Both the position numbers and the translations under genes were made by a program. A stretch of DNA of 64,000 bases from Acidobacteriota bacterium (GTDB lineage: Bacteria; Acidobacteriota; Terriglobia; Bryobacterales; Bryobacteraceae): contig JACTMJ010000013.1 of NCBI GenBank assembly GCA_014584705.1, positions 62,001-126,000 on the forward strand, read 5' to 3'. The notes beneath the pieces are model-generated. The model was given only the letters and a program-made list of their open reading frames with translations. It was not told where the DNA came from and did no database searches. Shown here piece after piece: positions 1 to 64,000 of the stretch (within the stretch, counting starts at the first letter, position 1; every line of letters begins with the position of its first letter).

Positions 1-216
1 CGTTAGGCTCAATACAGGATCTGGCAGCGTACCCACTTGAGGCGCCTTCGCCAAGCCAGCCTGATAGCGACTGAATGCCTCCTTAATCGATGGGTTCTCG
101 CGCAGCGCTTGTTCGATATATGCGGCGAGTTGCTCGTCGCCGAGGGTGGCATACCCTTCAGCGGCAGTTAGCAGGCTAACGCCGACGGCGAACAAAATCA
201 AGAAACGAAAGATCAT
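1..216 (-). CDS. TolC/OEP-family outer membrane efflux protein, N-terminal part
   Basis: Only the first 72 codons are in the window; the gene runs off the left edge. Seen: a signal peptide (MIFRFLILFAVGVSLLTAAE) followed by a helix pattern (LRENPSIKEAF, then TLPDPVLSLT) typical of the start of TolC/CusC-like channels of tripartite efflux pumps. The start has a strong ribosome site, GGAGGACCC, directly before ATG. Known for the family: trimeric outer-membrane channel partnering an inner-membrane pump and a periplasmic adaptor. Metal efflux is an inference from the copper genes nearby. Confidence 0.8.
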   Translation of the reverse strand, partial: MIFRFLILFAVGVSLLTAAEGYATLGDEQLAAYIEQALRENPSIKEAFSRYQAGLAKAPQVGTLPDPVLSLT

Positions 217-498
217 GGGTCCTCCGGATGTCGCGGCCTCATCATCAAGGCTCGAGGGCACACACAAGACGTCGCGGAGTCTTGCCGAATGAAGCAACGA
301 CTAGATCGTGCGCATCTCTGCCGGGATGAAGCAAGGGGCTGACAGAGGAACTCCGGCCGGCGGGGCCCCGTCTGTGGCTGCAACGGTGCGCTTTCAAATC
401 CGAGGTCCCGGGATCTGCAGTGTGTTTCGGCGGGAGCCCGCGGCCGGTGGAAAGGCGGTCCGCCGCGAGCTCCGTACTCAGGCTTACGCAGAGCGGCA

Positions 499-909
499 TC
501 AGTGCTGGTGTCCCGCATTGGAATTCATCGCCGCCAGCCCTTCATGCATCTTCGCCATCTCGGTAAACTTGTCCCGACTATTTGTGGCGTTCTTGATGAG
601 TGCCCGGCAATGGTCCGCCATGCTCGGGAACTTGTTGCGATATTGATGGCGGTTGTTTTCGTAGGCTGCCAGCATTTCTTCGTGTTCGGTGCGCCTTTCC
701 TCGAACCGGGCGGCCTCCTCCCGATAGTGAGCCGCCAGTTTCTGGTGATCGGCTGGAGTCTTTGCCGTGGCGATGAGTTGCTTCAATTCCGCCTTGGTCA
801 ATACTTGCGAATCCTCGGTAGCCGCCGGCGCTCCCCACCCAAGTGTGGAAACGCCAAGTATCAGTAGGAGCGCAAATACGGAACGTTGGCTTGTTCGCTG
901 CAGTTTCAT
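499..909 (-). CDS. Small secreted charged helical protein, function unknown
   Basis: 136 residues from the ATG at 909. The open frame extends further upstream, but this start places a good signal peptide (SVFALLLILGVSTLGWG) at the N terminus. The mature part is a charged helix rich in His, Glu and Arg (AAHYREEAARFEERRTEH, KFTEMAKMHEGLAAM) and ends in GHQH. The pattern resembles small periplasmic proteins seen beside metal-efflux genes. No named domain was recognised; metal binding is a guess from His content. It lies upstream of the TolC-like gene on the same strand, with a gap of about 280 bases. Confidence 0.6.
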   Translation of the reverse strand: MKLQRTSQRSVFALLLILGVSTLGWGAPAATEDSQVLTKAELKQLIATAKTPADHQKLAAHYREEAARFEERRTEHEEMLAAYENNRHQYRNKFPSMADHCRALIKNATNSRDKFTEMAKMHEGLAAMNSNAGHQH

Positions 910-1292
910 GTTTCGGGCCAGCCCTTTTTCTGGACAGACAACAGCATTGCAATCGTGCTTCCAATCCCGCAACACTCCTCGGTTCTCGGCTGAGTTGTCA
1001 CGATCCTTCAACAAATATGCCGTGTTTCCGAGCAGGAATACGCTCCGATTCGTTCTCATCCGGCACACCCGGATGACAACCAGAGTACGCAGACTTCCAA
1101 AGTTGTCCCATTTGAGGCTAGGGTTGCCTGAAACCCTCCACGAGGCAGTACCCGCTGCGGAGGCGTGGGCGGTGAATGCCTCCCACCCGGCCTACGTGCG
1201 TCCCGAGACTGCCAGCATCCGGAGACGAGTTGAAGATTCAAATCCTCCATCTTTGTAAGAACGGACTGCGGGAGCAGTTGTAGCGCCTTCGG
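910..1292. other. Intergenic stretch, no gene recognised
   Basis: Several short open frames cross this stretch on both strands, but none has a ribosome site, a recognisable domain or consistent codon use. A T-arm-like string near 1231 does not belong to a foldable tRNA. It ends where the degenerate EEP copy begins. Confidence 0.5.
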
Positions 1293-1890
1293 GAAGTAAC
1301 CAACGACCCTCAGCGTTCGGCAGAAAAGCACCAGGCATCCTACTTCGCAGAACGGTTGGGATTCTTCTATAGTTTCGGGGAGTCGCGCAAGCACTTCGAC
1401 GCGGCATATGGCAACGCGACCCTCAGCCAGCGGAAATTCGAAATTTCCCGCCACATTAATCTAAGCGTCGGCGAACGCGAGCCTCGCGGAGCGATGGGCA
1501 CGGACATCCGTGTGGGCCAAGAAATTTTGCATCTTTGTCAATGTGCATTTGGGCATCGCGATGCGCGAAAGGCGCATGCAGGCCCGGCTTATCGACGAAC
1601 ATCTGCTGCAAGCCCTGGATGTCCCCGGCCACCGTATCGTCATGGGAGATTTCAATGACTGGAACCATGGACTGGTAACCAAAACGCTGTCGACCGAGTT
1701 CCACCTTACCGATCTGGCCGCGCACTCGTGGTTACCCTACCCTCTTGCCGCTGGTGCATCTGGATCACACCTATCTGTGGATCATGGGGTGCGGATCGAG
1801 CGCGTCCGCTACCACCGCAATCGACTTTCCCTGATGACGTCAGATCATCTGCCGCTGGTAGCCGAAGTCGCATTCCGCACGCCGCTCTAG
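1293..1890 (+). pseudogene. Degenerate copy of the EEP-family endonuclease/phosphatase gene
   Basis: From 1293 the DNA follows the intact gene at 4427-5164 almost base for base, starting at the codons for EVTNDPQ. The first third of the gene is missing. Near 1543 one extra base (catctttgtcaatg against catcttttcaatg) shifts the frame. Further on, the stretch encoding LPRTRG is deleted and another base is inserted (tatctgtggatcat). The conserved MGDFNDWNHG motif is still readable. This is a dead tandem copy, part of a larger duplicated block that continues to 2457. Confidence 0.85.
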
Positions 1891-2361
1891 AGCTTTTCCG
1901 CCCGGCGCAACGTACCCGTGCAAACACGCGGTACGCACAGTTCCCACTGGCCCCAGATGAGTCCAGATGAGTGATGGTGGCAGCCCCTGTACCTTTCTGG
2001 TATGCCCTTTGCATAAGCTGAGGGGCATTTCAGTCACCCGATGAGAGTGCCAAGGAAGCCCTTGCTGCTTGACGGCCTCCTTCGGACCAGCGCCTCATCG
2101 CGGTGGCTGCGAGGAAGGTCCGAAGGCCAGAAAGCTTTCCGGGAGTGGCCACGTGCGCATCGCGGGTCGATGAATCTCGCGTCGAGCAAAAACAAACTAT
2201 AGTGCGTCTCGACGGACGTAAAAATTGGGCGCGGGTGCTCGGACTTGTAGGACATCGGCATGCAAAGCACCTTGCATTCCTTCACTTTTCGAAGTCCAAT
2301 CAACGCTGCCAACAGATTTGAGTGGCTTCCAGCGGAACTGCTACACCGGAGAAGTACGGTA

Positions 2362-2457
2362 TCACTCGCCCTCCACCTGACGCAGGCGCTTCATCTCCTG
2401 ACGCACAGGAGCGCCGGATCCATCGGCGTAGATCTCGACTCGCACCGAGTTCGGGTC
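2362..2457 (-). pseudogene. 3'-end remnant of glgP
   Basis: Read on the minus strand this encodes DPNSVRVEIYADGSGAP, VRQEMKRLRQVEGE and then a stop. It matches the C terminus of the intact alpha-glucan phosphorylase, which ends with the same residues plus a few extra Ala/Arg. The stop codon corresponds exactly to the one at 5746. Nothing upstream of this tail is left. Confidence 0.8.
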
Positions 2458-2936
2458 TTCACAGCCTGTCCGCGATACCGCCATTTCTTCAGGTCTTTCT
2501 GGCATTGATCTTCCCTCCTTCTGGATACGTACATAGCCCTCGTAAAACCAGCTGCTAGCCCTAGCTTGTCATCTACTCAAAGGGTCCCCACCTCTTTCGG
2601 GCTTGCCCTCATGATGCTCGCCGACCCGCTGTTGGGGGCGGAATCTAAGATCATCATGCGCATCTGCGTTGCAATCAGATGCCCGTAACCTGAAGATTCG
2701 AAATGGCGATTTCTTCTGGCTCCTCCAAAGAGTATTGCTTCACCTCACCTTTCCGGCGCGCAACTCATTGAGTCTATGAAAAGATACTTGGAGCGCCTTC
2801 GCCCGGCACCCGAAGAGGAATACGGATCCGAAACCCAAAATAGAAAAATGTGTTGAAAAAAGTCTTCTCAAGGCCGCTGACCAAATGGATGTTTCAGCAG
2901 ATGGCCACCAGAGAGCGGGAAGCTTAGAATGAGACT
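2458..2936. other. Intergenic stretch upstream of the cardiolipin synthase gene
   Basis: About 480 bases with no convincing open frame. The A/T-rich end just before 2900 is a plausible promoter region for the cls-like operon, but no clear -35/-10 pair was identified. Confidence 0.5.
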
Positions 2937-4430
2937 ATGCCCACGCTCAGCGGCGCAGGTTCAGGTTCAGTGTCGGCCAGCAAACTGGCGGAGTCCCGAA
3001 AATGGCTGAAGGGGCGGGTGCCGCGAGAACAGTTATACCTACTGTCGCCCGCCCGCCCCCGCCCGAAGCGAGTCGGCGCCGTGGAGTTCCCGGAGCGCGT
3101 ACGCCATGTGATACGTGCCTGGTGGGCCTGGCTGGCGGCGGCGCTCGCACTACAGCTTAGCGGCAACTTACCTTGGGCTATCGGGGCCGGTATCATAGCT
3201 TTTTTCCAGTATCACACTGCCGCTCGAACGCATCCCGCAGTTTATCCCCTCGAAGCGGATCTGGATGTGTGCTCGGCCGAATTCCAAAACACAATCGAGG
3301 GCGTTACCGGGATGCCGTTCGTCTCCGGCAACCACGTGGCGATATACAACAACGGTGATGAGTTCTATCCTGCGATGCTCGACGCGATCGAGTCGGCCGA
3401 GCAGTCGATCACGATGGAACAGTATATTTTCTGGGATGGAGAGGTGGGGCGCCGCTTCGCGGAGGCTTTTGCGGAAAAGGCGCGCCGAGGGGTGCATGTC
3501 AAGCTACTGCTGGATGCTATCGGTTCGTCCACGCTGGGGAAAGAGATCTTCCGCATCTTAGCGGCTGGCGGATGCCAGCTCGCTTGGTTCCACCCCATCC
3601 ACTGGTACACGCTGCACCGCGCCAACCGCCGGGATCATCGCAAATCGCTGATCGTGGACGGCCGCATTGCATTCACGGGCGGCGCGGGAATTGCCGATCA
3701 GTGGCTGGGTTCAGCTTCGGACGCCCGGGAGTGGCGGGATATTCAGGTGGCAATTGCCGGCCCAGGGGCACTAGCGCAGCAGAGTGGCTTCGCGCTGAAC
3801 TGGCTCGAGACTACGGGCGAAATCTTAAGTGGTCAACGGTTTTTTCCCGATCTGCGGCCCTACCTGAGCGAAGATGGCGGCGTAAAAGTCCAGACTATCC
3901 TCAGTTCACCGGTGCTTGGCTTGGGCGCTGCGGGGACCATGTACCTGGCTGCGCTGCAGTGCGCCAAACGCGAGTTGCTGATCGCCAATCCGTATTTCAT
4001 TCCGGACTCGCGGGCCATCGCCATGCTGGTGGCGGCCCGACGCCGGGGCGTCGTCGTGAAACTGATGCTTGCCGGCGAACACATGGACCTTTCGTGGGTG
4101 CGCCAGATCGGTGTCCGCCTATATGGACGTTTGCTCAAAGCGGGCGTAGAGATCTATGAGTTCCGCCCCACGATGTTACACCAGAAGACCATGCTGGTGG
4201 ATGGCATGTGGGCCACCATTGGAACAGCCAATTTTGACAACCGCTCGTTCGCTTTAAACGAGGAGACGAACCTATGCTTTCACGACCGTTCGATTGCCAA
4301 AAAGCTCCGCACCATTTTCTCCGCCGATCTGGAGCGCTGCGACCGGGTTGATTTGGACGAGTGGTCCCGGCGAGGTTTGTGGTCAAGAATCACGGAACAG
4401 TGCGCGTCGCTACTGGCAGATCAGGCGTGA
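2937..4430 (+). CDS. cls: Cardiolipin synthase, phospholipase D superfamily
   Basis: 497 residues. Two HKD signatures define the phospholipase D superfamily: HRKSLIVDG (His234, Lys236, Asp241) and LHQKTMLVDG (His415, Lys417, Asp422). A membrane segment lies at about residues 62-90, as in bacterial cardiolipin synthases, which join two phosphatidylglycerols, or PG and PE, at the inner membrane. Length and motif spacing are normal. The stop overlaps the likely GTG start of the next gene (GTGA), so the pair is probably co-translated. Alternative: another PLD-type phosphatidyltransferase. Confidence 0.9.
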   Translation: MPTLSGAGSGSVSASKLAESRKWLKGRVPREQLYLLSPARPRPKRVGAVEFPERVRHVIRAWWAWLAAALALQLSGNLPWAIGAGIIAFFQYHTAARTHPAVYPLEADLDVCSAEFQNTIEGVTGMPFVSGNHVAIYNNGDEFYPAMLDAIESAEQSITMEQYIFWDGEVGRRFAEAFAEKARRGVHVKLLLDAIGSSTLGKEIFRILAAGGCQLAWFHPIHWYTLHRANRRDHRKSLIVDGRIAFTGGAGIADQWLGSASDAREWRDIQVAIAGPGALAQQSGFALNWLETTGEILSGQRFFPDLRPYLSEDGGVKVQTILSSPVLGLGAAGTMYLAALQCAKRELLIANPYFIPDSRAIAMLVAARRRGVVVKLMLAGEHMDLSWVRQIGVRLYGRLLKAGVEIYEFRPTMLHQKTMLVDGMWATIGTANFDNRSFALNEETNLCFHDRSIAKKLRTIFSADLERCDRVDLDEWSRRGLWSRITEQCASLLADQA

Positions 4431-5164
4431 TCTTCACGGGCAACTTCCGGATCGCCACCTATAACATCCACAAAGGCCGCGGCCTGGACGGGCGCATGCG
4501 CATCGAGCGCATTCTGCGCGTGCTGCGGGAAGTGGACGCCGATATCATCGCGCTACAGGAAGTAACCAACGACCCTCAGTGTTCGGCAGAAAAGCACCAG
4601 GCACGCTACCTCGCAGAACAGTTGGGATTCTTCTATAGCTTCGGGGAGACGCGCAAGCACTGCGACGCAGCATATGGCAACGCGACCCTCAGCCGGTGGA
4701 AATTCGAAATGTCCCGCCACATCGATCTAAGCGTCAGCGGACGCGAGCCTCGCGGAGCGTTGCGCACGGACATCCGTGTGGGCCAACAAATCTTGCATCT
4801 TTTCAATGTGCATTTGGGCACTGCAATAGGCGAACGGCGCATGCAGGCACGGCTTATCGACGAACATCTGCTGCAAGCCCTGGATGTACCCGGCCACCGT
4901 ATCGTCATGGGAGATTTCAATGACTGGAACCACGGACTGGTAACTCAAACGCTGTCGACCGAGTTCCACCTTACCGATCTGGCCGCGCACCTGCCGCGCA
5001 CCCGCGGTTACCCTGCCCTTTTGCCGCTGGTGCATCTGGATCACATCTATCTGGATCATGGGTTGCGCATCGAGCACGCCCGCTACCACCGCAATCGACT
5101 TTCCCTGATGGCTTCTGATCATCTGCCGTTGGTAGCCGACGTCGCATTCCGCAATCGGCGCTAG
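4427..5164 (+). CDS. Endonuclease/exonuclease/phosphatase (EEP) family protein
   Basis: EEP fold hydrolase, about 245 residues. Motifs: RIATYNIHKGRG (Asn of the metal site), ADIIALQEV (catalytic Glu), MGDFNDWN (Asp/Asn pair) and SDHLPLVADV (C-terminal Asp-His). I chose GTG at 4427 because it overlaps the cls stop as GTGA and gives the family-like N terminus IFTGNFRIATYN; the frame is open back to an ATG at 4361. Genes of this type commonly follow cardiolipin synthase, which points to a phospholipid-related phosphodiesterase rather than a nuclease (inference). A decayed copy lies at 1293-1890. Confidence 0.85.
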   Translation: MIFTGNFRIATYNIHKGRGLDGRMRIERILRVLREVDADIIALQEVTNDPQCSAEKHQARYLAEQLGFFYSFGETRKHCDAAYGNATLSRWKFEMSRHIDLSVSGREPRGALRTDIRVGQQILHLFNVHLGTAIGERRMQARLIDEHLLQALDVPGHRIVMGDFNDWNHGLVTQTLSTEFHLTDLAAHLPRTRGYPALLPLVHLDHIYLDHGLRIEHARYHRNRLSLMASDHLPLVADVAFRNRR

Positions 5165-5745
5165 AGCTCTCCCGCCGGGCGCAGCGCTACCCGCTCAAAC
5201 CCGCGATGCTCACAGTTCCCAGTGGCCCCGGATGAGTCCAGATGAATAGTGGTGGCAGCGAAGGCCAGAAAGCTTTCCGGGAGTGGCGCCAATCTCAGCG
5301 GTAGGAACATTCCGCTGGCGGCCGGCGATCACTCCCGAGCGGTTGCTCGTGGGGGGACGCTGATCGAGGCGTGGGCCAGCGAAAAGGTTTCGAGCGCCGC
5401 AAAGATCCGGCCGATCAAGGCAGCGGCGCGGGCGGCCGCCTGCGGCTGCACGATGTAGTTGGGTCGCGCGCCGATCCGGTAGTAATTTCAAAGAGTGCAA
5501 GCTCGGGGACGCCGACAAAGCGTATGACGACGCGAGTTCATCCGAGTGCGAGCGATGAGAAAAACGCCGCACGTGACGCAGTATGAAGCGTCTCGACGGA
5601 CGTAAAAATTGGGCGCGGGTGCTCGGACTTGTAGGACATCGGCATGCAAAGCAGCTTGCATTCCTTCACTTTTCGAAGTCCAATCAACGCTGCCAACAGA
5701 TTTGAGTGGCTTCCAGCGGAACTGCTACACCGGAGAAGTACGGTA
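5165..5745. other. Gap between convergent EEP and glgP genes; contains duplicated flank
   Basis: About 580 bases between two converging genes. 5165-5275 and 5588-5745 match the duplicated block upstream (1891-2360). The middle part (about 5280-5580) is unique and includes a short minus-strand reading with residues such as RPNYIVQPQAAARAAAL that may be the tail of a lost gene. I could not identify it and see no ribosome site. Confidence 0.5.
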
Positions 5746-8172
5746 TCACTCGCGACCACGAGCCGCCGCCTCCACCTGCCGCAGGCGCTTCATCTCCTGA
5801 CGCACAGGAGTGCCGGATCCATCAGCGTAGATCTCGACTCGCACCGCATTCGGGTCGACGTCGTTGAGATAAACCTGAACTTCAAAAACGTACTGCTCAC
5901 CACGAGTCTCAACTTTCACCTCGCCAAAATGCAGAGTGTTCCATTTTTGTTCCAGATTGTGCTGCCAATCGACCATCCGCCTGCCGATAGCGCCTTTCTC
6001 GGCAATTCGCGAACGGTAGGTGGTAGCAGCCGGGAGGTAGTGTTGCTCGGTGTATTCGCGGACCGTGCGGCTGGCGGAGAAACGCGGCGTCAACTGCGCC
6101 ATGCTTTCGCGCATCCGCGTGACCCATGAGGTGGGGATGCCCCTCTCGTCCCGACTATAAAACTCCGGGATCACCTCCCGCTCGAGCAGGCTGTACAGTG
6201 CTTCGGCTTCGGAGGCGTCCCACGCCGGATCCTCGCCATGTTCGTGGCCGTCGCCTAACGCCCAACCCACTTCCGGGACGTACGCCTCGGCCCACCACCC
6301 ATCCAATTCCGAGAGATTGATGCCTCCATTTACGAGCACCTTCATGCCGCTGGTGCCACTGGCCTCCCACGGCCGCCGTGGCGTGTTGACCCAGACATCC
6401 ACGCCTTGCACCAGGTGTTCGCTCAAATGCATGTCATAGTCACTGAGGAATATCACATGCGGGCGGGCCTCGGGCCGCCGGATGAAATGCACCCATTCCT
6501 GAATCAGGGCCTGCCCCGCCTGGTCTGCCGGATGAGCCTTGCCGGCGATGATGAGTTGCACCGGGCGCTGCGGATTGGTCAACAGACGAAGCAGTCGCTC
6601 CGGGTCGTGGAGCAGCAAGTTCGGCCTCTTGTAGGTCGCAAAGCGGCGTGCAAACCCCAGCGTGAGGGCGTTGGGGTCGAAAAGATGCTTTGCACCGTCA
6701 ACCTTCTCAGGTGCCGCCCCTGCTGCGGCCATGTCCAGGGACAATCGTTCGCGAGCGTACTCTACAAGAGACTTGCTGGCGGCGGTGCGAAGTTGCCAGA
6801 GTTTGGTGTCGGATACCCGGCGAATGTCCTGTACCATGGTCTCCGTGATCCCCAGCCAGCGGTCCTTTCCACAGGCTTCCGTCCAAAGATCGTCGGCCGG
6901 AGCAGAGTCCCAGGTCGGCATGTGAACCCCGTTGGTCACGTGTCTGACCGGGATTTCGTCCTGCGGCCAATGCGGAAAGAGCGGCGCAAAGAGGTGGCGG
7001 CTTACCTCGCCATGTAATCGGCTTACGCCATTGACCGCCCCACTCCCTCGAATTGCGAGATACGCCATGTTGAAGTCCTCGGCCGCGTCGTCTGGATTCT
7101 GGCGGCCAAGGGCGAGCAATTCCTGAAGCGTAATACCGAGTTCCTTCCGGGCGTACCCACCCAGGCAATGTTCGACAAGGGCCGGAGCGAAACGATCAAA
7201 GCCAGCGGCTACCGCCGTGTGTGTGGTGAAGAGATTGCCCGCCCGAGTCGCGGCCAGTGCGGCTTCGAAGGGCTGCCCAGTGTTTGTCATGAAACTCCGC
7301 GCGCGTTCCAACACCGCGAGAGCGGCATGCCCTTCATTCAAGTGGCAGACTTCCGGCTCGATGCCGAGCGCGGCAAGCAGCCGCCATCCGCCGATCCCAA
7401 GTACCAGCTCTTGAAGGAGGCGCAGGTCCGGTCCGCCCCCGTAAAGCTCGCTCGTAATCCCTCGGTACGGCGGGAAGTTCGCCGCATCATTGCTGTCCAG
7501 CAGGTAAAGCTTAACTCTGCCAACCTGTACCTGCCAGGCGCGAAGCCAGATCGGGTGGCCCGGAAGGTCGAGCTTCAGCCGCAACCACTCCCCGTTCGGT
7601 TGGCGCAAAGGCGTGATGGGCAACTGTCCGGGATCGTTATACGGGAAAAGGGCCTGTTGCGCTCCGTCCTTATAGATCATTTGTCGAAAGTAACCCTGCT
7701 GGTAGAGCAATCCCACGCCGACCACCGGCACGCCCAGATCGCTGGCGGCCTTGAGTTGATCGCCGGCCACGTTGCCAAGTCCACCTGAGTAAATGGGCAG
7801 CGCTTCGCTCAACATGAACTCCATGCTGAAGTAAGCGGTGCAGGTCAGTGGAGCCTGCGAATGATTCTGCTGAAACCACGCGGGCGCCTCCGCCGCCTGC
7901 CGGCTGGCTTGCAAAAGGCCGTCTACGTTCTTGCGAAAAACGGGATCGCCTAACACGCGCTCGATCCTGTCCCGCGAGACCGTCTGTAGGACGACCCAGG
8001 GGTTATTCGTGATCTCCCACAGTTCGGAATCAAGCTGCCGCCACACTTCGTCGGTAGCGTGGTTCCACGACCAGCGCATATCAAGGGCTAGTTCCGCCAG
8101 GGAATCGAACCCTTCGATTTCGGTGGGTAGAAAGTTGTTTATGGGGTGACTGGCGCGGGTTTGTTTACTCAT
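5746..8172 (-). CDS. glgP: Alpha-glucan (glycogen) phosphorylase, GT35
   Basis: 808 residues, the short bacterial form with an N-terminal DUF3417-type region (LALDMRWSWNHATDEVW). It releases glucose-1-phosphate from alpha-1,4-glucans with pyridoxal phosphate. Family features seen: AYFSMEFMLSEALPIYSGGL, CHLNEGHAAL, the TYKRPNLL stretch and the pyridoxal-lysine region TSGMKVLVNGG. The start has an AGGGAG-like ribosome site. Its product would feed the sugar-phosphate island downstream. The gene follows an MFS gene on the same strand 11 bases away, so the two are probably cotranscribed. Confidence 0.93.
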   Translation of the reverse strand: MSKQTRASHPINNFLPTEIEGFDSLAELALDMRWSWNHATDEVWRQLDSELWEITNNPWVVLQTVSRDRIERVLGDPVFRKNVDGLLQASRQAAEAPAWFQQNHSQAPLTCTAYFSMEFMLSEALPIYSGGLGNVAGDQLKAASDLGVPVVGVGLLYQQGYFRQMIYKDGAQQALFPYNDPGQLPITPLRQPNGEWLRLKLDLPGHPIWLRAWQVQVGRVKLYLLDSNDAANFPPYRGITSELYGGGPDLRLLQELVLGIGGWRLLAALGIEPEVCHLNEGHAALAVLERARSFMTNTGQPFEAALAATRAGNLFTTHTAVAAGFDRFAPALVEHCLGGYARKELGITLQELLALGRQNPDDAAEDFNMAYLAIRGSGAVNGVSRLHGEVSRHLFAPLFPHWPQDEIPVRHVTNGVHMPTWDSAPADDLWTEACGKDRWLGITETMVQDIRRVSDTKLWQLRTAASKSLVEYARERLSLDMAAAGAAPEKVDGAKHLFDPNALTLGFARRFATYKRPNLLLHDPERLLRLLTNPQRPVQLIIAGKAHPADQAGQALIQEWVHFIRRPEARPHVIFLSDYDMHLSEHLVQGVDVWVNTPRRPWEASGTSGMKVLVNGGINLSELDGWWAEAYVPEVGWALGDGHEHGEDPAWDASEAEALYSLLEREVIPEFYSRDERGIPTSWVTRMRESMAQLTPRFSASRTVREYTEQHYLPAATTYRSRIAEKGAIGRRMVDWQHNLEQKWNTLHFGEVKVETRGEQYVFEVQVYLNDVDPNAVRVEIYADGSGTPVRQEMKRLRQVEAAARGRE

Positions 8173-8183
8173 GATTTTCTCCC

Positions 8184-9419
8184 TCAGATCTCTTGAGTTG
8201 ATCTCTCAAGCTTGCCTTGTCGCAACATGCTTCCAGAGATGACCCCGATCGCAACCAGCAACGCCCCTGTGATTGAGTAGCTCGCTTTCATATTCAAAGC
8301 AAAGAGAAGGCCACCAAGTGCGGCGCCTGCTGCCTGACCCAAACTGTTGGCGGCATTCCTCAAACCGAGCGCCGCTCCGGTCTGCTGCTGTTGACCTTTG
8401 GACGCAAGCGCAGTGACGTTTGGCGTGACCAGAGCCATCCCGAGCGCCTGAAGTCCAACAATGGTCAAGATCAATGGAGTACTGCGTGCGAACAACACCA
8501 CTGCCAGATCCATTCCCACCAGCACAAATCCCACTGCAATCTGGTGGCCCGCGCTCATCCTCGGCGCGAGATAACCGACCGCTCCTCCTTGAAATACAGC
8601 CATCACCGAACCGCAGACCATAAAAACAGCTCCCACTCCGGCAGGGCCATACCCCAACATCTGCTTGGCGTGGAGCGCGAAGGTCGCCTCAAACATCGCC
8701 AACCCGAATTGCACTGCCAATGCCAGGGCCAGGAGCGGCCAGAGCTGAATAGCCAGGCCCAGCAACCTACTGGGCGACTGCTTCTCAGGAGTGAACGCGG
8801 AACTGCTGGGCATGGATTCCGGTAGCCACCGAATAATCACCGGAAGACTGAGTAAAGCCAGCAGCGCCGCCGCAAAGAACGGGACCGAGAAGGCGGGGAT
8901 GGTCAAGAGATTGGAACCCATGCGGAGTTGTAGGTCGCTACGAGCCAGCAAGCCGCCAAACGCGGGACCAAACACGACGCCCAAGCTGACAGCGGTGCCT
9001 TCCCAGGCCATGCCCCGGCTACGCTCATCCTCAGTTGTCACATCGGCAACATAAGCGGTTGCAGCCGGAAACATGGCCGACGAGAAGATGCCGCCGATGA
9101 TTCGCGCGCCGTAAAACATCCACAGGGAGGTTGCCAAACCGAACAGCACTTGAGCAATAGCAAAACCCGCAATCCCAATCAACACCAGCGGCTTCCGTCC
9201 AATACGGTCTGACCAGCGCCCCCACAGCGGTGCGAACAGAAACTGCATCAAGGCGTAGATTCCAGTCAGCAACCCAACGTGAACCGCCGCTGCCCCCTGG
9301 GACGCCCCATCTGCCTTCGCGAGGCGCTCGGCATAGAACGCAAATATCGGCAGCGTGATCCCGAAGCCGATCATGACCAGGAACAAACAGAAAAATAGCA
9401 CCAAGAGATGTTTTGTCAT
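8184..9419 (-). CDS. MFS drug/metabolite exporter (DHA1, TetA-like)
   Basis: 411 residues with about 12 hydrophobic segments. The loop between helices 2 and 3 carries the major-facilitator signature GRWSDRIGRKP, and the antiporter-type segment with VFGPAFGGLLA sits in helix 5. This places it in the 12-helix drug:H+ antiporter group with TetA and MdtG-type exporters. The substrate cannot be told from sequence. It is the first gene of a two-gene minus-strand unit with glgP. Confidence 0.85.
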   Translation of the reverse strand: MTKHLLVLFFCLFLVMIGFGITLPIFAFYAERLAKADGASQGAAAVHVGLLTGIYALMQFLFAPLWGRWSDRIGRKPLVLIGIAGFAIAQVLFGLATSLWMFYGARIIGGIFSSAMFPAATAYVADVTTEDERSRGMAWEGTAVSLGVVFGPAFGGLLARSDLQLRMGSNLLTIPAFSVPFFAAALLALLSLPVIIRWLPESMPSSSAFTPEKQSPSRLLGLAIQLWPLLALALAVQFGLAMFEATFALHAKQMLGYGPAGVGAVFMVCGSVMAVFQGGAVGYLAPRMSAGHQIAVGFVLVGMDLAVVLFARSTPLILTIVGLQALGMALVTPNVTALASKGQQQQTGAALGLRNAANSLGQAAGAALGGLLFALNMKASYSITGALLVAIGVISGSMLRQGKLERSTQEI

Positions 9420-9572
9420 CTCATGAATCCGCCAAACCTAAATTGGATGGCCGGGTGTCGTTGCATGCCAGATCAATAAAGTCACGGCGATTCTTCAGTG
9501 CCTTCATAAGTAGCAGTTTGGTTCTCGATCGCGGCACATGCCTTCGCCACGCGTTCCTTGGATTTGTTGATG

Positions 9573-9956
9573 TTACGTTTTCCCCAGGTGGTGAGAGCTA
9601 ATTGTTCCGTGGCAACAGCCGGCCTCGTCCACAACGGGCAGACTCGTCGCCTGGTGTGTGTCGAGTTTGCGCCGGACGTCTTCCAGGGATTCATCCATGC
9701 CGCAGCAGGAGGACGCGGGACGCATAATCTCTTCAACTGGGACTTCCGAGGCCCTCCGGTCATCGGCCGCTACGCGGTGACACATGTCTCGTTCGGTCAC
9801 GACGCCCACCAGGCGACGGCTCTGCTTGTCCTCCACAACGGGCGCGCACCCGCATCCCGTCTTGCGCATCGACAGCGCGGCTTGCTGTGACGTCTCGCGC
9901 GGCGTGCAGCACGAGTCTGTCTCAACTGGCTCCATCTTGTCTTTACAACAACTCAT
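9573..9956 (-). CDS. Cys-rich CBS-domain protein with a probable frameshifted C terminus
   Basis: Start at 9956 is supported by AAGGAG before ATG. The protein opens MSCCKDKMEPVE and contains two CBS halves (SRRLVGVVTERDMCHRV; DTHQATSLPVVDEAG). The Cys content is striking: CC, CGC and two more CC pairs. CBS pairs normally bind adenine nucleotides. After GCCHGTIS the frame runs into a stop at 9573, while another minus-strand frame (to 9482) continues with KRNINKSKERVAKACAAI, which looks like the expected C-terminal helix. So an indel near 9600 has probably shortened it by about 30 residues. Confidence 0.7.
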   Translation of the reverse strand: MSCCKDKMEPVETDSCCTPRETSQQAALSMRKTGCGCAPVVEDKQSRRLVGVVTERDMCHRVAADDRRASEVPVEEIMRPASSCCGMDESLEDVRRKLDTHQATSLPVVDEAGCCHGTISSHHLGKT

Positions 9957-10388
9957 TTGACTTCTCCTTGGTCTTACTAGACGTTTCTGGCGCCACCACC
10001 AGAGTGTCGTTGACGATCGCCTGTGCTTCCTCTGGGATGCGACGCATATGATCCGCCCCTTACTCTTGTCACCCCTTGGCCTCTCAGTAACTGCAGCTGC
10101 GGCACGCTTCGACTCCGAGCTGACTTGGTTTGACATCGTCTTCAGCTTCCTTGTTCATTGGCGTCCGCCCGGCTCTGATTTACTCACAGCTAGCCAGACA
10201 GAAAACTAAAACGCCCGTCTCCAGAAAGTTACCTAGATTCGTGGGACCGACAAGTTCGGTAGCAATTCAAGTACCAACTTGGCGCTGGGTCGCTGGGTCC
10301 GCGGTGTTGACAAACGCGAACAATCCCAGCAATCTTTTGTGGCGGGTTACGCAAGCTCAAGGTTGCACTTCCACATGATCGAATTCAC
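9957..10388. other. Intergenic stretch, no gene recognised
   Basis: Contains the leader of the CBS gene. Open frames here have no ribosome site and no recognisable domain. Confidence 0.45.
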
Positions 10389-10619
10389 TCAAGATGGTCG
10401 AACTCCCTCAAGCCGAATACACCGGAGCATTGGAAGCTCCTCCAGGGGAGCCGGGGTAAGTTCTGTAACTCGAGGCGCAGAGTCGTGCACTGCCTCGCTA
10501 ACGTTGATCCGTCTGATTCTTGAGAGAAGTGGCCATTTCGTGGTACAGATGAACGCGTTTTGGTCTTCGGTGAGCCGAATAAAGACTTGCTCTTCGAAGA
10601 ACTTTTTGAGTGTCATCAT
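10389..10619 (-). CDS. Hypothetical small protein (76 residues)
   Basis: The only support is a near-perfect ribosome site, AGGAGGAAGCG, directly before ATG at 10619, plus a plausible cytosolic sequence (MMTLKKFFEEQVFIRLTED). Further C-terminal the sequence turns Pro/Glu-rich (TELTPAPLEELPML). No domain recognised. It stands alone between two non-coding stretches, so it could be the intact start of a truncated gene. Confidence 0.4.
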   Translation of the reverse strand: MMTLKKFFEEQVFIRLTEDQNAFICTTKWPLLSRIRRINVSEAVHDSAPRVTELTPAPLEELPMLRCIRLEGVRPS

Positions 10620-11201
10620 CGCTTCCTCCTGTGATACGCAACCCTCACACACTACTTTTCAGGCAATTGCGTTTCCAATCCACTACTCATGACGCGCGGT
10701 TGACAGAAAGCCGCCGCTGCCGCCCGTCTTGGTGTCCGAAACGAGGCGACCTATGGCCCAATTGGGGCATCTCGCTTGGGCGGAGCCCGCAGATTTGCCT
10801 TAAGGCCTGCTTACTCTGTCGATCATGCGGTTCGACAGCTGCCAGCCGCCTGTGGCACAGCCGCCTGTGGCAATGCCCGTGCGGAGCAAGAGCTGATAGG
10901 ATGGCCTACGGAGAGCACGGCCTTCGCCCGCTGCCCTCTCCTTGGTTACCCTGGCGACCTTTGAGCGAGGTATTCAGCAGTTCACGGAATGGCATAGCGA
11001 ATGTATCGATGCCGTCGTCCATCGCACTACGGCCTCCCAGACTGTCTACGCTGACATCCTTGAGGTCAGCCGCCTGCACCGTCTAGCAACCCGCACACGA
11101 AACCTGCGGACCGAGGAAGGCGAGCCAGCACTCTTCCGTTTCACTCAATTGACTCCCACTACCGAGCAAGAGCCAACATCATGGGACGCCCTTATGTATA
11201 A
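10620..11201. other. Intergenic stretch with a short tandem repeat
   Basis: About 580 bases. A 15-base unit, cagccgcctgtggca, occurs twice in tandem near 10846-10876. A plus-strand open frame at 10942-11250 has no ribosome site and runs into the opposite-strand gene. I see no gene I can support. Confidence 0.45.
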
Positions 11202-11474
11202 CTACTGCTTTGCCGGCACACCACCCCACCGGTGGGCAAGAAAGTTGTAGATTGGGACGAACACGATGCCGACGTATGCGCCGTAGAGAAAGCTCTCCAT
11301 CAACCCGACGCAGAAGCCCCAAAAGCTCAGCCACTTGAAAGCCGGTAGAACCATCTCCAAGAACGGTGCCATGTGCAAGCTCGGCGGCACGATCAATCCG
11401 TAGATCACGCATAGGACAAAGCTGATGGCGGTAAAGATTCCCAGCGACCAGCTCACGATTTTGATACTCAGCAT
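11202..11474 (-). CDS. Small two- to three-helix membrane protein (DUF5676-like)
   Basis: 90 residues, start at 11474 with AAAGGAGTAAGAGCA before ATG. Hydrophobic segments at about 8-30 and 40-78 (VSWSLGIFTAISFVLCVIYG; KWLSFWGFCVGLMESFLYGA), ending in a short polar tail. It resembles the small DUF5676-type proteins often found near metal and envelope stress genes; that match is from memory of the family. Its ribosome site overlaps the stop codon of the PRC-barrel stub just upstream. Confidence 0.7.
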   Translation of the reverse strand: MLSIKIVSWSLGIFTAISFVLCVIYGLIVPPSLHMAPFLEMVLPAFKWLSFWGFCVGLMESFLYGAYVGIVFVPIYNFLAHRWGGVPAKQ

Positions 11475-11479
11475 TGCTC

Positions 11480-11575
11480 TTACTCCTTTACACTTCGCAA
11501 GATCTCAGCGGTCGCCAAGGCCGGAGCCACCAGCAGTGTCAACGCGGCTGTGAACGCCGTGACATGTTTCTTCAT
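11480..11575 (-). pseudogene. Signal-peptide stub of a duplicated PRC-barrel gene
   Basis: Reads MKKHVTAFTAALTLLV, APALATAEILRSVKE and then stops. Up to the AEI motif it is clearly homologous to the N terminus of the intact PRC-barrel protein at 14202-14876 (MKKPLTAFTVALTLLV). The DNA matches for about 100 bases including the leader. After that the sequence switches into the leader of the membrane-protein gene, and the TAA stop sits inside that gene's AAGGAGT ribosome site. It is a deletion scar; a 31-residue peptide could still be made. Confidence 0.75.
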
Positions 11576-11689
11576 CGCAATCTCCACTGGTTGTTGTGCA
11601 AGGCAAAGGCCATCCATGGGACGAGGACTGCCCCCAGTGCCAAGTTAGTTCGGACAGTGACAGCTTAGACCTCAATTCGTGAGATGGGG

Positions 11690-12085
11690 ATCTTGCCCCC
11701 GCGCATTCCGCATTTAGGGCAGCCCGGTAGCCCGTTTGGCGCATTTGCGGCATCCCGGTGCTTTCGCGGCCGCCAAGTGGGCGCCTCCGCAGGCAGTCAG
11801 GGCTGACCGACCCTAGTTTGTTTCGCATGGCAAGTGTAGTAATTGCCGCACAACATCCCGCCAGACTATGCTTTGGCGCGGGCGCCCTTCCTTCCGCCAA
11901 GGAATACAGCACCGGTTCCGATCCTTCACGTTGACCAGATTTGGCTAAATGACATTCCATGGCTAGGCCTGCCCTGGGTGCTGGCCATCAGATGATCGCT
12001 TTCACAGATCGGCGGCATGAGCCGGATGGAGCCCCAAGGCTCTGGTCGGAAGCCGCCGGGGCCAGGTGGATCAAGTCCCAAGCCG
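11690..12085 (+). repeat. Dispersed intergenic repeat, copy 1 (about 0.4 kb)
   Basis: Collinear, diverged match to 16630-17015. Shared blocks: tagcccgttt followed by gcatttgcggca, then gccaagtgggcgcctc, caagtgtagtaattgccg, and the end block atgagccggatggagcc. It lies upstream of the PRC-barrel stub, as copy 3 lies upstream of the intact PRC-barrel gene. On the minus strand a frameshifted reading has zinc-ribbon-like Cys pairs (GCRKCAKRATG, then CPKCGMRGGKIPISRIE). Confidence 0.65.
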
Positions 12086-12098
12086 CGCATCGCTCCTC

Positions 12099-12938
12099 CT
12101 ATGTGTTCACCGGCTGGGCAGTCGTCAGCCCAAGGTTTTCCCAATCCTGCATACCGCCGCGATACCAGAATAGTTTGTGCGCAGGATAACCGATTGTGAG
12201 GAGTCCCTTGATATTCGTCGGCGACTGCCCGCACCAAGCACCGTTGCAGAACATCACCAGTGTCTTGGCACCGTCGAAATTCCAGAAGCCGCCCTGACGC
12301 TGAACGCTCAGTTGTTGTTCCAGGATATCCCGCACGGCTATTGGATCCGACTTGCCGATGTCGAGCGTGTCCCAGGGAATATTCACTGACCCCGGAATGG
12401 TTCCCCTTTCTACCCAGTCCGGCGTACGCGAGTCGATTACCAAGCAGGACCCATCGCCAGCGTCTATTTGTTTCAGAAACTGCAGCACTTCGAGTTCAGC
12501 AATGGTTTTCACCCCAGGCGCCAACTCGGCAGGCTGAATGCAGAACGGTGGGCATTTGCGCGACGTTTTGGCGAAAGCCGGATTGACGAGGTTGTCCTGA
12601 TTCTGATTGCGCGCGATGGTGACCTTCTGGCCACCATGCAGCACGTCCACCGATGCGAGATCGCCAGTGATTTTGACCTCCAAGGCCGGCGATGCGCCCG
12701 GTCGCGTTGACGCTTTGGGGTCGAAAAGAGCGCGGAGTTCTGCTTCTGTCGGCTGCTTGCGGAACACAACGTCACCGTCCACAATGAGATTCGGCGAATG
12801 CCGGATCGCAAACTGTTCGACGAGATCAGCGTGATCTTCAACGAAATACGTGTGATACGGGATTTGTAAGTGCTCGAGTTCTTTTTCCAGGTTCGGACGA
12901 TGCGAGCAAGTTTTTGTCGCGACAATCATTACATTCAT
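12099..12938 (-). CDS. Glutaredoxin/thioredoxin-like domain fused to a rhodanese domain
   Basis: About 279 residues from ATG at 12938 (GGAGACC before it). The N-terminal ~75 residues look like a thioredoxin-fold domain (MNVMIVATKTCSHRPNLEKEL; HSPNLIVDGDVVFRKQP) with CSHR in place of CxxC. A short linker region follows, then a periplasmic-type rhodanese module: CPPFCIQPAELAPGVKTI, DSRTPDWVERGTIPGSVNIP, and the active-site loop MFCNGAWCGQSP with a Cys nucleophile. Role: probably sulfur or thiol transfer linked to redox stress (inference). There is no signal peptide. Confidence 0.75.
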   Translation of the reverse strand: MNVMIVATKTCSHRPNLEKELEHLQIPYHTYFVEDHADLVEQFAIRHSPNLIVDGDVVFRKQPTEAELRALFDPKASTRPGASPALEVKITGDLASVDVLHGGQKVTIARNQNQDNLVNPAFAKTSRKCPPFCIQPAELAPGVKTIAELEVLQFLKQIDAGDGSCLVIDSRTPDWVERGTIPGSVNIPWDTLDIGKSDPIAVRDILEQQLSVQRQGGFWNFDGAKTLVMFCNGAWCGQSPTNIKGLLTIGYPAHKLFWYRGGMQDWENLGLTTAQPVNT

Positions 12939-12956
12939 AGTGGTCTCCACAAACAT

Positions 12957-13380
12957 CAATAGTCATGTTGGCACGGAGGGCCGAGAGAAAAGCATAGAGG
13001 GCGTCGTCGCTTTTGACCAGTTCTGAGTTTGACCAGTCGCAGGAGATGCTGCGGGCGATCGCCCAATCGAGGATGGCATCGGTAAGGTCTACTCGGATTA
13101 CTCTTCTGCGCGGACCCGTGTGCTCCAGCAGGAGACAGAAAGCGAATCCCGTTCCCCAGCCGAGGTTAACCACCGTACCGCCGTACCTGACGGCCAGAGA
13201 TTGGATTGTCCATTTACGATCGGCCCAATGCCGGGACCCCGCGAAGGAGTAGAGCAGCACCTTTCGGTCGTACGGTTTTGCTCTCTTGGGATAGAGCGAG
13301 ATTGGCCTGACAGAGCCGCTGTTATCCACTCTGACGCCTCCATCAGGCGCCTCCGCGCTGTCGTGCAAAGCCTTAGTCAT
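12957..13380 (-). pseudogene. Truncated class I SAM-dependent methyltransferase
   Basis: Starts at ATG 13380, overlapping the stop of the preceding membrane gene (ATGA), so it was once coupled to it. The SAM-binding core is visible (GGTVVNLGWGTGFAFCLLLE, the usual DxGxGTG read as NLGWGTG, and VIRVDLTDAILDWA), as is WSNSELVKSDDALYAF. After SALRA the similarity stops and the frame enters the leader of the rhodanese fusion gene. Roughly the C-terminal half of a normal ~220-residue enzyme is missing; the frame stays open to 12838 over unrelated DNA. Confidence 0.75.
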
Positions 13381-14126
13381 TTTGCGTACTTCTCGTTGGC
13401 AGCGATGACTCGGAGGCGCAAGACGTCGCGTTGCCGCCATGTGACGTGCTCGTAAACGCTGCTCCAATACATGCCGAAGCCAAGGCCGAAAAGCAGTTCT
13501 TCGAGGGGCAGCCCGGCGGGCCGCCAGCCGATAAGATCGCCGAGGTTCCACACCGCCTTGATGTAGCCAGGCCAGACCAATTTCAGGCCCACCAGGAAGA
13601 CCGCATATATTGCGAGAAACACCAGCCCACCGACCAACGTGTTGCGCCACAGGTCCGGTCTGCACAGGCCACTTGCCAACGCGCCTGCGAACAGCGCCGC
13701 GATACCCGGATAGATAGGGTTCCATGGCAGCATCACCAACACACCGAATACGAAGAACGGGATCCCAAGCGCGGCGCGGTGCCAGCGGTGCAGGTGAGAG
13801 TTGTGAGATTGAGGTGTGAGTGTATGCTCCGAAGCCGGCACCAGTGCCCGGTAGCCCGCCGCCCCCAATCCGCCAATAGCGAAGCAGAAAATAAGGCTTT
13901 CGATGTCGAAGCCGGTGCGATGCGCGAGATCAAACAAGCTCGGCGGGTTCCAGTACGCGGGCACGAACAACGGCTGGGTCAATCCAAACAGTGCCGTCAG
14001 CGTACTGACCCGGAACATACGTCGCCGTAAGGTCGGCCGGGCGAGAAACAGCGCAGTCCAAGGCAGCAGAAAGACGCTGGCCCATATGAGCCACACGTAG
14101 CGGAAGCTAGGGTCAACGGTGGGCAT
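13377..14126 (-). CDS. Lycopene-cyclase-domain-like integral membrane protein
   Basis: About 249 residues with seven or so hydrophobic segments. The last third has the lycopene cyclase domain pattern (KAVWNLGDLIGWRPAGLP, then LEELLFGLGFGMYWSSVYEH), where paired acidic residues (LEE) are conserved in CrtY-c/d-type cyclases. An N-terminal half with similar topology suggests two fused repeats. ATG at 14126 has AAGG eight bases upstream; a GTG at 14135 is the alternative. No other carotenoid genes are in view, so cyclase activity is uncertain. It is coupled to the broken methyltransferase downstream. Confidence 0.7.
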   Translation of the reverse strand: MPTVDPSFRYVWLIWASVFLLPWTALFLARPTLRRRMFRVSTLTALFGLTQPLFVPAYWNPPSLFDLAHRTGFDIESLIFCFAIGGLGAAGYRALVPASEHTLTPQSHNSHLHRWHRAALGIPFFVFGVLVMLPWNPIYPGIAALFAGALASGLCRPDLWRNTLVGGLVFLAIYAVFLVGLKLVWPGYIKAVWNLGDLIGWRPAGLPLEELLFGLGFGMYWSSVYEHVTWRQRDVLRLRVIAANEKYAK

Positions 14127-14201
14127 GGGCTTCACCTTCGGCTTCGTTCAACGATGTCATCGCTCGACTCCACGCCTCATCAGGCACTATTCAGACATGT
14201 C

Positions 14202-14876
14202 CTACTTTTTGTATGCGTAGGGGAGCAGACCGTCGATGTCGGTCTTCCCAAAGGGCAAATCGTAATAGTCGTGCCCAGGATTCCAGCCATGGCCATAACC
14301 GTAGAATGGATAGGCGTAATGGTTGTAATGACCATGTCCACCCCAGCCAACGTTCGGACTGACGATCACCGCCTTGAGTTCGCCGTCCTTAGAGATGATC
14401 AGGTCACGGACGTGGCCGTAATGGATACCACCATGTAGGTTCACATAGTCGCCGACGAGTTCTGTCGCTCGCCATTCGCGGGGCCCTATAGCGACCTGGT
14501 CGGGCATACCATCGAACAACCCGTACTTTTCGACACTTTCCGCGGTGAGCGGCGTGTTGACGTAATCGACGTCCGGACCGATTTTAACGTCCTTCCAATT
14601 GACGGCGAGAGGCGTGTCGCCGATGCCGAGGAAGCCTCCGGTCGTAATGATCAGCTTTCGCACCTTGCCGTCCGGGTCAAAGATAAGATTTTCGACGTTG
14701 CCGATTTGCTTCCGATTCGGGCCGAAAGCTTTGGTGCCTATCAGTTTCTTGACGCTCCATCCGGCACGCGCTGCGTCGTCGAGCTTCCATGTGCGGATGT
14801 CGATTTCAGCGGTCGCCAAGGCCGAAGCCACCAGCAGAGTCAAAGCGACTGTGAATGCCGTCAAAGGTTTCTTCAT
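14202..14876 (-). CDS. Secreted PRC-barrel domain protein
   Basis: 224 residues, GGAGGTATGCG before ATG at 14876, with a clear signal peptide (TAFTVALTLLVASALATA). Two PRC-barrel-like halves: one with KQIGNVENLIFDPDGKVRKL, the second with YGHVRDLIISKDGELKAVIV. The C terminus is rich in Gly, His and Tyr (WGGHGHYNHYAYPFYGYGHG), which suggests metal or surface binding in the periplasm. Function of the family outside ribosome maturation and photosynthesis is poorly known. A stub copy lies at 11480-11575. Confidence 0.8.
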   Translation of the reverse strand: MKKPLTAFTVALTLLVASALATAEIDIRTWKLDDAARAGWSVKKLIGTKAFGPNRKQIGNVENLIFDPDGKVRKLIITTGGFLGIGDTPLAVNWKDVKIGPDVDYVNTPLTAESVEKYGLFDGMPDQVAIGPREWRATELVGDYVNLHGGIHYGHVRDLIISKDGELKAVIVSPNVGWGGHGHYNHYAYPFYGYGHGWNPGHDYYDLPFGKTDIDGLLPYAYKK

Positions 14877-14940
14877 CGCATACCTCCAATGGCTATTGGG
14901 TTGTGCACGGCAATGGCCATTGGAACTGGAGGTGACTCAT

Positions 14941-15010
14941 TAGCCCATTTGCCTCATTTGCGGCAGCCCAGTTCGTTCCCGACTGCCAGATGGGGCCTCC
15001 GCAGCCACAG
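14941..15010 (+). repeat. Dispersed intergenic repeat, copy 3 (partial)
   Basis: Only the first part of the repeat family is present: tagcccatttgcc, tcatttgcggcagcccag, and ccagatggggcctccgcagc. It sits immediately upstream of the PRC-barrel start, as copy 1 does for the stub. The near-palindrome tgccgcatttgcggca of copy 2 appears here with one mismatch. Confidence 0.6.
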
Positions 15011-15832
15011 TCGCCCGCTCGCCTCGGCCGAGCCCTGGGCACCGCTGGTGGCCCAGGGCGACCTGCTAACCCGACGGCCCGCCGGAACCGGCCTTACTCT
15101 GGGCTGCCGTCGGCGGCCGCTATCATCGAGAAACGCGAAGCCGCAACCCGGGAGCCGCGCCCACTAAGAACCAGGAAATGCGTTCCTTTGATGGGACATC
15201 GACGACAGCGGTCAACCTCGCTTCGGAGTATGTGAAGGATCGGAAGTCTCTGAATGGAATACTCCAACGCGGCTACCAGCCAAACGCCCGAATGGGTGGG
15301 CACCGTGGCTTTGGGAGGCCTCCAACTGGTAACGATACATGGACACGTGACCGGGTCGACCAAGCCGCTACGTCATAAGCCAAAATCAGGTGCTGGTTGG
15401 CGGACATGAACCGGTGAGCATCAGCCGGAGATGGCTTGCGATCTTGGCTCCGCAACAGTCGGACGCCGCGAAAGGCAGCCTAGCACAGTTGGCCACCGCA
15501 GTACGAAGTATTGAAGTATTGCAGCCGGTCTCCGACCATGTTTGTCACATTGAGCGCCCTGGATGAGGTCGGTCTTGACAGTTGGGCTCCCCAAGCGCCG
15601 CCATACCAAGCAGATAGCGCTGTCACCGCGCACGTCGTTGACGGCCGAGGAGGACAGCGTTTGGCAGGGTGCTTGCATGGAGAAAGGCCGTCGCCAAAAT
15701 CTCGTGTGCGATAAACCGGGGCGACACGAAGGGTGAGGAATCGAATCAACTGCGGCGTCGGCGCCCAAGCGATCGAGCCGTGAAGATGATTCCCGCCCGA
15801 GTAGTTACGTATTCACGAAAAGGAGAATTTGA
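15011..15832. other. Intergenic stretch between divergent PRC-barrel genes
   Basis: About 820 bases. Short open frames on both strands lack ribosome sites and recognisable domains. It must hold the promoter of the plus-strand PRC-barrel gene; the leader aaaaggagaatttga is clear, the promoter itself is not. Confidence 0.5.
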
Positions 15833-16606
15833 ATGCTACGACGAGCTAAGGAGCTGCACGACTACAAACTGGGCGCCCGCGACGGGGAGGTCGGCAAAGT
15901 CAAAGAGTTCTATTTCGATGACCAGAGCTGGACGATTCGATATCTCATTGCCGATACAGGAGGCTGGCTGAGCGGCCGGCGGGTTCTCATTTCGCCTTAC
16001 GCGTTGGACCCGGTTGACGAGGGTGGCAAGGTCATCCCAGTGGACCTGACCAGAACGCAGATAGAGAAAAGCCCATCGCCCTCCACCGACAGACCGGTCT
16101 CGCGGCAGTTTGAATGGGATTATTACTCCTACTATGACTGGCCAGCGTATTGGGGCGGGCCGTACCCATGGGGGATGGATGGCTACCCCACCCGTGGGCG
16201 GCAGGGATGGTCCGACGCTTCTCGTCGTCATCATGCGGAAGGTGAGAATACTCATCTCCGCAGCACGGAGGATGTGACTGGCCGTGACATCCAGGCCCAG
16301 GACGGGGAGATCGGTCACGTCGAGGATTTTGTCATCGATGACGAGACGTGGGCCATCCGTTACCTGATTGTCGACACGCAGAACTGGTGGCCAGGAAAAA
16401 AGGTTCTGATCTCAACGCGATGGATTGAACGAATCAGTTGGGAAGAGTCCAAAGTCTTTATCGACCTGACTCGTGAAGCCATCAGGCGAGGACCTGAATA
16501 CACGGAAGAGACTCTGATCACGCGTGATCACGAAACGAAACTGCATCGGCATCACAACCGGGAATGTTATTGGGCGGACGAACCTGCTGGCAAGTCCACC
16601 CAGTAG
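15833..16606 (+). CDS. Cytoplasmic two-domain PRC-barrel protein
   Basis: 257 residues, AAAAGGAG upstream of ATG. It has no signal peptide, unlike the PRC protein at 14202. Two PRC-barrel repeats are evident: GARDGEVGKVKEFYFDDQ, WTIRYLIADTGGW, and later AQDGEIGHVEDFVIDDE, WAIRYLIVDTQNWW, each followed by VLIS and a 'DLTR' strand. The linker is aromatic (YYSYYDWPAYWGGPYPWG). Proteins of this type are common in soil bacteria and associated with envelope or oxidative stress; exact role unknown. Confidence 0.8.
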   Translation: MLRRAKELHDYKLGARDGEVGKVKEFYFDDQSWTIRYLIADTGGWLSGRRVLISPYALDPVDEGGKVIPVDLTRTQIEKSPSPSTDRPVSRQFEWDYYSYYDWPAYWGGPYPWGMDGYPTRGRQGWSDASRRHHAEGENTHLRSTEDVTGRDIQAQDGEIGHVEDFVIDDETWAIRYLIVDTQNWWPGKKVLISTRWIERISWEESKVFIDLTREAIRRGPEYTEETLITRDHETKLHRHHNRECYWADEPAGKSTQ

Positions 16607-16619
16607 GACTCCCACTCTT

Positions 16620-17035
16620 CTGGCGATGCCCGGTGCCATGCACTCCGCATGTGGGGCAACCTGTGCTAGCCCGTTTGCCGCATTTGCGGCAGCCCAGTGC
16701 CTTCGAGACCGCCAGGTGGGGCCTCTGCAGCCACTGTCTCCCTGGAGCCACGATCAACCTTAGGTTTAATGGCACAGCAAGTGCGAGAACTACCGTGCGG
16801 TATCCGCCGGACTTCTCTTTGACGGTCATCCGCCATGGAACACGGTGTCGGGCCTGAGCCGTCAAAGTGGCCTGATTTGGTCAAGGGACCATCCATAGGT
16901 CAGGCCTGTTCCGGGTACTATCCGCTGGATGATCGCTCTGAACGGATCTCCGGCATAAGCCGGATGGAGCACCGAGGCGCAGGTTGGAAACCGCTGGGCC
17001 AGATGGTTTTCCTCGTAGGAGTGAGGTTTGGTGCT
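16620..17035 (+). repeat. Dispersed intergenic repeat, copy 2
   Basis: Matches copy 1 (11690-12085) over its whole length, in the same orientation, just downstream of a PRC-barrel gene. It contains the inverted repeat tgccgca-tt-tgcggca (7-base arms) and ends with ataagccggatggagc. The minus strand reads CRKCGKRASTGCPTCG, a zinc-ribbon-like string, inside an open frame (16518-16865) with no ribosome site. I list it as a repeat, not a gene. Confidence 0.65.
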
Positions 17036-17106
17036 GCGCGTGCATTCATATTGCCGCTGTACTGGTGAATCACAAAACTAGCGCAGATGGCAAAGGAGAA
17101 TGAACG

Positions 17107-17292
17107 ATGACCGAATCGAAGACCGTGACCAAAGACCCGATATGCGGAATGACTGTGGACGAAGCAACTGCTATCCATGTCGAACGCGATGGAGAGACGT
17201 TCTACTTTTGCGGCGACCGTTGCCGACAGAAGTTTCTGTCCAAGTCCGCCGGTGCTAAGCCGGAGAGCAAATCTGGAGGCTGCTGTGGATAA
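17107..17292 (+). CDS. YHS-domain metal-binding protein
   Basis: 61 residues, AAAGGAGAATGAACG before ATG. YHS pattern: KDPICGMTVDEATAIHVERD, then FYFCGDRCRQKFL, then a C-terminal GGCCG. YHS modules bind copper or other soft metals and are often fused to, or encoded next to, copper P-type ATPases. Here one follows 4.3 kb downstream at 21619. The protein may act as a small cytosolic copper carrier (inference). Confidence 0.85.
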   Translation: MTESKTVTKDPICGMTVDEATAIHVERDGETFYFCGDRCRQKFLSKSAGAKPESKSGGCCG

Positions 17293-17323
17293 GAGCCGCT
17301 CGTTCATAGGAAAGCAACAGAAC

Positions 17324-17797
17324 ATGAACAACCAAACGAAGTTCGCTATCCGCTCAGGCCTCGCATTGGCCCTAGCCTTGGCAATTTGGTCTCCGCTCCA
17401 AGCGCAAACCGCAGAGCCTCAGCAGGTAAAAACCATGATGGCCGCTCCGATGATGGAAAAGTGCCAGGAGATGAAGTTACAAAAACAGAAAATGAAGGCA
17501 GACATCGCGGCTCAGGACGCTCAACTCACCGAGCAACTCGCAGAGATGAACCGCGCGCCGGAAGGCAAGAAGATGGGCCTGATGGCCGCCGTCCTCACGA
17601 GCATGGCGGAGCAGCGAGTCGCCATGGATGCGCGAAAAGCAAATATGGAGGAGGCGATGATGCAACACATGATGCAGCACATGCAGATGGGGAAGGAATC
17701 CATGTCGCAGTGCCCGATGATGAAGGGTATGGAAGGGATGAAAGGAATGAAGAGGATGAACAAAAAACCGGGGGATGCTCCAAAAGAACAGAAATGA
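17324..17797 (+). CDS. Met-rich secreted protein, probable periplasmic metal binder
   Basis: 157 residues with signal peptide (SGLALALALAIWSPLQAQ, cleavage near QAQ). The mature chain is loaded with Met and His: TMMAAPMMEKCQEM, EEAMMQHMMQHMQMG, CPMMKGMEGMKGMK. Such Met clusters bind Cu(I)/Ag(I) in periplasmic copper proteins. ATG at 17324 is chosen because it gives the signal peptide; the frame is open upstream through the YHS gene. It starts 31 bases after the YHS stop, so the two are likely one operon. Confidence 0.75.
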   Translation: MNNQTKFAIRSGLALALALAIWSPLQAQTAEPQQVKTMMAAPMMEKCQEMKLQKQKMKADIAAQDAQLTEQLAEMNRAPEGKKMGLMAAVLTSMAEQRVAMDARKANMEEAMMQHMMQHMQMGKESMSQCPMMKGMEGMKGMKRMNKKPGDAPKEQK

Positions 17798-17819
17798 TTG
17801 CTGAGCGCCGTGCAACACA

Positions 17820-18335
17820 GTGAAGCAAAGGCCCAACGTCAACCAAGGTGGAAACGCTGGAAACCGCACATCCAGCGCACACTCCAGCCAGCCTTGGCGG
17901 CAGTTGGGGCGGTTCTTTGCGGCCACGGTGTTAGCGAGTTTCATTTTGAACGAAATCTGGGAAATGGCGCAGATGTCCGCCTACGTCGAAACGGCCGGAG
18001 ATTCCTGGAAGAGCACGCTCGGTCTTTGCACGTTGGCGGCGGTGGGTGACGCAGGACTCATCACGGGCATTTACGGAGCGGGCGCGCTGGCCGCTGGCGA
18101 TCTGGGCTGGGGCTTGCGCGGCCACTGGGACAATTACGCCATCGCGGCTGTACTAGGGCTGGCTTGTGCCGCGCTGGTGGAACATGCGGCGCTGGCTGCG
18201 GGGTGGTGGTCGTACACGGAGCGTATGCCGGTCGTGTCCGGGCTTGGCGCGGGCCTTTGGCCGCTACTTCAAATGACACTGCTGCCTCCGCTCACGTTCT
18301 TGTTTGCCCGGTGGTGGGCTGGTCGTCCTGATTAA
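17820..18335 (+). CDS. Integral membrane protein, about four helices, unknown function
   Basis: 171 residues from a GTG at 17820; no strong ribosome site, so the start is uncertain. Hydrophobic segments at about 30-46, 68-92, 103-128 and 139-162 (FFAATVLASFILNEIWEMAQ; LGLACAALVEHAALAAGWW; GLGAGLWPLLQMTLLPPLT). Acidic and aromatic residues in the membrane parts (NEIWE, VEHAA) may be functional. It follows the Met-rich gene closely, so a copper or envelope link is possible but unproven. Confidence 0.6.
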   Translation: MKQRPNVNQGGNAGNRTSSAHSSQPWRQLGRFFAATVLASFILNEIWEMAQMSAYVETAGDSWKSTLGLCTLAAVGDAGLITGIYGAGALAAGDLGWGLRGHWDNYAIAAVLGLACAALVEHAALAAGWWSYTERMPVVSGLGAGLWPLLQMTLLPPLTFLFARWWAGRPD

Positions 18336-18399
18336 CAAGGTGTCCAAGAAATAATCGTGCCTTTACCACCCGCCCGTGAAATCACAGTTAAGGAGACCC

Positions 18400-18786
18400 A
18401 TGCTGGTCAAAGTATCTACTGACAAATCCATGAGTGACGCCGCGTCTGCCCTCCAGGCTGCTGTCCAGGCCAATCACTTTGGCGTCATGCAGGTTCACGA
18501 CCTCAAAGAGACCATCTTGGAAAAGGGCGTGGAGTTCGAACGAGTGTGCCTGATCTTCGAGGTCTGTCAGCCGCAACAAGCGAAGAAGGTCCTCGACCAG
18601 AACATGAGCGTCTCCACCGCACTGCCGTGCCGGATCTCCATTTACGAGGAGAACGGCAAAGCCATTCTGGCTACTTTGAAGCCAACCACTCTGCTGGCGA
18701 TGTTCAATACGCCACGACTTGAAGGGGTGGCGCGGGAAGTGGAGGACACGATTGTCACAATCATGAAGGAGGCGGCATCGGGCTGA
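18400..18786 (+). CDS. DUF302 family protein
   Basis: 128 residues. Start ATG 18400 has AAGGAGACCC just before it. The DUF302 pattern is present: MSDAASALQAAVQANHFGVM, DLKETILEKGVEF, FEVCQPQQAKKVLDQN, LPCRISIYEENGKAILAT, ending in a helix. DUF302 proteins bind small ligands or metals in two-domain homodimers and are frequent near metal and oxidative-stress genes. Confidence 0.85.
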   Translation: MLVKVSTDKSMSDAASALQAAVQANHFGVMQVHDLKETILEKGVEFERVCLIFEVCQPQQAKKVLDQNMSVSTALPCRISIYEENGKAILATLKPTTLLAMFNTPRLEGVAREVEDTIVTIMKEAASG

Positions 18787-18961
18787 TTGGTTCATGGCTC
18801 ACCTAATGCAAACTTCCGGCCGGTCTCAGAACGCCCACTCGCCGAGACATTCAGAGGTGGACAAAGCGGGAATATGGCCGACATGCGGAAGGCTCCTAAC
18901 AAAGAGAGCGCGGCAGGACGGCGCCGGCCTGGTCTGAGAATAACCAAGAAAAGAGACTGTT

Positions 18962-19564
18962 ATGACTCCATTACTGATTACCATCATCGTCCTGGTTGCG
19001 CTGGTGTTGATTGCGGCGATGTTTGCTGTCGGCATCTACAACAAACTCGTCGCGCTTCGCAACCGGTTCAAGAATGCCTTCGCGCAAATTGACGTACAGC
19101 TCAAGCGGCGCTACGACCTGATTCCGAATCTGGTGGAGACGGCGAAGGGTTACATCCAACACGAACGCGGTACTCTCGAAGCCGTCATCGCTGCGCGCAA
19201 TGCCGCATCGTCGGCCAACGCAGGCGCCGCCGCCAATCCCGGCGACCCCACCGCCATGAAGCAACTCGCGCAGACCGAAGGCACGCTCACCGGCGCGCTC
19301 GGCCGCTTCTTCGCGCTCTCCGAGGCGTATCCCGACCTCAAAGCGAACACAACCATGCTGAGCCTGATGGAAGAGTTGACATCGACGGAGAACAAAATCT
19401 CCTTCGCCCGGCAGGCATACAACGACTCGGTGATGGCCTACAACACGCGTCGCGAGGTGTTTCCGAGTAGTGTTATCGCCTCCGCGTTCCAATTCGCCGC
19501 CGCCGAGCTGTTCGTCATCGAGAAGCTGGAGCAACGGGATGCGCCGACAGTTTCGTTCTCTTGA
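18962..19564 (+). CDS. lemA: LemA family protein
   Basis: 200 residues. N-terminal membrane anchor (LLITIIVLVALVLIAAMFAV) followed by the LemA signature (YNKLVALRNRFKNAFAQIDV, LKRRYDLIPNLVETAKGY) and a helical bundle (AYNDSVMAYNTRREVFPSS). LemA proteins have an outside-N, mostly cytoplasmic or periplasmic coiled-coil bundle. They are typically encoded next to an M48 protease or a TPM-domain gene, as here, where the M48 gene begins 90 bases later. Confidence 0.92.
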   Translation: MTPLLITIIVLVALVLIAAMFAVGIYNKLVALRNRFKNAFAQIDVQLKRRYDLIPNLVETAKGYIQHERGTLEAVIAARNAASSANAGAAANPGDPTAMKQLAQTEGTLTGALGRFFALSEAYPDLKANTTMLSLMEELTSTENKISFARQAYNDSVMAYNTRREVFPSSVIASAFQFAAAELFVIEKLEQRDAPTVSFS

Positions 19565-19654
19565 TGAGGAGAAGAACATTGATCTGTTGGAACCATTGAA
19601 GCGTGGCGGACCAGGGCGATTTTGACGCCTTAGCGTTTTCGAGGATGTGTGTGA

Positions 19655-21622
19655 ATGGATTTTTTCGAGCATCAGGACAAAGCCAGGAAGAACACGAAGC
19701 TGCTGGTGCTTTACTTCGTGATCGCCGTCGCATGCATTATCGCTTGCGTTTATATCGCTAGTCTGCTGATTTTCTCCGGTGTCCAGGCCCAACAGCAGGC
19801 TGGCGACGCGGCGCGCGAACTCGTCCTGTGGGATCCCTGGCTTTTCTTCAAGGTTGCGCTCGGCACGCTAGGCGTCGTGGTGATTGGCAGCCTTTACAAA
19901 ACTGCGGTTTTGGGCAAGGGCGGCAGCGCCGTCGCCGAATCGCTCGGCGGGCGTCTCGTCAACTCCAACACGACCAATCCAGATGAGCGCAAACTGCGGA
20001 ACGTCATTGAGGAAATGGCCATCGCCTCCGGCGTGCCCGTCCCGAAGATTTATGTGCTCGACGACGAAGAAGGCATCAACGCGTTTGCTGCCGGCTACTC
20101 TCCGAGCGACGCCGCCATCGGCGTCACGCGCGGTTGCATTAGGTTGCTCAACCGCGATGAGTTGCAAGGCGTCATCGGCCACGAGTTCAGTCATATTCTC
20201 AATGGCGACATGCGGCTGAATCTGCGCCTCATGGGAGTGCTCTTCGGCATCCTGTGCCTCGCGGTGATTGGCCGTATCCTGCTCTACTCGCGCAGCCGCA
20301 GCAGGGACCAAAATCCAATGATGCTCTTGGGGCTTGCCCTGATTGTGATCGGCGCGATCGGCGTCTTCTTCGGCCGGCTTATCCAGGCCGCGCTCAGCCG
20401 GCAACGAGAGTTTCTGGCGGATGCATCCTCGGTTCAGTTCACCCGCAATCCCGCGGGGCTCTCCGGGGCACTGCAAAAACTCGGCGGCGTCGGCTCGCGG
20501 GTCGAGTCCCCTCACGCCGGTGAAGCGAGTCACATGTTTTTCGGAAGCGGCCTAAGTAAACCATTTCTCGGAATGTTGGCCACCCACCCGCCACTTGGCG
20601 AACGCATCCGCGCTATCGATCCCGGCTGGGATGGAAAGTTTAAGGAAGGCGGTGTCACCGCGGTTGAAGCCGATTCTCCGCACGCGGCATTGAAGCCGCC
20701 GCCGTCACGATTCCCGTTTCCGCCGATTCTTGGGATGGCAGGCACGCCGGTTGGCGCCGCTGGCTTCGCTACCAACGTCGTTCAAGCCGGAGCCGTGCTG
20801 CCGAGCCTGGGCAAGCCAACGGCTCTGCAGTTGCGCTACGCCGAGGATTTACGGACTTCGTTCTCCCGCAAGATCCAATCCGCCGCCCGCGAACCGCTCG
20901 ACGCCACCGCGCTGGTTTACGCGATGCTCCTCAGCCGGAACGAAGGATTGCGGGCAAAGCAACTCACCGAACTCGCCGAACGAACTGTGCCTGGGGTTAG
21001 CGAAGCAACCGCCGCGCTCTGGCCCGAAGTCGCACCCGTCGTCGCACGCGTGCGGCTTCCGCTCGCGAACCTGGCATTGCCCGCACTGCGTCAACTTCGG
21101 CCCGACGAGTTCCAGCAATTCAGCCGGGCACTGCAATGGCTGATTGAGAGTGACGAGCAGATTGACGTCTTTGAATTCGTCCTTCAGAAGATCGTCCGCC
21201 GCCACCTCGCGCCGTTCGATAAAACCCACTCGACGTCCATTCAATACCACACGCTCAAACCGCTCGTTCGGGATTGCGACGTCGTGCTTTCGGCGCTCGC
21301 GAACGTCAGCAGTAGTAACGCTGGCGAAGTCAAAAAGGCATTCGAGACGGGAGCACCCTATCTAGTCGCGAAGGAGGGCGGCTTGCAACTCCTGCCGCGC
21401 GAAGAATGCGGACTGGAACAACTGGATACCGCGCTCGACCGCCTAGCCTTGGCCGCGCCGCAAATAAAAAAGCAGTTGATCGAAGCGTGCGCGTATGTCG
21501 TTGGCGCGGACGGCTTGATCCAGGAACGCGAAGCTGAATTGCTCCGCGCCATCGCCGACACTCTGGATTGTCCGATCCCGCCGCTCATTCAAGCTGCCGA
21601 AATGAAAGGAGCCACCCTATGA
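19655..21622 (+). CDS. M48 family zinc metalloprotease (HtpX-like) with long C-terminal extension
   Basis: 655 residues. Two membrane helices near 22-48 and 66-84. The zinc site is HEFSH (His176, Glu177, His180), followed by more helices and the third ligand region EFLADASSVQFTRNP. Up to about residue 310 it resembles HtpX/Ste24 membrane proteases. The remaining ~340 residues are extra and helical, with an Asp/Glu-rich tail domain (YVVGADGLIQEREAELLRAI) reminiscent of TerB. Its stop overlaps the ATPase start (ATGA). Confidence 0.9.
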   Translation: MDFFEHQDKARKNTKLLVLYFVIAVACIIACVYIASLLIFSGVQAQQQAGDAARELVLWDPWLFFKVALGTLGVVVIGSLYKTAVLGKGGSAVAESLGGRLVNSNTTNPDERKLRNVIEEMAIASGVPVPKIYVLDDEEGINAFAAGYSPSDAAIGVTRGCIRLLNRDELQGVIGHEFSHILNGDMRLNLRLMGVLFGILCLAVIGRILLYSRSRSRDQNPMMLLGLALIVIGAIGVFFGRLIQAALSRQREFLADASSVQFTRNPAGLSGALQKLGGVGSRVESPHAGEASHMFFGSGLSKPFLGMLATHPPLGERIRAIDPGWDGKFKEGGVTAVEADSPHAALKPPPSRFPFPPILGMAGTPVGAAGFATNVVQAGAVLPSLGKPTALQLRYAEDLRTSFSRKIQSAAREPLDATALVYAMLLSRNEGLRAKQLTELAERTVPGVSEATAALWPEVAPVVARVRLPLANLALPALRQLRPDEFQQFSRALQWLIESDEQIDVFEFVLQKIVRRHLAPFDKTHSTSIQYHTLKPLVRDCDVVLSALANVSSSNAGEVKKAFETGAPYLVAKEGGLQLLPREECGLEQLDTALDRLALAAPQIKKQLIEACAYVVGADGLIQEREAELLRAIADTLDCPIPPLIQAAEMKGATL

Positions 21623-23814
21623 AGGACCACGGACACGAAACCAAAAATACACCCGAAACTGAGCCGGTACAAGACGAGGTGGCCAAGAAGGCATACGACA
21701 TTTATCTAAAGGAAGGTCGTCCGCAAGGACATGCCGAGCAGAATTGGCTGGAGGCCGAAGCTCAAATGGCGATCGCCGGTGCCGACCATCCGGACGATCA
21801 TGACCACCACGACGATCATGCCCAGATGGCAGCGGATTTCCGGAAACGGTTCTGGATCTCGTTGGCCATCACCCTGCCGATTCTCGTCCTCTCGCCCATG
21901 CTCCAAACGCTGGTGGGACTGCGAGAAGCCATTCGTTTTCCCGGCGACATCTATGTCCTATTCGGCCTCTCTTCCGCGGTCTTTTGGTACGGCGGCTGGC
22001 CGTTTCTCAAAGGGCTTTTCAAGGAACTCAAATCCCACCGCCCCGGGATGATGACGCTCATCTCCATCGCCATTGCTACGGCGTATCTTTACAGCAGCGC
22101 CGTGGTATTCGGCCTGACCGGCAAGATGTTCTTCTGGGAATTGGTCACCCTTGTTGACATCATGTTGCTCGGACAGTGGATTGCAATGAAGTCCGTGATG
22201 GGTGCTTCGCGGGCTTTGGAGGAGCTTGCCAAACTCATGCCCTCCGACGCCCACAAGCTCATGCCCGACGGCAGCGTGAAGGACGTGCCCCTCGGCGAAC
22301 TGGCCGTGGGCGACAAGGTCCTGATCAAGCCCGGCGAGAAGGTTCCTGCCGACGGGGTCATCGTCTCTGGCGAGAGTTCGGTCGATGAGGCGATGATCAC
22401 CGGCGAATCCACCCCCGTGGCCAAGAAGACCGGGGGCAAGGTGATCGGAGGTGCGATCAACGGCGAGGGTTCACTGACCATCGAGGTCAAGGGCACCGGC
22501 AAGGATTCGTTTCTCTCGCAGGTCATCGACCTCGTCAAACAGGCACAGGAAAGCAAATCGAAGACGCAGGACCTCGCGAACACGGCCGCACTCTGGCTTA
22601 CGATCATCGCGCTGGGCGGCGGCGCGCTGACGTTCTTCATCTGGCAGGTTCTCATGGTCCAGGAATTCGCTTTCGCCATCGAACGCACCGTGACCGTCAT
22701 GGTCATTGCCTGCCCCCATGCGCTCGGTCTCGCCGTGCCGCTGGTCGTGGCCGTCTCCACCGCGCTGGCTGCCAAAAACGGACTGCTCATTCGTAATCGG
22801 GTGGCATTCGAGGGCGCGCGAAAACTACAGGCCATCATTTTCGACAAGACTGGCACGCTGACCGAGGGCCGGTTTGGCGTCACCGAAACCCTGGTGCTGA
22901 GCGATGACTTCGACGAGGAAACGCTGCGCAGCTACGCCGCCTCGGTGGATGCGCATTCCGCCCACCCCATCGCCAAGGCCATCGCCGCCGCCTCGGAGAA
23001 AATACTCCCGGTCGAGGGCTTCAACAGCATCACCGGCAAGGGTGCGGAGGGCCGGGTCGAAGGCAAAGACGTCAAGGTGGTTAGCCCTGGCTATCTGCGC
23101 GGCCAGAACATCGATCACGCCGATCCGCGCGTCGAGCCACTGCAAGCCCAAGGCAAGACGGTCGTGTTTGTACTCGTTGACGGGGAGTTGAAAGGGGCGA
23201 TTGCCCTCGCCGACCTCGTCCGGCCCGAGGCGAAGCAAGCCATCGCCGCGCTCAAGGCCCTCAACATCCGCTGCATGATGCTCACCGGCGATAACAAAGC
23301 GACGGCCAAATGGGTCTCCGACCAGATCGGCCTGGATGAATACTTCGCCGAGGTCCTGCCCCAGGACAAAGCCGCCAAGGTTAAGGAAGTCCAGGCGCGC
23401 GGCGAGCGGGTCGCCATGACCGGCGACGGCGTGAACGATGCTCCGGCGCTGGCGCAGGCGGATGTGGGTATCGCCATTGGCGCCGGTTCCGATGTGGCGG
23501 TCGAAACAGCCGACGTGATTCTCGTCCGCAGCAATCCCCTCGACGTCGTCGCGATCGTGCAGCTTTCCAGCGCCACGTATCGGAAGATGATCCAGAACCT
23601 CATCTGGGCCACGGGCTACAATGTCGTCGCCCTACCACTCGCCGCCGGAGCGCTCTATGCCTGGGGCGTCCTCCTCACTCCCGCCGTCGGCGCGGTGCTG
23701 ATGGCCGGCAGTACGGTGGTCGTAGCGATCAACGCGCGGATGCTGAAGCTGAAAACGGAGCCAAAACCAGAAGCCAAAGCAGCGACGTCTGAGGTCAGCG
23801 CAGCCGCTCCTTAA
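21619..23814 (+). CDS. copB: P1B-type copper-translocating ATPase (CopB-like, CPH) with N-terminal DUF2934
   Basis: 731 residues from ATG 21619 (AAAGGAG upstream, overlaps the M48 stop). Residues ~13-45 match DUF2934 (VAKKAYDIYLKEGRPQGHAE). A His/Asp-rich stretch follows (HPDDHDHHDDHAQ), then eight-helix P1B architecture. Key sites: ITGESTPV (actuator), CPH in helix 6 (Cys365-Pro-His367, the P1B-3/CopB signature), DKTGTLTEG (phosphorylated Asp409), an HP motif (AHPIAKA) and TGDGVNDAPAL. It exports Cu(+)/Cu(2+) or Ag(+) from the cytosol. There is no CxxC heavy-metal domain, consistent with CopB type. Confidence 0.93.
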   Translation: MKDHGHETKNTPETEPVQDEVAKKAYDIYLKEGRPQGHAEQNWLEAEAQMAIAGADHPDDHDHHDDHAQMAADFRKRFWISLAITLPILVLSPMLQTLVGLREAIRFPGDIYVLFGLSSAVFWYGGWPFLKGLFKELKSHRPGMMTLISIAIATAYLYSSAVVFGLTGKMFFWELVTLVDIMLLGQWIAMKSVMGASRALEELAKLMPSDAHKLMPDGSVKDVPLGELAVGDKVLIKPGEKVPADGVIVSGESSVDEAMITGESTPVAKKTGGKVIGGAINGEGSLTIEVKGTGKDSFLSQVIDLVKQAQESKSKTQDLANTAALWLTIIALGGGALTFFIWQVLMVQEFAFAIERTVTVMVIACPHALGLAVPLVVAVSTALAAKNGLLIRNRVAFEGARKLQAIIFDKTGTLTEGRFGVTETLVLSDDFDEETLRSYAASVDAHSAHPIAKAIAAASEKILPVEGFNSITGKGAEGRVEGKDVKVVSPGYLRGQNIDHADPRVEPLQAQGKTVVFVLVDGELKGAIALADLVRPEAKQAIAALKALNIRCMMLTGDNKATAKWVSDQIGLDEYFAEVLPQDKAAKVKEVQARGERVAMTGDGVNDAPALAQADVGIAIGAGSDVAVETADVILVRSNPLDVVAIVQLSSATYRKMIQNLIWATGYNVVALPLAAGALYAWGVLLTPAVGAVLMAGSTVVVAINARMLKLKTEPKPEAKAATSEVSAAAP

Positions 23815-23854
23815 CATCAAAATCGAAACACCGGAACAAACCCAAAGAGCAGCC

Positions 23855-24907
23855 ATGAAAAACAACAAAATAAGAGTCGGAGTCAACGGATATGGGGTCA
23901 TCGGCAAGCGTGTGGCGGATGCCGTCCGCATGCAGCCGGATATGGAACTGGTGGGTGTGAGCGACATCATCAGCGACTATCGAATCAAGGTCGCAGCGGA
24001 GCTGGGCATTCCCTTGTATGCATCCCTGCCGGACAAGGAATCTGCCATGAAGGCCGCGGGCCTTCCTGTGGCCGGTGCCCTGAGGAATCTGATCGATCAC
24101 GTCGATGTGATGGTCGACTGCACGCCAAAAGGGATCGCGGCAAAGAATCTCGAAGAATACAAATCGGCGGGCGTCAAGGCGATCGTCCAAGGCGGCGAAA
24201 AACACAGCGTGACGGGCCATTCTTTCGTCGCGCAAGCAAACTACGCCACGGCGCTCGGGCGCGATGCGACCCGTGTGGTGTCCTGCAATACCACCAGTAT
24301 CGTGCGCACGCTGGGGGCATTGCAGGATGCGAAGCTGCTAACCAAGGCGCGCGGAGTGCTGATCCGCCGGGCGACCGACCCATGGGAATCCGACCACGGC
24401 GGCGTTATGAACACGATCGTGCCAGAGCCGCATATTCCCAGCCACCAAGGGCCGGACGCCCAGACGGTGCGACCCGAACTCGACCTCGTGACCATCGCCG
24501 CCAAGGCGGCCCACACCCAATCTCACAGTCACTATTGGATCGTCGAACTGACGCGCCCCGCCAGCAGGGAAGAAGTCCTCGACGCATTCCGGCAGGCGGG
24601 GCGCATCGCTTTCATCAAGATGAGCGACGGAATCGTGGCGCTCAACAGCACGATCGAAATGATGCACGATCTCGGACGACCCCGCGGCGACATGTGGGAA
24701 GTGGCTCTGTGGGAAGACGTGCTGAGCGTGAATGGCATCGAATGCTATTACACCTATCAGGTGGACAACCAGTCCATCGCCATTCCGGAGAACATCGACG
24801 CGATCCGCGCGCTGACCGGTGCCGTTAAGGACGGACAGCAATCCATCCGGATGACCAACGAGGCACTTGGCATCAGACGATATTTTATAGACCGGAACGC
24901 TGAATAA
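23855..24907 (+). CDS. Type II (archaeal-type) glyceraldehyde-3-phosphate dehydrogenase
   Basis: 350 residues. N-terminal Rossmann motif VGVNGYGVIGKRVADAV; catalytic Cys144 in SCNTTSIVRT; the substrate loop PWESDHGGVMNTIVP. Sequence and length fit class II GAPDH, which is standard in Archaea and rare in bacteria, and which oxidises GAP with NAD(P) and phosphate. It opens the plus-strand carbon island 40 bases after the copper ATPase. Horizontal transfer from Archaea, or inheritance through bacterial stress islands, is likely. Confidence 0.92.
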   Translation: MKNNKIRVGVNGYGVIGKRVADAVRMQPDMELVGVSDIISDYRIKVAAELGIPLYASLPDKESAMKAAGLPVAGALRNLIDHVDVMVDCTPKGIAAKNLEEYKSAGVKAIVQGGEKHSVTGHSFVAQANYATALGRDATRVVSCNTTSIVRTLGALQDAKLLTKARGVLIRRATDPWESDHGGVMNTIVPEPHIPSHQGPDAQTVRPELDLVTIAAKAAHTQSHSHYWIVELTRPASREEVLDAFRQAGRIAFIKMSDGIVALNSTIEMMHDLGRPRGDMWEVALWEDVLSVNGIECYYTYQVDNQSIAIPENIDAIRALTGAVKDGQQSIRMTNEALGIRRYFIDRNAE

Positions 24908-24996
24908 GAATGAGCCGCTGAATTCCCGATGAGCACAAAACAACAGGAATAGCGGAATAAAAGGTCCGTGACCACAACGAGGAAACAAACCCAACC

Positions 24997-25710
24997 ATGA
25001 AAGAACACATTGCCCATTCCGGAGCCTGGGGGATCGCGCTGATGGCGGTCGTCGTGGCCTCGTGGCTTTTATACCGCTATCTCGCACCGAAGACGTGGAA
25101 GGAGTGGGCGAGCGCCGGGGTGGTCCAGGCTTTCATCATCGCCCTCTATGCGGAGATGTATGGCTTTCCGCTTACCATTTATCTGCTTGTCCGCTTCTTC
25201 GGCCTCGATCAGACCCACCTCAGCGCCAATCTTTGGTCTACGCTGCTTGGCTTGGGTGAAACGGGCATGATGATCGCCATGATCCTCGGCTATGGCCTCC
25301 TCTTCGCCGGCTTCGGGATATTCATGGAGGGCTGGCGCGAACTGCATCGCGCCCGCAACGAAAATCGGCTCGTTACGGATCGACTCTATGGGCTCGTGCG
25401 TCATCCCCAATACACGGGGCTGTTCATCGCGCTTTTTGGCGAGGGCATTGTTCATTGGCCTACGATTTTTTCCATCGCGCTTTTTCCCGTCATCATTCTC
25501 ACCTATGTCCTGCTGGCGCGAAGTGAGGAGCGCAAGATGCTGGATCAATTCGGTAAGGAATACCGCGTCTACAGGCTTCTCGTACCCGGGTTCATTCCGC
25601 GCTGGGGTCAATGGCGAAACACGATCGCAATGCGGAACGGCACCCCCGAGAGTAATCACACCCCGGATGCGGCAGCCATCGCCGGCGCCACCAAGCGGGA
25701 GCTCAGATGA
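24997..25710 (+). CDS. ICMT/PEMT-like integral membrane methyltransferase family protein
   Basis: 237 residues with about five hydrophobic segments. The C-terminal half carries the isoprenylcysteine/phospholipid methyltransferase pattern RLVTDRLYGLVRHPQYTG, then ARSEERKMLDQFGKEYRVYR. The RHPQYTG and E-E/Y motifs form the SAM pocket in this family. Substrate unknown; a lipid or membrane thiol is likely. Its stop overlaps the next start as ATGA, so it is coupled to the GH65 fusion. Confidence 0.85.
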   Translation: MKEHIAHSGAWGIALMAVVVASWLLYRYLAPKTWKEWASAGVVQAFIIALYAEMYGFPLTIYLLVRFFGLDQTHLSANLWSTLLGLGETGMMIAMILGYGLLFAGFGIFMEGWRELHRARNENRLVTDRLYGLVRHPQYTGLFIALFGEGIVHWPTIFSIALFPVIILTYVLLARSEERKMLDQFGKEYRVYRLLVPGFIPRWGQWRNTIAMRNGTPESNHTPDAAAIAGATKRELR

Positions 25711-28700
25711 AAGCCCTCATCACAATCTCCCCGCGGGACTACGATGCGGTTCTGTTCGATCTCGACGGGGTGCTGACCAGGACGGCGAGCGTGCACGCGG
25801 CGGCCTGGAAGAAGTTGTTCGATGGGTTTCTCGAGAAACGGGCGGCCGAGGCCGGCGAGCCGTTCGTACCCTTTGACATTGATGCCGACTACCCGCGCTA
25901 CGTGGACGGCAAAGCGCGTTATGACGGCGTGCAGGCCTTCCTTGCATCGCGGGGGATCGAGCTGCCGTTAGGCGCATCCGAAGACGGCCCGGACGTGCAA
26001 AGCGTGCACGGGCTCGGTAATCTGAAGGACCGGTATTTCCTACAACACCTGGAGCAGCACGGCGTTGAGATCTATGAAGCATCGATCCCGCTGGTGCGGG
26101 AACTCCGGGCGCAGGAGATTACGACCGCCGTCGTGTCCTCCAGCGTCAACTGCGCGGCCGTGCTCCAGGCAACGGGTATCGCACAGTTGTTCGACGCGCG
26201 AGTTGACGGGGCTGACGTCATCCGCCTCGATCTCAAGGGTAAGCCGGCACCGGATGCTTTTATGGAGGCGGCACGGCGCGTTGGGGCAGAACCTTCGCGC
26301 GCCGTAGTTGTGGAGGACGCGACGGCCGGCGTCGAGGCGGGGCGCAGTGGCCGATTCGGCTGTATTATCGGCGTCGATCGTGGAGGGCGCTCAAGCGCGC
26401 TGCGCGAGGCCGGCGCCGACATCGTCGTGACCGACATGGGCCAGATCCAGGTGGCAGGGGATCCGCCGTCCACATGGTCGCTAGTGTTCGAGGACTTCAA
26501 CCCAGCGCGCGAGGGAATCCGCGAGTCGCTGTGCACCCTGGGAAATGGCTACTTCGCGACCCGCGGGGCGCCAGCCTGGGGGAAGGCGGACGATGTCCAC
26601 TATCCCGGGACCTACCTTGGCGGGGGCTACAACCGCATTCGCACCGATATCGCCGGCCGGGTGGTCGAGAACGAGGACCTCGTCAATTTCCCGAACTGGC
26701 TCGCGCTCGGGTTACGGATCGCCGACCAGGATTGGTTCGATGAGAGAGCGGTCACGATCCTGTCCTACCGCCAGGAACTCGACCTCCGCCGCGGGATGAT
26801 GTTGCGGCACATCTGTTTTGAGGACGGCCAGGGACGGCGCAGCACCCTCAGCGAGCGACGGCTGGTCTCGATGGCCGACATGCACATCAGCGCGCTGGAG
26901 GTGTCGCTGACTGCCGACAACTGGTCTGCTCCCGTCACGGTCCGATCGTCGATCGACGGACGAGTCGTCAACGCTGGCGCCAAACTCTACCGCAAATTCA
27001 ACAACAAGCACCTGGAGCCGTTAGCAGGCGAGGTCGTCGGCGAGGACGGCGTGTACTTGCTGGTGCGCACCTGCCAATCGAATATTCAAGTAGCGCAGGC
27101 GGCGCGAACGCGAGCGTTCCTCGACGGACAGCTTCTTGATGTCCGGCGTAGCACCCATGAGGCACCGGGATACATCGGGCACGAACTGAGGGTAGACCTC
27201 AAGCAAGGTGAAACGCTGATGCTGGAGAAGCTAGCCTCTTTCTATACCTCGCACGATCACGCCATTTCGGAGTCCGGTCTAGAGGCGCGCAAGGCCATTG
27301 CCCGAGCCGGACGCTTCGATGCCATAATGGCGGATCACGCGCTGGCCTGGAAGCACTTGTGGCACCGATTCGACGTGAATATTCAGATGGCGGATCCGGG
27401 ATTCGAATTGAGCATTCCGTTGCTGCTTCGGCTGAACATGTTTCACCTGTTGCAGACCGTATCCCACAACTCCATCGGACTCGATATAGGCGTGCCCGCG
27501 CGGGGGTGGACCGGTGAAGCGTATCAGGGCCACATATTCTGGGATGAACTGTTCATCTTTCCGTTTTTCAACTATCGGATGCCAGAAATCACCCGATCGC
27601 TTCTGATGTACCGCTACCGGCGACTGGGCGAGGCGCGCGCCGCCGCCGCGGCCGCCGGATACAAGGGGGCAATGTTCCCCTGGCAGAGCGGCAGCGATGG
27701 ACAGGACGAGACGCAGGTATACAACTTGAACCCGCGCTCGCAGCGCTGGGTGCGAGACAACTCCTCCTTGCAGCGCCACGTAGGTAGCGCCGTCGCTTAT
27801 AACGTCTGGCAGTACTTCCAGGTCACTCGTGACCTGGAGTTCTTAAATTCTTACGGTGCCGAATTGATTCTCGATATCGCACACTTTTGGTCGAGCATCG
27901 CGACGTTCAACGATGAGCGCGGGCGCTACGAGATCCGCGGCGTGGTGGGACCCGACGAGTTTCACGACGGGTATCCGGATTCGCCAACACCCGGCATCAA
28001 CAACAACGCCTACACCAACATCATGGCCGTACGGGTGCTGCGCCGGGCGCTGGAGGTACTCGATCTGCTCTCCGACATGCATCGCGCCGAGCTCACGACA
28101 CGCCTTGGCTTGTCGGCGGAAGAGATCGCGCGTTGGGACGATATCACTCGCAGGATGTATGTTCCGTTCCATGACGACGGGATTATCAGTCAGTTTGAGG
28201 GCTACGAAAAACTGCGTGAACTCGATTGGGCGGACTACCGAACCCGGTACGACAATATTCAGCGCCTCGACCTCATCCTCGAAGCGGAAAACGACAGCGC
28301 CAACCGCTACAGGCTCTCGAAACAGCCTGACGTGCTGATGTTGTTTTATCTGTTTTCCGCCGAGGAGTTACGCGAACTGTTCGAGCGTCTGGACTATCCG
28401 TTCGAATACGAGACCATTCCGCGCAACGTTGCGTACTACGTCGGGCGCTCGTCCCAGGGGTCCACGTTGGCACGGGTGGTGGATGCCTGGGTCCTGGCGC
28501 GCTCAGATCGGCCGCGCGCAACGGACTTCTTCGCGGCAGCGCTTCAGAGCGATGTGAGCGACATCCAGCAGGGCACTACCGCGGAAGGCGTGCATCTCGG
28601 CGCCATGGCCGGATCGGTCGATCTGATGCAGCGTGTCTCGACGGGCATCGAGGTAAGGGACGATGTTCTGCGAATCAATCCGGAATTACCGTGGGAGATG

Positions 28701-28907
28701 GAGCGCCTCGACATGCGCATCCGCTATCGAGGGCATTCGATCGACCTGCGGCTCACGCGCGACTCGCTCAAGGTCCGCGGATGTGATGGCACGGCGCCGC
28801 CGATTTCCCTGGGTGTCGACGACAAGGTCTACGAGTTTATCAGCGGCACCAGCCGCGTGTTCGCCTTACCGTCCGATGAGCCCCCGGTTTCACCGGATCT
28901 CACCTGA
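25707..28907 (+). CDS. Fused beta-phosphoglucomutase (HAD) and GH65 glycoside phosphorylase
   Basis: 1066 residues, two enzymes in one chain. Residues ~10-250: HAD phosphomutase with VLFDLDGVLTRT (Asp18, Asp20) and the KPAPDAFMEAARR and VEDATAGVEAG motifs. Residues ~265-1040: GH65 (alpha/alpha)6 barrel with GWTGEAYQGHIFWDEL and the proton donor Glu751 in VVGPDEFHDG. GH65 phosphorylases split trehalose, maltose, kojibiose or nigerose into glucose and beta-glucose-1-phosphate, which the HAD half turns into glucose-6-phosphate. The exact disaccharide cannot be told. Confidence 0.92.
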   Translation: MKALITISPRDYDAVLFDLDGVLTRTASVHAAAWKKLFDGFLEKRAAEAGEPFVPFDIDADYPRYVDGKARYDGVQAFLASRGIELPLGASEDGPDVQSVHGLGNLKDRYFLQHLEQHGVEIYEASIPLVRELRAQEITTAVVSSSVNCAAVLQATGIAQLFDARVDGADVIRLDLKGKPAPDAFMEAARRVGAEPSRAVVVEDATAGVEAGRSGRFGCIIGVDRGGRSSALREAGADIVVTDMGQIQVAGDPPSTWSLVFEDFNPAREGIRESLCTLGNGYFATRGAPAWGKADDVHYPGTYLGGGYNRIRTDIAGRVVENEDLVNFPNWLALGLRIADQDWFDERAVTILSYRQELDLRRGMMLRHICFEDGQGRRSTLSERRLVSMADMHISALEVSLTADNWSAPVTVRSSIDGRVVNAGAKLYRKFNNKHLEPLAGEVVGEDGVYLLVRTCQSNIQVAQAARTRAFLDGQLLDVRRSTHEAPGYIGHELRVDLKQGETLMLEKLASFYTSHDHAISESGLEARKAIARAGRFDAIMADHALAWKHLWHRFDVNIQMADPGFELSIPLLLRLNMFHLLQTVSHNSIGLDIGVPARGWTGEAYQGHIFWDELFIFPFFNYRMPEITRSLLMYRYRRLGEARAAAAAAGYKGAMFPWQSGSDGQDETQVYNLNPRSQRWVRDNSSLQRHVGSAVAYNVWQYFQVTRDLEFLNSYGAELILDIAHFWSSIATFNDERGRYEIRGVVGPDEFHDGYPDSPTPGINNNAYTNIMAVRVLRRALEVLDLLSDMHRAELTTRLGLSAEEIARWDDITRRMYVPFHDDGIISQFEGYEKLRELDWADYRTRYDNIQRLDLILEAENDSANRYRLSKQPDVLMLFYLFSAEELRELFERLDYPFEYETIPRNVAYYVGRSSQGSTLARVVDAWVLARSDRPRATDFFAAALQSDVSDIQQGTTAEGVHLGAMAGSVDLMQRVSTGIEVRDDVLRINPELPWEMERLDMRIRYRGHSIDLRLTRDSLKVRGCDGTAPPISLGVDDKVYEFISGTSRVFALPSDEPPVSPDLT

Positions 28908-28923
28908 CAAGAGAGGTTGGGTC

Positions 28924-29446
28924 ATGGAATTGAACGTAAGCAAGCACGGGATGAAGTCTGCAGCGAAGCGGGATCTCATCGAGCACCACGCCCACGGGGC
29001 GGCGGATTCGGAATCGGTTCAGGATCTCGCTGGTCGTGACCCTGCCGATTCTCGTCCTCTCGCCGGTGCTTCAAACGCTGGTGGGACTGCGCGAAGCCAT
29101 CCGTTTTCCCGGCGACTTCTACGTTTGTTCGGGCTTTCTTCAGCGGTCTCTTGGTATGGCGGCTGGCCGTTTCTCAAAGGGATCTTCGAGGAGCTGAAAT
29201 CCTGCCGCCCCGGGATGATGACGCTCATCTCCGTCGCGATCGCCACGGCATATCTTTACAGCAGTGCCGTGGTATTCGGCCTGGCCGGCAAGATGTTGTT
29301 CTGGGAACTGGCCTCGCTCATCGACATCATGTTGCTCGAGCATTGGATTGAAATGAAGTCCCTGATGGGCGCTGGGCGCCGTGCTGATGTCCGCGAGCAC
29401 GGTGATTGTGGCCATCAATGCACGACTACTCAGATTGAAGAAATGA
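28924..29446 (+). pseudogene. Remnant of a second copper ATPase with a large internal deletion
   Basis: From about 29010 the DNA follows the intact ATPase (21860-22220): TLPILVLSPVLQTLVGLREA, then after a frameshift near 29125 LFGLSSAVSWYGGWPFLKG through HWIEMKSLMGA. At about 29370 it jumps straight to the last helix, LGAVLMSASTVIVAINARLL, and a TGA at 29444. About 1.5 kb, including the whole catalytic core, is gone. The N-terminal frame from ATG 28924 is unrelated to the DUF2934 version. Confidence 0.88.
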
Positions 29447-29447
29447 C

Positions 29448-30743
29448 ATGCCGGGCAAACAGAATCCTGGCACGTCCATCCATGATCAATTCAGAGGTTG
29501 GGCAACCCCAGTGAAGCTGGCCACCCACAAGACCGTTGAAACAAAACGTGAGCCGTCTTCTCTTCTAACGATAAACGGGGGCTCGTCGAGCATCCGGTTC
29601 TCGATCTATGAGGCGGGCGAAACGCCGCAGCGATCGCTCGATGGGAAGGTGGATCGCATCGGTTCAAGCGGCACGAACCTGGCGGTCAACGATTCGGCTG
29701 GAAAACTGCAGGTCTCCCTCCGGCTGGCCGCGGCCGACCACCGCACGGCGGTAGGTTTTCTGCTGGACTGGCTTGAGGCGCAGCCGGTTTTCGCGTCGGT
29801 CAAAGCCGCGGGACATCGCGTGGTGCATGGCCTCAAGCATTCTGAACCGCAGCGGGTCACGCCGAAGCTACTCGCGGAACTGCACCGCAACACGCAGTAT
29901 GCCCCTGACCATCTGCCGCGCGAACTCGGGCTGATCGAGGAACTCATGCGGCGGAGTCCAAAGCTGCCCCAGGTGGTGTGCTTTGACACCGCGTTTCACC
30001 GCACCATGCCCAGCGTCGCGAAGTTACTGCCGATTCCGAGGCGCTATGCGGCAAAGGGCGTCGAACGCTACGGCTTCCACGGCCTGTCGTACGCCTATCT
30101 GATGGAGGAACTCGACCGCCTCGACCCCGCTGCCGCGAAGGGCCGCGTGATCCTGGCGCATCTCGGTAGTGGCGCAAGTCTGGCCGCCGTGCGCCATGGC
30201 AAGAGCGTCGATACCAGCATGGGCTTCACCCCCACGGCAGGATTGGTAATGGGCACCCGCACGGGTGACCTGGATCCCGGCCTGATTTACTACCTGGCGC
30301 GCACCGAGCGTATGACTGCGGCACAGTTTCAGCGGATGGTGAACCATGAATCCGGGTTGCTCGGAGTTTCCGGGACGAGCTCCGACCTGCGCGACTTGTG
30401 CGAGCGTGAAGCCACTAATGTCCACGCGGCGGAGGCGGTGGGCCTGTTTTGTTACCAGGTGAAAAAATGGATCGGCTCTTTCGCCGCGGCGCTGGGCGGC
30501 CTCGAGACTCTCGTCTTCACCGCGGGCATCGGCGAAAACGCGCCGGTCATCCGGCAGCGCATTTGCGAAGGACTGGGCTTTCTCGGCGTCGAACTAAACC
30601 CGAAGCGCAATGCGAAGAATGCGCCGGTGATTTCGCCGGAAGCCGGGCGCGTCAAAGTGTGGGTCATCCACACCAATGAAGAGCTCATGATCGCGAGGTC
30701 CGTCACGCGCGTCCTCAAACTCGGCTTCAATCGGAGAACTTAA
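29448..30743 (+). CDS. ackA: Acetate kinase
   Basis: 431 residues, slightly longer than usual because of an N-terminal extension; GTG at 29511 is a shorter alternative start. Family motifs: LLTINGGSSSIRFSIYE (usually NxGSSS), CFDTAFHRTMP, HLGSGASLAAV, MGFTPTAGLVMGTRTGDLDP and FTAGIGENAPVIR. It interconverts acetyl phosphate + ADP and acetate + ATP. It is followed after 3 bases by phosphoketolase, which makes acetyl phosphate, so the two form a functional pair. Confidence 0.92.
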   Translation: MPGKQNPGTSIHDQFRGWATPVKLATHKTVETKREPSSLLTINGGSSSIRFSIYEAGETPQRSLDGKVDRIGSSGTNLAVNDSAGKLQVSLRLAAADHRTAVGFLLDWLEAQPVFASVKAAGHRVVHGLKHSEPQRVTPKLLAELHRNTQYAPDHLPRELGLIEELMRRSPKLPQVVCFDTAFHRTMPSVAKLLPIPRRYAAKGVERYGFHGLSYAYLMEELDRLDPAAAKGRVILAHLGSGASLAAVRHGKSVDTSMGFTPTAGLVMGTRTGDLDPGLIYYLARTERMTAAQFQRMVNHESGLLGVSGTSSDLRDLCEREATNVHAAEAVGLFCYQVKKWIGSFAAALGGLETLVFTAGIGENAPVIRQRICEGLGFLGVELNPKRNAKNAPVISPEAGRVKVWVIHTNEELMIARSVTRVLKLGFNRRT

Positions 30744-30746
30744 GCA

Positions 30747-32934
30747 ATGAAAACCAACGCACTTACGCCGGAACTGCTCCACAAGATAGACGCCTACTGG
30801 CGTGCCGCCAACTATCTGTCGGTAGGCCAGATTTATCTCTACGACAACCCGCTGCTGAAGCGGCCACTGACGATTGCGGACGTGAAGCACATGCTGCTGG
30901 GACACTGGGGCACCACTCCTGGGCAGAACTTCATTTACGCGCACTTAAACAGGGTCATCAAGAAGTACGACCTCGACATGATCTACGTCTCGGGCCCCGG
31001 GCACGGCGGTCCGGCCGTGGTGGGCAACACCTATCTTGAGGGCACTTACAGTGAAATCTATCCCGACATCAGCCAGGACGAAGCCGGGCTTCAGAAGCTC
31101 TTCCTTCAGTTTTCGTTTCCCGGAGGAATTCCCAGTCACGCGTCACCGGAGTGCCCGGGTTCAATCCATGAGGGCGGCGAACTGGGCTATTCGCTCAGTC
31201 ATTCGTTCGGGGCTGTGTTCGACAATCCCGATCTCATCGTCGCCTGCGTCGTCGGCGATGGCGAGGCGGAGACCGCACCGCTGGCCACGGCGTGGCATTC
31301 CAACAAATTTCTCGATCCGGCCACCGACGGAGCGGTGCTGCCAATCCTCCATCTTAACGGCTACAAGATTGCCAACCCGACCGTCCTCGCGCGTATCGAG
31401 CCGGAGGAACTGGACCAGTTCCTCCGCGGCAATGGCTGGACGCCGTACTACGTGGAGGGACATGAACCGGCGCTGATGCACGAGGCCATGGCCGTAACCC
31501 TCGATACCGTGGTGGAGCGGATCAAACAAATCCAACAGGACGCTCGCGTCCACGCCAACGTCGTGCGTCCGCGCTGGCCGATGATCGTCCTCAAGTCACC
31601 GAAGGGCTGGACGGGACCGAAGGTGGTTGATGGCCTGCAGATTGAAGGCACCTTCCGCTCGCACCAAGTGCCGATCAAAGACCCGGCCACCAATCCCAAA
31701 CATCTCACGATGCTCGAAGACTGGCTGCGGAGCTACCGGCCAGAGGAGATCTTTGACGAGCAGGGCCGTCTGAAACCGGAACTGGCCGAACTCGCACCCA
31801 AAGGCGAACGCCGCATGGGTGCGAATCCCCACGCCAACGGCGGCATTCTGCTGCGCGACCTGCGGCTGCCGGATTTCCGCGACTATGCCGCCAACGTGCC
31901 CTCGCCGGGCGTACGGGGTATAGGTGACACGCATGTGCTCGGGCCTTTCCTGCGAGATGTGGCGAAACTGAACATTGAGCAGCGGAATTTTCGGGTCTTC
32001 GGTCCCGACGAGACCCTCTCCAACGGCTTGGAAGCTTTGTTCGAAGTGACCCAACGCCAATGGGACGCCGCAACCGAGCCGAACGACGAATTTCTCGCGC
32101 CCACTGGACGCGTGATGGAAATGCTTAGCGAGCACCAATGCCAGGGCTGGCTTGAAGGCTACCTCCTCACGGGGCGGCATGGGCTTTTCAATTGCTACGA
32201 GGCGTTCATCCACATCGTCGATTCGATGTTCAACCAGCACGCCAAGTGGTTGGAGGTCACATCGCACCTGCCGTGGCGGCGGAAGATCGCCTCATTAAAC
32301 TACCTACTGGCCTCGCATGTCTGGCGCCAGGATCACAACGGCTTCACCCACCAGGACCCCGGTTTCATCAACCACGTCATGACCAAGAAGGCCGAGGTAG
32401 TGCGGGTTTACCTTCCGCCGGATGCCAACTGCCTGCTGTGGCGACGTGCCCACGCTCGAGACGCTCGCCGCCGTCTCCATCATGCGCGAGCATCTGCCCG
32501 GCCTGAAAATCCGGGTGGTCAACGTCATCGATCTGATGAGGCTACAGCCTCAAACGGAGCACCCGCACGGGTTGAGCGACCGAGATTTCGACGAGATCTT
32601 CACCAAGGACAGGCCGGTCATCTTTGCCTTTCATGGCTACCCGTGGTTGATCCACCGGCTGACCTACCGCCGCACCAACCACGACAACATCCACGTCCGC
32701 GGCTACAAGGAAGAGGGCACCATCACCACGCCCTTCGACATGACAGTGCTGAACGATCTGGACCGTTTCCATCTCGTGATGGACACCATCGACCGCTTGC
32801 CGCAGACCGGCGACAAGGGTATCTACCTGAAGCAGCAGCTCAAGGAGAAGCTTGTCGAGCACAAGCAGTACATTGACAAGAACGGCCAGGACATGCCGGA
32901 AATTCGGAACTGGAAGTGGGGCACACCTCAATGA
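30747..32934 (+). pseudogene. xfp: Phosphoketolase (xylulose-5-P/fructose-6-P), disrupted by an internal deletion
   Basis: The first ~565 codons are normal: [31 protein letters not shown], the thiamine-diphosphate motif [11 protein letters not shown] and [19 protein letters not shown]. At about 32432, right after PPDANCLL, the reading jumps to [14 protein letters not shown] in another frame and continues to the normal C terminus ([13 protein letters not shown]). Roughly 55-60 codons present in homologues are missing. Unless it is an assembly error, the product is a truncated protein of 709 residues with a foreign tail. The gene stop overlaps the aldolase start (ATGA). Confidence 0.88.
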
Positions 32935-33956
32935 ATACGCAAGAGCTTTTAGACACCGCGAGGACGCTGGTCGCCGGCGACAAGGGTCTGCTGGCGATGG
33001 ACGAAAGTAATCCAACCTGTAACAAACGATTTGCCAGGTTGGGGATTCCCCAGACCGAAGAGGCCCGACGCGCCTATCGGGAGCTGATTGTGTCCACGCC
33101 CGGTCTCGGTGAGTCCATTAGCGGCGTGATCCTCTACGACGAGACAATCCGTCAGCGGACAAAAGACGGCACGTCCTTTGTTAAAGTGATCACCGATGCG
33201 GGAATCATTCCCGGCATCAAGGTTGACGCCGGCGCGAAGGACATGGCCGGTCATCCCGGCGAGAAAATAACCGAAGGGCTGGACGGCTTGCGCGGCCGCC
33301 TGGCTGAATACTCTCAAATGGGCGCCCGTTTTGCCAAGTGGCGCGCGGTAATTGCCCTCGGCGAGGGTATTCCCAGCCAGGCTGTGATCGAGGCTAACGC
33401 GCACACATTGGCGCGCTATGCTGCGTTGTGCCAGGAGGCTGGACTGGTCCCCATCGTAGAGCCCGAAGTGCTCATGGACGGCGAGCACACTCTTGAGCGG
33501 TGCGGGGAGGTGACCGAGAGCGTCCTGCGTATGGTTTTCTGGCAACTCTCCAAACAGCGAGTACGGCTAGAGGGGATGATCCTGAAGCCCAACATGGTGC
33601 TTCCGGGATTCACCTGCCCCAAGCAAGAAACAGTGGACGAGGTAGCCGACGCCACGGTGCGGTGCCTCTTGCGATCCGTTCCCGCTGCCGTTCCGGGGAT
33701 TGCGTTCTTGTCGGGCGGCCAATCCGCAGAGATGGCCTCGGCCCGTTTGAATGCCATGAATGTCAGATTCAAGTCGCCACCTTGGGCGCTGGCATTTTCG
33801 TTTGCCCGCGCCATCCAGCAACCGGCTTTGGAAATATGGTCTGGCGACGAGACCAACATAGCAGCGGCGCAGCAGGCCCTGCTGCATCGAGCTAGGTGCA
33901 ACCGGGCTGCGCGTCGTGGCGAATACCTAGCCACGATGGAAGGGACAGGAGCATGA
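32931..33956 (+). CDS. Class I fructose-bisphosphate aldolase
   Basis: 341 residues from ATG 32931, which overlaps the phosphoketolase stop. Class I (Schiff-base) signature features: [16 protein letters not shown] at the N terminus, [33 protein letters not shown] and the active-site lysine region [12 protein letters not shown]. The C-terminal tail [14 protein letters not shown] lacks the usual Tyr end. It cleaves fructose-1,6-bisphosphate to DHAP and GAP. A tail copy lies in front of ppk2 at 34675. Confidence 0.93.
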
Positions 33957-34633
33957 AAACAAGCAAACCCATGCCCCGGCGTCTTTACCTCATCCGACAC
34001 GGCGAAACGGAATGGTCACTCTCCGGCCAATACACCGGCCGCGCTGACATTCCGTTGACCGCGCACGGCGAGGACGCGGCACGGGAAGTTGGACAGCGCC
34101 TCCGGGACATCCCCTTTGCCTATGTGCTGACCAGCCCGCTGCAACGTACTCAACAAACGTGTGCGCTGGCAGGGTTGGAGCCAATGCCCGAAATCGAACC
34201 CGACCTCGCGGAGTGGGACAATGGCGACGACGAAGGCCGCACTCCCGCAGACATCATCGAGTCGAGACCGGACTGGAATCTTTTTCGGGACGGCTCGCCG
34301 CACGGTGAAACGCCCGCTCAGATCTCCAACCGCGCTGACCGCTTAATTGCCCGCCTCCGCGTGCTGGCTGGAAATGTTGCACTCTTCTCCCATGGCCACT
34401 TTGGCCGCGTCATTGCCGCCCGCTGGATTGGGTTGTCCGTGGAGCAAGCACAACATTTGTTGCTCAGCACGGCATCGCTCAGTGTCCTCTGTTATGAGTA
34501 TGATCGAGCCGATCAGCCTGCCATCGCTCTGTGGAACTCCTCCGCCCACGAATTCGAACAGGACCCCAACCAAGGCACCGGCGACACAAGGCCCACGAAA
34601 CAGCGGACGATTGAACGATGGGAAAACGAGTGA
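33953..34633 (+). CDS. Histidine phosphatase family protein (phosphoglycerate-mutase-like)
   Basis: 226 residues. Start ATG 33953 overlaps the aldolase stop and has GGGACAGGAGC upstream. RHGE motif: [20 protein letters not shown] (phospho-His), the second His in [15 protein letters not shown], and [10 protein letters not shown]. The branch includes phosphoglycerate mutases, SixA and broad sugar phosphatases. Given the neighbours, a sugar-phosphate phosphatase or mutase is likely, but substrate is undetermined. Confidence 0.88.
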
Positions 34634-34674
34634 GGAGAGCTTCCTCGGCCCGTACAGAGGGAGAGTAAGCCATC

Positions 34675-34773
34675 GTGAACGCGCCTCAGCAAACCCTGGA
34701 TCATCGACCCGAGTGCAACCGGGTAGCACGCCGTGGCGAAAACACCGCGGCTATGGAAGGAGCGAAAGCATGA
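34675..34773 (+). pseudogene. Duplicated C-terminal tail of a class I aldolase gene
   Basis: Reads from GTG as [20 protein letters not shown], then [11 protein letters not shown] and a TGA overlapping the ppk2 start. The aldolase ends [19 protein letters not shown] and LATMEGTGA, also with a TGA that overlaps the next start, and both downstream genes begin MKTS. So the last ~30 codons plus the coupling junction were copied upstream of ppk2, or a second aldolase gene was lost leaving only its end. Confidence 0.8.
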
Positions 34774-35639
34774 AAACAAGCATCGCCACAGAGAAGTTTC
34801 GGGTGCAGCCCGGAACGAATGTCAAACTCGACGATTGGCCTACGACGGTGAAGCCGTTCTGCAAGTCGAAGAAACAATATCAGAACCTCCTGGGAGAACA
34901 CGTGGAGGAGTTGAGCTCGCTGCAACGCATTCACTACGCGTCCAACCGCTACGCGTTGCTGTTGATTTTTCAGGGGATGGACGCCGCCGGCAAGGACGGC
35001 GCAATCCGGCATGTCATGTCCGGGGTCAATCCGCAGGGCTGCCAAGTCTTCAGTTTCAAACAACCGAGCGCCGAGGAGTTGGAACATGATTTTCTATGGC
35101 GTACGACACGCCGACTTCCGGAACGCGGGCGGATCGGCATCTTAAATCGTTCCTACTACGAGGAAGTGCTCATCGTTCGCGTGCATCCGGAGATCTTACG
35201 CAGCCAGCATTTGCCGGATGAACTTCCTGACGCGGAGACCATCTGGAAGGACCGGTATCGTTCCATCGTGGACCTGGAGGAGCATCTCCACCGCAGCGGC
35301 ACCCAGATCATCAAGTTCTTTCTCCACCTGTCGAAGGACGAACAGGCAAAGCGCTTCCGCGAGCGCATCGACGAGCCGGAGAAGAATTGGAAATTCGGTT
35401 CCTCGGACGTTCTCGAGCGGAAAAGTTGGCCGCTCTACATGCAGGCGTATGAGGCCTGCATGAGTGCCACGAGCACTGCCAGCGCGCCCTGGTTTGTCGT
35501 CCCCGCCGACGACAAGCAGAACGCCCGGCTGATTGTTTCCCACATCGTCCTTGAAACGTTTCATGACCTCAAGATGGCCTATCCCAAGGTCACGGCAAAG
35601 CGTCGTCAGGAATTGAAGTCCATCCGCAAACAGATCTGA
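34770..35639 (+). CDS. ppk2: Polyphosphate kinase 2 (PPK2 family)
   Basis: 289 residues. ATG at 34770 has GGAAGGAGCGAAAGC upstream. Single PPK2 domain: Walker [18 protein letters not shown], lid region with [13 protein letters not shown] and Walker B-like [23 protein letters not shown]2 enzymes phosphorylate nucleoside mono- or diphosphates from polyphosphate. In this island the enzyme could couple polyP to ADP/AMP recharging during starvation (inference). Its leader is the aldolase tail described separately. Confidence 0.93.
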
Positions 35640-35649
35640 AGGGAAGAGG

Positions 35650-36668
35650 ATGACCCATCACCAACCTCAAACACCACTGTATCCCCTCCGATTCGAGCCG
35701 ATCTATCAATATCGGCTATGGGGGGGCGGCGTTTGGCCGACCTGCTCACAGTGCCTCTCCCGGGAGACGGTCCTATTGGTGAAGCATGGGTACTCAGCGA
35801 CCGCGATGACCATTCGAGCCACGTTGCCAATGGACCGCTTAAAGGGCGGAGCATCGGTCAATTGATGGAGCAATCTCCGGGACAGTTGTTGGGAAGGCTG
35901 GCCGGGCGTTTCCGCCGATTCCCACTGCTGCTGAAGTTCCTCGATGCAAGCGAAATGCTCTCGGTCCAGGTGCATCCCGGGGATGGGCATAAGGACCTTC
36001 TGCCACCTGGAGAGACTGGGAAAACCGAAGCATGGGTCGTGCCGGCTGCGGGGAAAGAAAGCCGCGTCTACGCAGGCCTGAGGCCAGGTACCACGGCCGA
36101 CGATCTACGGCGGGCGCTCACGAACAGGACGGTGGCGGACCACCTCGCATGTTTCACTCCGAAGCCGGGCGACGGCGTTTTCCTGCCGGCTGGGACGGTT
36201 CACGCTCTCGGCGGCGACATTGTAGTTTTCGAGGTTCAGCAGAACAGCGATGTGACGTTTCGGCTGTATGACTGGGACCACGTCGACGCCAAAACAGGCC
36301 GGCCTCGAGCCCTTCAAATCGATGAGGCCATCGCCTGCATTGATTTCACCGAGGGCACGGGCGGCCTGGTAGCGCCCGTCGTCGAGACGGTGACGCCGGT
36401 GGAACGCGAGCGCCTCTTTCGCGATGAACATTTTGGGTTGTGGCGCCTGCATGGACAATCACCGTTTGCCGTCGGTGCCGCCGGTCTGCCACACGTGCTG
36501 GTATGCATCGAGGGTGCTGGGCAGGTCGAGCACGGCGATGCCACGTATGGCATCGCCAAAGGCGACGTATGGCTCTTGCCCGCGGTGGTGGGAGCATGCG
36601 CTTTTCGGCCGCGGAGCGCAGTGACCTTGTTGGAAATTGCGCTGCCGGGAACAAAGGTAGAAGGATAA
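35650..36668 (+). pseudogene. manA: Class I mannose-6-phosphate isomerase, frameshifted in a G run
   Basis: The N terminus MTHHQPQTPLYPLRFEPIYQ, YRLWGG is in one frame. After a run of seven G at 35719-35725 the rest (GRRLADLLTVPLPGDGPIGE to the stop at 36666) is in another. Eight G would restore the expected LWGGRRLADLL. Zinc/substrate motifs are intact: LSVQVHPGDGHKD, GKTEAWVV and LPAGTVHALG. It converts mannose-6-P and fructose-6-P. A restart at ATG 35718 could give a protein lacking ~22 residues. Its stop overlaps the next start. Confidence 0.85.
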
Positions 36669-37426
36669 TGAAAAAACTAATCGTTTTTGATTTGGACGGT
36701 ACACTCGCCCAGAGTAAAGCGCCTCTTGACGCTGAGATGTCGGCGCTGCTTCACGACCTTCTCGGCATCGTCAAAGTGGCCGTTATTTCCGGCGCCGACT
36801 GGCCACAGTTTGAAGAGCAGGTGCTCTCCCATCTTCCGCACGACGAACGTTTGGCGAACCTGTCGATACTGCCCACATGTGGAACGAAGTTCTTCCGCTA
36901 CACCGGGAAATGGGAAATGATCTACTCGGAGGATTTCACCCCGGACGAGAAGACGAAGATCATCGCCTCGCTGGAGAAGGCGGTTGCGGAGTCTGGTTTC
37001 AAGGCCGAAAAGGTCTGGGGCGAAGTAATTGAAGACCGGGGTAGCCAGATAACGTTTTCCGCATTAGGTCAGCAGGCCCCTTTGGAGGAAAAGGACAAAT
37101 GGGACGCCGATTTCACCAAGCGGAAGAAGATCAAAACGATCGTTGACACGATGATTCCCGAGTTTTCGGTCCGAATGGGGGGCGCGACATCCATTGACGT
37201 CACCAAACCGGGCATTGACAAGGCGTACGGAATCAGAAAATTACGGGATCGCTTAAGCATTTCATTGAAGGAGATGATTTTCATCGGCGATGCCTTGTTC
37301 GTGGGAGGGAACGACTATCCGGCTGAAGAAGCAGGTGTTGTTTCTATCCCGGTTCGAGGTCCCAATGAGACCAAACGGGTTACCGAAGCGTTCATCGCTT
37401 GTCTAGGTCCCGATCAGCAATCGTGA
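36668..37426 (+). CDS. HAD-IIB family hydrolase, phosphomannomutase/sugar phosphatase-like
   Basis: 252 residues. ATG at 36668 overlaps the manA stop (TAATG) and has AAGGATA before it. HAD motifs: KLIVFDLDGTLAQSK, VAVISGADWPQF, the C2-type cap, then GIDKAYGIRKL (Lys) and FIGDALFVGGNDYP (acidic pair). This matches the eukaryote-like phosphomannomutase/trehalose-phosphatase group of HAD-IIB. Following mannose-6-P isomerase, a role as phosphomannomutase (Man6P to Man1P) is attractive but inferred. Confidence 0.85.
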   Translation: MKKLIVFDLDGTLAQSKAPLDAEMSALLHDLLGIVKVAVISGADWPQFEEQVLSHLPHDERLANLSILPTCGTKFFRYTGKWEMIYSEDFTPDEKTKIIASLEKAVAESGFKAEKVWGEVIEDRGSQITFSALGQQAPLEEKDKWDADFTKRKKIKTIVDTMIPEFSVRMGGATSIDVTKPGIDKAYGIRKLRDRLSISLKEMIFIGDALFVGGNDYPAEEAGVVSIPVRGPNETKRVTEAFIACLGPDQQS

Positions 37427-37442
37427 TGCCGGGAGGGATTTG

Positions 37443-38552
37443 ATGAGTGGATTTAAGTTGCAGCGTCTGGGACTTATCATGGAGCCGGAGCATGGTCATC
37501 CACAGGAAGTCGAAGGCGTTCTGAATCCGGCCGCCGCCCGGGGCCCTGATGGTGAGCTCTACCTCTTCCCGCGGCTGGTCGCGCGGGGGAATTACTCGCG
37601 TATCGGAATTGCACGGGTGCGGTTCAATGAAGCCGGCGATCCGACAGGCGTCGAACGACTCGGTATCGCTCTGGAGCCGGAGACCGACTATGAGCGGCGG
37701 CCTGGCGGCGGCGGGGGCTGCGAGGATCCTCGTATCACGTTCGTGGAGCCGCTCCAGCACTACTTGATGGCTTATTCGGCATTGTCGGCCCAGGGCCCGC
37801 GGATCGCCCTGGCTCTATCGGAAGACCTCTTCCACTGGCGGCGCCTCGGACTCGCGAGCTTCGGTCCGTACCAGGGCATCGAATTCGGCGAGGTGGATAA
37901 TAAGGATGCAAGCTTCTTCCCTGTCGCCATTCCCAATCCGTCCGGGCAGCCGGAATTGGGCATCCTCCACCGGCCGCTTTTTCCCGGCACTCGTCCGGAA
38001 GAGACCGCCTGTCACCCTGCGTCCCGTGAGGTGGATCTCGAGCGCGAAAGTATCTGGATCTCCTATTGCCCGACACTGTTGGATGGCCGTGAAGCACATC
38101 GTTTCGGCAAATTTGCGTTTCATCACCGGCTAGCGGCTCCGTTGTCGCCCTGGGAGCGGCTAAAAATCGGAGGTGGCACTCCGCCCATCCTGACCAGGCA
38201 CGGCTGGCTGATCGTTTACCACGGCGTGAGCGAAATAGTGGAGCCCGGCAACGACAAACACCCCTTGCGCTACTCGGCCGGGGTGATGGTGCTCTCGAAG
38301 GAGCATCCGCGCGTGATCCGCTATCGTTCGGTGAAGCCGGTGCTGACGCCTTCGCTCCCGCAGGAACGCGACGGGACCGTGGCAAACGTCGTGTTCCCCA
38401 CTGGCATCGACCGGCGCGACGATCTTGGCTCACCAGACCGCTTCGACATCTATTACGGGATGGCCGACAACCGGATTGGTGCGGCACGCCTTGACGTGCC
38501 GGATTTCTTGCCGCCGGGAGGCGTTGCCGACCCGCCGGAAGCGATCGTGTAA
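37443..38552 (+). CDS. GH130 family glycoside phosphorylase (mannoside type)
   Basis: 369 residues, five-bladed beta-propeller family. ATG 37443 has GGGAGGGATTTG upstream. Signature parts: VEGVLNPAAARGPDGELYLF, the catalytic-Asp motif GGGCEDPRITF, and GGTPPILTRHGWLIVYHG. GH130 enzymes phosphorolyse beta-mannosides (Man-Glc, Man-GlcNAc, mannobiose) to alpha-mannose-1-phosphate. With the mannose-6-P isomerase and HAD enzyme just upstream, this gives a short route from mannoside to fructose-6-P. It is the last gene of the carbon island. Confidence 0.9.
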   Translation: MSGFKLQRLGLIMEPEHGHPQEVEGVLNPAAARGPDGELYLFPRLVARGNYSRIGIARVRFNEAGDPTGVERLGIALEPETDYERRPGGGGGCEDPRITFVEPLQHYLMAYSALSAQGPRIALALSEDLFHWRRLGLASFGPYQGIEFGEVDNKDASFFPVAIPNPSGQPELGILHRPLFPGTRPEETACHPASREVDLERESIWISYCPTLLDGREAHRFGKFAFHHRLAAPLSPWERLKIGGGTPPILTRHGWLIVYHGVSEIVEPGNDKHPLRYSAGVMVLSKEHPRVIRYRSVKPVLTPSLPQERDGTVANVVFPTGIDRRDDLGSPDRFDIYYGMADNRIGAARLDVPDFLPPGGVADPPEAIV

Positions 38553-38726
38553 ATCATCCGAGCCGCCTGCCCAAGGAGTCTTCATATCACCTTTGGGCCG
38601 TGACTCGATGGAAGTATTGAAAACAGGAGATGGCTACGAGTGTGTCGGACATTCAGCCTCCCCCCCCCGCGCGGTTCTAAACATTTCCTGGCGGCTTTGG
38701 TTTGGCCTACTGCATCCAAGCGGGAA

Positions 38727-39008
38727 ATGCAGAGATTTCGGCCCTGTACTTTCGATCAGCCGCTGCTCTTAGCGCCTTCCCTGCATGACTGGCTTCGTGA
38801 GGATCACCTCGCCCGCTTCATCGCGGAGGTCGTCCGTGAGCTGGACCTCAAACCCATTCTTGTTGTCTACCAGCGCAAAGACAACCGCGGTGCCGAAGGC
38901 TATCACCCGGAAATGCTGACGCGCCTGCTGCTCTACGGCTACGCCAGCGGCGTCACCAGTTCGCGCCGCATTGAGACGGCAACTTACGATCTCGCCCCGT
39001 TTCGCTAA
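38727..39008 (+). pseudogene. N-terminal fragment of an IS1182-like transposase
   Basis: Reads MQRFRPCTFDQPLLLAPSLH, DWLREDHLARFIAEVVRELD, YHPEMLTRLLLYGYASGVTS and then SRRIETATYDLAPFR, a close match to the first ~95 residues of IS1182/IS4-type DDE transposases. A TAA follows where the family continues (reading through gives LVADQHLG). The catalytic domain is absent and no terminal inverted repeats were found. The fragment overlaps the 3' end of the opposite-strand membrane gene. Confidence 0.85.
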
Positions 39009-39813
39009 CTCGTCGCCGACCAGCACCTTGGGAAGCACTTGCCTTCAGTGGGCTTTCCGGCTGGCGCGCTGCGGAAAGATCAGGATGCAGGCGACGATAA
39101 AGCCCAACAAACAGGCTGAGGCAGAAGCGGCTCAACGCGAGTCCGCCAGCGTCGTATGGCTTATCAAGAAAGTCCCCGACAACGGCTCCGAGCGGACGTG
39201 TGAGAATGAAAGCCGCCCAAAACAGAGCAACCCTCGATACCTTGATCCAGAAGTACGCTGCCATCACCAAGGCAAGCAGAACACTGAACACTAACGCCGC
39301 GCCCCTGCATCCTAGTCCGGCGGTATCGGCTGTCCAGTCGCCCAGCGCCGTTCCGAGCGTCTGCGAGAACATGATAGTGACCCAATAAAACATTTCTGCC
39401 TTGGGTTCGTGGACTGTGTCGGAAGAAACGGATCCAAGCGTGCGGTACCAGATCGCCAGGGACGAGATGAGCAGCGTCAAGAGCAGTGCGCTGCAGCCGG
39501 CGTAGCCAATTCCCAACGAGCGATCCGCAAAGTCGGCGAGCGTTGTTCCCACGGTGGTCGTCGCGATGATGGTCGTCCAGTAAAGGAATGGCTGAAATTT
39601 CTTGGCTTTGATCTGCGCACCAACGGCAACCAGAAAGATTGCGGCAAAAATTACGGTCCCTATGAGGTACCCAAGATTCATCGACATCGAAACGGCGTCG
39701 CCGCCTGTCTCGCCAAGCGTGGTCGCAGCTATCTTGAGTATCCAGAAGAGGAATGTGATTTCCGGTACCTTGCTGAGGTCGTCCAGTTCGTTGTTGGGGG
39801 TGTCAGGTCGCAA
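38953..39813 (-). CDS. COG4705-like multi-helix membrane protein with a frameshifted C terminus
   Basis: 286 residues as read, with seven to eight hydrophobic segments. The repeated pattern KIAATTLGETGGDAVS, IATTTVGTTLADFADR, SQTLGTALGDWTAD is characteristic of this inner-membrane family. After FCLSLFVGL the reading becomes polar. A frame one base away continues GFIVACILIFPQRASRKAH and stops at 39045, the expected end. A single-base indel near 39105 therefore disrupts the last helix, and the frame now runs into the IS fragment. Function unknown; transport is a guess. Confidence 0.8.
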   Translation of the reverse strand: MRPDTPNNELDDLSKVPEITFLFWILKIAATTLGETGGDAVSMSMNLGYLIGTVIFAAIFLVAVGAQIKAKKFQPFLYWTTIIATTTVGTTLADFADRSLGIGYAGCSALLLTLLISSLAIWYRTLGSVSSDTVHEPKAEMFYWVTIMFSQTLGTALGDWTADTAGLGCRGAALVFSVLLALVMAAYFWIKVSRVALFWAAFILTRPLGAVVGDFLDKPYDAGGLALSRFCLSLFVGLYRRLHPDLSAARQPESPLKASASQGAGRRRVSETGRDRKLPSQCGANW

Positions 39814-39888
39814 AGAGATTCTCCTCGGATCATGGTTGGGCGTTATGGGCGTTGCTCAGAAAGAGACAACCGCCGCTATTGTCAATAA

Positions 39889-39913
39889 GCGGCCGTAAGG
39901 GCTCGTCGGCCGC
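39889..39913 (-). terminator. Possible terminator downstream of the PepSY-like gene
   Basis: Seven-base G/C stem, gcggccg and cggccgc, with an 11-base loop, followed on the minus strand by TTATT. It lies 22 bases after the stop of the PepSY-like gene in its direction of transcription. The T run is short, so termination strength is uncertain. Confidence 0.4.
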
Positions 39914-39934
39914 CTCTCGGTTAGTGCGGCCTAC

Positions 39935-40393
39935 CTATTCTTCAGAGAGGATCTTGCCGGAGGATGACAGGACGATCTCTTTCTTGGGTGCGTTCTGCAC
40001 CCCCACTTCGTATTCAATCTGCACGCCGCGGGTGATTTTTTCGGCGCCGTGGATGGTGGCTTTCGGATATTTCGACTTCACGGCATCACGGATAGCAGTT
40101 GGAACGCTGGTTACGTCGATGACCTCCTCGGTTTCGACTAGCGCGCCATCTGCCGTGAACACAGCCTGCCGCTTAGTGGCGCCTTCGACCATGGCCACTT
40201 CGTAGAGCGTTTTGCCATCTTTGGCGTCCCTCTCCCATCCCTTCAGTTGAGCCTTGAGGAAGGACTTGGACGCTGCGGCCAGTGCGGGTGCGGGAACATC
40301 CTTAGACTCAACTTTCTGCTCTTGTGCGAACGCAGAAACGGTTAGAGCCATACTCAGGACGATACCGCTAATTGCGATGCGAGTTCTGTTCAT
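39935..40393 (-). CDS. Secreted PepSY-like domain protein
   Basis: 152 residues; signal peptide RIAISGIVLSMALTVSAFAQ. The mature part has the PepSY-like (beta-lactamase-inhibitor-fold) repeats: WERDAKDGKTLYEVAMVEGA, ADGALVETEEVIDVTSVP, KYPKATIHGAEKITRGVQIE, YEVGVQ. Such proteins act in the periplasm and are often regulated by the adjacent OmpR/PhoP-type two-component system, which here lies divergently 118 bases away and is broken. Confidence 0.85.
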   Translation of the reverse strand: MNRTRIAISGIVLSMALTVSAFAQEQKVESKDVPAPALAAASKSFLKAQLKGWERDAKDGKTLYEVAMVEGATKRQAVFTADGALVETEEVIDVTSVPTAIRDAVKSKYPKATIHGAEKITRGVQIEYEVGVQNAPKKEIVLSSSGKILSEE

Positions 40394-40511
40394 GGGACTT
40401 ATCTCCTACTTCGATTCAAACACCGGATTATGAAAAACCTCTGAAGGTACGGCAGCGATTCGCTTTTCATCCCGTTTTCAGAATGAGATCCGACGATGGG
40501 AGACTGAGAGC

Positions 40512-41190
40512 ATGCGGATCCTAGTGGTGGAGGACGAACCGCAGATGGGGAACCTGCTGCAATCGGGTTTGCAGGAGGAGGGCCATACGGTGGTCGTTTC
40601 AACCGACGGTAAGGATGGGCTCGCAACTGCCGTGCAATATCCATTTGATGCGATTGTCCTTGATGTGATGTTGCTGGGGCTCGATGGATCTATGGTTGCC
40701 AAGCGTTTGCGGGCGGCGCGCATCGCAACGCCCATCCTGATGTTGACAGCCAAGGACGCCATTCCGGACATGGTTCATGGGCTCGATGCCGGGGCGGACG
40801 ACTATCTCACCAAACCGTTTTCCTTCGAGGTGTTCCTAGCGCGTCTTCGGGCGCTGTCCCGACGAGGAAAAGATACCTTGGCCCCGGTGTTGCGGGTGGG
40901 CTCGCTCGAACTCGATCCCGCCACTCATGAGGTTACCCGTGGCAGTCGCCGAATCACCTTGACGCGCACGGAGTTCGTCTTGCTGGAGCTTTTGATGCAC
41001 AGACCGGGCCAGGTAATGACCACGTGAACGAATCCTAGACAGCGTCTGGGGATTTGATCGTAACGTCGAGAGCAACACCATCGATGCCTTCGTTCGATTG
41101 CTACGAAATAAAATCGACGGCGAAGACGAATCAAAGCTAATTCACACGGTTCGGGGCGTGGGATACGTGCTCAGGGAGGACTCCGAGTGA
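40512..41190 (+). pseudogene. OmpR-family response regulator, frameshifted in the DNA-binding domain
   Basis: Receiver domain complete: RILVVEDEPQMGNLL, Asp in DAIVLDVMLLGLDG, LTAKD and the KPF lysine. The winged helix begins normally (VGSLELDPATHEVTRGSRRI; LTRTEFVLLELLMHRPGQVM) but a TGA appears after MTT at 41025. Removing one base near 41020 restores RERILDSVWGFDRNVESNTI, DAFVRLLRNKI and HTVRGVGYVLREDSE to the TGA at 41188. As it stands the protein lacks the recognition helix and wing. Confidence 0.9.
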
Positions 41191-41486
41191 CGGAGCGTCT
41201 ACCCATCAGACCGCGTTTGACGCTGTGGTATTCCACCGTGCTCGCTGTCTGTCTGGTTGCCTTTGGCGTCTTTACCTTGCGTTGCGCGATTCCACGGGAC
41301 TTTACGTGCGCGTTCGGACGCCAAATTACGGGCCTTTACGGGCGCTTTTGCGGGACTTTGCGTGCGGGGATTCTCTTCTTCCTGAAACACCAGAATGATG
41401 AACCCATAGTAGGCGAACGCTTCATTGTGGAAATCGCACCCGGAATGCCTGCGGCAACCGCACCGCCGGGGGCGGGGAAAAGGTGA
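41187..41486 (+). pseudogene. Truncated sensor histidine kinase, N-terminal membrane segment only
   Basis: GTG start overlaps the regulator stop (GTGA), the standard arrangement. The first ~32 residues, LPIRPRLTLWYSTVLAVCLV, AFGVFTLR, are the typical first helix of an EnvZ/QseC-like kinase. After TLR the sequence changes abruptly to an unrelated Cys/Phe-rich stretch and stops at 41486. No HAMP, HisKA or ATPase domain remains. The deletion ends close to the start of the CHAT locus. Confidence 0.8.
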
Positions 41487-41644
41487 AATCGGGTGTGGGA
41501 AACGTCGATCGTGGTTGGGTAGGGAGGCCTATCCAGATGGACTCGGAGCTCCTTTTTCAGTGTTGCAGGTGTAAATTTATACTGCGCTGCTAGCTCGTAT
41601 AAGCTAGATTGCTGGCATTCTATGAGCAAGGAGGATCTGTCGGA

Positions 41645-44317
41645 ATGCTCAGTGCTCAGAAATCCTTGTCGTGCTGCATGCTCACCTTCGCACTCGCGTG
41701 GCTGGTGACGCTGATCCCGAACGCAAACGCGCAACCATCGGCAGATCCTGAAAAGCTCTTGGCAGAGGCCGAGCGCCTGGCTTGGTTCAAATCGTGGGCG
41801 AAGGCGGAGCCACTTTACGCGGAAGCCGAAAAGCTCTTCGCCCAACGCGACGACGAGCGAAACGCCCTCTACGCGAGAGTCGGGAAGATCCGTGGGCAGT
41901 TGCCGCGACGCCCGGTGGCGCAGGTATCGCAGGAGCTCGAAGATATCCTTGGCCTGCCGATTGCCCAATCCGATGAACCCCTTCGGCTGCGCTGCCTCAC
42001 CATCAAGGGAGAGACGGAAGAAGATTTCGACCCGACCCTCGCGGTTGAGTCCTGGAGCGAAGCCCTGCAGATAGCGAAACGTTTGAACGATGCGCGATGG
42101 GTGAACCGGGCGCAAGGAGAACTGGGTGTCATCGCCGGGTTACAGGGCGATATGAACGCTGCGATCATGCAGCTTGGTACGGCGCTGAAGGTGGCGGAAA
42201 CGAATGGTGATACCCCTTCGGTTGTCCGATGGATGACTATTTTCGGCCACGGATTTGTCCAGTTCGGTCGCACCGAGGGCGCTCTGGTCTACTACGACAA
42301 GGCCTTGGAGGCCGCAAATGCGTCGCAGGAGATTGGCGTTCCTGTGATGACGTATCTGGGCAAAGGCGAAGCATTGGCCGAGCTCAACCGGTTCGGCGAA
42401 GCAGAGAAGTTGCTGACTGAGGCTCTCGCAATGGCAATGGAGACTGGTGCGCTAGGCTACCAGGCCGAGCTGAAGATGAAACTGGGACTGATTGCCAGCA
42501 AACAAGGTAAAGCGAAAGACGCAAGATCCCTCCTCGAAGAAGCCTCTGATCTTGCTGGTCAGGCCGGTGGCCACCGACTTCTTGCAGAGGCCAAGCTAGA
42601 ACTTGCCCGAATTCAGCGATCATCCAAGGACCTCAATGCTGCGAGCAAATCGCTGAATGAGGGTACGGCGTACGCCCGGAATCTGAATGAGCCATTTCTG
42701 CTGCCCAAGCTCCTGGGCGAGCACGCTAGCCTGCGCCTGGAGCAAGGAAATACCAGTGAAGCGCGAGAACTACTGGAAGAGGCTACGGACATCCTGGAGT
42801 CTATGTTGGCGAAGACCAGTAGCCCTTGGTTGAAGAGCCGTGTCTTCGGCGTAATGGATCAGGTTTTCCTGGCCAGATTGGATCTCGAAGGTTCCACTGC
42901 CGCCAGCCCCGCTCATCTGTTCGCGGTGGTTGAGCAGGCCCGGGGCCGTGTGTTGGCCGAGATGCTCTTGTCTAGGGCGAGTGCGAAACTACAGCGCACA
43001 CCAGAATCCATCGCCGGCGAGCGGCAACTGGCGGAACTGCAGTCCCGGTTGTACGAGGCTAAGACACGCAAAACTAGAAAGGCGCTGCTAGATGAGATCT
43101 TCTTCGCCGAGGCTCGAATGGCCCCAGCGGAAACGCGCCGTTTTCACTCCGAGATGGTCGAATCCGCGCGCAAACCGGTGACTCTGAAGGATGTTCAGGA
43201 AACACTTCATCCAGACGAGACTCTCGTCGAATTCGCAATCACCAGGAATTCCGTGTATGGCATCGAGATCACGGCGGAGCGTGCGGCAGTTCACCAACTG
43301 GGACCAGCGGCGGAGGTTGTCCGATTGACAAAAGAACTTGCAGAAGCAATTGAAAAGCAAAGTGACATTGACCGGCCCGCCGCGGCGCTCGGCCGAATCC
43401 TTTTCGGAGGAATGTCCTCAATCCGCGACCATGATCGAATCACCATCGTCCCGGATGGTCCGCTCCATCGAATCCCGGCCGAACTGCTGCGCGCGGCGAA
43501 CGGTAAACCTCTTCTCGAAACCCACGTCATCTCTTACGCGCCCTCGGCTTCAGTATTCTCGATAATTCGCCGGCGCCCAATTCCACGCTCACTACCCAGA
43601 CTGGCCCTTGCTGTCGCGTCTTCTCCAGAACAGGCGGATCCCAACCTAGTCTCCGATGCCTCCCTCGCCCCAATCGGAAAAGTTGCACGGGGTATCTTCG
43701 ACGTGGACGGAACTTCGTTGCCCCCTTTGCCCGCCGCGGCGGACGAAGCTCGTAGCGTGGCTTCGCTCCTTGGCGCCCAGCCAGACGACATTCTCCTCGG
43801 CGCTTCGGCGACTGAATCGACTGTGAAAGGAAGGGCACTGGGCGAGTATCGAATCCTCCATTTTGCGGCACACGGTCTCGTGAGTTCCAAGTATCCGGAG
43901 CGTTCCGCCCTTCTCTTACGGAAGAGCGACGGGGAAGATGGGCTCCTTCAGGCGAGGGAAATCCTGAGGATGAACCTCCGCTCCGACCTCGTAACGCTGT
44001 CCGCCTGCGACACGGGGAGCGGAAACACCTTCGGCCAGGAGGGCGTAGCAAACCTCGTTCGGCCGGTCCTTGCCGCGGGTTCACGAAGCGTCTTGGCAAG
44101 CCTTTGGGGCGCCGACGATACATTCAGCCTCATGCTGATGAAAGCCTTCTATCGCAATCTTGCCGAGGGGATCGATGCCGGCGAGGCACTCCGTCAGGCA
44201 AAACTGGCGATGATCAAACGTTTCGGCCCGAACGCGACACCCCGGCTTTGGAGTGGCTACTTGCTGTACGGTGACAGCACGGCTTCTATTCCAACCATCC
44301 GAAGTGCCGCACGTTGA
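41645..44317 (+). CDS. Secreted TPR-CHAT domain caspase-like protease
   Basis: 890 residues from ATG 41645, preceded by AAGGAGGATCTGTCGGA. An N-terminal signal peptide or anchor (SCCMLTFALAWLVTLIPNAN, then AQ) is followed by 8-10 TPR-like helical repeats (~35-430), a helical linker (ALLDEIFFAEARMAPAETRR), then the CHAT domain (~560-880). The catalytic dyad is visible: His743 in LHFAAHGLVSS and Cys788 in LSACDTGSG. CHAT proteases are caspase/separase relatives activated through their repeat domains. It starts a two-gene unit with an S41 protease and lies opposite a sigma/anti-sigma pair. Confidence 0.92.
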   Translation: MLSAQKSLSCCMLTFALAWLVTLIPNANAQPSADPEKLLAEAERLAWFKSWAKAEPLYAEAEKLFAQRDDERNALYARVGKIRGQLPRRPVAQVSQELEDILGLPIAQSDEPLRLRCLTIKGETEEDFDPTLAVESWSEALQIAKRLNDARWVNRAQGELGVIAGLQGDMNAAIMQLGTALKVAETNGDTPSVVRWMTIFGHGFVQFGRTEGALVYYDKALEAANASQEIGVPVMTYLGKGEALAELNRFGEAEKLLTEALAMAMETGALGYQAELKMKLGLIASKQGKAKDARSLLEEASDLAGQAGGHRLLAEAKLELARIQRSSKDLNAASKSLNEGTAYARNLNEPFLLPKLLGEHASLRLEQGNTSEARELLEEATDILESMLAKTSSPWLKSRVFGVMDQVFLARLDLEGSTAASPAHLFAVVEQARGRVLAEMLLSRASAKLQRTPESIAGERQLAELQSRLYEAKTRKTRKALLDEIFFAEARMAPAETRRFHSEMVESARKPVTLKDVQETLHPDETLVEFAITRNSVYGIEITAERAAVHQLGPAAEVVRLTKELAEAIEKQSDIDRPAAALGRILFGGMSSIRDHDRITIVPDGPLHRIPAELLRAANGKPLLETHVISYAPSASVFSIIRRRPIPRSLPRLALAVASSPEQADPNLVSDASLAPIGKVARGIFDVDGTSLPPLPAAADEARSVASLLGAQPDDILLGASATESTVKGRALGEYRILHFAAHGLVSSKYPERSALLLRKSDGEDGLLQAREILRMNLRSDLVTLSACDTGSGNTFGQEGVANLVRPVLAAGSRSVLASLWGADDTFSLMLMKAFYRNLAEGIDAGEALRQAKLAMIKRFGPNATPRLWSGYLLYGDSTASIPTIRSAAR

Positions 44318-44329
44318 GGAGATCATGCA

Positions 44330-45565
44330 ATGAGCTTTCTTACGGAGACCCAGCGCAAGTCAGTCCTTCAAGCCGTCCTCAAGGTGATCGGTGACAAGTT
44401 CATAAATCCCGGTTCACCACCCCCGAATGGCGGTGGTCTCGATAACCAATACGGGGAAGCTATACGAGGGGCCAACGATCCCGAAACCTTCGAGGCAGCG
44501 ATGAACAAGTTGCTCCAGGCACTGGGCATCAGCCATACAGGCTTTTTTCACGAAACGAAGCCACGCGCTGGGGGCAAGATCGCTCTCGCCTCGACGTTCC
44601 TGCGAGCCCCGACCCAAGACGGTGATCGCTGGGTGTTCCAGGACGTACACCCCGGCGGAGCGGCACATCGCGCAGGTATTGCCCCTGGGGACATCCTGCT
44701 TCGAGTGAACGGAACAGAAATCGAGGCACCCACACCCCTATCATTTCAGTTGGGCGAAAACTACCAGGTTGAGCTGCGCCGCGTGGACAACTCCGTAGTG
44801 AAATTCGAGATCTCCCTCCCGGGCTCCAAGGAAAAGAAACGTCCGCTCATCGTCCCTGAGCAGGTGGTCAACGCGGAAAAGCTATCCGATGGAGTCGGTG
44901 TCATCCGCATAAGTATGTTCCCGGGAGTTCTCGGGATGGACGTTGCCCGGGACATCAGCCGTGCGGTTCAGGAACTGGACACCAGCCGGTTGATCTTCGA
45001 TCTTCGAGGGAACTCTGGAGGTGGTATCGGATGCCTACGCGTGATGAGCCTATTTTGCCCCGACGCCCGCGGCGTCGGCTACAGTCTCGGCAAGAAGCAG
45101 ATCGCCAACGGCACCAGCAAGGAAAGTCTCCCGCGCTTTGGCCGCATCCCATCTTCGAAGCTCCAGGTGATCCCGCTCGCGCTCCGCTTTGCCACTGCCG
45201 GACGCGCAATTGCGATCTTCTCCGAAGGTCTCGGCCCGCGCAAGCACCACGGAAAGACCGTTATCCTGGTCAATGAGCACTCAGCCAGCGCCACCGAAAT
45301 GGTGGCCGCATTTGCATCTGAGGAACGCCTCGCTCATTTGGTCGGTGTGAAGACGCCCGGCCGCCTAGTCGGTGCCAGTTCGTTCAAGGTGGGATTCGGC
45401 TACCGGGTCGCATTGCCGGTGGCAGCCTACTTCACCTGGGTCGGCAAGAACTTGGAAGGCGTCGGCGTCGCGCCAGACACTGACCTGCCAATCGGCTTCG
45501 AAGATCTCAGGGCCGGCCGAGATCCTCAGTTGGAAAGCGCCCTCGCAATCGCCAGTGCGATGTAG
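44330..45565 (+). CDS. S41 family (CtpA-like) peptidase with PDZ domain
   Basis: 411 residues, 12 bases after the CHAT stop. PDZ-like part at ~100-165 (VHPGGAAHRAGIAPGDILLR). The S41 core has DLRGNSGGGIGCLRVMSLF, the nucleophile Ser318 in NEHSASATEMVAAF and the base Lys in GVKTPGRLVGASS about 25 residues later. No signal peptide is evident, unusual for a CtpA-type protease, so it may work in the cytoplasm or be exported otherwise. Pairing with a CHAT protease suggests a proteolytic cascade (inference). Confidence 0.9.
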   Translation: MSFLTETQRKSVLQAVLKVIGDKFINPGSPPPNGGGLDNQYGEAIRGANDPETFEAAMNKLLQALGISHTGFFHETKPRAGGKIALASTFLRAPTQDGDRWVFQDVHPGGAAHRAGIAPGDILLRVNGTEIEAPTPLSFQLGENYQVELRRVDNSVVKFEISLPGSKEKKRPLIVPEQVVNAEKLSDGVGVIRISMFPGVLGMDVARDISRAVQELDTSRLIFDLRGNSGGGIGCLRVMSLFCPDARGVGYSLGKKQIANGTSKESLPRFGRIPSSKLQVIPLALRFATAGRAIAIFSEGLGPRKHHGKTVILVNEHSASATEMVAAFASEERLAHLVGVKTPGRLVGASSFKVGFGYRVALPVAAYFTWVGKNLEGVGVAPDTDLPIGFEDLRAGRDPQLESALAIASAM

Positions 45566-45601
45566 CGTCGCTCCCCCAGCAAATCCCCCAACAAGATCCG
45601 A

Positions 45602-46297
45602 TCACTCAACACGAACCGAATACTCGCGCCAGGATTCCTCCTCGTGCCGGATCGCCAGACGGTGGCTCCCTGCTTCCACGCCAGCGGTATCCACATCGAC
45701 AACCAATGTCGTCACGAAGTCCACGATCATCGCCTCCCCACTTGCACTCGCCATCACCGTCCCACCATCGCCACGGATCTCCACCAAATAGCTCCCAGGC
45801 TCCGCACCCACCGGCAGTAGAATTCGCAGATGCGTGCGCCCTTTGGGGATTACCGGTACCCCCTCGCTGGGTAGCGCGCCCTCCCCGCGCAGGGGCGAAG
45901 TGCGCCGCAAATCCAGAGTTGCGACGACCACCTCGCCAGTCCCCGGCGCTCGAGCCTCCCGCCTCTCCGGTACACCAACCCGTGTCCACCGAAACAGCCA
46001 CAACCCGCAAAGCGTCACGAACGCAATCGCCGCTGCGGCAATCCACAGTCTCCTGCCAAACGTCCGCTTCTCCAACTGCGCTCGAATCGTCTGAAACTCC
46101 TGATAGCAGGGGGAGCACTCGGCCAAGTGGTCTAACCAGGAGTCATTGATCGGCCGTTCATGCCGCGCAAGCTCCTCCAGTACCTCCCGCGGCGGGCAGC
46201 CCAGCCGATCCGGATTCGGGCTGGCATTGCGAAACAGCTCATCGGCTTCCGGGATGCTGGAAACGGGTTTGCGTGGCGGATCTGATGGGAAAGGCAT
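45602..46297 (-). CDS. Anti-sigma factor with zinc-finger (zf-HC2-like) and one membrane helix
   Basis: 231 residues from ATG 46297 (the frame is open to 46378). Putative zinc site His57-x3-Cys61-x2-Cys64 in LDHLAECSPCYQEF, as in ZAS-type anti-sigma factors. One membrane helix at ~84-103 (LWIAAAAIAFVTLCGLWLF), then an external beta-rich domain of ~120 residues (THLRILLPVGAEPGSYLVEI). It would hold the ECF sigma encoded just upstream at the membrane. The outer domain is a natural target for a protease, including the CHAT/S41 pair encoded convergently. Confidence 0.85.
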   Translation of the reverse strand: MPFPSDPPRKPVSSIPEADELFRNASPNPDRLGCPPREVLEELARHERPINDSWLDHLAECSPCYQEFQTIRAQLEKRTFGRRLWIAAAAIAFVTLCGLWLFRWTRVGVPERREARAPGTGEVVVATLDLRRTSPLRGEGALPSEGVPVIPKGRTHLRILLPVGAEPGSYLVEIRGDGGTVMASASGEAMIVDFVTTLVVDVDTAGVEAGSHRLAIRHEEESWREYSVRVE

Positions 46298-46387
46298 GGT
46301 GTAGGGTCCTCGCTCCTTTTCATCGGGCCGCGTGCAGGGGCACATTAGCGGAGCCGCAACTTCGTGCAAGTGCGGCAAAGATGTCGA

Positions 46388-46936
46388 TCATTGCTGTTTC
46401 TCTCCCTTCCCGCCAAGCAACCGCTTCAGCTTCTGGCGAGTGCGAAACACGATCTGGTCAACCCGCGATGCTGACAGGTGCATTGCGGCTGCGATCTCCT
46501 TGCTGGAGTATCCTGCCTGCTTGCGGATCAGAATAGAGCGCTCTTCCTGCGAGAGTTGTTCCAGCACCTCGCGGTAGAACACCCTCTGCTCCACGTCCTC
46601 TGGATTCCCCAGCCGGGCTGGGAACTGAGCCAACTGGTTGGCGGCCTTCAAGGAGTTGTCCGTGTTTCGCTCGATCGAGCCGTCCGCGCGGCGCAGGTAC
46701 GAAATCGCTATGTTGTGGAGTATGGTCCAAGCGAAACCGTGCAGTTTCTTCACAGGCCCGTGGCGATCCTCATGCCGATGAATGCGGCGGCCTGTTTCCT
46801 CCAAGAGGTCGGCAATCACCGCCTCGTCATTCAATCTTGGGAAGCGGCGGCGGAAGCGCGGCAACACCCTGTCCAGGGAGGATGTGATGCGTCCGGAAAG
46901 GGGATTTCCGTTCTCGTCGGTAAGCATCAAAGCCAT
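46388..46936 (-). CDS. ECF-type RNA polymerase sigma factor
   Basis: 182 residues. Region 2: DEAVIADLLEETGRRIHRHE, KLHGFAWTILHNIAISYLRR. Region 4: LEQLSQEERSILIRKQAGYS, SKEIAAAMHLSASRVDQIVF, RTRQKLKRLL. There is no region 1 or 3, as expected for ECF factors. ATG 46936 has AGGTGGGCGCG upstream; a GTG at 46945 is an alternative. Followed by its anti-sigma on the same strand (91-base gap). Its targets are likely to include the divergent gene at 47090 and the CHAT operon, but no matching promoter pair was proven. Confidence 0.9.
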   Translation of the reverse strand: MALMLTDENGNPLSGRITSSLDRVLPRFRRRFPRLNDEAVIADLLEETGRRIHRHEDRHGPVKKLHGFAWTILHNIAISYLRRADGSIERNTDNSLKAANQLAQFPARLGNPEDVEQRVFYREVLEQLSQEERSILIRKQAGYSSKEIAAAMHLSASRVDQIVFRTRQKLKRLLGGKGEKQQ

Positions 46937-47089
46937 CGCGCCCACCTGTTCGGATTAAGACTTTTCCGAAGCCTCCGGAGGCGAAGTGTCCAATCAAGTT
47001 TGCACTCGTGAACGAAGAAATCCGCCTGCGCCAGGAAAGATTCCCCACTTGCGAAAGCGTTCTTCTTATTGGAAGGAGTGTCTCCGCCC

Positions 47090-47500
47090 ATGTTCACCAA
47101 TTGGGGTTGCCCGCTGTTCCCGATGGAAGGGGCTCGATTTCGTATCGGAGGGGGCTCCGGGGACGCCCCAGCCGAGCCGGATGGAATTTGCGAGGTGATC
47201 ACCGTACCTGCGATGGATGAGCTTCCATACGCGTTCGAACTCGAGTCTGGCCAGGTTCTCGACGCCACGATCACCAGCGAGCAACCCTTCGGCGTATTGC
47301 TCTGTGACGATGCCATCTATGAAGAGTGGATTGACCAAGGCATGCTCACCCCGTTGCCGGAGAGTTTCCACCTCTACCAAGCCAGCCAGACCTTGCATAT
47401 TGTTTCCTTTTCGCCCACCCAGCGCGGACACTACATCCTGCTGCTCGTGAATCCGTTGGCATCACCCATTGAAGCAGTGTTCAATGCGAGGACCAGCTAA
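47090..47500 (+). CDS. Small beta-rich protein of the CHAT/sigma locus, unknown
   Basis: 136 residues; GGAAGGAG lies 11 bases before ATG 47090. No signal peptide. Predicted mostly beta: YAFELESGQVLDATITSEQP, FGVLLCDDAIYEEWIDQG, TLHIVSFSPTQRGHYILLLV. The pattern recalls GOLD/pre-peptidase C-terminal-type beta-sandwiches (an impression, not a database match). It is transcribed divergently from the sigma factor with about 150 bases between, so it is a good candidate for a sigma-controlled gene or a protease substrate. Confidence 0.6.
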   Translation: MFTNWGCPLFPMEGARFRIGGGSGDAPAEPDGICEVITVPAMDELPYAFELESGQVLDATITSEQPFGVLLCDDAIYEEWIDQGMLTPLPESFHLYQASQTLHIVSFSPTQRGHYILLLVNPLASPIEAVFNARTS

Positions 47501-47877
47501 CGCAGTTTGATCTCGCCTTTCGCCGCAAGCCAGTGAGCGAGCGCCGTGTTCACCAGAACGTTCATGGAGCTATTGCGCTCATCGGCCAGCTTCTTCAGCT
47601 TCTTATGAAGGGTCCGAGGGATGGTGATGGTGGTATCGCGCACCATCTTCTCCTCGATGCTGATCATCTTCACGGCGGAGAGATCGACGGCCTCTAACGC
47701 ATCACTGGCCATGTTGCTGAGATCGCCCCGGTAGCGGATCATCGTCCGCAGTACATCGTTGATCGTCTCGTTCATCCGGATAGCCAGCTTGATCGTCGAT
47801 TCCGCCGGCGCCGCCGCCTTCTTGTCCTTAGGGCGCGGTGTCCCACCCTCCAATCGAACCACTCGAGCCTGCACCAT
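47497..47877 (-). CDS. Ribbon-helix-helix (CopG/Arc-like) DNA-binding protein
   Basis: 126 residues. Start has GGAGGCTCTG before ATG 47877. The C-terminal part is a typical ribbon-helix-helix: DTTITIPRTLHKKLKKLADE, RNSSMNVLVNTALAHWLAAK. The N-terminal half is Lys/Ala-rich, with a helix MNETINDVLRTMIRYRGDLS. It ends convergently with the small beta-rich gene (4-base overlap). It could be a local repressor or the antitoxin half of a lost pair; no toxin gene is adjacent. Confidence 0.75.
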   Translation of the reverse strand: MVQARVVRLEGGTPRPKDKKAAAPAESTIKLAIRMNETINDVLRTMIRYRGDLSNMASDALEAVDLSAVKMISIEEKMVRDTTITIPRTLHKKLKKLADERNSSMNVLVNTALAHWLAAKGEIKLR

Positions 47878-48309
47878 CAGAGCCTCCTTGACAGAGATAG
47901 ACTGTACAAGCCAGATGGTATCACCGAAAGCCTCCAGATGGAAGTAGGTTCTGTTGCACCGAGCTCCGCCTGAATGGCCTCCACTTCCGGATGGCCGACG
48001 ATCCAGACGGAATCGGTAGACGCTACGCCGTCAGTGAGGATCTATTCGCTTAGCGTTCGCAGAATGCATGAACCGACACGCTTTCTGTCGCTTAAGCCCC
48101 TCGGCAAGGAACTGCGTCGCTACCCGTGCAATGCACGCAATAACTCCGAGTCGGGCATTGCACGCTAAAGCGCAGTCAATTCACAGCGAACAAGCCGCGA
48201 ATAAGCCTACGTCGCAGGTTGGGGATTAGATCGCTAGAGCTTCTACGACCTTCTGAGGAGTTCTGGCGAATTCGACAGTACGCCAGGCATCAAAGATTGA
48301 GTTGTTCAT
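47878..48309. other. Gap between CHAT/sigma locus and Pycsar operon
   Basis: 430 bases without a supported gene. It must carry promoters for the RHH gene (leftward) and the Pycsar pair (rightward). A perfect 10-base inverted repeat is present (next entry). A 64-codon open frame at 47974-48168 has no ribosome site. Confidence 0.5.
48125..48164. repeat. Perfect 10-base inverted repeat upstream of the Pycsar operon
   Basis: Arms cgtgcaatgc (48125-48134) and gcattgcacg (48155-48164) with a 20-base loop, about 145 bases before the cyclase start. It could be a regulator site, a stem-loop in a leader RNA, or a trace of element insertion. Arm composition is not rho-independent-terminator-like. Confidence 0.55.
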
Positions 48310-49275
48310 TTGGCGGACCCTTTTTGGACAGAGTGCCGGAATAGCTTTAAGAACGCGTTAACGGCTTATTCCTGGGTTCACCAGGTTCATCCTATTGTCA
48401 GCGCGTGGAAGGACAGCTATTCTGAGAAACGTTCCTCTTATCTGGAATTTTCGGCGTCCACCATGTCTGGCCCCAATGCCCCACTGACAGGCTTTGCCGC
48501 GCTTCTCGCAAGCGTGAGGCCGCGCGTGCCCAGCAAATGGACGCAGCGCTACCTTCAGCAGATCATCGACAGAGGCAATAACCGCATTCGGGTTTTGCAG
48601 GACCGTATCAACGGCGTGACGACCGGCAGAGTGATGCCGGATCTGGAACAGGTGACGATTGGCAGCGGAAAGCATTTCACGCTGGCCGTGTTGTTCCTGG
48701 ATATCTGCGGATTCTCGGCGAGGCCAAACTGGACCAATGAAGAACAGAAGCTGATGCTCGCCACCATGAACATTTTCATGGCCGAGATGCTGAACATCGT
48801 CCGCGATTTCGGCGGCACGTTCGAGAAAAACACAGGTGATGGGTTGATGGCCTATTTCGGGGAAGGTTCACTGAAGCCCGCAGAACGCGTCCAACCCGCT
48901 GTGGAAGCAGCAGTCGTAATGCACTATGCGAACGACAATTTGTTCACACCGTGGTTCCAGCAGCGCGGAATCGAGCCGATCCGCTTCCGAGTGGGTATCG
49001 ATATCGGACCCGTAACGATCGCGCGCGTCGGACTGAGGGGCGATGAAAGCAGCATCGTCGCGATCGGAACGCCCGCGAATATCGCATGCAAGCTGATGAA
49101 CCGCATTCCAAACGGCGGCATCTGCATCGGAAACGAGGTCTACGCCAATCTTCCGAACAACTGGACTCAGGCGTGCCGTCAGTGCGATCAGCCCAGCGGA
49201 TTTGTATACGTGGCCAACCAGGCGCCATATCTTGCGTGGGAACTGAACCATCGTCTTTCACCGCCAACCGCATGA
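48310..49275 (+). CDS. pycC: Pycsar nucleotide cyclase (PycC)
   Basis: 321 residues from a TTG start (the frame is closed by TGA at 48298; no ATG before residue 52, no clear ribosome site). Class III cyclase core: first metal Asp131 in LAVLFLDICGFSARP, second Asp177 in EKNTGDGLMAYFGE, and AIGTPANIACKLMNRIP with Asn257/Lys261 where adenylate cyclases have Asn/Arg. The N-terminal helical region YSEKRSSYLEFSAS is shared by Pycsar cyclases. These sense phage infection and make cCMP or cUMP. The membrane effector follows after 7 bases, which settles the assignment. Confidence 0.88.
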   Translation: MADPFWTECRNSFKNALTAYSWVHQVHPIVSAWKDSYSEKRSSYLEFSASTMSGPNAPLTGFAALLASVRPRVPSKWTQRYLQQIIDRGNNRIRVLQDRINGVTTGRVMPDLEQVTIGSGKHFTLAVLFLDICGFSARPNWTNEEQKLMLATMNIFMAEMLNIVRDFGGTFEKNTGDGLMAYFGEGSLKPAERVQPAVEAAVVMHYANDNLFTPWFQQRGIEPIRFRVGIDIGPVTIARVGLRGDESSIVAIGTPANIACKLMNRIPNGGICIGNEVYANLPNNWTQACRQCDQPSGFVYVANQAPYLAWELNHRLSPPTA

Positions 49276-49282
49276 GGGTTTT

Positions 49283-50032
49283 ATGAGCGATACACCTGCG
49301 CCGCCGTTGACTTCACCGCTGATCGCGCCGCCAGAGCCGCTTCCGGGCCGCTCGGGGCATTCGAACGAGAGCCAAGCGCTGGCCGCAAGCTCCCAGACCT
49401 CCTCCTCACCATCAGCGTCCGATCTAGATGAGGCGGCCAAACAGCAGTTTCTGTGGCAGACGCATTCGTACCTGAACGAATATGCCCGGTTTGGGGACAC
49501 GAAGGCAGGGTTCGCAGGAACCGCCGCCGCCGCGCTGCTAGGCGCGCTCTACAGCGCGAAGGCGCATATTCCTCTGCTTCAAACTTCTATCGGACAGTGG
49601 CCGTTCTCCAACTGGCTCATTGCGGCCGCGTTGGGTCTGTTAATCGCAGCCGCCACCATTGCCGTGTGGACGATCCGGCCACGGCTCGGCAGCACGCAAG
49701 ATAAAGGCCTCATCTTTTGGGGAAGCGTCGCCGCGCACAAGAAGCTCGAAGAGCTGCAAACATCGTTTCACGGACAATCAGCGCGGACGCTCAACGACCA
49801 TCTTCTTCATCATGTTTTCGACATATCGTCAAAGGTCTGTGTCCCCAAATACCGGTATGTATCGATTTGCATGGCGCTGACTTTGGCCGGGGGATTAATG
49901 GGCGGAGCAGCGCTGATGATGCAGGATTTGAGGCAACTCCAGATCGCCACACCTCCCGCTGTCGCAGCAACTCCTGCTCCTGAGGCGAAGGAACCGACGG
50001 TGGCGCCGCTACCGGCGAAGTCAAAGGAATAA
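49283..50032 (+). CDS. pycTM: Pycsar transmembrane effector (PycTM)
   Basis: 249 residues. After a ~50-residue Pro/Ser-rich leader comes the Pycsar-effector domain (DUF5706-like): FLWQTHSYLNEYARFGDTKA, with membrane helices at ~74-92, ~108-132 and ~193-214 and a cytoplasmic loop KKLEELQTSFHGQSARTLND. The C-terminal tail is Pro/Ala-rich. Known role: on binding the cyclic pyrimidine nucleotide it disrupts the inner membrane and aborts infection. The N-terminal disordered extension is longer than in reference effectors. Confidence 0.85.
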   Translation: MSDTPAPPLTSPLIAPPEPLPGRSGHSNESQALAASSQTSSSPSASDLDEAAKQQFLWQTHSYLNEYARFGDTKAGFAGTAAAALLGALYSAKAHIPLLQTSIGQWPFSNWLIAAALGLLIAAATIAVWTIRPRLGSTQDKGLIFWGSVAAHKKLEELQTSFHGQSARTLNDHLLHHVFDISSKVCVPKYRYVSICMALTLAGGLMGGAALMMQDLRQLQIATPPAVAATPAPEAKEPTVAPLPAKSKE

Positions 50033-50040
50033 CAAATTAG

Positions 50041-50475
50041 TTAGCATCGCCAAGAACTGGGAGCGCCTGTGACCCGGCATGTGCGTGGTTTGCCGCCAAG
50101 ATTCTGAAAGTGCCCAGCGTGGCAGCAGGTCAGGTGGCAATCAAAACAAACGTCCAAGAAGGCTGCGAGACTCGACCGTCCATGCGTGTGATGCCGCTGC
50201 GTACCGTAGCGGGATGATCCGCAGCATTCGCATCGTCGGCTCTTGGGAATTGATCGGGAAAAGCTGACTCGCTCGCCATTAAAAGGGCATGTCCTCCTGT
50301 CATGCCCGACGCGACCGCAGACGCCGCACGCGCGGGGCAGGCCCGTATTCGATCTGAGCAATTCGGCCACGCCCCACAGGGTCAGCCCGACCACCGCCGC
50401 GCCAACCATGACCTCGCCAAGAGTGGGGACCGGTTGGCAGGGCTGCGGCTGCGGGTAATTTACTTGACCAAGCAT
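50041..50475 (-). CDS. Membrane-anchored protein with zinc knuckle and HNH-like Cys/His cluster
   Basis: 144 residues; AAGGAGCTCTC before ATG 50475. One membrane helix (VMVGAAVVGLTLWGVAELL), then CGVCGRVGHDRRTCP (a CxxCx4Hx4C knuckle), then CECCGSSRYGTQRHHTHGRS and VCFDCHLTCCHAGHFQNLGG, a dense Cys/His array like a degenerate HNH fold. Homologues with the second part occur as orphan genes on mobile elements of soil bacteria (recollection). Nuclease activity is possible but not shown by a clear HNH triad. Confidence 0.65.
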   Translation of the reverse strand: MLGQVNYPQPQPCQPVPTLGEVMVGAAVVGLTLWGVAELLRSNTGLPRACGVCGRVGHDRRTCPFNGERVSFSRSIPKSRRCECCGSSRYGTQRHHTHGRSSLAAFLDVCFDCHLTCCHAGHFQNLGGKPRTCRVTGAPSSWRC

Positions 50476-50515
50476 GAGAGCTCCTTGTTGGCTGATCCGC
50501 ATATCCAACGCCGAT

Positions 50516-51076
50516 CTAGCGCAACCTTTTAACATTGTCGCGGATTATGCGGGCCGTTCCATCATCGAGATCGCATTCAAGGGCGAGTCTGTAGAAGGCT
50601 TCGGCGGCATCGCTCTTGTCGAGTTGGTGACGGCGGGTGAGTTCTTTCGCTTTGACGCTGAGCGTCTCAACGTCCCCGGACGTCACAGGCGCGCAGTCGG
50701 CAACGGTCTGGCAAAACGCCTCGACGATAGGCTTCGACAGATCCGGACCGAACAGGAAGTAGTGAAAATACTTAAGGAAATTCGGATGGCGAAAGACGGC
50801 ATCGCCGGACGTGCCATTGCGCTTGAACACGTCAAGATGCGAAGAACCGCGGCCGCCGATGAAAAACGCCGGGTCCGTAAAAACGCGCGTGCGGATTTCC
50901 GGGATGGCTTTGCGTTGGATGAGGGAGCGCGTCAATTCAAGGACGGTTTCGCCGTTCTTTCGCGCGAAATCCGCATCGTGGCGGTTTCGGGATAAGTCGA
51001 ACTCGATGCTTTTCAGAAGCTCTTGCTCAGGCGCCGTCAATTCCACCGGCGACGGGGCCTTCATGGCGGTTCTCAC
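50516..51076 (-). CDS. Hypothetical helical protein
   Basis: 186 residues from GTG 51076, whose codon overlaps the stop of the preceding gene (GTGA); ATG at 51064 is an alternative. Largely alpha-helical and charged: RNRHDADFARKNGETVLELT, HPNFLKYFHYFLFGPDLSK, LDKSDAAEAFYRLALECDLD. No recognised domain. Coupled to the 51073-51357 gene, so the two proteins probably act together. Confidence 0.6.
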   Translation of the reverse strand: MRTAMKAPSPVELTAPEQELLKSIEFDLSRNRHDADFARKNGETVLELTRSLIQRKAIPEIRTRVFTDPAFFIGGRGSSHLDVFKRNGTSGDAVFRHPNFLKYFHYFLFGPDLSKPIVEAFCQTVADCAPVTSGDVETLSVKAKELTRRHQLDKSDAAEAFYRLALECDLDDGTARIIRDNVKRLR

Positions 51077-51357
51077 TTAAAAACCTCGACGTTAGCGGAT
51101 TTCCTGATGGTGATGCCGTTGTGGCCGCAATCGACCGCGAACATCACATCGCGCACTTCGTCCGTGGTCAAACCAAGGTCGCGGGCCATGAATCCGTAAA
51201 TGTAGATTTGAACATCGTCACGCTGACCGGTCACCTTGCGGTTCAGATAGTCTTCGCAAGCCCGGGCGATTTCGTTGTGCCGCTGCGCCTTGCGAAGAAG
51301 GCGCGGATTGTTTCCTCGGTAGCGGCTTCGGGGCACGTGGATGGGGTAGACGGGCAT
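51073..51357 (-). CDS. Hypothetical basic protein
   Basis: 94 residues from ATG 51357, chosen because TTGAGGTAAGCGCC precedes it (the frame is open to 51408). Basic N terminus (VPRSRYRGNNPRLLRKAQRH) followed by a helical region (DLGLTTDEVRDVMFAVDCGH). The part FMARDLGLTTDEVRDVMF resembles a helix-turn-helix, so a small DNA-binding protein is possible. Upstream partner of the 50516 gene. Confidence 0.6.
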   Translation of the reverse strand: MPVYPIHVPRSRYRGNNPRLLRKAQRHNEIARACEDYLNRKVTGQRDDVQIYIYGFMARDLGLTTDEVRDVMFAVDCGHNGITIRKSANVEVFK

Positions 51358-51362
51358 GGCGC

Positions 51363-51650
51363 TTACCTCAACGGACATTGGTCTAGGGACAGCAAATTGT
51401 TGTTCCATCGACCGTCGGCATATGTGCGGACATAGGGAGCCTTTCCGGCCTCTCTGACAACACCAACAACGGCGCGTTTCCCGCTCAGCGGATCGAGCAC
51501 GAAGAACGTATTCGTTTTGGCGTCGATGCTCTGGATGACTTCTTCACGAGTCCATATCCACTTGGCCGCAGGGTTCCCGAGATGGGTGATGTGCTCGTGC
51601 GGGCTTTGGGGATTGGGTTTGACAATGCACTTTACTTGCACGTCTGCCAT
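51363..51650 (-). CDS. DUF3892 family protein
   Basis: 95 residues from ATG 51650 with AAGGAAAAAACT upstream. DUF3892 pattern: VKCIVKPNPQSPHEHITHLG, WIWTREEVIQSIDAKTNTFF, ending YVRTYADGRWNNNLLSLDQC. The family is small, widespread in accessory regions and of unknown function. It heads a cluster of three minus-strand genes. Confidence 0.75.
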   Translation of the reverse strand: MADVQVKCIVKPNPQSPHEHITHLGNPAAKWIWTREEVIQSIDAKTNTFFVLDPLSGKRAVVGVVREAGKAPYVRTYADGRWNNNLLSLDQCPLR

Positions 51651-51722
51651 AGTTTTTTCCTTGTGTTGAGAGAGTGCGCCTCCCACTAGGGGGTGGTCTA
51701 TAGCGGCGCGTTCTGGTTGTCG

Positions 51723-51956
51723 TTATCCCTTCGGCGGAAACGGGTCGTTGCCTGGAGGAACGGTGTCCGAATCCCGCCAATGCCCGTCTCGGCCCTGAAT
51801 GCGGACTTCGCCGCCGCCATTGTTGCCCACAATCTCCCGCGCACGGTCGATTGCTTCGCGCTGCGTGTCGAACACGCCGCTCGGTCGCTCGCTGTGCGGT
51901 TTTCTCACCGCCCAGCCGTCCGGATGATTTACAACGTACCGGTCATTTTTCGCCAT
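51723..51956 (-). CDS. DUF2188 family protein
   Basis: 77 residues. DUF2188 signature: YVVNHPDGWAVRKPHSERPS, VFDTQREAIDRAREIVGNNG, GGEVRIQGRDGHWRDSDTVP. Typical length and composition. DUF2188 and DUF3892 genes often co-occur on plasmids and integrative elements; their function is unknown. Confidence 0.85.
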   Translation of the reverse strand: MAKNDRYVVNHPDGWAVRKPHSERPSGVFDTQREAIDRAREIVGNNGGGEVRIQGRDGHWRDSDTVPPGNDPFPPKG

Positions 51957-52056
51957 CTACTGTTCACCTTTTGGGTGGGGCTGCCACCTCTCTTATTATA
52001 CCAAACTCGGCGGTTCCGCTGATTTGAGTATTTCGAGAGCTAAAAAACGCCCCTTC

Positions 52057-52776
52057 TCAGAAGAGACTTCCGGGCCGTGCGCTGCCGCTGTCCGCCAGGA
52101 TTCCTTTCTTTAGCAGGCGCACGCGCGCTGCATCCCGTGAAGTTTGAAACGCGATCGATACGCTGCCAATGAGCTCCCTGCCCTCATCGGAATTCACAGC
52201 GAGGTTGCGGAACTGAAGATTATATTGCTCGCGGAACGCTTTCACCGTGGCGATGAGCGGCCCAACGGGCATCAAAAGCGCGCCGCAAACATAGCCCGCC
52301 TGCCACTCCATCCAGTCGGATTCCGCTGCGGTCTCTATGCTGTCGCGCTTGCATTTATGGGACTGCGCCGCTTCTTCAGCGGGGAACAAAGATGGCGTTT
52401 CCGCTTTCGTGGTGAAGAGGAATTCATGAAAATGAACATGTCCGTATTCATGCGTGAGCGTCGTTCTTAGGCGGTTCTCCGTGTTCGGCGCGGCGCTGAG
52501 AAAACCGGCGATCTTGACCAAGGGCCGTTTGCCTGGACGAAATTCTGTGACCCCTTCAACGTCATCGCCTTCGTCAGAAAGATCGGCATAGGAATCGATG
52601 CTCGCCTTCTGCTCGATGAGGATGGCCAGGTCATCCGTTTTCACCGGAAACTGGGACTTGCCGTACCTGTCCTTCAGGAACTTCGTTATCACCTGCTCGC
52701 ATTCGGCGTCCAATTCCTCGGGAAGGTAATGGGGCCTCTTTGCAAAGCGTCCTGTCCGGTCCGTTACCCATTTCAT
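52057..52776 (-). CDS. ImmA/IrrE family metallo-endopeptidase
   Basis: 239 residues. Zinc motif HEYGH (His109, Glu110, His113) in LTHEYGHVHFHEF. A conserved downstream part (AGYVCGALLMPVGPLIATVK) and a C-terminal helical region with GSVSIAFQTSRDAARVRLLK, similar to ImmA proteins that cleave cI-like repressors of integrative elements. Start ATG overlaps the stop of the XRE gene (ATGA), the usual repressor/protease arrangement. It probably induces the element after stress. Confidence 0.9.
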   Translation of the reverse strand: MKWVTDRTGRFAKRPHYLPEELDAECEQVITKFLKDRYGKSQFPVKTDDLAILIEQKASIDSYADLSDEGDDVEGVTEFRPGKRPLVKIAGFLSAAPNTENRLRTTLTHEYGHVHFHEFLFTTKAETPSLFPAEEAAQSHKCKRDSIETAAESDWMEWQAGYVCGALLMPVGPLIATVKAFREQYNLQFRNLAVNSDEGRELIGSVSIAFQTSRDAARVRLLKKGILADSGSARPGSLF

Positions 52777-53093
52777 GGTTTCTTCACAGCCCTCCGGAAC
52801 GCCTTGAACGCTTCTTCCATTTTTTCGGGTTGGGCGGTGGCCAGCTTCTTAAGATCCGCGGGAATGGTTCCTGCGGCCAGGCACAGCATGTCTGCGGAAA
52901 GGCTGAGCGCCGCCGCCATCTGGCCGATCAGATACTCGGAAGGCGGATTGCGGCGATCATGCTCAATGTCGTTCAGGTACTGGGCTGAGATCGGCTGCCC
53001 GTCTTCTTTCTTAACTTTGGCCGCCAGTTCCTTCTGGCTGAGACCTGCCGCCCTGCGCGCTTCGGAGACGATAGAGCCGAATGTGTTCACCAT
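52773..53093 (-). CDS. XRE-family transcriptional regulator
   Basis: 106 residues. Helix-turn-helix: FGSIVSEARRAAGLSQKELA, then GQPISAQYLNDIEHDRRNPP, then LIGQMAAALSLSADMLCLAA. It is coupled to the ImmA peptidase, so it is the likely cleavable repressor of the mobile element. A palindrome six bases upstream of its start (53100-53117) is a candidate autoregulatory operator. Confidence 0.9.
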   Translation of the reverse strand: MVNTFGSIVSEARRAAGLSQKELAAKVKKEDGQPISAQYLNDIEHDRRNPPSEYLIGQMAAALSLSADMLCLAAGTIPADLKKLATAQPEKMEEAFKAFRRAVKKP

Positions 53094-53099
53094 TTCATT

Positions 53100-53117
53100 A
53101 TCCGCTAATCAGCGGAT
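53100..53117. promoter_or_regulatory. Palindromic operator candidate in front of the XRE gene
   Basis: Perfect inverted repeat atccgct-aatc-agcggat (7-base arms, 4-base spacer). It ends only six bases before the start codon of the XRE repressor gene, so bound repressor could block initiation. The minus-strand neighbour GGATAATG also contains a -10-like TAAT. Confidence 0.55.
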
Positions 53118-53284
53118 TGAAGAATGATGAGGGGCGGCGGACCAGACGTTCTCGCAGAAGCAGCGTTCCCGGCAGGCCCTTCCGGTGAAGCGCCGCGGCC
53201 CCACCTGTCGTCAAACACGTTGAAATAACAGCGGAACATCGATAGGGTGCTCTGGGCTTTTACAAATAGAGCAGGATGCAGCGC
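53118..53284. other. Short gap, XRE promoter region
   Basis: About 170 bases between the XRE gene and a possible small plus-strand gene. No further structure recognised. Confidence 0.4.
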
Positions 53285-53419
53285 ATGACCACAAGCGATC
53301 CCTTATCGCAGGCATTGCGAACCTACGAACGAGAGATAGTAACCGCCCAGATGCGCGGCGAAGCTGTTAACCCGCATGAAGTGGCAGCCGGACGCCAGCG
53401 TTTGAGTGGCGGACGATGA
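53285..53419 (+). CDS. Possible 44-residue protein
   Basis: MTTSDPLSQALRTYEREIVT, AQMRGEAVNPHEVAAGRQ and RLSGGR, then TGA. A moderate ribosome site, AGCAGGATGCAGCGC, precedes the ATG. The composition is that of a soluble helical peptide. The TGA overlaps another ATG (ATGA) that opens a 46-codon frame, weakly suggesting a mini-operon. Could be chance; no family recognised. Confidence 0.3.
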   Translation: MTTSDPLSQALRTYEREIVTAQMRGEAVNPHEVAAGRQRLSGGR

Positions 53420-53650
53420 AGCTGTGGACTAGGAAAATACCCGGTCTCAGCGACCGGCGGGGTGATCGAAGAAGCCTGTCGCCTTGTCGAGCCAATCGGT
53501 CTCGGCATGCGGAGCAGCACCTAGCTAGAACCTCCATGGGAGATCCATTGCGATAGGACCCGCAAAGTCACGTAGTGTAGAGCGATCACCGTCATTGCTC
53601 GGATCACGCGCAACCCGGAAGTTGAGATGTTGGGCAGAAAGAACATCAGG

Positions 53651-55027
53651 TCATCGTCGTTGGCTGTCCACTTGCTCCGGTTTGAGAAATGTCAAATCTC
53701 GATTCACTCGCACATTGAACCGATACCCGACCGGAATCCGAATCGTCGGCTGCACGTTCAGGTTCCGTCTTGTCACCTGCGCACCGAACTGCGACAGCTC
53801 ACGCCCGACAGCGGTGCCAGCCATTTCGCCGGCTGACGGGTATGCGAGAATCCCGCCACGCGGTGACTGCGAGAGTTGAAACGCGGCGCTGAAGACACTG
53901 GTGAGTGCAGCGAAACCCAGCAGTCGCCGATAGTGGTTGTCCACCTTGTGCCGCAGTCCGCTTTGGCCGGAAGCGTCCTGGCTGGCCATCCCGTCAAGGC
54001 GAATCGACGACCCGTCTGGAAAGATGATGCGATTCCAGACAACCATCAGGCCGTCCTGGCCGTAGGCGATGCGGGAGTCGTAAACCCCCACGAGGCGGGA
54101 ACCTTGTGGGATCAGCAGATATTTTCCAGTTGCGGTGTCGTAAACGTTCTCACGGACGAGCGCCCTCACCTCCCCGGGCAGGTCCGAATTGAGCCCGTGC
54201 TCCAAGACGGCGGGGATGTCCCACCCCGCCTTGATTTCGTAAGGGCTCAAGGGCGCGCGCCGTGTCGCGGGAAACACATCGTCAACGGATTCTTTACGAG
54301 CACGCTCAACAAACCGCTCTCGGTCCTCCTGTACCCGCGCCGAAGCGCCCTCATCCTCGGTAGGGTGTTCACGGAGTTCTGCGATCATGGCCTGGGGGGC
54401 GATTCTCTGCCCGCCGGCGTCGGTTCCACGACCCATCACGCTCCGAACAAGGTCCGTGAGTGATCCAGTTCCTGGCGCGGAAATCCCGTCGGTGCCGGTC
54501 CTCGTCGCACTGGAGGCCTGCGATCCGCTGCCAGTCGCGGTCGGGGCTTCCATCGCTTGTTGTTCCAATTGAAAGGCGGCAATCCTCCGTTTCTGTTCTG
54601 GAGTCAGAGCCGGTATTGTCGATGGTGGTGTGGGTTGTCGAACAGCAACGGTTTGCGTATCAGGTCGCCAAGGAGTTCCCGGTCGTGGGCCGCCCAGTTC
54701 GTCCCAATCCTCCGCATGTTCTGTTTCATCGCTGTCGGCATCGTCGTCTGTCGCAGGCGCACCGGCGAGGCTCTTGGCAGGAACATCGGCGGAAATCGTT
54801 TTCCCGACCTCGGTCGCCGCGGTAAGGGATTTGGCTCCATCCACTTGCATGAGATCCACGGATCGTTGACGGCGGGTGATGACTCCGTATCCAATCAGCG
54901 CCACGACCGCGCAAACAACGATCAGAGCCAGTACGCCAGCCCGCCTGCTCAAACGAACGGCTGTTGGTGGGGCAGGGTAGAGATCGATACCGCTGGGAGA
55001 TTCGAGCTTTCCGAATGGATTCGTCAT
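53651..55027 (-). CDS. trbI: TrbI/VirB10-family conjugal transfer protein
   Basis: 458 residues. Short cytoplasmic N terminus, one membrane helix at ~28-50 (RRAGVLALIVVCAVVALIGY), a long Pro/Ala/Ser-rich periplasmic linker, then the TrbI domain: KAGWDIPAVLEHGLNSDLPG, LLIPQGSRLVGVYDSRIAYG, MASQDASGQSGLRHKVDNHY and VPVGYRFNV-like IRIPVGYRFNVRVNRDL. It spans both membranes in the mating channel core. Its start overlaps the trbG stop (ATGA). Last gene of the trb operon. Confidence 0.92.
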   Translation of the reverse strand: MTNPFGKLESPSGIDLYPAPPTAVRLSRRAGVLALIVVCAVVALIGYGVITRRQRSVDLMQVDGAKSLTAATEVGKTISADVPAKSLAGAPATDDDADSDETEHAEDWDELGGPRPGTPWRPDTQTVAVRQPTPPSTIPALTPEQKRRIAAFQLEQQAMEAPTATGSGSQASSATRTGTDGISAPGTGSLTDLVRSVMGRGTDAGGQRIAPQAMIAELREHPTEDEGASARVQEDRERFVERARKESVDDVFPATRRAPLSPYEIKAGWDIPAVLEHGLNSDLPGEVRALVRENVYDTATGKYLLIPQGSRLVGVYDSRIAYGQDGLMVVWNRIIFPDGSSIRLDGMASQDASGQSGLRHKVDNHYRRLLGFAALTSVFSAAFQLSQSPRGGILAYPSAGEMAGTAVGRELSQFGAQVTRRNLNVQPTIRIPVGYRFNVRVNRDLTFLKPEQVDSQRR

Positions 55028-56217
55028 TGCGCTTCCCCCGGTCCACCTTCGAAGCGCGCCGCAAAGCCATCTCCCTTCACCTTGCCGCGGAACGTCCCGC
55101 GAACAATGTCCAGCCGCTTTGCCTTCTTTCCCTCACCAAGAATCAACGCCGCATGCTCGAACAGCCGGTCCACCACGTAGACGGAACCCTTCACGCGGTA
55201 GTTGACCATCTCAGGACCTTTCTCTCCCACGACGACCAACACCGGCAACTCGCGTTGTAGAACTTCCTCTCGCATCTGAATGTAGCTCTTTTCGCCATCG
55301 TCGAAGATCCGGACCGGTCGCAATTCGGGGTGCTTCCCGAGCACCCGGTAATCGAAGTAGAGATCCTCAATCGTGCGCAACGGCGCCAGGCTTGAATGCT
55401 CCGCCGCGTCTTTGCGGCGCTGCTCCCGCTGCAACAAGTGCGCCTGCCACCGCGCCGTTTCTGCGGCAGGGTATTCAAAGCTGGTTCGGGCAATGTACTC
55501 ATCGGTCGTGGAGACCAGTCGCACATAGTAGAGCCGCCGGTCCGTAGTTAGAAGCAGGTTGGTGTCAAGACCGGGTCCCTTCGGTTTCACCACGATCAAC
55601 GAACTTTCCAGCGGACCATTGCCCAAGGTTGCCGGATCAATGAGCCACCGCACGGCATCGCCAATGTGAGGCTCCCCAATTAGCCTTTCACCGGATTCGA
55701 GTTCAATCACGCAGAGCCGCAGCGGCGCGCAAACAACCGTGGGCAAGCCAGCACCATAGGTGTAGACCACGCGCCCATCCTCGCCGGGACTTGGGAGCGC
55801 ACTCTGGCTCTTCCAGGATCCATCCACGTCAATCGCCTGGCTGGCATCTTCGGGCAACGGCACTTTCTTTACCGCAACGAAATCCTCCGGCACCTCGCTG
55901 TTCGCTTCCGTCTGCGCTGAATGTCCGTCGCCCTTCAGATGGGCACTTGCTTTCGAGGAAGGGCTCGGAGTCATTGGTGTGCCTTGCGCGGATGGCACCG
56001 GGTCCCTCCGCAACTCGTCAATAAGCGATCCGAATGGATACTCCACCGGCGATGGCACACCTGGTGCATAGCCGACGGGAATTGGCTTGGATGAAGAGGG
56101 TGATACCGTTCCCGAGTCGCGTTCTGGTTTCCTCCCCTGGCCAATTCCCGTCGTGACCGTGATTGCCAGTCCCAACGACAGCGCACATATTGATTTCGAT
56201 AGCGCAAGCACACCCAT
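55024..56217 (-). CDS. trbG: TrbG/VirB9-family conjugal transfer protein
   Basis: 397 residues; signal-type N terminus (SICALSLGLAITVTTGIGQG). The central and C-terminal VirB9/TrbG parts are clear: RVVYTYGAGLPTVVCAPLRL, CVIELESGERLIGEPHIGDA, LTTDRRLYYVRLVSTTDEYI and YFDYRVLGKHPELRPVRIFD. VirB9-like proteins form the outer layer of the core complex with TrbI and a TrbH/VirB7-like lipoprotein. No lipoprotein gene was found in this cluster. Confidence 0.92.
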   Translation of the reverse strand: MGVLALSKSICALSLGLAITVTTGIGQGRKPERDSGTVSPSSSKPIPVGYAPGVPSPVEYPFGSLIDELRRDPVPSAQGTPMTPSPSSKASAHLKGDGHSAQTEANSEVPEDFVAVKKVPLPEDASQAIDVDGSWKSQSALPSPGEDGRVVYTYGAGLPTVVCAPLRLCVIELESGERLIGEPHIGDAVRWLIDPATLGNGPLESSLIVVKPKGPGLDTNLLLTTDRRLYYVRLVSTTDEYIARTSFEYPAAETARWQAHLLQREQRRKDAAEHSSLAPLRTIEDLYFDYRVLGKHPELRPVRIFDDGEKSYIQMREEVLQRELPVLVVVGEKGPEMVNYRVKGSVYVVDRLFEHAALILGEGKKAKRLDIVRGTFRGKVKGDGFAARFEGGPGEAQ

Positions 56218-56229
56218 CTCTTCTGCCTC

Positions 56230-56976
56230 CTACAAAACCTTTGACCAACTCGCATTAGTTATGTACACACCCAGCGGGTTCACTCGTGCCAACTGCTCGT
56301 CCGTCGGCGGATTCACTGCAATGGTGAACGAGCCCTTCCATGCCTGTTCCTCTTGCACATCGCCGCCCAGGCCGCGCGTGGTCTCAACCCACTCCACCTC
56401 GTACGTCTGTTCACTGCTCGCGTAGATCGCCTTCACGTCCACGCTCAACATTGCGGTTTGTGCCCGCTTCTGCGGCGGTTCCTTGCGATAGAACTCGCTC
56501 ACCTCCAACTGCGCGGCGCTGCCCCTCGCGATCATGGCGTATACCCGATCAATCGCTTTCCGCTGCGAGATCCCGTCCGAGGTCACTGTCCGCAGATCCG
56601 AAACCCACTGAATCAGGGCCGCGCGCTTCAATCGGCCATCCACAACCGGTGCGGCCTCCGCAAATCCCGAAGCAACCGGTCGGCCCAGGCTGTCCACCGC
56701 AACGACAAAAGGGACTATCCGCGTCTGCAGGGAAATCGCAACGATTCCTCCCGTAGCGACTAGCGAAACAGCGAGGCCGCCAAACGCCACTATCCGCCAG
56801 TTCCGTGCCCGAGTGATCAGATCGCCATAGCGCTCATCCCACTCTCTACGGGCCGCGAGGTAACGGTTCTCCACCGGCTTTGGCGGCACACAAGACCGGC
56901 GCTCACCCTCCGCTGGAACCGCCGGCCTGCACTGCTCAGCAGTGGTCGAAAGGTCCAATGCTTCATGCGATGTCAC
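56230..56976 (-). CDS. trbF: TrbF/VirB8-family conjugal transfer protein
   Basis: 248 residues. Cytoplasmic N terminus, NRYLAARREWDERYGDLITR (a conserved TrbF opening), one membrane helix at ~65-88 (VAFGGLAVSLVATGGIVAIS), then the periplasmic VirB8 fold: VPFVVAVDSLGRPVASGFAE, IQWVSDLRTVTSDGISQRKA and VEWVETTRGLGGDVQEEQAW. It nucleates assembly of the inner-membrane channel. Overlaps trbL stop by four bases. Confidence 0.93.
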   Translation of the reverse strand: MTSHEALDLSTTAEQCRPAVPAEGERRSCVPPKPVENRYLAARREWDERYGDLITRARNWRIVAFGGLAVSLVATGGIVAISLQTRIVPFVVAVDSLGRPVASGFAEAAPVVDGRLKRAALIQWVSDLRTVTSDGISQRKAIDRVYAMIARGSAAQLEVSEFYRKEPPQKRAQTAMLSVDVKAIYASSEQTYEVEWVETTRGLGGDVQEEQAWKGSFTIAVNPPTDEQLARVNPLGVYITNASWSKVL

Positions 56977-58538
56977 TCACCATCCTCCATTCGCAAGTTC
57001 GGCGGTATCGCCGGCGGTGCGTAATCCGGGGGAATCGCCCCTTGCGCGGCGCGCGTCAACTGAGTCCCCACCGCCAGGCTTTTCGCGGCGTTGCTGCTCG
57101 CGCTCACAATCCTCGTTGCACGGCCCCCGGCCGCACCCAGATCCGTCTGTTCCTTCGACACACCGGAGAGTTCCGAAGCACTGCCCGCCACCGAAGAGGA
57201 CCCACCAGCACCGCTACGAGCCGGCGATACATCCGAGGAAATACCCCGATCCCTTCGCATCGGAGGCGACGCTGAAGCGGACCGCGGCTGGGAAGCCTCG
57301 GCGTGAGAACTCCTTGATGCATCCGTGAAGCCGGGCGCTGAACCGCCAGTACTCCCCGCGCCTCCAGAGCGATTGTCCCCGCCGGGTCGTCTGGGCGCAG
57401 AACCTGCGGAACCCCCTTTGGGCGCCCCGCCAGCCGCACCGCCTCCGCCCCCGAAAGGGGCCATGCCATTTGTTGCACTTCCCGATGCCCCAGCCCCGGC
57501 GGCTTGGCTCACCGACACCGCCGCGCCGCGAGCGGCCACCAGCTTGGCGCCCAGCGCCACCGCCCCGGCCACGGCCGCGCTTGCGACCAGTGCCCCCTGG
57601 GCAAGACCACCCACAGTGCTCACGGCATCCCCGCCCGTAAGCGCAGGCGCGCCACCGAGAATGCCCGCTGCCATCTTCGGTACGTTCCAGCAGATCATCA
57701 GCAAAAGAACTGCCGACGCAGCGATGTCCAGTGCATCAATGGCGGGCTGCGCGCTCGCGGCAATCGCTTCCGCGGCAACGGCCCAATTCCGAGTAAGCGC
57801 GAGGCTGGCGCCCAACAGCAGATACAGCACCATCACCTTCACGCCGGTAGAGACGGCGAATGCAATGTAGCGCTCCACATACGGGGCCGTCCAACGCGAC
57901 CCACCGAAGCCAAGAAACAAGAAACCAGCGCCAATCACCAAGTAGCTTTCTACCAAGGTGACGACCAGTTGTACCGTGATCCCGAGAAAAGCTAGAAATG
58001 AGAGCAGCGCCGCGAACACCAACGCCAGTGCCGTGCCGAAGCTAGCCATCCAACCGGATTCCGCGGCGGCAGAAAGCAGATTGCCCACCACGTTCAATCC
58101 GATTGCCAGCACGTCCGATGGCGCAAGCGAATTGAGCCCAGACGCCCGCTGTCCGTAGATCTGAAAACTGTCGATGATCCGTGGGATCCAGTCTGCGCCG
58201 AACGTCAGTAGGGCGAAGAACGCGCCGATGAACATCATTTTGCGGATCAGCGCCGCCGTCCATCCCTGCAGGTCGGTCTTCTCAAGCACCAGGATTGCGC
58301 CGGTCCATGCAAACTCAATCAGTGCCAAGATCCCGAACAGCCGATTCGCATAGCCCGCAGCAGTGTTCAGCCAGGCCGTCCGTACGGAACGAAACTGATC
58401 AAGCATCACGCTGGGGGAGGTCTGCGCAAATGCCGAATCGGCAAGCACCACCAGCGCCAACGCGCACATAATGCAAAGACGCGTGAATAGGCTCCAGTTG
58501 AGGCCGTGAAAACGCCAACCCGTCGACAATCTCATCAC
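56973..58538 (-). CDS. trbL: TrbL-family conjugal transfer membrane protein
   Basis: 521 residues. Signal/first helix (ALALVVLADSAFA) then 6-7 membrane segments including SFLAFLGITVQLVVTLVESY, GAGFLFLGFGGSRWTAPYVE, RYIAFAVSTGVKVMVLYLLL. The last third is a long Gly/Ser/Ala-rich disordered tail (GGGGAAGGAPKGGSAGSAP), typical of TrbL. It forms the polytopic VirB6-like inner-membrane part of the channel. Start coupled to trbJ. Confidence 0.92.
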   Translation of the reverse strand: MMRLSTGWRFHGLNWSLFTRLCIMCALALVVLADSAFAQTSPSVMLDQFRSVRTAWLNTAAGYANRLFGILALIEFAWTGAILVLEKTDLQGWTAALIRKMMFIGAFFALLTFGADWIPRIIDSFQIYGQRASGLNSLAPSDVLAIGLNVVGNLLSAAAESGWMASFGTALALVFAALLSFLAFLGITVQLVVTLVESYLVIGAGFLFLGFGGSRWTAPYVERYIAFAVSTGVKVMVLYLLLGASLALTRNWAVAAEAIAASAQPAIDALDIAASAVLLLMICWNVPKMAAGILGGAPALTGGDAVSTVGGLAQGALVASAAVAGAVALGAKLVAARGAAVSVSQAAGAGASGSATNGMAPFGGGGGAAGGAPKGGSAGSAPRRPGGDNRSGGAGSTGGSAPGFTDASRSSHAEASQPRSASASPPMRRDRGISSDVSPARSGAGGSSSVAGSASELSGVSKEQTDLGAAGGRATRIVSASSNAAKSLAVGTQLTRAAQGAIPPDYAPPAIPPNLRMEDGE

Positions 58539-59269
58539 TTCCCAGCCTCGAATCCGCGGCCGTCCCCGCTGCGTCCGCCGAATCGGAAGAACCGCTCTGT
58601 CCCTGCCTCGCGTGCCGCTTCCTTCTGAATTTGTGCCGCCTGGAAGGCCTGCTTGCTCTGCAAATCGGCCAGCATCAACTGCCGCAGCTTCATCAACTGC
58701 TGCACCTGCTGCTCCATGATCTGGTTGCTCACCTGCAGCGCCCGCATCCGCCCCTGGCTGGTCCGGGCCATTCCGCGAAGCTGGTCGAGCACCGCTTGCT
58801 CATCCCGCAGCTGCGCCCCCTGCATCCCCGCTGCCTTTAGCGTCCCCAACGTCGTATCCAGGCTCGTATCTGCCCATTCCTTGTAGTCGCGAAACCACGC
58901 CCGCTCGCGATAGCCCCAACCTTTGAACCGGCTGCGAAACTCCACATCCAGATTGGCCATCGAGTATGCCAGCGCCCGGCCACCCTGCACGACCCCGGCC
59001 AGCTGGTTGATATCGTCCATCACAGGCCCAAACACCTGCATGGGAAGCTCGAGCGTGTTCTTCGCCATATCCAGCACCATCTGGATTTGCTGGCGCAGCT
59101 CCTCGCCTTGGCGGATGTAGGCGTCAACGAGTTGCGCGTGATTCAACAACTGCGTCCACTCCGTCGCGTAGCCCACCGTCCCGCCGCGTGCCACCGGTTT
59201 CGGAATCAAAACCGCGCATAACGCCGTAACCAGCACCAGCCGTCCAAACGTCCGCAATCCTCGAATCAT
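58535..59269 (-). CDS. trbJ: TrbJ-family conjugal transfer protein
   Basis: 244 residues from ATG 59269 (overlaps the trbE stop as ATGA; the frame continues upstream inside trbE). Signal peptide LVLVTALCAVLIPKPVA. Family parts: GYATEWTQLLNHAQLVDAYI, RQGEELRQQIQMVLDMAKNT and a coiled-coil with Gln/Met-rich segments (QIMEQQVQQLMKLRQLMLAD). TrbJ is the VirB5-like pilus-tip or surface-exclusion-linked component. Long coiled-coil is normal. Confidence 0.9.
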   Translation of the reverse strand: MIRGLRTFGRLVLVTALCAVLIPKPVARGGTVGYATEWTQLLNHAQLVDAYIRQGEELRQQIQMVLDMAKNTLELPMQVFGPVMDDINQLAGVVQGGRALAYSMANLDVEFRSRFKGWGYRERAWFRDYKEWADTSLDTTLGTLKAAGMQGAQLRDEQAVLDQLRGMARTSQGRMRALQVSNQIMEQQVQQLMKLRQLMLADLQSKQAFQAAQIQKEAAREAGTERFFRFGGRSGDGRGFEAGK

Positions 59270-61761
59270 TGCTCCACCCCGTCTCGCACCATCTCGTAGA
59301 AATCCGCCCAATCCCGCAGCCCGCGCGAACGCATCCACTCCGCCTGCCACTCGTCGCCGTACTGCAGCATGAACTGTTGTACTCGCGCCAGTTCCTCGCG
59401 CCCGCTCACGCCGACAAACGCCAGCGCCACATCGCCCAGTCCCGACGAGATCAGCCTTTTGCCCACCGGCGAGACCACGTAATACTGCCGTTTCGGGATA
59501 CTCGTCTGTACCAGGCCAATCTCGCGCTCATTTAAGCCGAGCGACTCGTAGAACTCCCTCGAAGCCGGGTTCGACGCCTCCGCATTCGGCAGCAGAATCT
59601 TCGTTGGGCAGGACTCCAACACCACATCGCGAATCGGGCTGTGGAAGATATCGGAAAGGTTCTGCGTGGCCAGCACCACCGCGGCATTCCGCTTGCGCAG
59701 TGTCTTCAGCCAATCGCGCACCCGCTCGCGAAATAATGGATGCCGCAGATACACCCACGCCTCATCCAGAGGAACCAGCGTCGGTGCGCCATCCAGCCGT
59801 TTCTCAATCTGCCGGAACAGGTAGAGCAACACTGCCACTACAGCCTTGTCGCCCAGCCCCATCAGATGCTCCGTCTCAAACGTCAGGAACCGCCCGTCGC
59901 CCAGCATGTCCGAGTCCGCATCCAGCAGGTGCCCCATTGTGCCCGCCAGCGTGTAGTACTGCAGCGCCTCGCGCAGTTCCGCGTCCTGTACATTCGCGGA
60001 AAGCTCAGTCAACGTCCGCGTCGGCGATCCCTGCAACAGTCTCACGCCCTCGGCGAGAGCGTTGCGCTCCCGCGGAGTGATCTTCACGTCCTGCAGGGCG
60101 CAAAGCCCCTCCAGCCACTCCACCGCCCAGGCCACATCCGCGGGATCATCGATCTCCCGCAACGGACAAAACTGCCACCGCTTCGCCTCGCCCCCGATGT
60201 CGTAAAACTCCCCACCCGCCGCCCGAGTAAGCGTGAACAGTGAGTAGCCTTTGTCGAACGCAAACACCTGCGCGCGCGGATAGCGAAACCACTGAGCCGC
60301 CATCGTCGCCAGCAACGTCGATTTCCCCGCGCCCGGTGGACCAACCACCAGCGTGTGCCCCAAGTCCGAAACATGCAGATTCAGTCGAAACGGCGTCGCT
60401 CCTGTCGTTGCCGCAAAGAGCAACGGCGGACTAGCCGGCGGCATCAGCGGCGACGGATTCCGGCGCTCCCCCGTCCACACCGCCGTAATCGGCAGCATGT
60501 CCGCCAGGTTCAGCGTATGCAGCAGCACCCGCCGCGCATTCCGATAGCCGTCCCCCGGCAGGCTCCCGCGCCACGCCTCCAGCGCATTCACCGTCTCCAC
60601 CCGGCACAGGAATCCCAGATTCCGCACCGTCTTCACCACCAGCGCGACGTCCTCCTCCAGCTTCTGCTCGTTCGCGCCGTGGCACAGCACCACGCTCGTG
60701 TACTGGCAGAACTGCACATCGCCGGACGCCGCCACGCTCATCGCTTCCTCGGCATCCACCGCCATCTCCTCGGCGAACGCGTTCACCGCGCCGGTCTCCG
60801 TGCGCAGAAGTTGATCCTTCCACCCGCGCACCTTGGAGCGCCACTTGCTCCGCGTCTTATCGAGAATCGCCCGCGCCTCCTCGGGATCCAGCAGAATCGC
60901 CCGCGTATGCCACCGATACTGAATGCCCAGCGAGTCCAGCGCCGCCAGCATTCCCGGGTGGCTCAGCCGCGGAAACCCGTCAATCGCCACCACCCGCAGA
61001 TGATGCTTCCCGATCTTCGGCGTCACCCCACCCACCAGATCCTGTGACCCCAGCACATCGCTCAGATACGCCGGCACCTCAGGCAGCGCCACCGGATGGT
61101 CCAGCATCGTCACGCAGCGATGTACATACCGCAGCAGCTCCTCCGTCACCACGCCCGCGCCATCACGATCCAGCCCGGCACCCTCCGCCCCGTCACTCTC
61201 CCGCCTTCCATCCGCCGCCCCACGCACCATCCGCATTCGCTCGGCTTGCAGCAGCGCGCCGAACACATCCTCGAACGACGCCACGCGCGACTGAAAATAC
61301 TCCAGCGCTTTCCGCGCCGCGGGTTTCTCCCGCGCTCCCCCATCGAACAGAAACCCCTTCACGCGCTCCTCGTTCTCCAGCGGAGGCAGATACGCCAGCG
61401 CAAGGAAGTACTCGCTCTCGTAGTGCATGCCTTCCCGCAGGAACTGCTGCCGCCGCTCATCGTCAATCACCGCCGTTACCGCATCCGGAAACGCCCCACG
61501 CGCCGGATACCGCGGGGCCAACGAACGAATCGCGTCGCACTGCACCATCCACCCGCTCCCCAGCTTCAGCAGCCCATTCAGCCGCGCGCTCAGCGCCGCC
61601 ATCTCCCCATGCGTCGCCGATGCCATATCCGGACCCCGATACCGCCAGGCCGCCATCAGCGCCCCATCCTGCAGTAGCATCACTCCGTCATCCACCAGCG
61701 AGTCATAGAGCAGCAGATCCGCCAGCCCCTGCGCCCTCGTCCGATGCTCCGTCACCTGCAT
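59266..61761 (-). CDS. trbE: TrbE/VirB4-family conjugal transfer ATPase
   Basis: 831 residues, the standard VirB4 length. CagE/TrbE N-terminal domain (LLQDGALMAAWRYRGPDMAS) then the ATPase domain: Walker A GPPGAGKST (Lys480), Walker B TLVPLDEAWVYL, and the motif ATQNLSDIFHSPIRDVVLES. It powers substrate transfer and pilus assembly at the inner membrane. The minus-strand G+C at third codon positions is very high, giving long false open frames on the opposite strand. Confidence 0.95.
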   Translation of the reverse strand: MQVTEHRTRAQGLADLLLYDSLVDDGVMLLQDGALMAAWRYRGPDMASATHGEMAALSARLNGLLKLGSGWMVQCDAIRSLAPRYPARGAFPDAVTAVIDDERRQQFLREGMHYESEYFLALAYLPPLENEERVKGFLFDGGAREKPAARKALEYFQSRVASFEDVFGALLQAERMRMVRGAADGRRESDGAEGAGLDRDGAGVVTEELLRYVHRCVTMLDHPVALPEVPAYLSDVLGSQDLVGGVTPKIGKHHLRVVAIDGFPRLSHPGMLAALDSLGIQYRWHTRAILLDPEEARAILDKTRSKWRSKVRGWKDQLLRTETGAVNAFAEEMAVDAEEAMSVAASGDVQFCQYTSVVLCHGANEQKLEEDVALVVKTVRNLGFLCRVETVNALEAWRGSLPGDGYRNARRVLLHTLNLADMLPITAVWTGERRNPSPLMPPASPPLLFAATTGATPFRLNLHVSDLGHTLVVGPPGAGKSTLLATMAAQWFRYPRAQVFAFDKGYSLFTLTRAAGGEFYDIGGEAKRWQFCPLREIDDPADVAWAVEWLEGLCALQDVKITPRERNALAEGVRLLQGSPTRTLTELSANVQDAELREALQYYTLAGTMGHLLDADSDMLGDGRFLTFETEHLMGLGDKAVVAVLLYLFRQIEKRLDGAPTLVPLDEAWVYLRHPLFRERVRDWLKTLRKRNAAVVLATQNLSDIFHSPIRDVVLESCPTKILLPNAEASNPASREFYESLGLNEREIGLVQTSIPKRQYYVVSPVGKRLISSGLGDVALAFVGVSGREELARVQQFMLQYGDEWQAEWMRSRGLRDWADFYEMVRDGVEQ

Positions 61762-61767
61762 CCGCCC

Positions 61768-62079
61768 TCACCTCCAGCCCCGCGGCGTCGTCACCGGCAG
61801 CCCATGCACTCGCCCCTTCGCCGGATAGAAGCTCCGGTACCGCACATGCCGCAAGTACACCTGCCGCAGCAGCGGATCCGCCTTCCCCATTCGCGAGAGC
61901 ACGGCCACGCTCGCGAACCACAGCGCCACGCCGGCAATCACGCCCCACCAAGTCACCAGTGCGAACACCAGCATCGCCGCCATCAGCGCCGCGAACAGCA
62001 CCAGTTCCCGGTCCCCGCCCAGCAGCAGTTGCGGACGGTTCGCGCTCTGATGAATCACAATCTCGCGTGGCCGTTCCAT
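61768..62079 (-). CDS. trbD: TrbD/VirB3-family conjugal transfer protein
   Basis: 103 residues from ATG 62079 (GGGGAGAACGG upstream; open to 62094). VirB3-like: short N terminus (REIVIHQSANRPQLLLGGDR), two membrane helices (ELVLFAALMAAMLVFALVTW; GVIAGVALWFASVAVLSRM) and the conserved tail MGKADPLLRQVYLRHVRYRS. It works with VirB4 at the inner membrane, six bases ahead of the trbE start. Confidence 0.9.
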   Translation of the reverse strand: MERPREIVIHQSANRPQLLLGGDRELVLFAALMAAMLVFALVTWWGVIAGVALWFASVAVLSRMGKADPLLRQVYLRHVRYRSFYPAKGRVHGLPVTTPRGWR

Positions 62080-62103
62080 CCGTTCTCCCCTCACAAACCC
62101 CGC

Positions 62104-62430
62104 CTACAGCACCGACGCCCCGGCCACGCCGAACAAGCTGGTCATGAACCCGGCGCCCAGCACCAGAAAAGCAATTGCCAGCACCGCCACGCAGGAGCGC
62201 CGCGCGAACTCGCTCAGCTCTCCGCCGAACACCAACGTCCCGCCCGCCACCATCAGCGCGATCAGCGAAATCGACAGGGCCACCGGACCCGTCAGCGACA
62301 GAGCCACCAAGCTCAACGGCGCCTCCCACGGCAATCCACCACCAGCCGTACCCGCCAGCGCCACCGCAGCCAATCCCATCAGCGCCACCATCAACGTCCC
62401 AATCAGGCGCAATCCACGCAGTACCCGCAT
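62104..62430 (-). CDS. trbC: TrbC/VirB2-family conjugal pilin
   Basis: 108 residues from ATG 62430 (GGGAGGAAACAGT before it). Signal region RLIGTLMVALMGLAAVALAG, then two hydrophobic helices (MVAGGTLVFGG region and SCVAVLAIAFLVLGAGFMTS), the layout of cyclised or linear TrbC/VirB2 pilin. It sits between the TrbB ATPase and TrbD genes, its normal place. Confidence 0.88.
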   Translation of the reverse strand: MRVLRGLRLIGTLMVALMGLAAVALAGTAGGGLPWEAPLSLVALSLTGPVALSISLIALMVAGGTLVFGGELSEFARRSCVAVLAIAFLVLGAGFMTSLFGVAGASVL

Positions 62431-62455
62431 ACTGTTTCCTCCCGTTTCCAAGCGC

Positions 62456-63493
62456 TCAAACGTACTCCACTACGTAGTGCCCGCCCTCATAGCCGGTCAC
62501 CAGCATCACCTCGCGCACCTTTCGGCCCGCCTCCAAACTCGGCTCCTCATCGATGAACACCACCACGTCCACCGCCTCGGCGATCAGAGCCTGTTGCGGC
62601 GCAGCCGTGGCCTCGGCCACCAGGCTCTCCAGCCGCACCAGCCCGCTCACCGCATCGTTCGCGTGCACCGTGGCCACACCGCCCGGGTGCCCGGTATTCC
62701 AGGCCTTCAGCATCACGTGCGCCTCAGCCCCGCGGACCTCGCCCACCACAATCCGTGTCGGTTTCAGCCGCATGCACGCCCGCAGGCAATCGAGCATCGT
62801 CACCGCGCCCACTGCCTGCAGTCCCACGTGGTTCTCCACGCGGCATTGCAGCTCCATCGTGTCCTCAATCAGCACCACGCGGTCCCGCGGCGTCAGTTCC
62901 GCAATCGCATCCAGCACCGCATTCGCCAGCGTCGTCTTCCCGGAACCCGTAGACCCCACAATCAGCACGTTCTTCCGCCGCCGCACCGCCTCCCGCAGAA
63001 TCTCCGCGTGGCCCATCCCCCGCACATCCTCGGCAAACGTGCTCCGCCGCGAAAGCCGGTTCCGCGCATCGCTCCGTAACGTCACAATCCCGGCCGCCTC
63101 GTAATCGGCCAGCGTGAACACCTTGCGTGGCCGCAGCCGGATCGCAAACACCGGCTCCTGCGTCACCGGCGACACAATCCCCTCAAACCGGCTCCCGTCA
63201 ATCGGGAACTCCGTTTCCAGAAACGGCCGGTCATGGTGCACCACCGTCCCCCGCTGCGAGGCAATCGTCCCCAGCGCGGACTGCGCCTGTGCCGGCGGCA
63301 TCGTCCCCACCGCCACAAACGGTTCCCCCTGCCGCTTCACCCAGATCCGCGAATCCGGATTCAGCACAATGTCCTCCGTTCGCGGATCACGCAAGGCGGA
63401 GAGAACGGTCTCCCCCATTTCCCGCCGCAACTTCGCGTCGAGCCGCAACCGCTGGTCCGCATTTCCCGCGATCACGTGCATGGTGGCTGCCAT
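62456..63493 (-). CDS. trbB: TrbB/VirB11-family conjugal transfer ATPase
   Basis: 345 residues from ATG 63493 (AAGGCGGGGGA upstream; the frame is open to a TTG at 63535). Secretion-ATPase motifs: Walker A GSTGSGKTT (Lys186), Asp box RVVLIEDTMELQC, Walker B RIVVGEVRGAEAHVM, His box VATVHANDA. First gene of the trb operon, hexameric ATPase on the cytoplasmic face of the channel. Promoter region is shared with the divergent primase gene (83-base gap). Confidence 0.95.
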   Translation of the reverse strand: MAATMHVIAGNADQRLRLDAKLRREMGETVLSALRDPRTEDIVLNPDSRIWVKRQGEPFVAVGTMPPAQAQSALGTIASQRGTVVHHDRPFLETEFPIDGSRFEGIVSPVTQEPVFAIRLRPRKVFTLADYEAAGIVTLRSDARNRLSRRSTFAEDVRGMGHAEILREAVRRRKNVLIVGSTGSGKTTLANAVLDAIAELTPRDRVVLIEDTMELQCRVENHVGLQAVGAVTMLDCLRACMRLKPTRIVVGEVRGAEAHVMLKAWNTGHPGGVATVHANDAVSGLVRLESLVAEATAAPQQALIAEAVDVVVFIDEEPSLEAGRKVREVMLVTGYEGGHYVVEYV

Positions 63494-63576
63494 TCCCCCG
63501 CCTTGCTCCCCTACACCACACCTTGACGTGCTCAAGGTAGATGGTACAAGCTAGCTATACCGTGAAAGGCGAATCG

Positions 63577-64000
63577 ATGTCAATGGAAAAAGCGAACGCG
63601 CCGAAATCAAACGGCTGGAAAGCCACCTGGCGCGCGGTGAAGTGGCAGGCGGACGCCATGGGAGTGGAAGTCTTCGAAATCGGCCTCTTCAAGCCGGCCA
63701 GCCCTGGCGATGAGAAACCGGAACCCGAGATGCTGCCCCGCACCTGGGACAAGCAGACCCTCCTCCGCTCCGTCGGCTGGCTCCGCTACCAGAACAGCCA
63801 AGGCCGAAACATCTACATCCGCCCGAAAGGAGAGCACCCCCTCAGCATGGTGGACGACCTCACCGCCGAATCCATCAACCAAATGAAGCAGCAGGGCTTC
63901 GAGCCCTGCGTCGTCGTCGAGACCTCGCCCGGCAACTTCCAAGCTTGGCTCAACCACGGAAAGGTCCTCCCGAAAGTCGAATCCACCCTCGCCGCCAGAC
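63577..64000 (+). CDS. RepB-like DNA primase / replication protein, partial
   Basis: The first 141 codons are present; the gene continues past the right edge. AAAGGCG lies before ATG 63577. Matches the RepB primase family: ADAMGVEVFEIGLFKPASPG, LRSVGWLRYQNSQGRNIYIR, KGEHPLSMVDDLTAESINQM, VVVETSPGNFQAWLNHGKVL. In IncQ-type and Trb elements this archaeo-eukaryotic primase starts plasmid or element DNA synthesis, often fused to relaxase or helicase parts. Divergent from trbB, so the replication and transfer modules share a control region. Confidence 0.85.
   Translation, partial: MSMEKANAPKSNGWKATWRAVKWQADAMGVEVFEIGLFKPASPGDEKPEPEMLPRTWDKQTLLRSVGWLRYQNSQGRNIYIRPKGEHPLSMVDDLTAESINQMKQQGFEPCVVVETSPGNFQAWLNHGKVLPKVESTLAAR

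Follow-up and report, generated by a model that had tools for sequence, protein, structure and literature searches.

A TPR-CHAT protease, a tricorn-type S41 protease, a membrane anti-sigma factor, and an ECF sigma factor form a conserved module that often resides on conjugative islands of Acidobacteriota

In type III-E CRISPR (CASP/Craspase) systems, the TPR-CHAT protease Csx29 acts bound to Cas7-11. It is encoded together with a sigma inhibitor, Csx30, and an ECF-type sigma factor, CASP-sigma, and cutting of this inhibitor reportedly controls the sigma factor (PMC10028731). A second precedent is ECF54, which is described as lacking an anti-sigma factor and whose genomic context includes CHAT, subtilase, and carboxypeptidase genes; proteolytic control of the sigma factor has been proposed (review PMC8999054). 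The third is regulated intramembrane proteolysis, in which single-pass anti-sigma factors (RseA, with DegS, RseP, and ClpXP; RsiW; RsiP) are cut outside the membrane, then within it, and are finally degraded in the cytosol (PMC10028731; PMC8103513). Protease-gated ECF sigma factors are already known as a general kind, and the module described here would be a variant of that kind.

The locus lies in a 64,000-nucleotide stretch of DNA from an Acidobacteriota bacterium, the whole of which we call the window; its closest named matches belong to Bryobacterales and other Acidobacteriota. An original prediction had grouped five genes as one locus: a TPR-CHAT protease, an S41/PDZ protease, an anti-sigma factor, an ECF sigma factor, and a small β-rich protein. 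We found all five, placed and oriented as predicted (Table 1). Treating them as one locus was correct, with linkage far above chance, but the prediction missed the larger conjugative island around the module. The CHAT and S41 genes are separated by 12 bp on the + strand, the anti-sigma and sigma genes converge with them, and the small gene diverges from the sigma gene and is followed by a ribbon-helix-helix (RHH) gene. The CHAT open frame begins at 41609, and the start used here is an ATG with an AGGAGG site upstream.

Table 1 Genes of the module and its surroundings, in window positions.
Feature	Position	Strand	Evidence and remarks	Sequence
TPR-CHAT caspase-like protease	41645..44317	+	N-terminal signal peptide; Pfam CHAT and TPR_12	MLSAQKSLSCCMLTFALAWLVTLIPNANAQ
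S41 serine protease with PDZ, tricorn type, without signal peptide	44330..45565	+	Pfam	
Membrane-spanning anti-sigma factor	45602..46297	-	Alignment, AlphaFold model, Foldseek Ig-like matches	
ECF sigma factor	46388..46945	-	NCBIfam sigma70-ECF; Pfam Sigma70_r4_2	
Small protein, predicted GOLD/PPC-like beta sandwich	47090..47500	+	AlphaFold model and Foldseek	
RHH DNA-binding protein	47497..47877	-	Pfam RHH_1 4.6e-5; tblastn	
Conjugative type IV secretion operon, same island as module	53651..63493	-	Pfam: TrbI, CagX/TrbG, VirB8/TrbF, TrbL, TrbJ, TrbE/VirB4, VirB3, VirB2-like, TrbB	

The window sigma factor belongs to the ECF family, having sigma-70 regions 2 and 4 and the size of an ECF protein; it scored 58.4 bits against the NCBIfam sigma70-ECF model (cut-off 42.9) and matched Pfam Sigma70_r4_2 at 1.5e-8. 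The sigma factors of the module are highly divergent, and in distant homologues region 2 was hard to recognize and in some unrecognizable. The anti-sigma factor matched no family in Pfam or padloc. It has the features of a zinc-type (ZAS) membrane anti-sigma factor: an H57-x3-C61-x2-C64 motif whose three residues are nearly invariant in the family alignment, a single transmembrane helix with an outer domain, and a gene beside that of the sigma factor. Its AlphaFold model comprises a cytosolic zinc-type end, one long membrane helix, and an Ig-like outer domain at pLDDT 93-96, a predicted fold that fits a membrane-spanning sensor with an Ig domain. Foldseek returned generic Ig-like matches with low TM scores; one of them was 3m86, a cysteine-protease inhibitor of Ig-like fold, which we discounted as evidence because of those scores.

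The window CHAT protein matched Pfam CHAT (E = 4e-65) and TPR_12 (4e-17). As in type III-E CASP, it is a TPR-CHAT protease with a His-Cys dyad, and the His (HFAAHG) and Cys (SACDTG) motifs were present in 34 of 35 homologues, the remaining one being a cut sequence. Nearly all complete copies begin with a hydrophobic segment. Among the window's relatives this is a signal peptide, and in f8-family copies it looks like a membrane anchor. The exceptions, under the start codons chosen, were L043 and L178. Given this export signal or anchor and the topology of the anti-sigma factor, CHAT should be exported or membrane-anchored and share a compartment with the Ig-like domain.

The S41 protein appears to sit on the other side of the membrane. 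It matched Pfam Peptidase_S41 (1.8e-22) and PDZ, and its residues S68-H69, S320, and E376 are conserved, with Arg at position 345 rather than the Lys of Ctp. Among homologues, each residue of the Ser-His pair was found in 31 of 34, the nucleophile Ser in 34 of 35, and the Glu in all 35; at the Ctp dyad position, Lys occurred in 3 of 35 and Arg in 25. From residue numbering and match coordinates, we take these residues to be the probable equivalents of tricorn S745/H746/S965/E1023. A Tricorn_C1 domain was detected in 7 of 14 homologues (best 1.4e-9), which, with the PDZ domain and the conserved active-site residues, likens the family to tricorn-type S41 (S41B) enzymes; it differs from them in being compact (411 residues), in lacking the tricorn β-propellers, and in belonging to a regulatory gene set. 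No homologue with an intact start carried an export signal or signal peptide, and the predicted asymmetry of a signal peptide on CHAT and none on S41 held across both families. We ruled out an S41A Ctp/Prc-type periplasmic site-1 protease on the active site, which has no Ser-Lys dyad, and on the missing export signal. Being of tricorn type, without the Ctp lysine and without a signal peptide, the S41 protein is probably cytosolic and not the cutter of the anti-sigma outer domain, a role that the original prediction had allowed it and that we abandon. Active-site residues are partly lost in the S41 proteins of L037, L038, and L186, so S41 proteolysis is not always required. An S41 query against plasmids found nothing closer than S41 peptidases of about 25% identity.

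Homologues of the small protein were present in L034 and L080 alone, that is, in the window's close relatives, and an RHH homologue (64% identical, by tblastn) lies beside the same module in L034. The small protein had no family match in Pfam or padloc. AlphaFold modeling of three sequences gave moderate confidence, and the best Foldseek match was the GOLD domain of TMED1 (TM 0.75); we predict, with moderate confidence, a GOLD/PPC-like β-sandwich.

The gene content invites comparison with type III-E CASP, and a stand-alone relative of Csx29–Csx30–CASP-sigma that senses phage would share with it the common logic of a TPR-CHAT protease, a sigma inhibitor, and an ECF-type sigma factor encoded together (PMC10028731), a general logic that is also part of the explanation we prefer. 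We rejected membership in type III-E CASP: the window sigma factor scored 28.1 bits on NF041236, whose cut-off is 100, placing it outside the III-E sigma family, and no Cas7-11 (gRAMP) gene is linked. All RAMP matches of the window's genome lie on contig C13, whereas the island and its module are on C11, and 5 of 10 module genomes had no RAMP match. Csx29 acts in a complex with Cas7-11, but the module CHAT is exported; the module adds a tricorn-type S41 protease; its anti-sigma factor is a zinc-type membrane protein with an Ig-like domain; and it is found on conjugative islands, not in a CRISPR locus. We consider a CASP relative very improbable. What the original prediction called a CRISPR-independent analogue fared better, in that a conserved gene set combines TPR-CHAT with sigma and anti-sigma factors and its CHAT appears topologically able to meet the anti-sigma outer domain. 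The likeness to ECF54 is that neighboring proteases including CHAT are proposed to control an ECF sigma factor by proteolysis (PMC8999054); the module differs in keeping a dedicated membrane anti-sigma factor and a partner S41 protease, a comparison made with the published description of ECF54.

ECF pairs, CHAT genes, and S41 genes are each common in Acidobacteriota, and an ECF operon could simply stand next to two unconnected proteases. The conservation of the locus makes this barely credible. In a search for CHAT homologues in 61 related genomes, an S41 homologue lay beside every full-length CHAT of the window's clade that we examined, and 20 CHAT loci of other clades had no S41 in the fetched flanks. 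An S41-alignment scan of named genomes found seven close relatives (42-57% identity), all in Acidobacteriota and all with CHAT adjoining; among the next-best matches identity fell to 29%, and none of 73 loci had CHAT or an anti-sigma gene nearby. A phylum scan of 396 Acidobacteriota genomes found the S41 gene in 17, all of which we inspected. Altogether, we compared 36 S41-family loci, counting L081 and L041, which are the same contig, once; the genomes that carry the f8-family loci (L177-L181, L183-L187) are related to one another, and not all of these loci count as independent. CHAT lay within 4 kb of S41 in 34 of the 36, the others being L190, which is cut by a contig end, and L189, which has a CHAT remnant. 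An anti-sigma profile search was positive in 30 of the 36 loci, nearly always with a sigma-like gene adjoining; G016, split over two contig ends, enters this count once. In two of the 30 the distance was about 14-16 kb (G008 and G033 C161). No anti-sigma gene was found within about 10 kb of S41-CHAT in L083 and L185, and four other negative loci are limited by contig ends. Across the 396 genomes, the anti-sigma gene was present in 15 of the 17 genomes with S41, compared with 8 of the 379 others (Fisher p = 1.2e-19).

Loci of several families keep the genes but arrange and orient them differently, which means that their retention is more than simple inherited synteny. Some loci are single tight operons, in the order sigma–anti-sigma–S41–CHAT (L037, L038) or sigma–anti-sigma–CHAT–S41 (L042). 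The original prediction had staked itself in advance on conserved adjacency of the CHAT and sigma genes; this adjacency is present, and the prediction stands on that point. We conclude that CHAT, S41, anti-sigma, and sigma form a genuine conserved module with a wide but discrete spread in Acidobacteriota.

Within the module, the S41 gene seems to be the dispensable member. More distant relatives (L226-L229) have sigma–anti-sigma–CHAT operons without S41, away from secretion genes, and because of these CHAT and anti-sigma look like the core of the module. Among distance matrices, those of CHAT and anti-sigma showed the closest agreement (r = 0.90), followed by CHAT and S41 (0.80) and S41 and anti-sigma (0.73), although such correlations may mean nothing beyond joint inheritance. 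In G333 and G255, the partner of a CHAT of the window's clade is a PhoD-like gene and not S41. Across the loci, the constant part is the sigma factor, the anti-sigma factor, and the exported CHAT; S41 is in some cases absent, inactive, or substituted.

The module often resides on conjugative islands. In the window, a Trb-type operon (53.6-63.5 kb) is followed by genes for a coupling protein (T4SS-DNA_transf), an ArdC-like protein, and ParA, and the island ends at a tyrosine recombinase (Phage_integrase) adjoining tRNA-Gly at contig position 146.2-147.3 kb. The secretion operon, the coupling protein, and the integrase at a tRNA end are those of an integrative and conjugative element. A search of the window toward the left side found no direct repeat of the tRNA-Gly end and no left island end. 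The island also holds Pycsar and a CBASS-type SMODS gene. The strongest TrbI copy lay within about 20 kb of CHAT-S41 in five genomes (the window's genome, G008, G011, G044, and G059), and in the window's genome (G000) and G008 it is the sole TrbI; the chance of one such coincidence is ∼1% for genomes of 3-8 Mb. The original prediction had suggested damage or phage sensing, which these neighborhoods do not support, showing conjugative islands and type IV secretion operons instead. A literature search for a connection between CHAT and acidobacterial conjugative elements found nothing.

In about 13 loci the sigma pair faces a type IV secretion operon. In L039, L043, L182, and L190, a secretion operon whose first gene is VirB2-like stands head-to-head with the sigma gene; L177, L180, L183, and L186 have a single XRE regulator gene in the gap, and L179 and L181 are laid out alike. 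In L223-L225, where no S41 was seen, the sigma/anti-sigma pair likewise stands head-to-head with an operon led by VirB2, and on one of these contigs a CHAT of the window's clade lies about 10 kb further on. These head-to-head arrangements, together with the five nearby TrbI copies, would suit a module that monitors the secretion machine or mating apparatus, with periplasmic mis-assembly or partner contact activating CHAT and the sigma factor adjusting the secretion operon. We regard this narrower version of the explanation set out below as improbable, in view of the many complete modules without any secretion genes nearby. No secretion genes were within reach in L178, L184, L185, L187, L188, and L041, and the G036 genome had no TrbI match.

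Building on the observed gene set, its conservation and linkage, its domain and active-site content, and its association with conjugative islands, together with an inferred topology, we propose that the module is an envelope-to-transcription switch, borne here by a conjugative island, in which CHAT cuts the anti-sigma factor outside, S41 finishes inside, and the sigma factor activates genes of the element; we hold the chances of this being right to be about even. The anti-sigma factor would hold the ECF sigma factor at the inner membrane through its zinc-type cytosolic end, with the Ig-like domain facing the periplasm. The exported or anchored TPR-CHAT would act on the same side, probably reading a signal through its TPRs, and would cut the outer part of the anti-sigma factor (site 1). 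A housekeeping site-2 protease, for which the window's genome has an M50 candidate, would free the anti-sigma stub, and the cytosolic tricorn-type PDZ-S41, where active, would destroy it and release the sigma factor. The sigma factor would then transcribe the module and, where the pair faces a type IV secretion operon, probably conjugation genes too. The parts of the model that we infer are the two cuts and the order in which they happen, together with the signal and the regulon. The explanation is weakened by the lack of a shared promoter motif, by modules without secretion genes, by L083 and L185 without anti-sigma, and by the S41 active-site losses.

By analogy, the proposed topology and order of cuts resemble regulated intramembrane proteolysis of the RseA type, with S41 in the place that ClpXP would take for RseA (PMC10028731). 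The differences are that a caspase-like CHAT is proposed to cut first and a dedicated tricorn-type S41 last, and that both proteases are genetically linked to the sigma factor and frequently to a conjugative element.

The same genes could also be wired the other way, with CHAT and S41 as the output of a sigma/anti-sigma pair that alone senses the envelope, serving, as cargo of the island, in entry exclusion or as anti-invader or host-directed proteases under sigma control. Such an output would be consistent with the protease operon being separate from the sigma pair in the window, L034, L039, and L043, with the Pycsar and SMODS genes, and with the PhoD-like replacements of S41. We find it rather unlikely, given that CHAT is exported to the side of the anti-sigma outer domain, that its distances follow those of anti-sigma more tightly than those of S41, and that S41-free sigma–anti-sigma–CHAT operons occur. 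We also sought a promoter link; a two-box search and a search with an ECF-like consensus found no convincing motif common to the sigma, CHAT, small-gene, and secretion operons.

Returning to the proposed switch, three features look new: an exported CHAT occurs together with a tricorn-type protease, the module is strongly tied to conjugative islands, and within Acidobacteriota its distribution is broad but discrete. More tentatively, and leaning toward doubt, we suggest that in conjugative elements of Acidobacteriota a CHAT outside and a tricorn-type protease inside release an ECF sigma factor that turns on the DNA-transfer machinery, making a route from CHAT to sigma that needs no CRISPR system. 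To our knowledge, the substrates of most bacterial CHAT proteins are not known. The conserved gene set names a candidate CHAT substrate, a compartment, and a readout in sigma activity, and four genes suffice for testing; its tricorn-type protease, probably cytosolic, is likely to have a dedicated function. If the switch is real, CHAT-to-sigma signaling would not be confined to CRISPR systems, and conjugative elements would have a new way to decide the timing of transfer.

Upstream of CHAT in the window lies a noncoding stretch (41300-41640) with a conserved core, GGCGGGRAAAAGG. Five close loci (that of the window, L034, L035, L079, and L080) share it, upstream of CHAT in each; it is present in one copy in the window's own genome and is perhaps what is left of an old insertion sequence, or else a site. 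The apparently shortened two-component genes to the left of CHAT possibly mark an island boundary or decay.

The S41 homologues of L186, L037, and L038 have lost active-site residues, yet their genes are retained next to CHAT; they are possibly noncatalytic partners. Other neighbors were also seen. At L036 (G033 contig C161, 840-7545), the neighbors of CHAT-S41 are three genes for BlaR1-like M56 peptidases, together with BlaI-like regulators. Among L230-L234 (genomes G333 and G255), whose CHATs belong to the same clade as that of the module and are adjoined by TonB-receptor-like genes, a PhoD-like metallophosphatase gene replaces S41 in four of the five.

On the regulatory side, the soluble zinc-type protein of L045 shares its contig with a full module having two sigma-like genes, and in loci of the f8 family, an XRE-type regulator gene separates the sigma gene from the secretion operon.

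Coordinates of features around the module, its relatives, and its island
Feature	Locus	Position	Strand	Context
Genes for a response regulator and a histidine kinase, each apparently shortened	window	40512-41486	+	immediately left of CHAT
Pycsar-like anti-phage pair (cyclase, PycTM membrane effector)	window	48310-50032	+	adjoins module
SMODS (CBASS-type) nucleotidyltransferase	L074	4967-5899		window island, right of window
Schlafen/AlbA_2 protein	L074	2961-4109		window island, right of window
Type III-like CRISPR locus	L192 (G000 contig C13)	4006-17420		apart from module
Second, soluble protein: zinc-type anti-sigma end alone, without membrane helix	L045	226-519		
XRE-type regulator	L177	12027-12335		between sigma gene and secretion operon
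XRE-type regulator	L180	12491-12814		between sigma gene and secretion operon
XRE-type regulator	L183	12701-13024		between sigma gene and secretion operon
XRE-type regulator	L186	12062-12355		between sigma gene and secretion operon

This type III-like CRISPR locus of the window's genome encodes a multi-RAMP protein of 1221 residues and has two repeat arrays; the interval between them encodes a fusion of a reverse transcriptase with a Cas2-like domain. The Pycsar-like pair matches PycC (cyclase, 1.9e-24, padloc) and PycTM (effector, 4.4e-21). SMODS and Schlafen/AlbA_2 genes are also on the window island, whose cargo therefore includes two or more defence-like units.
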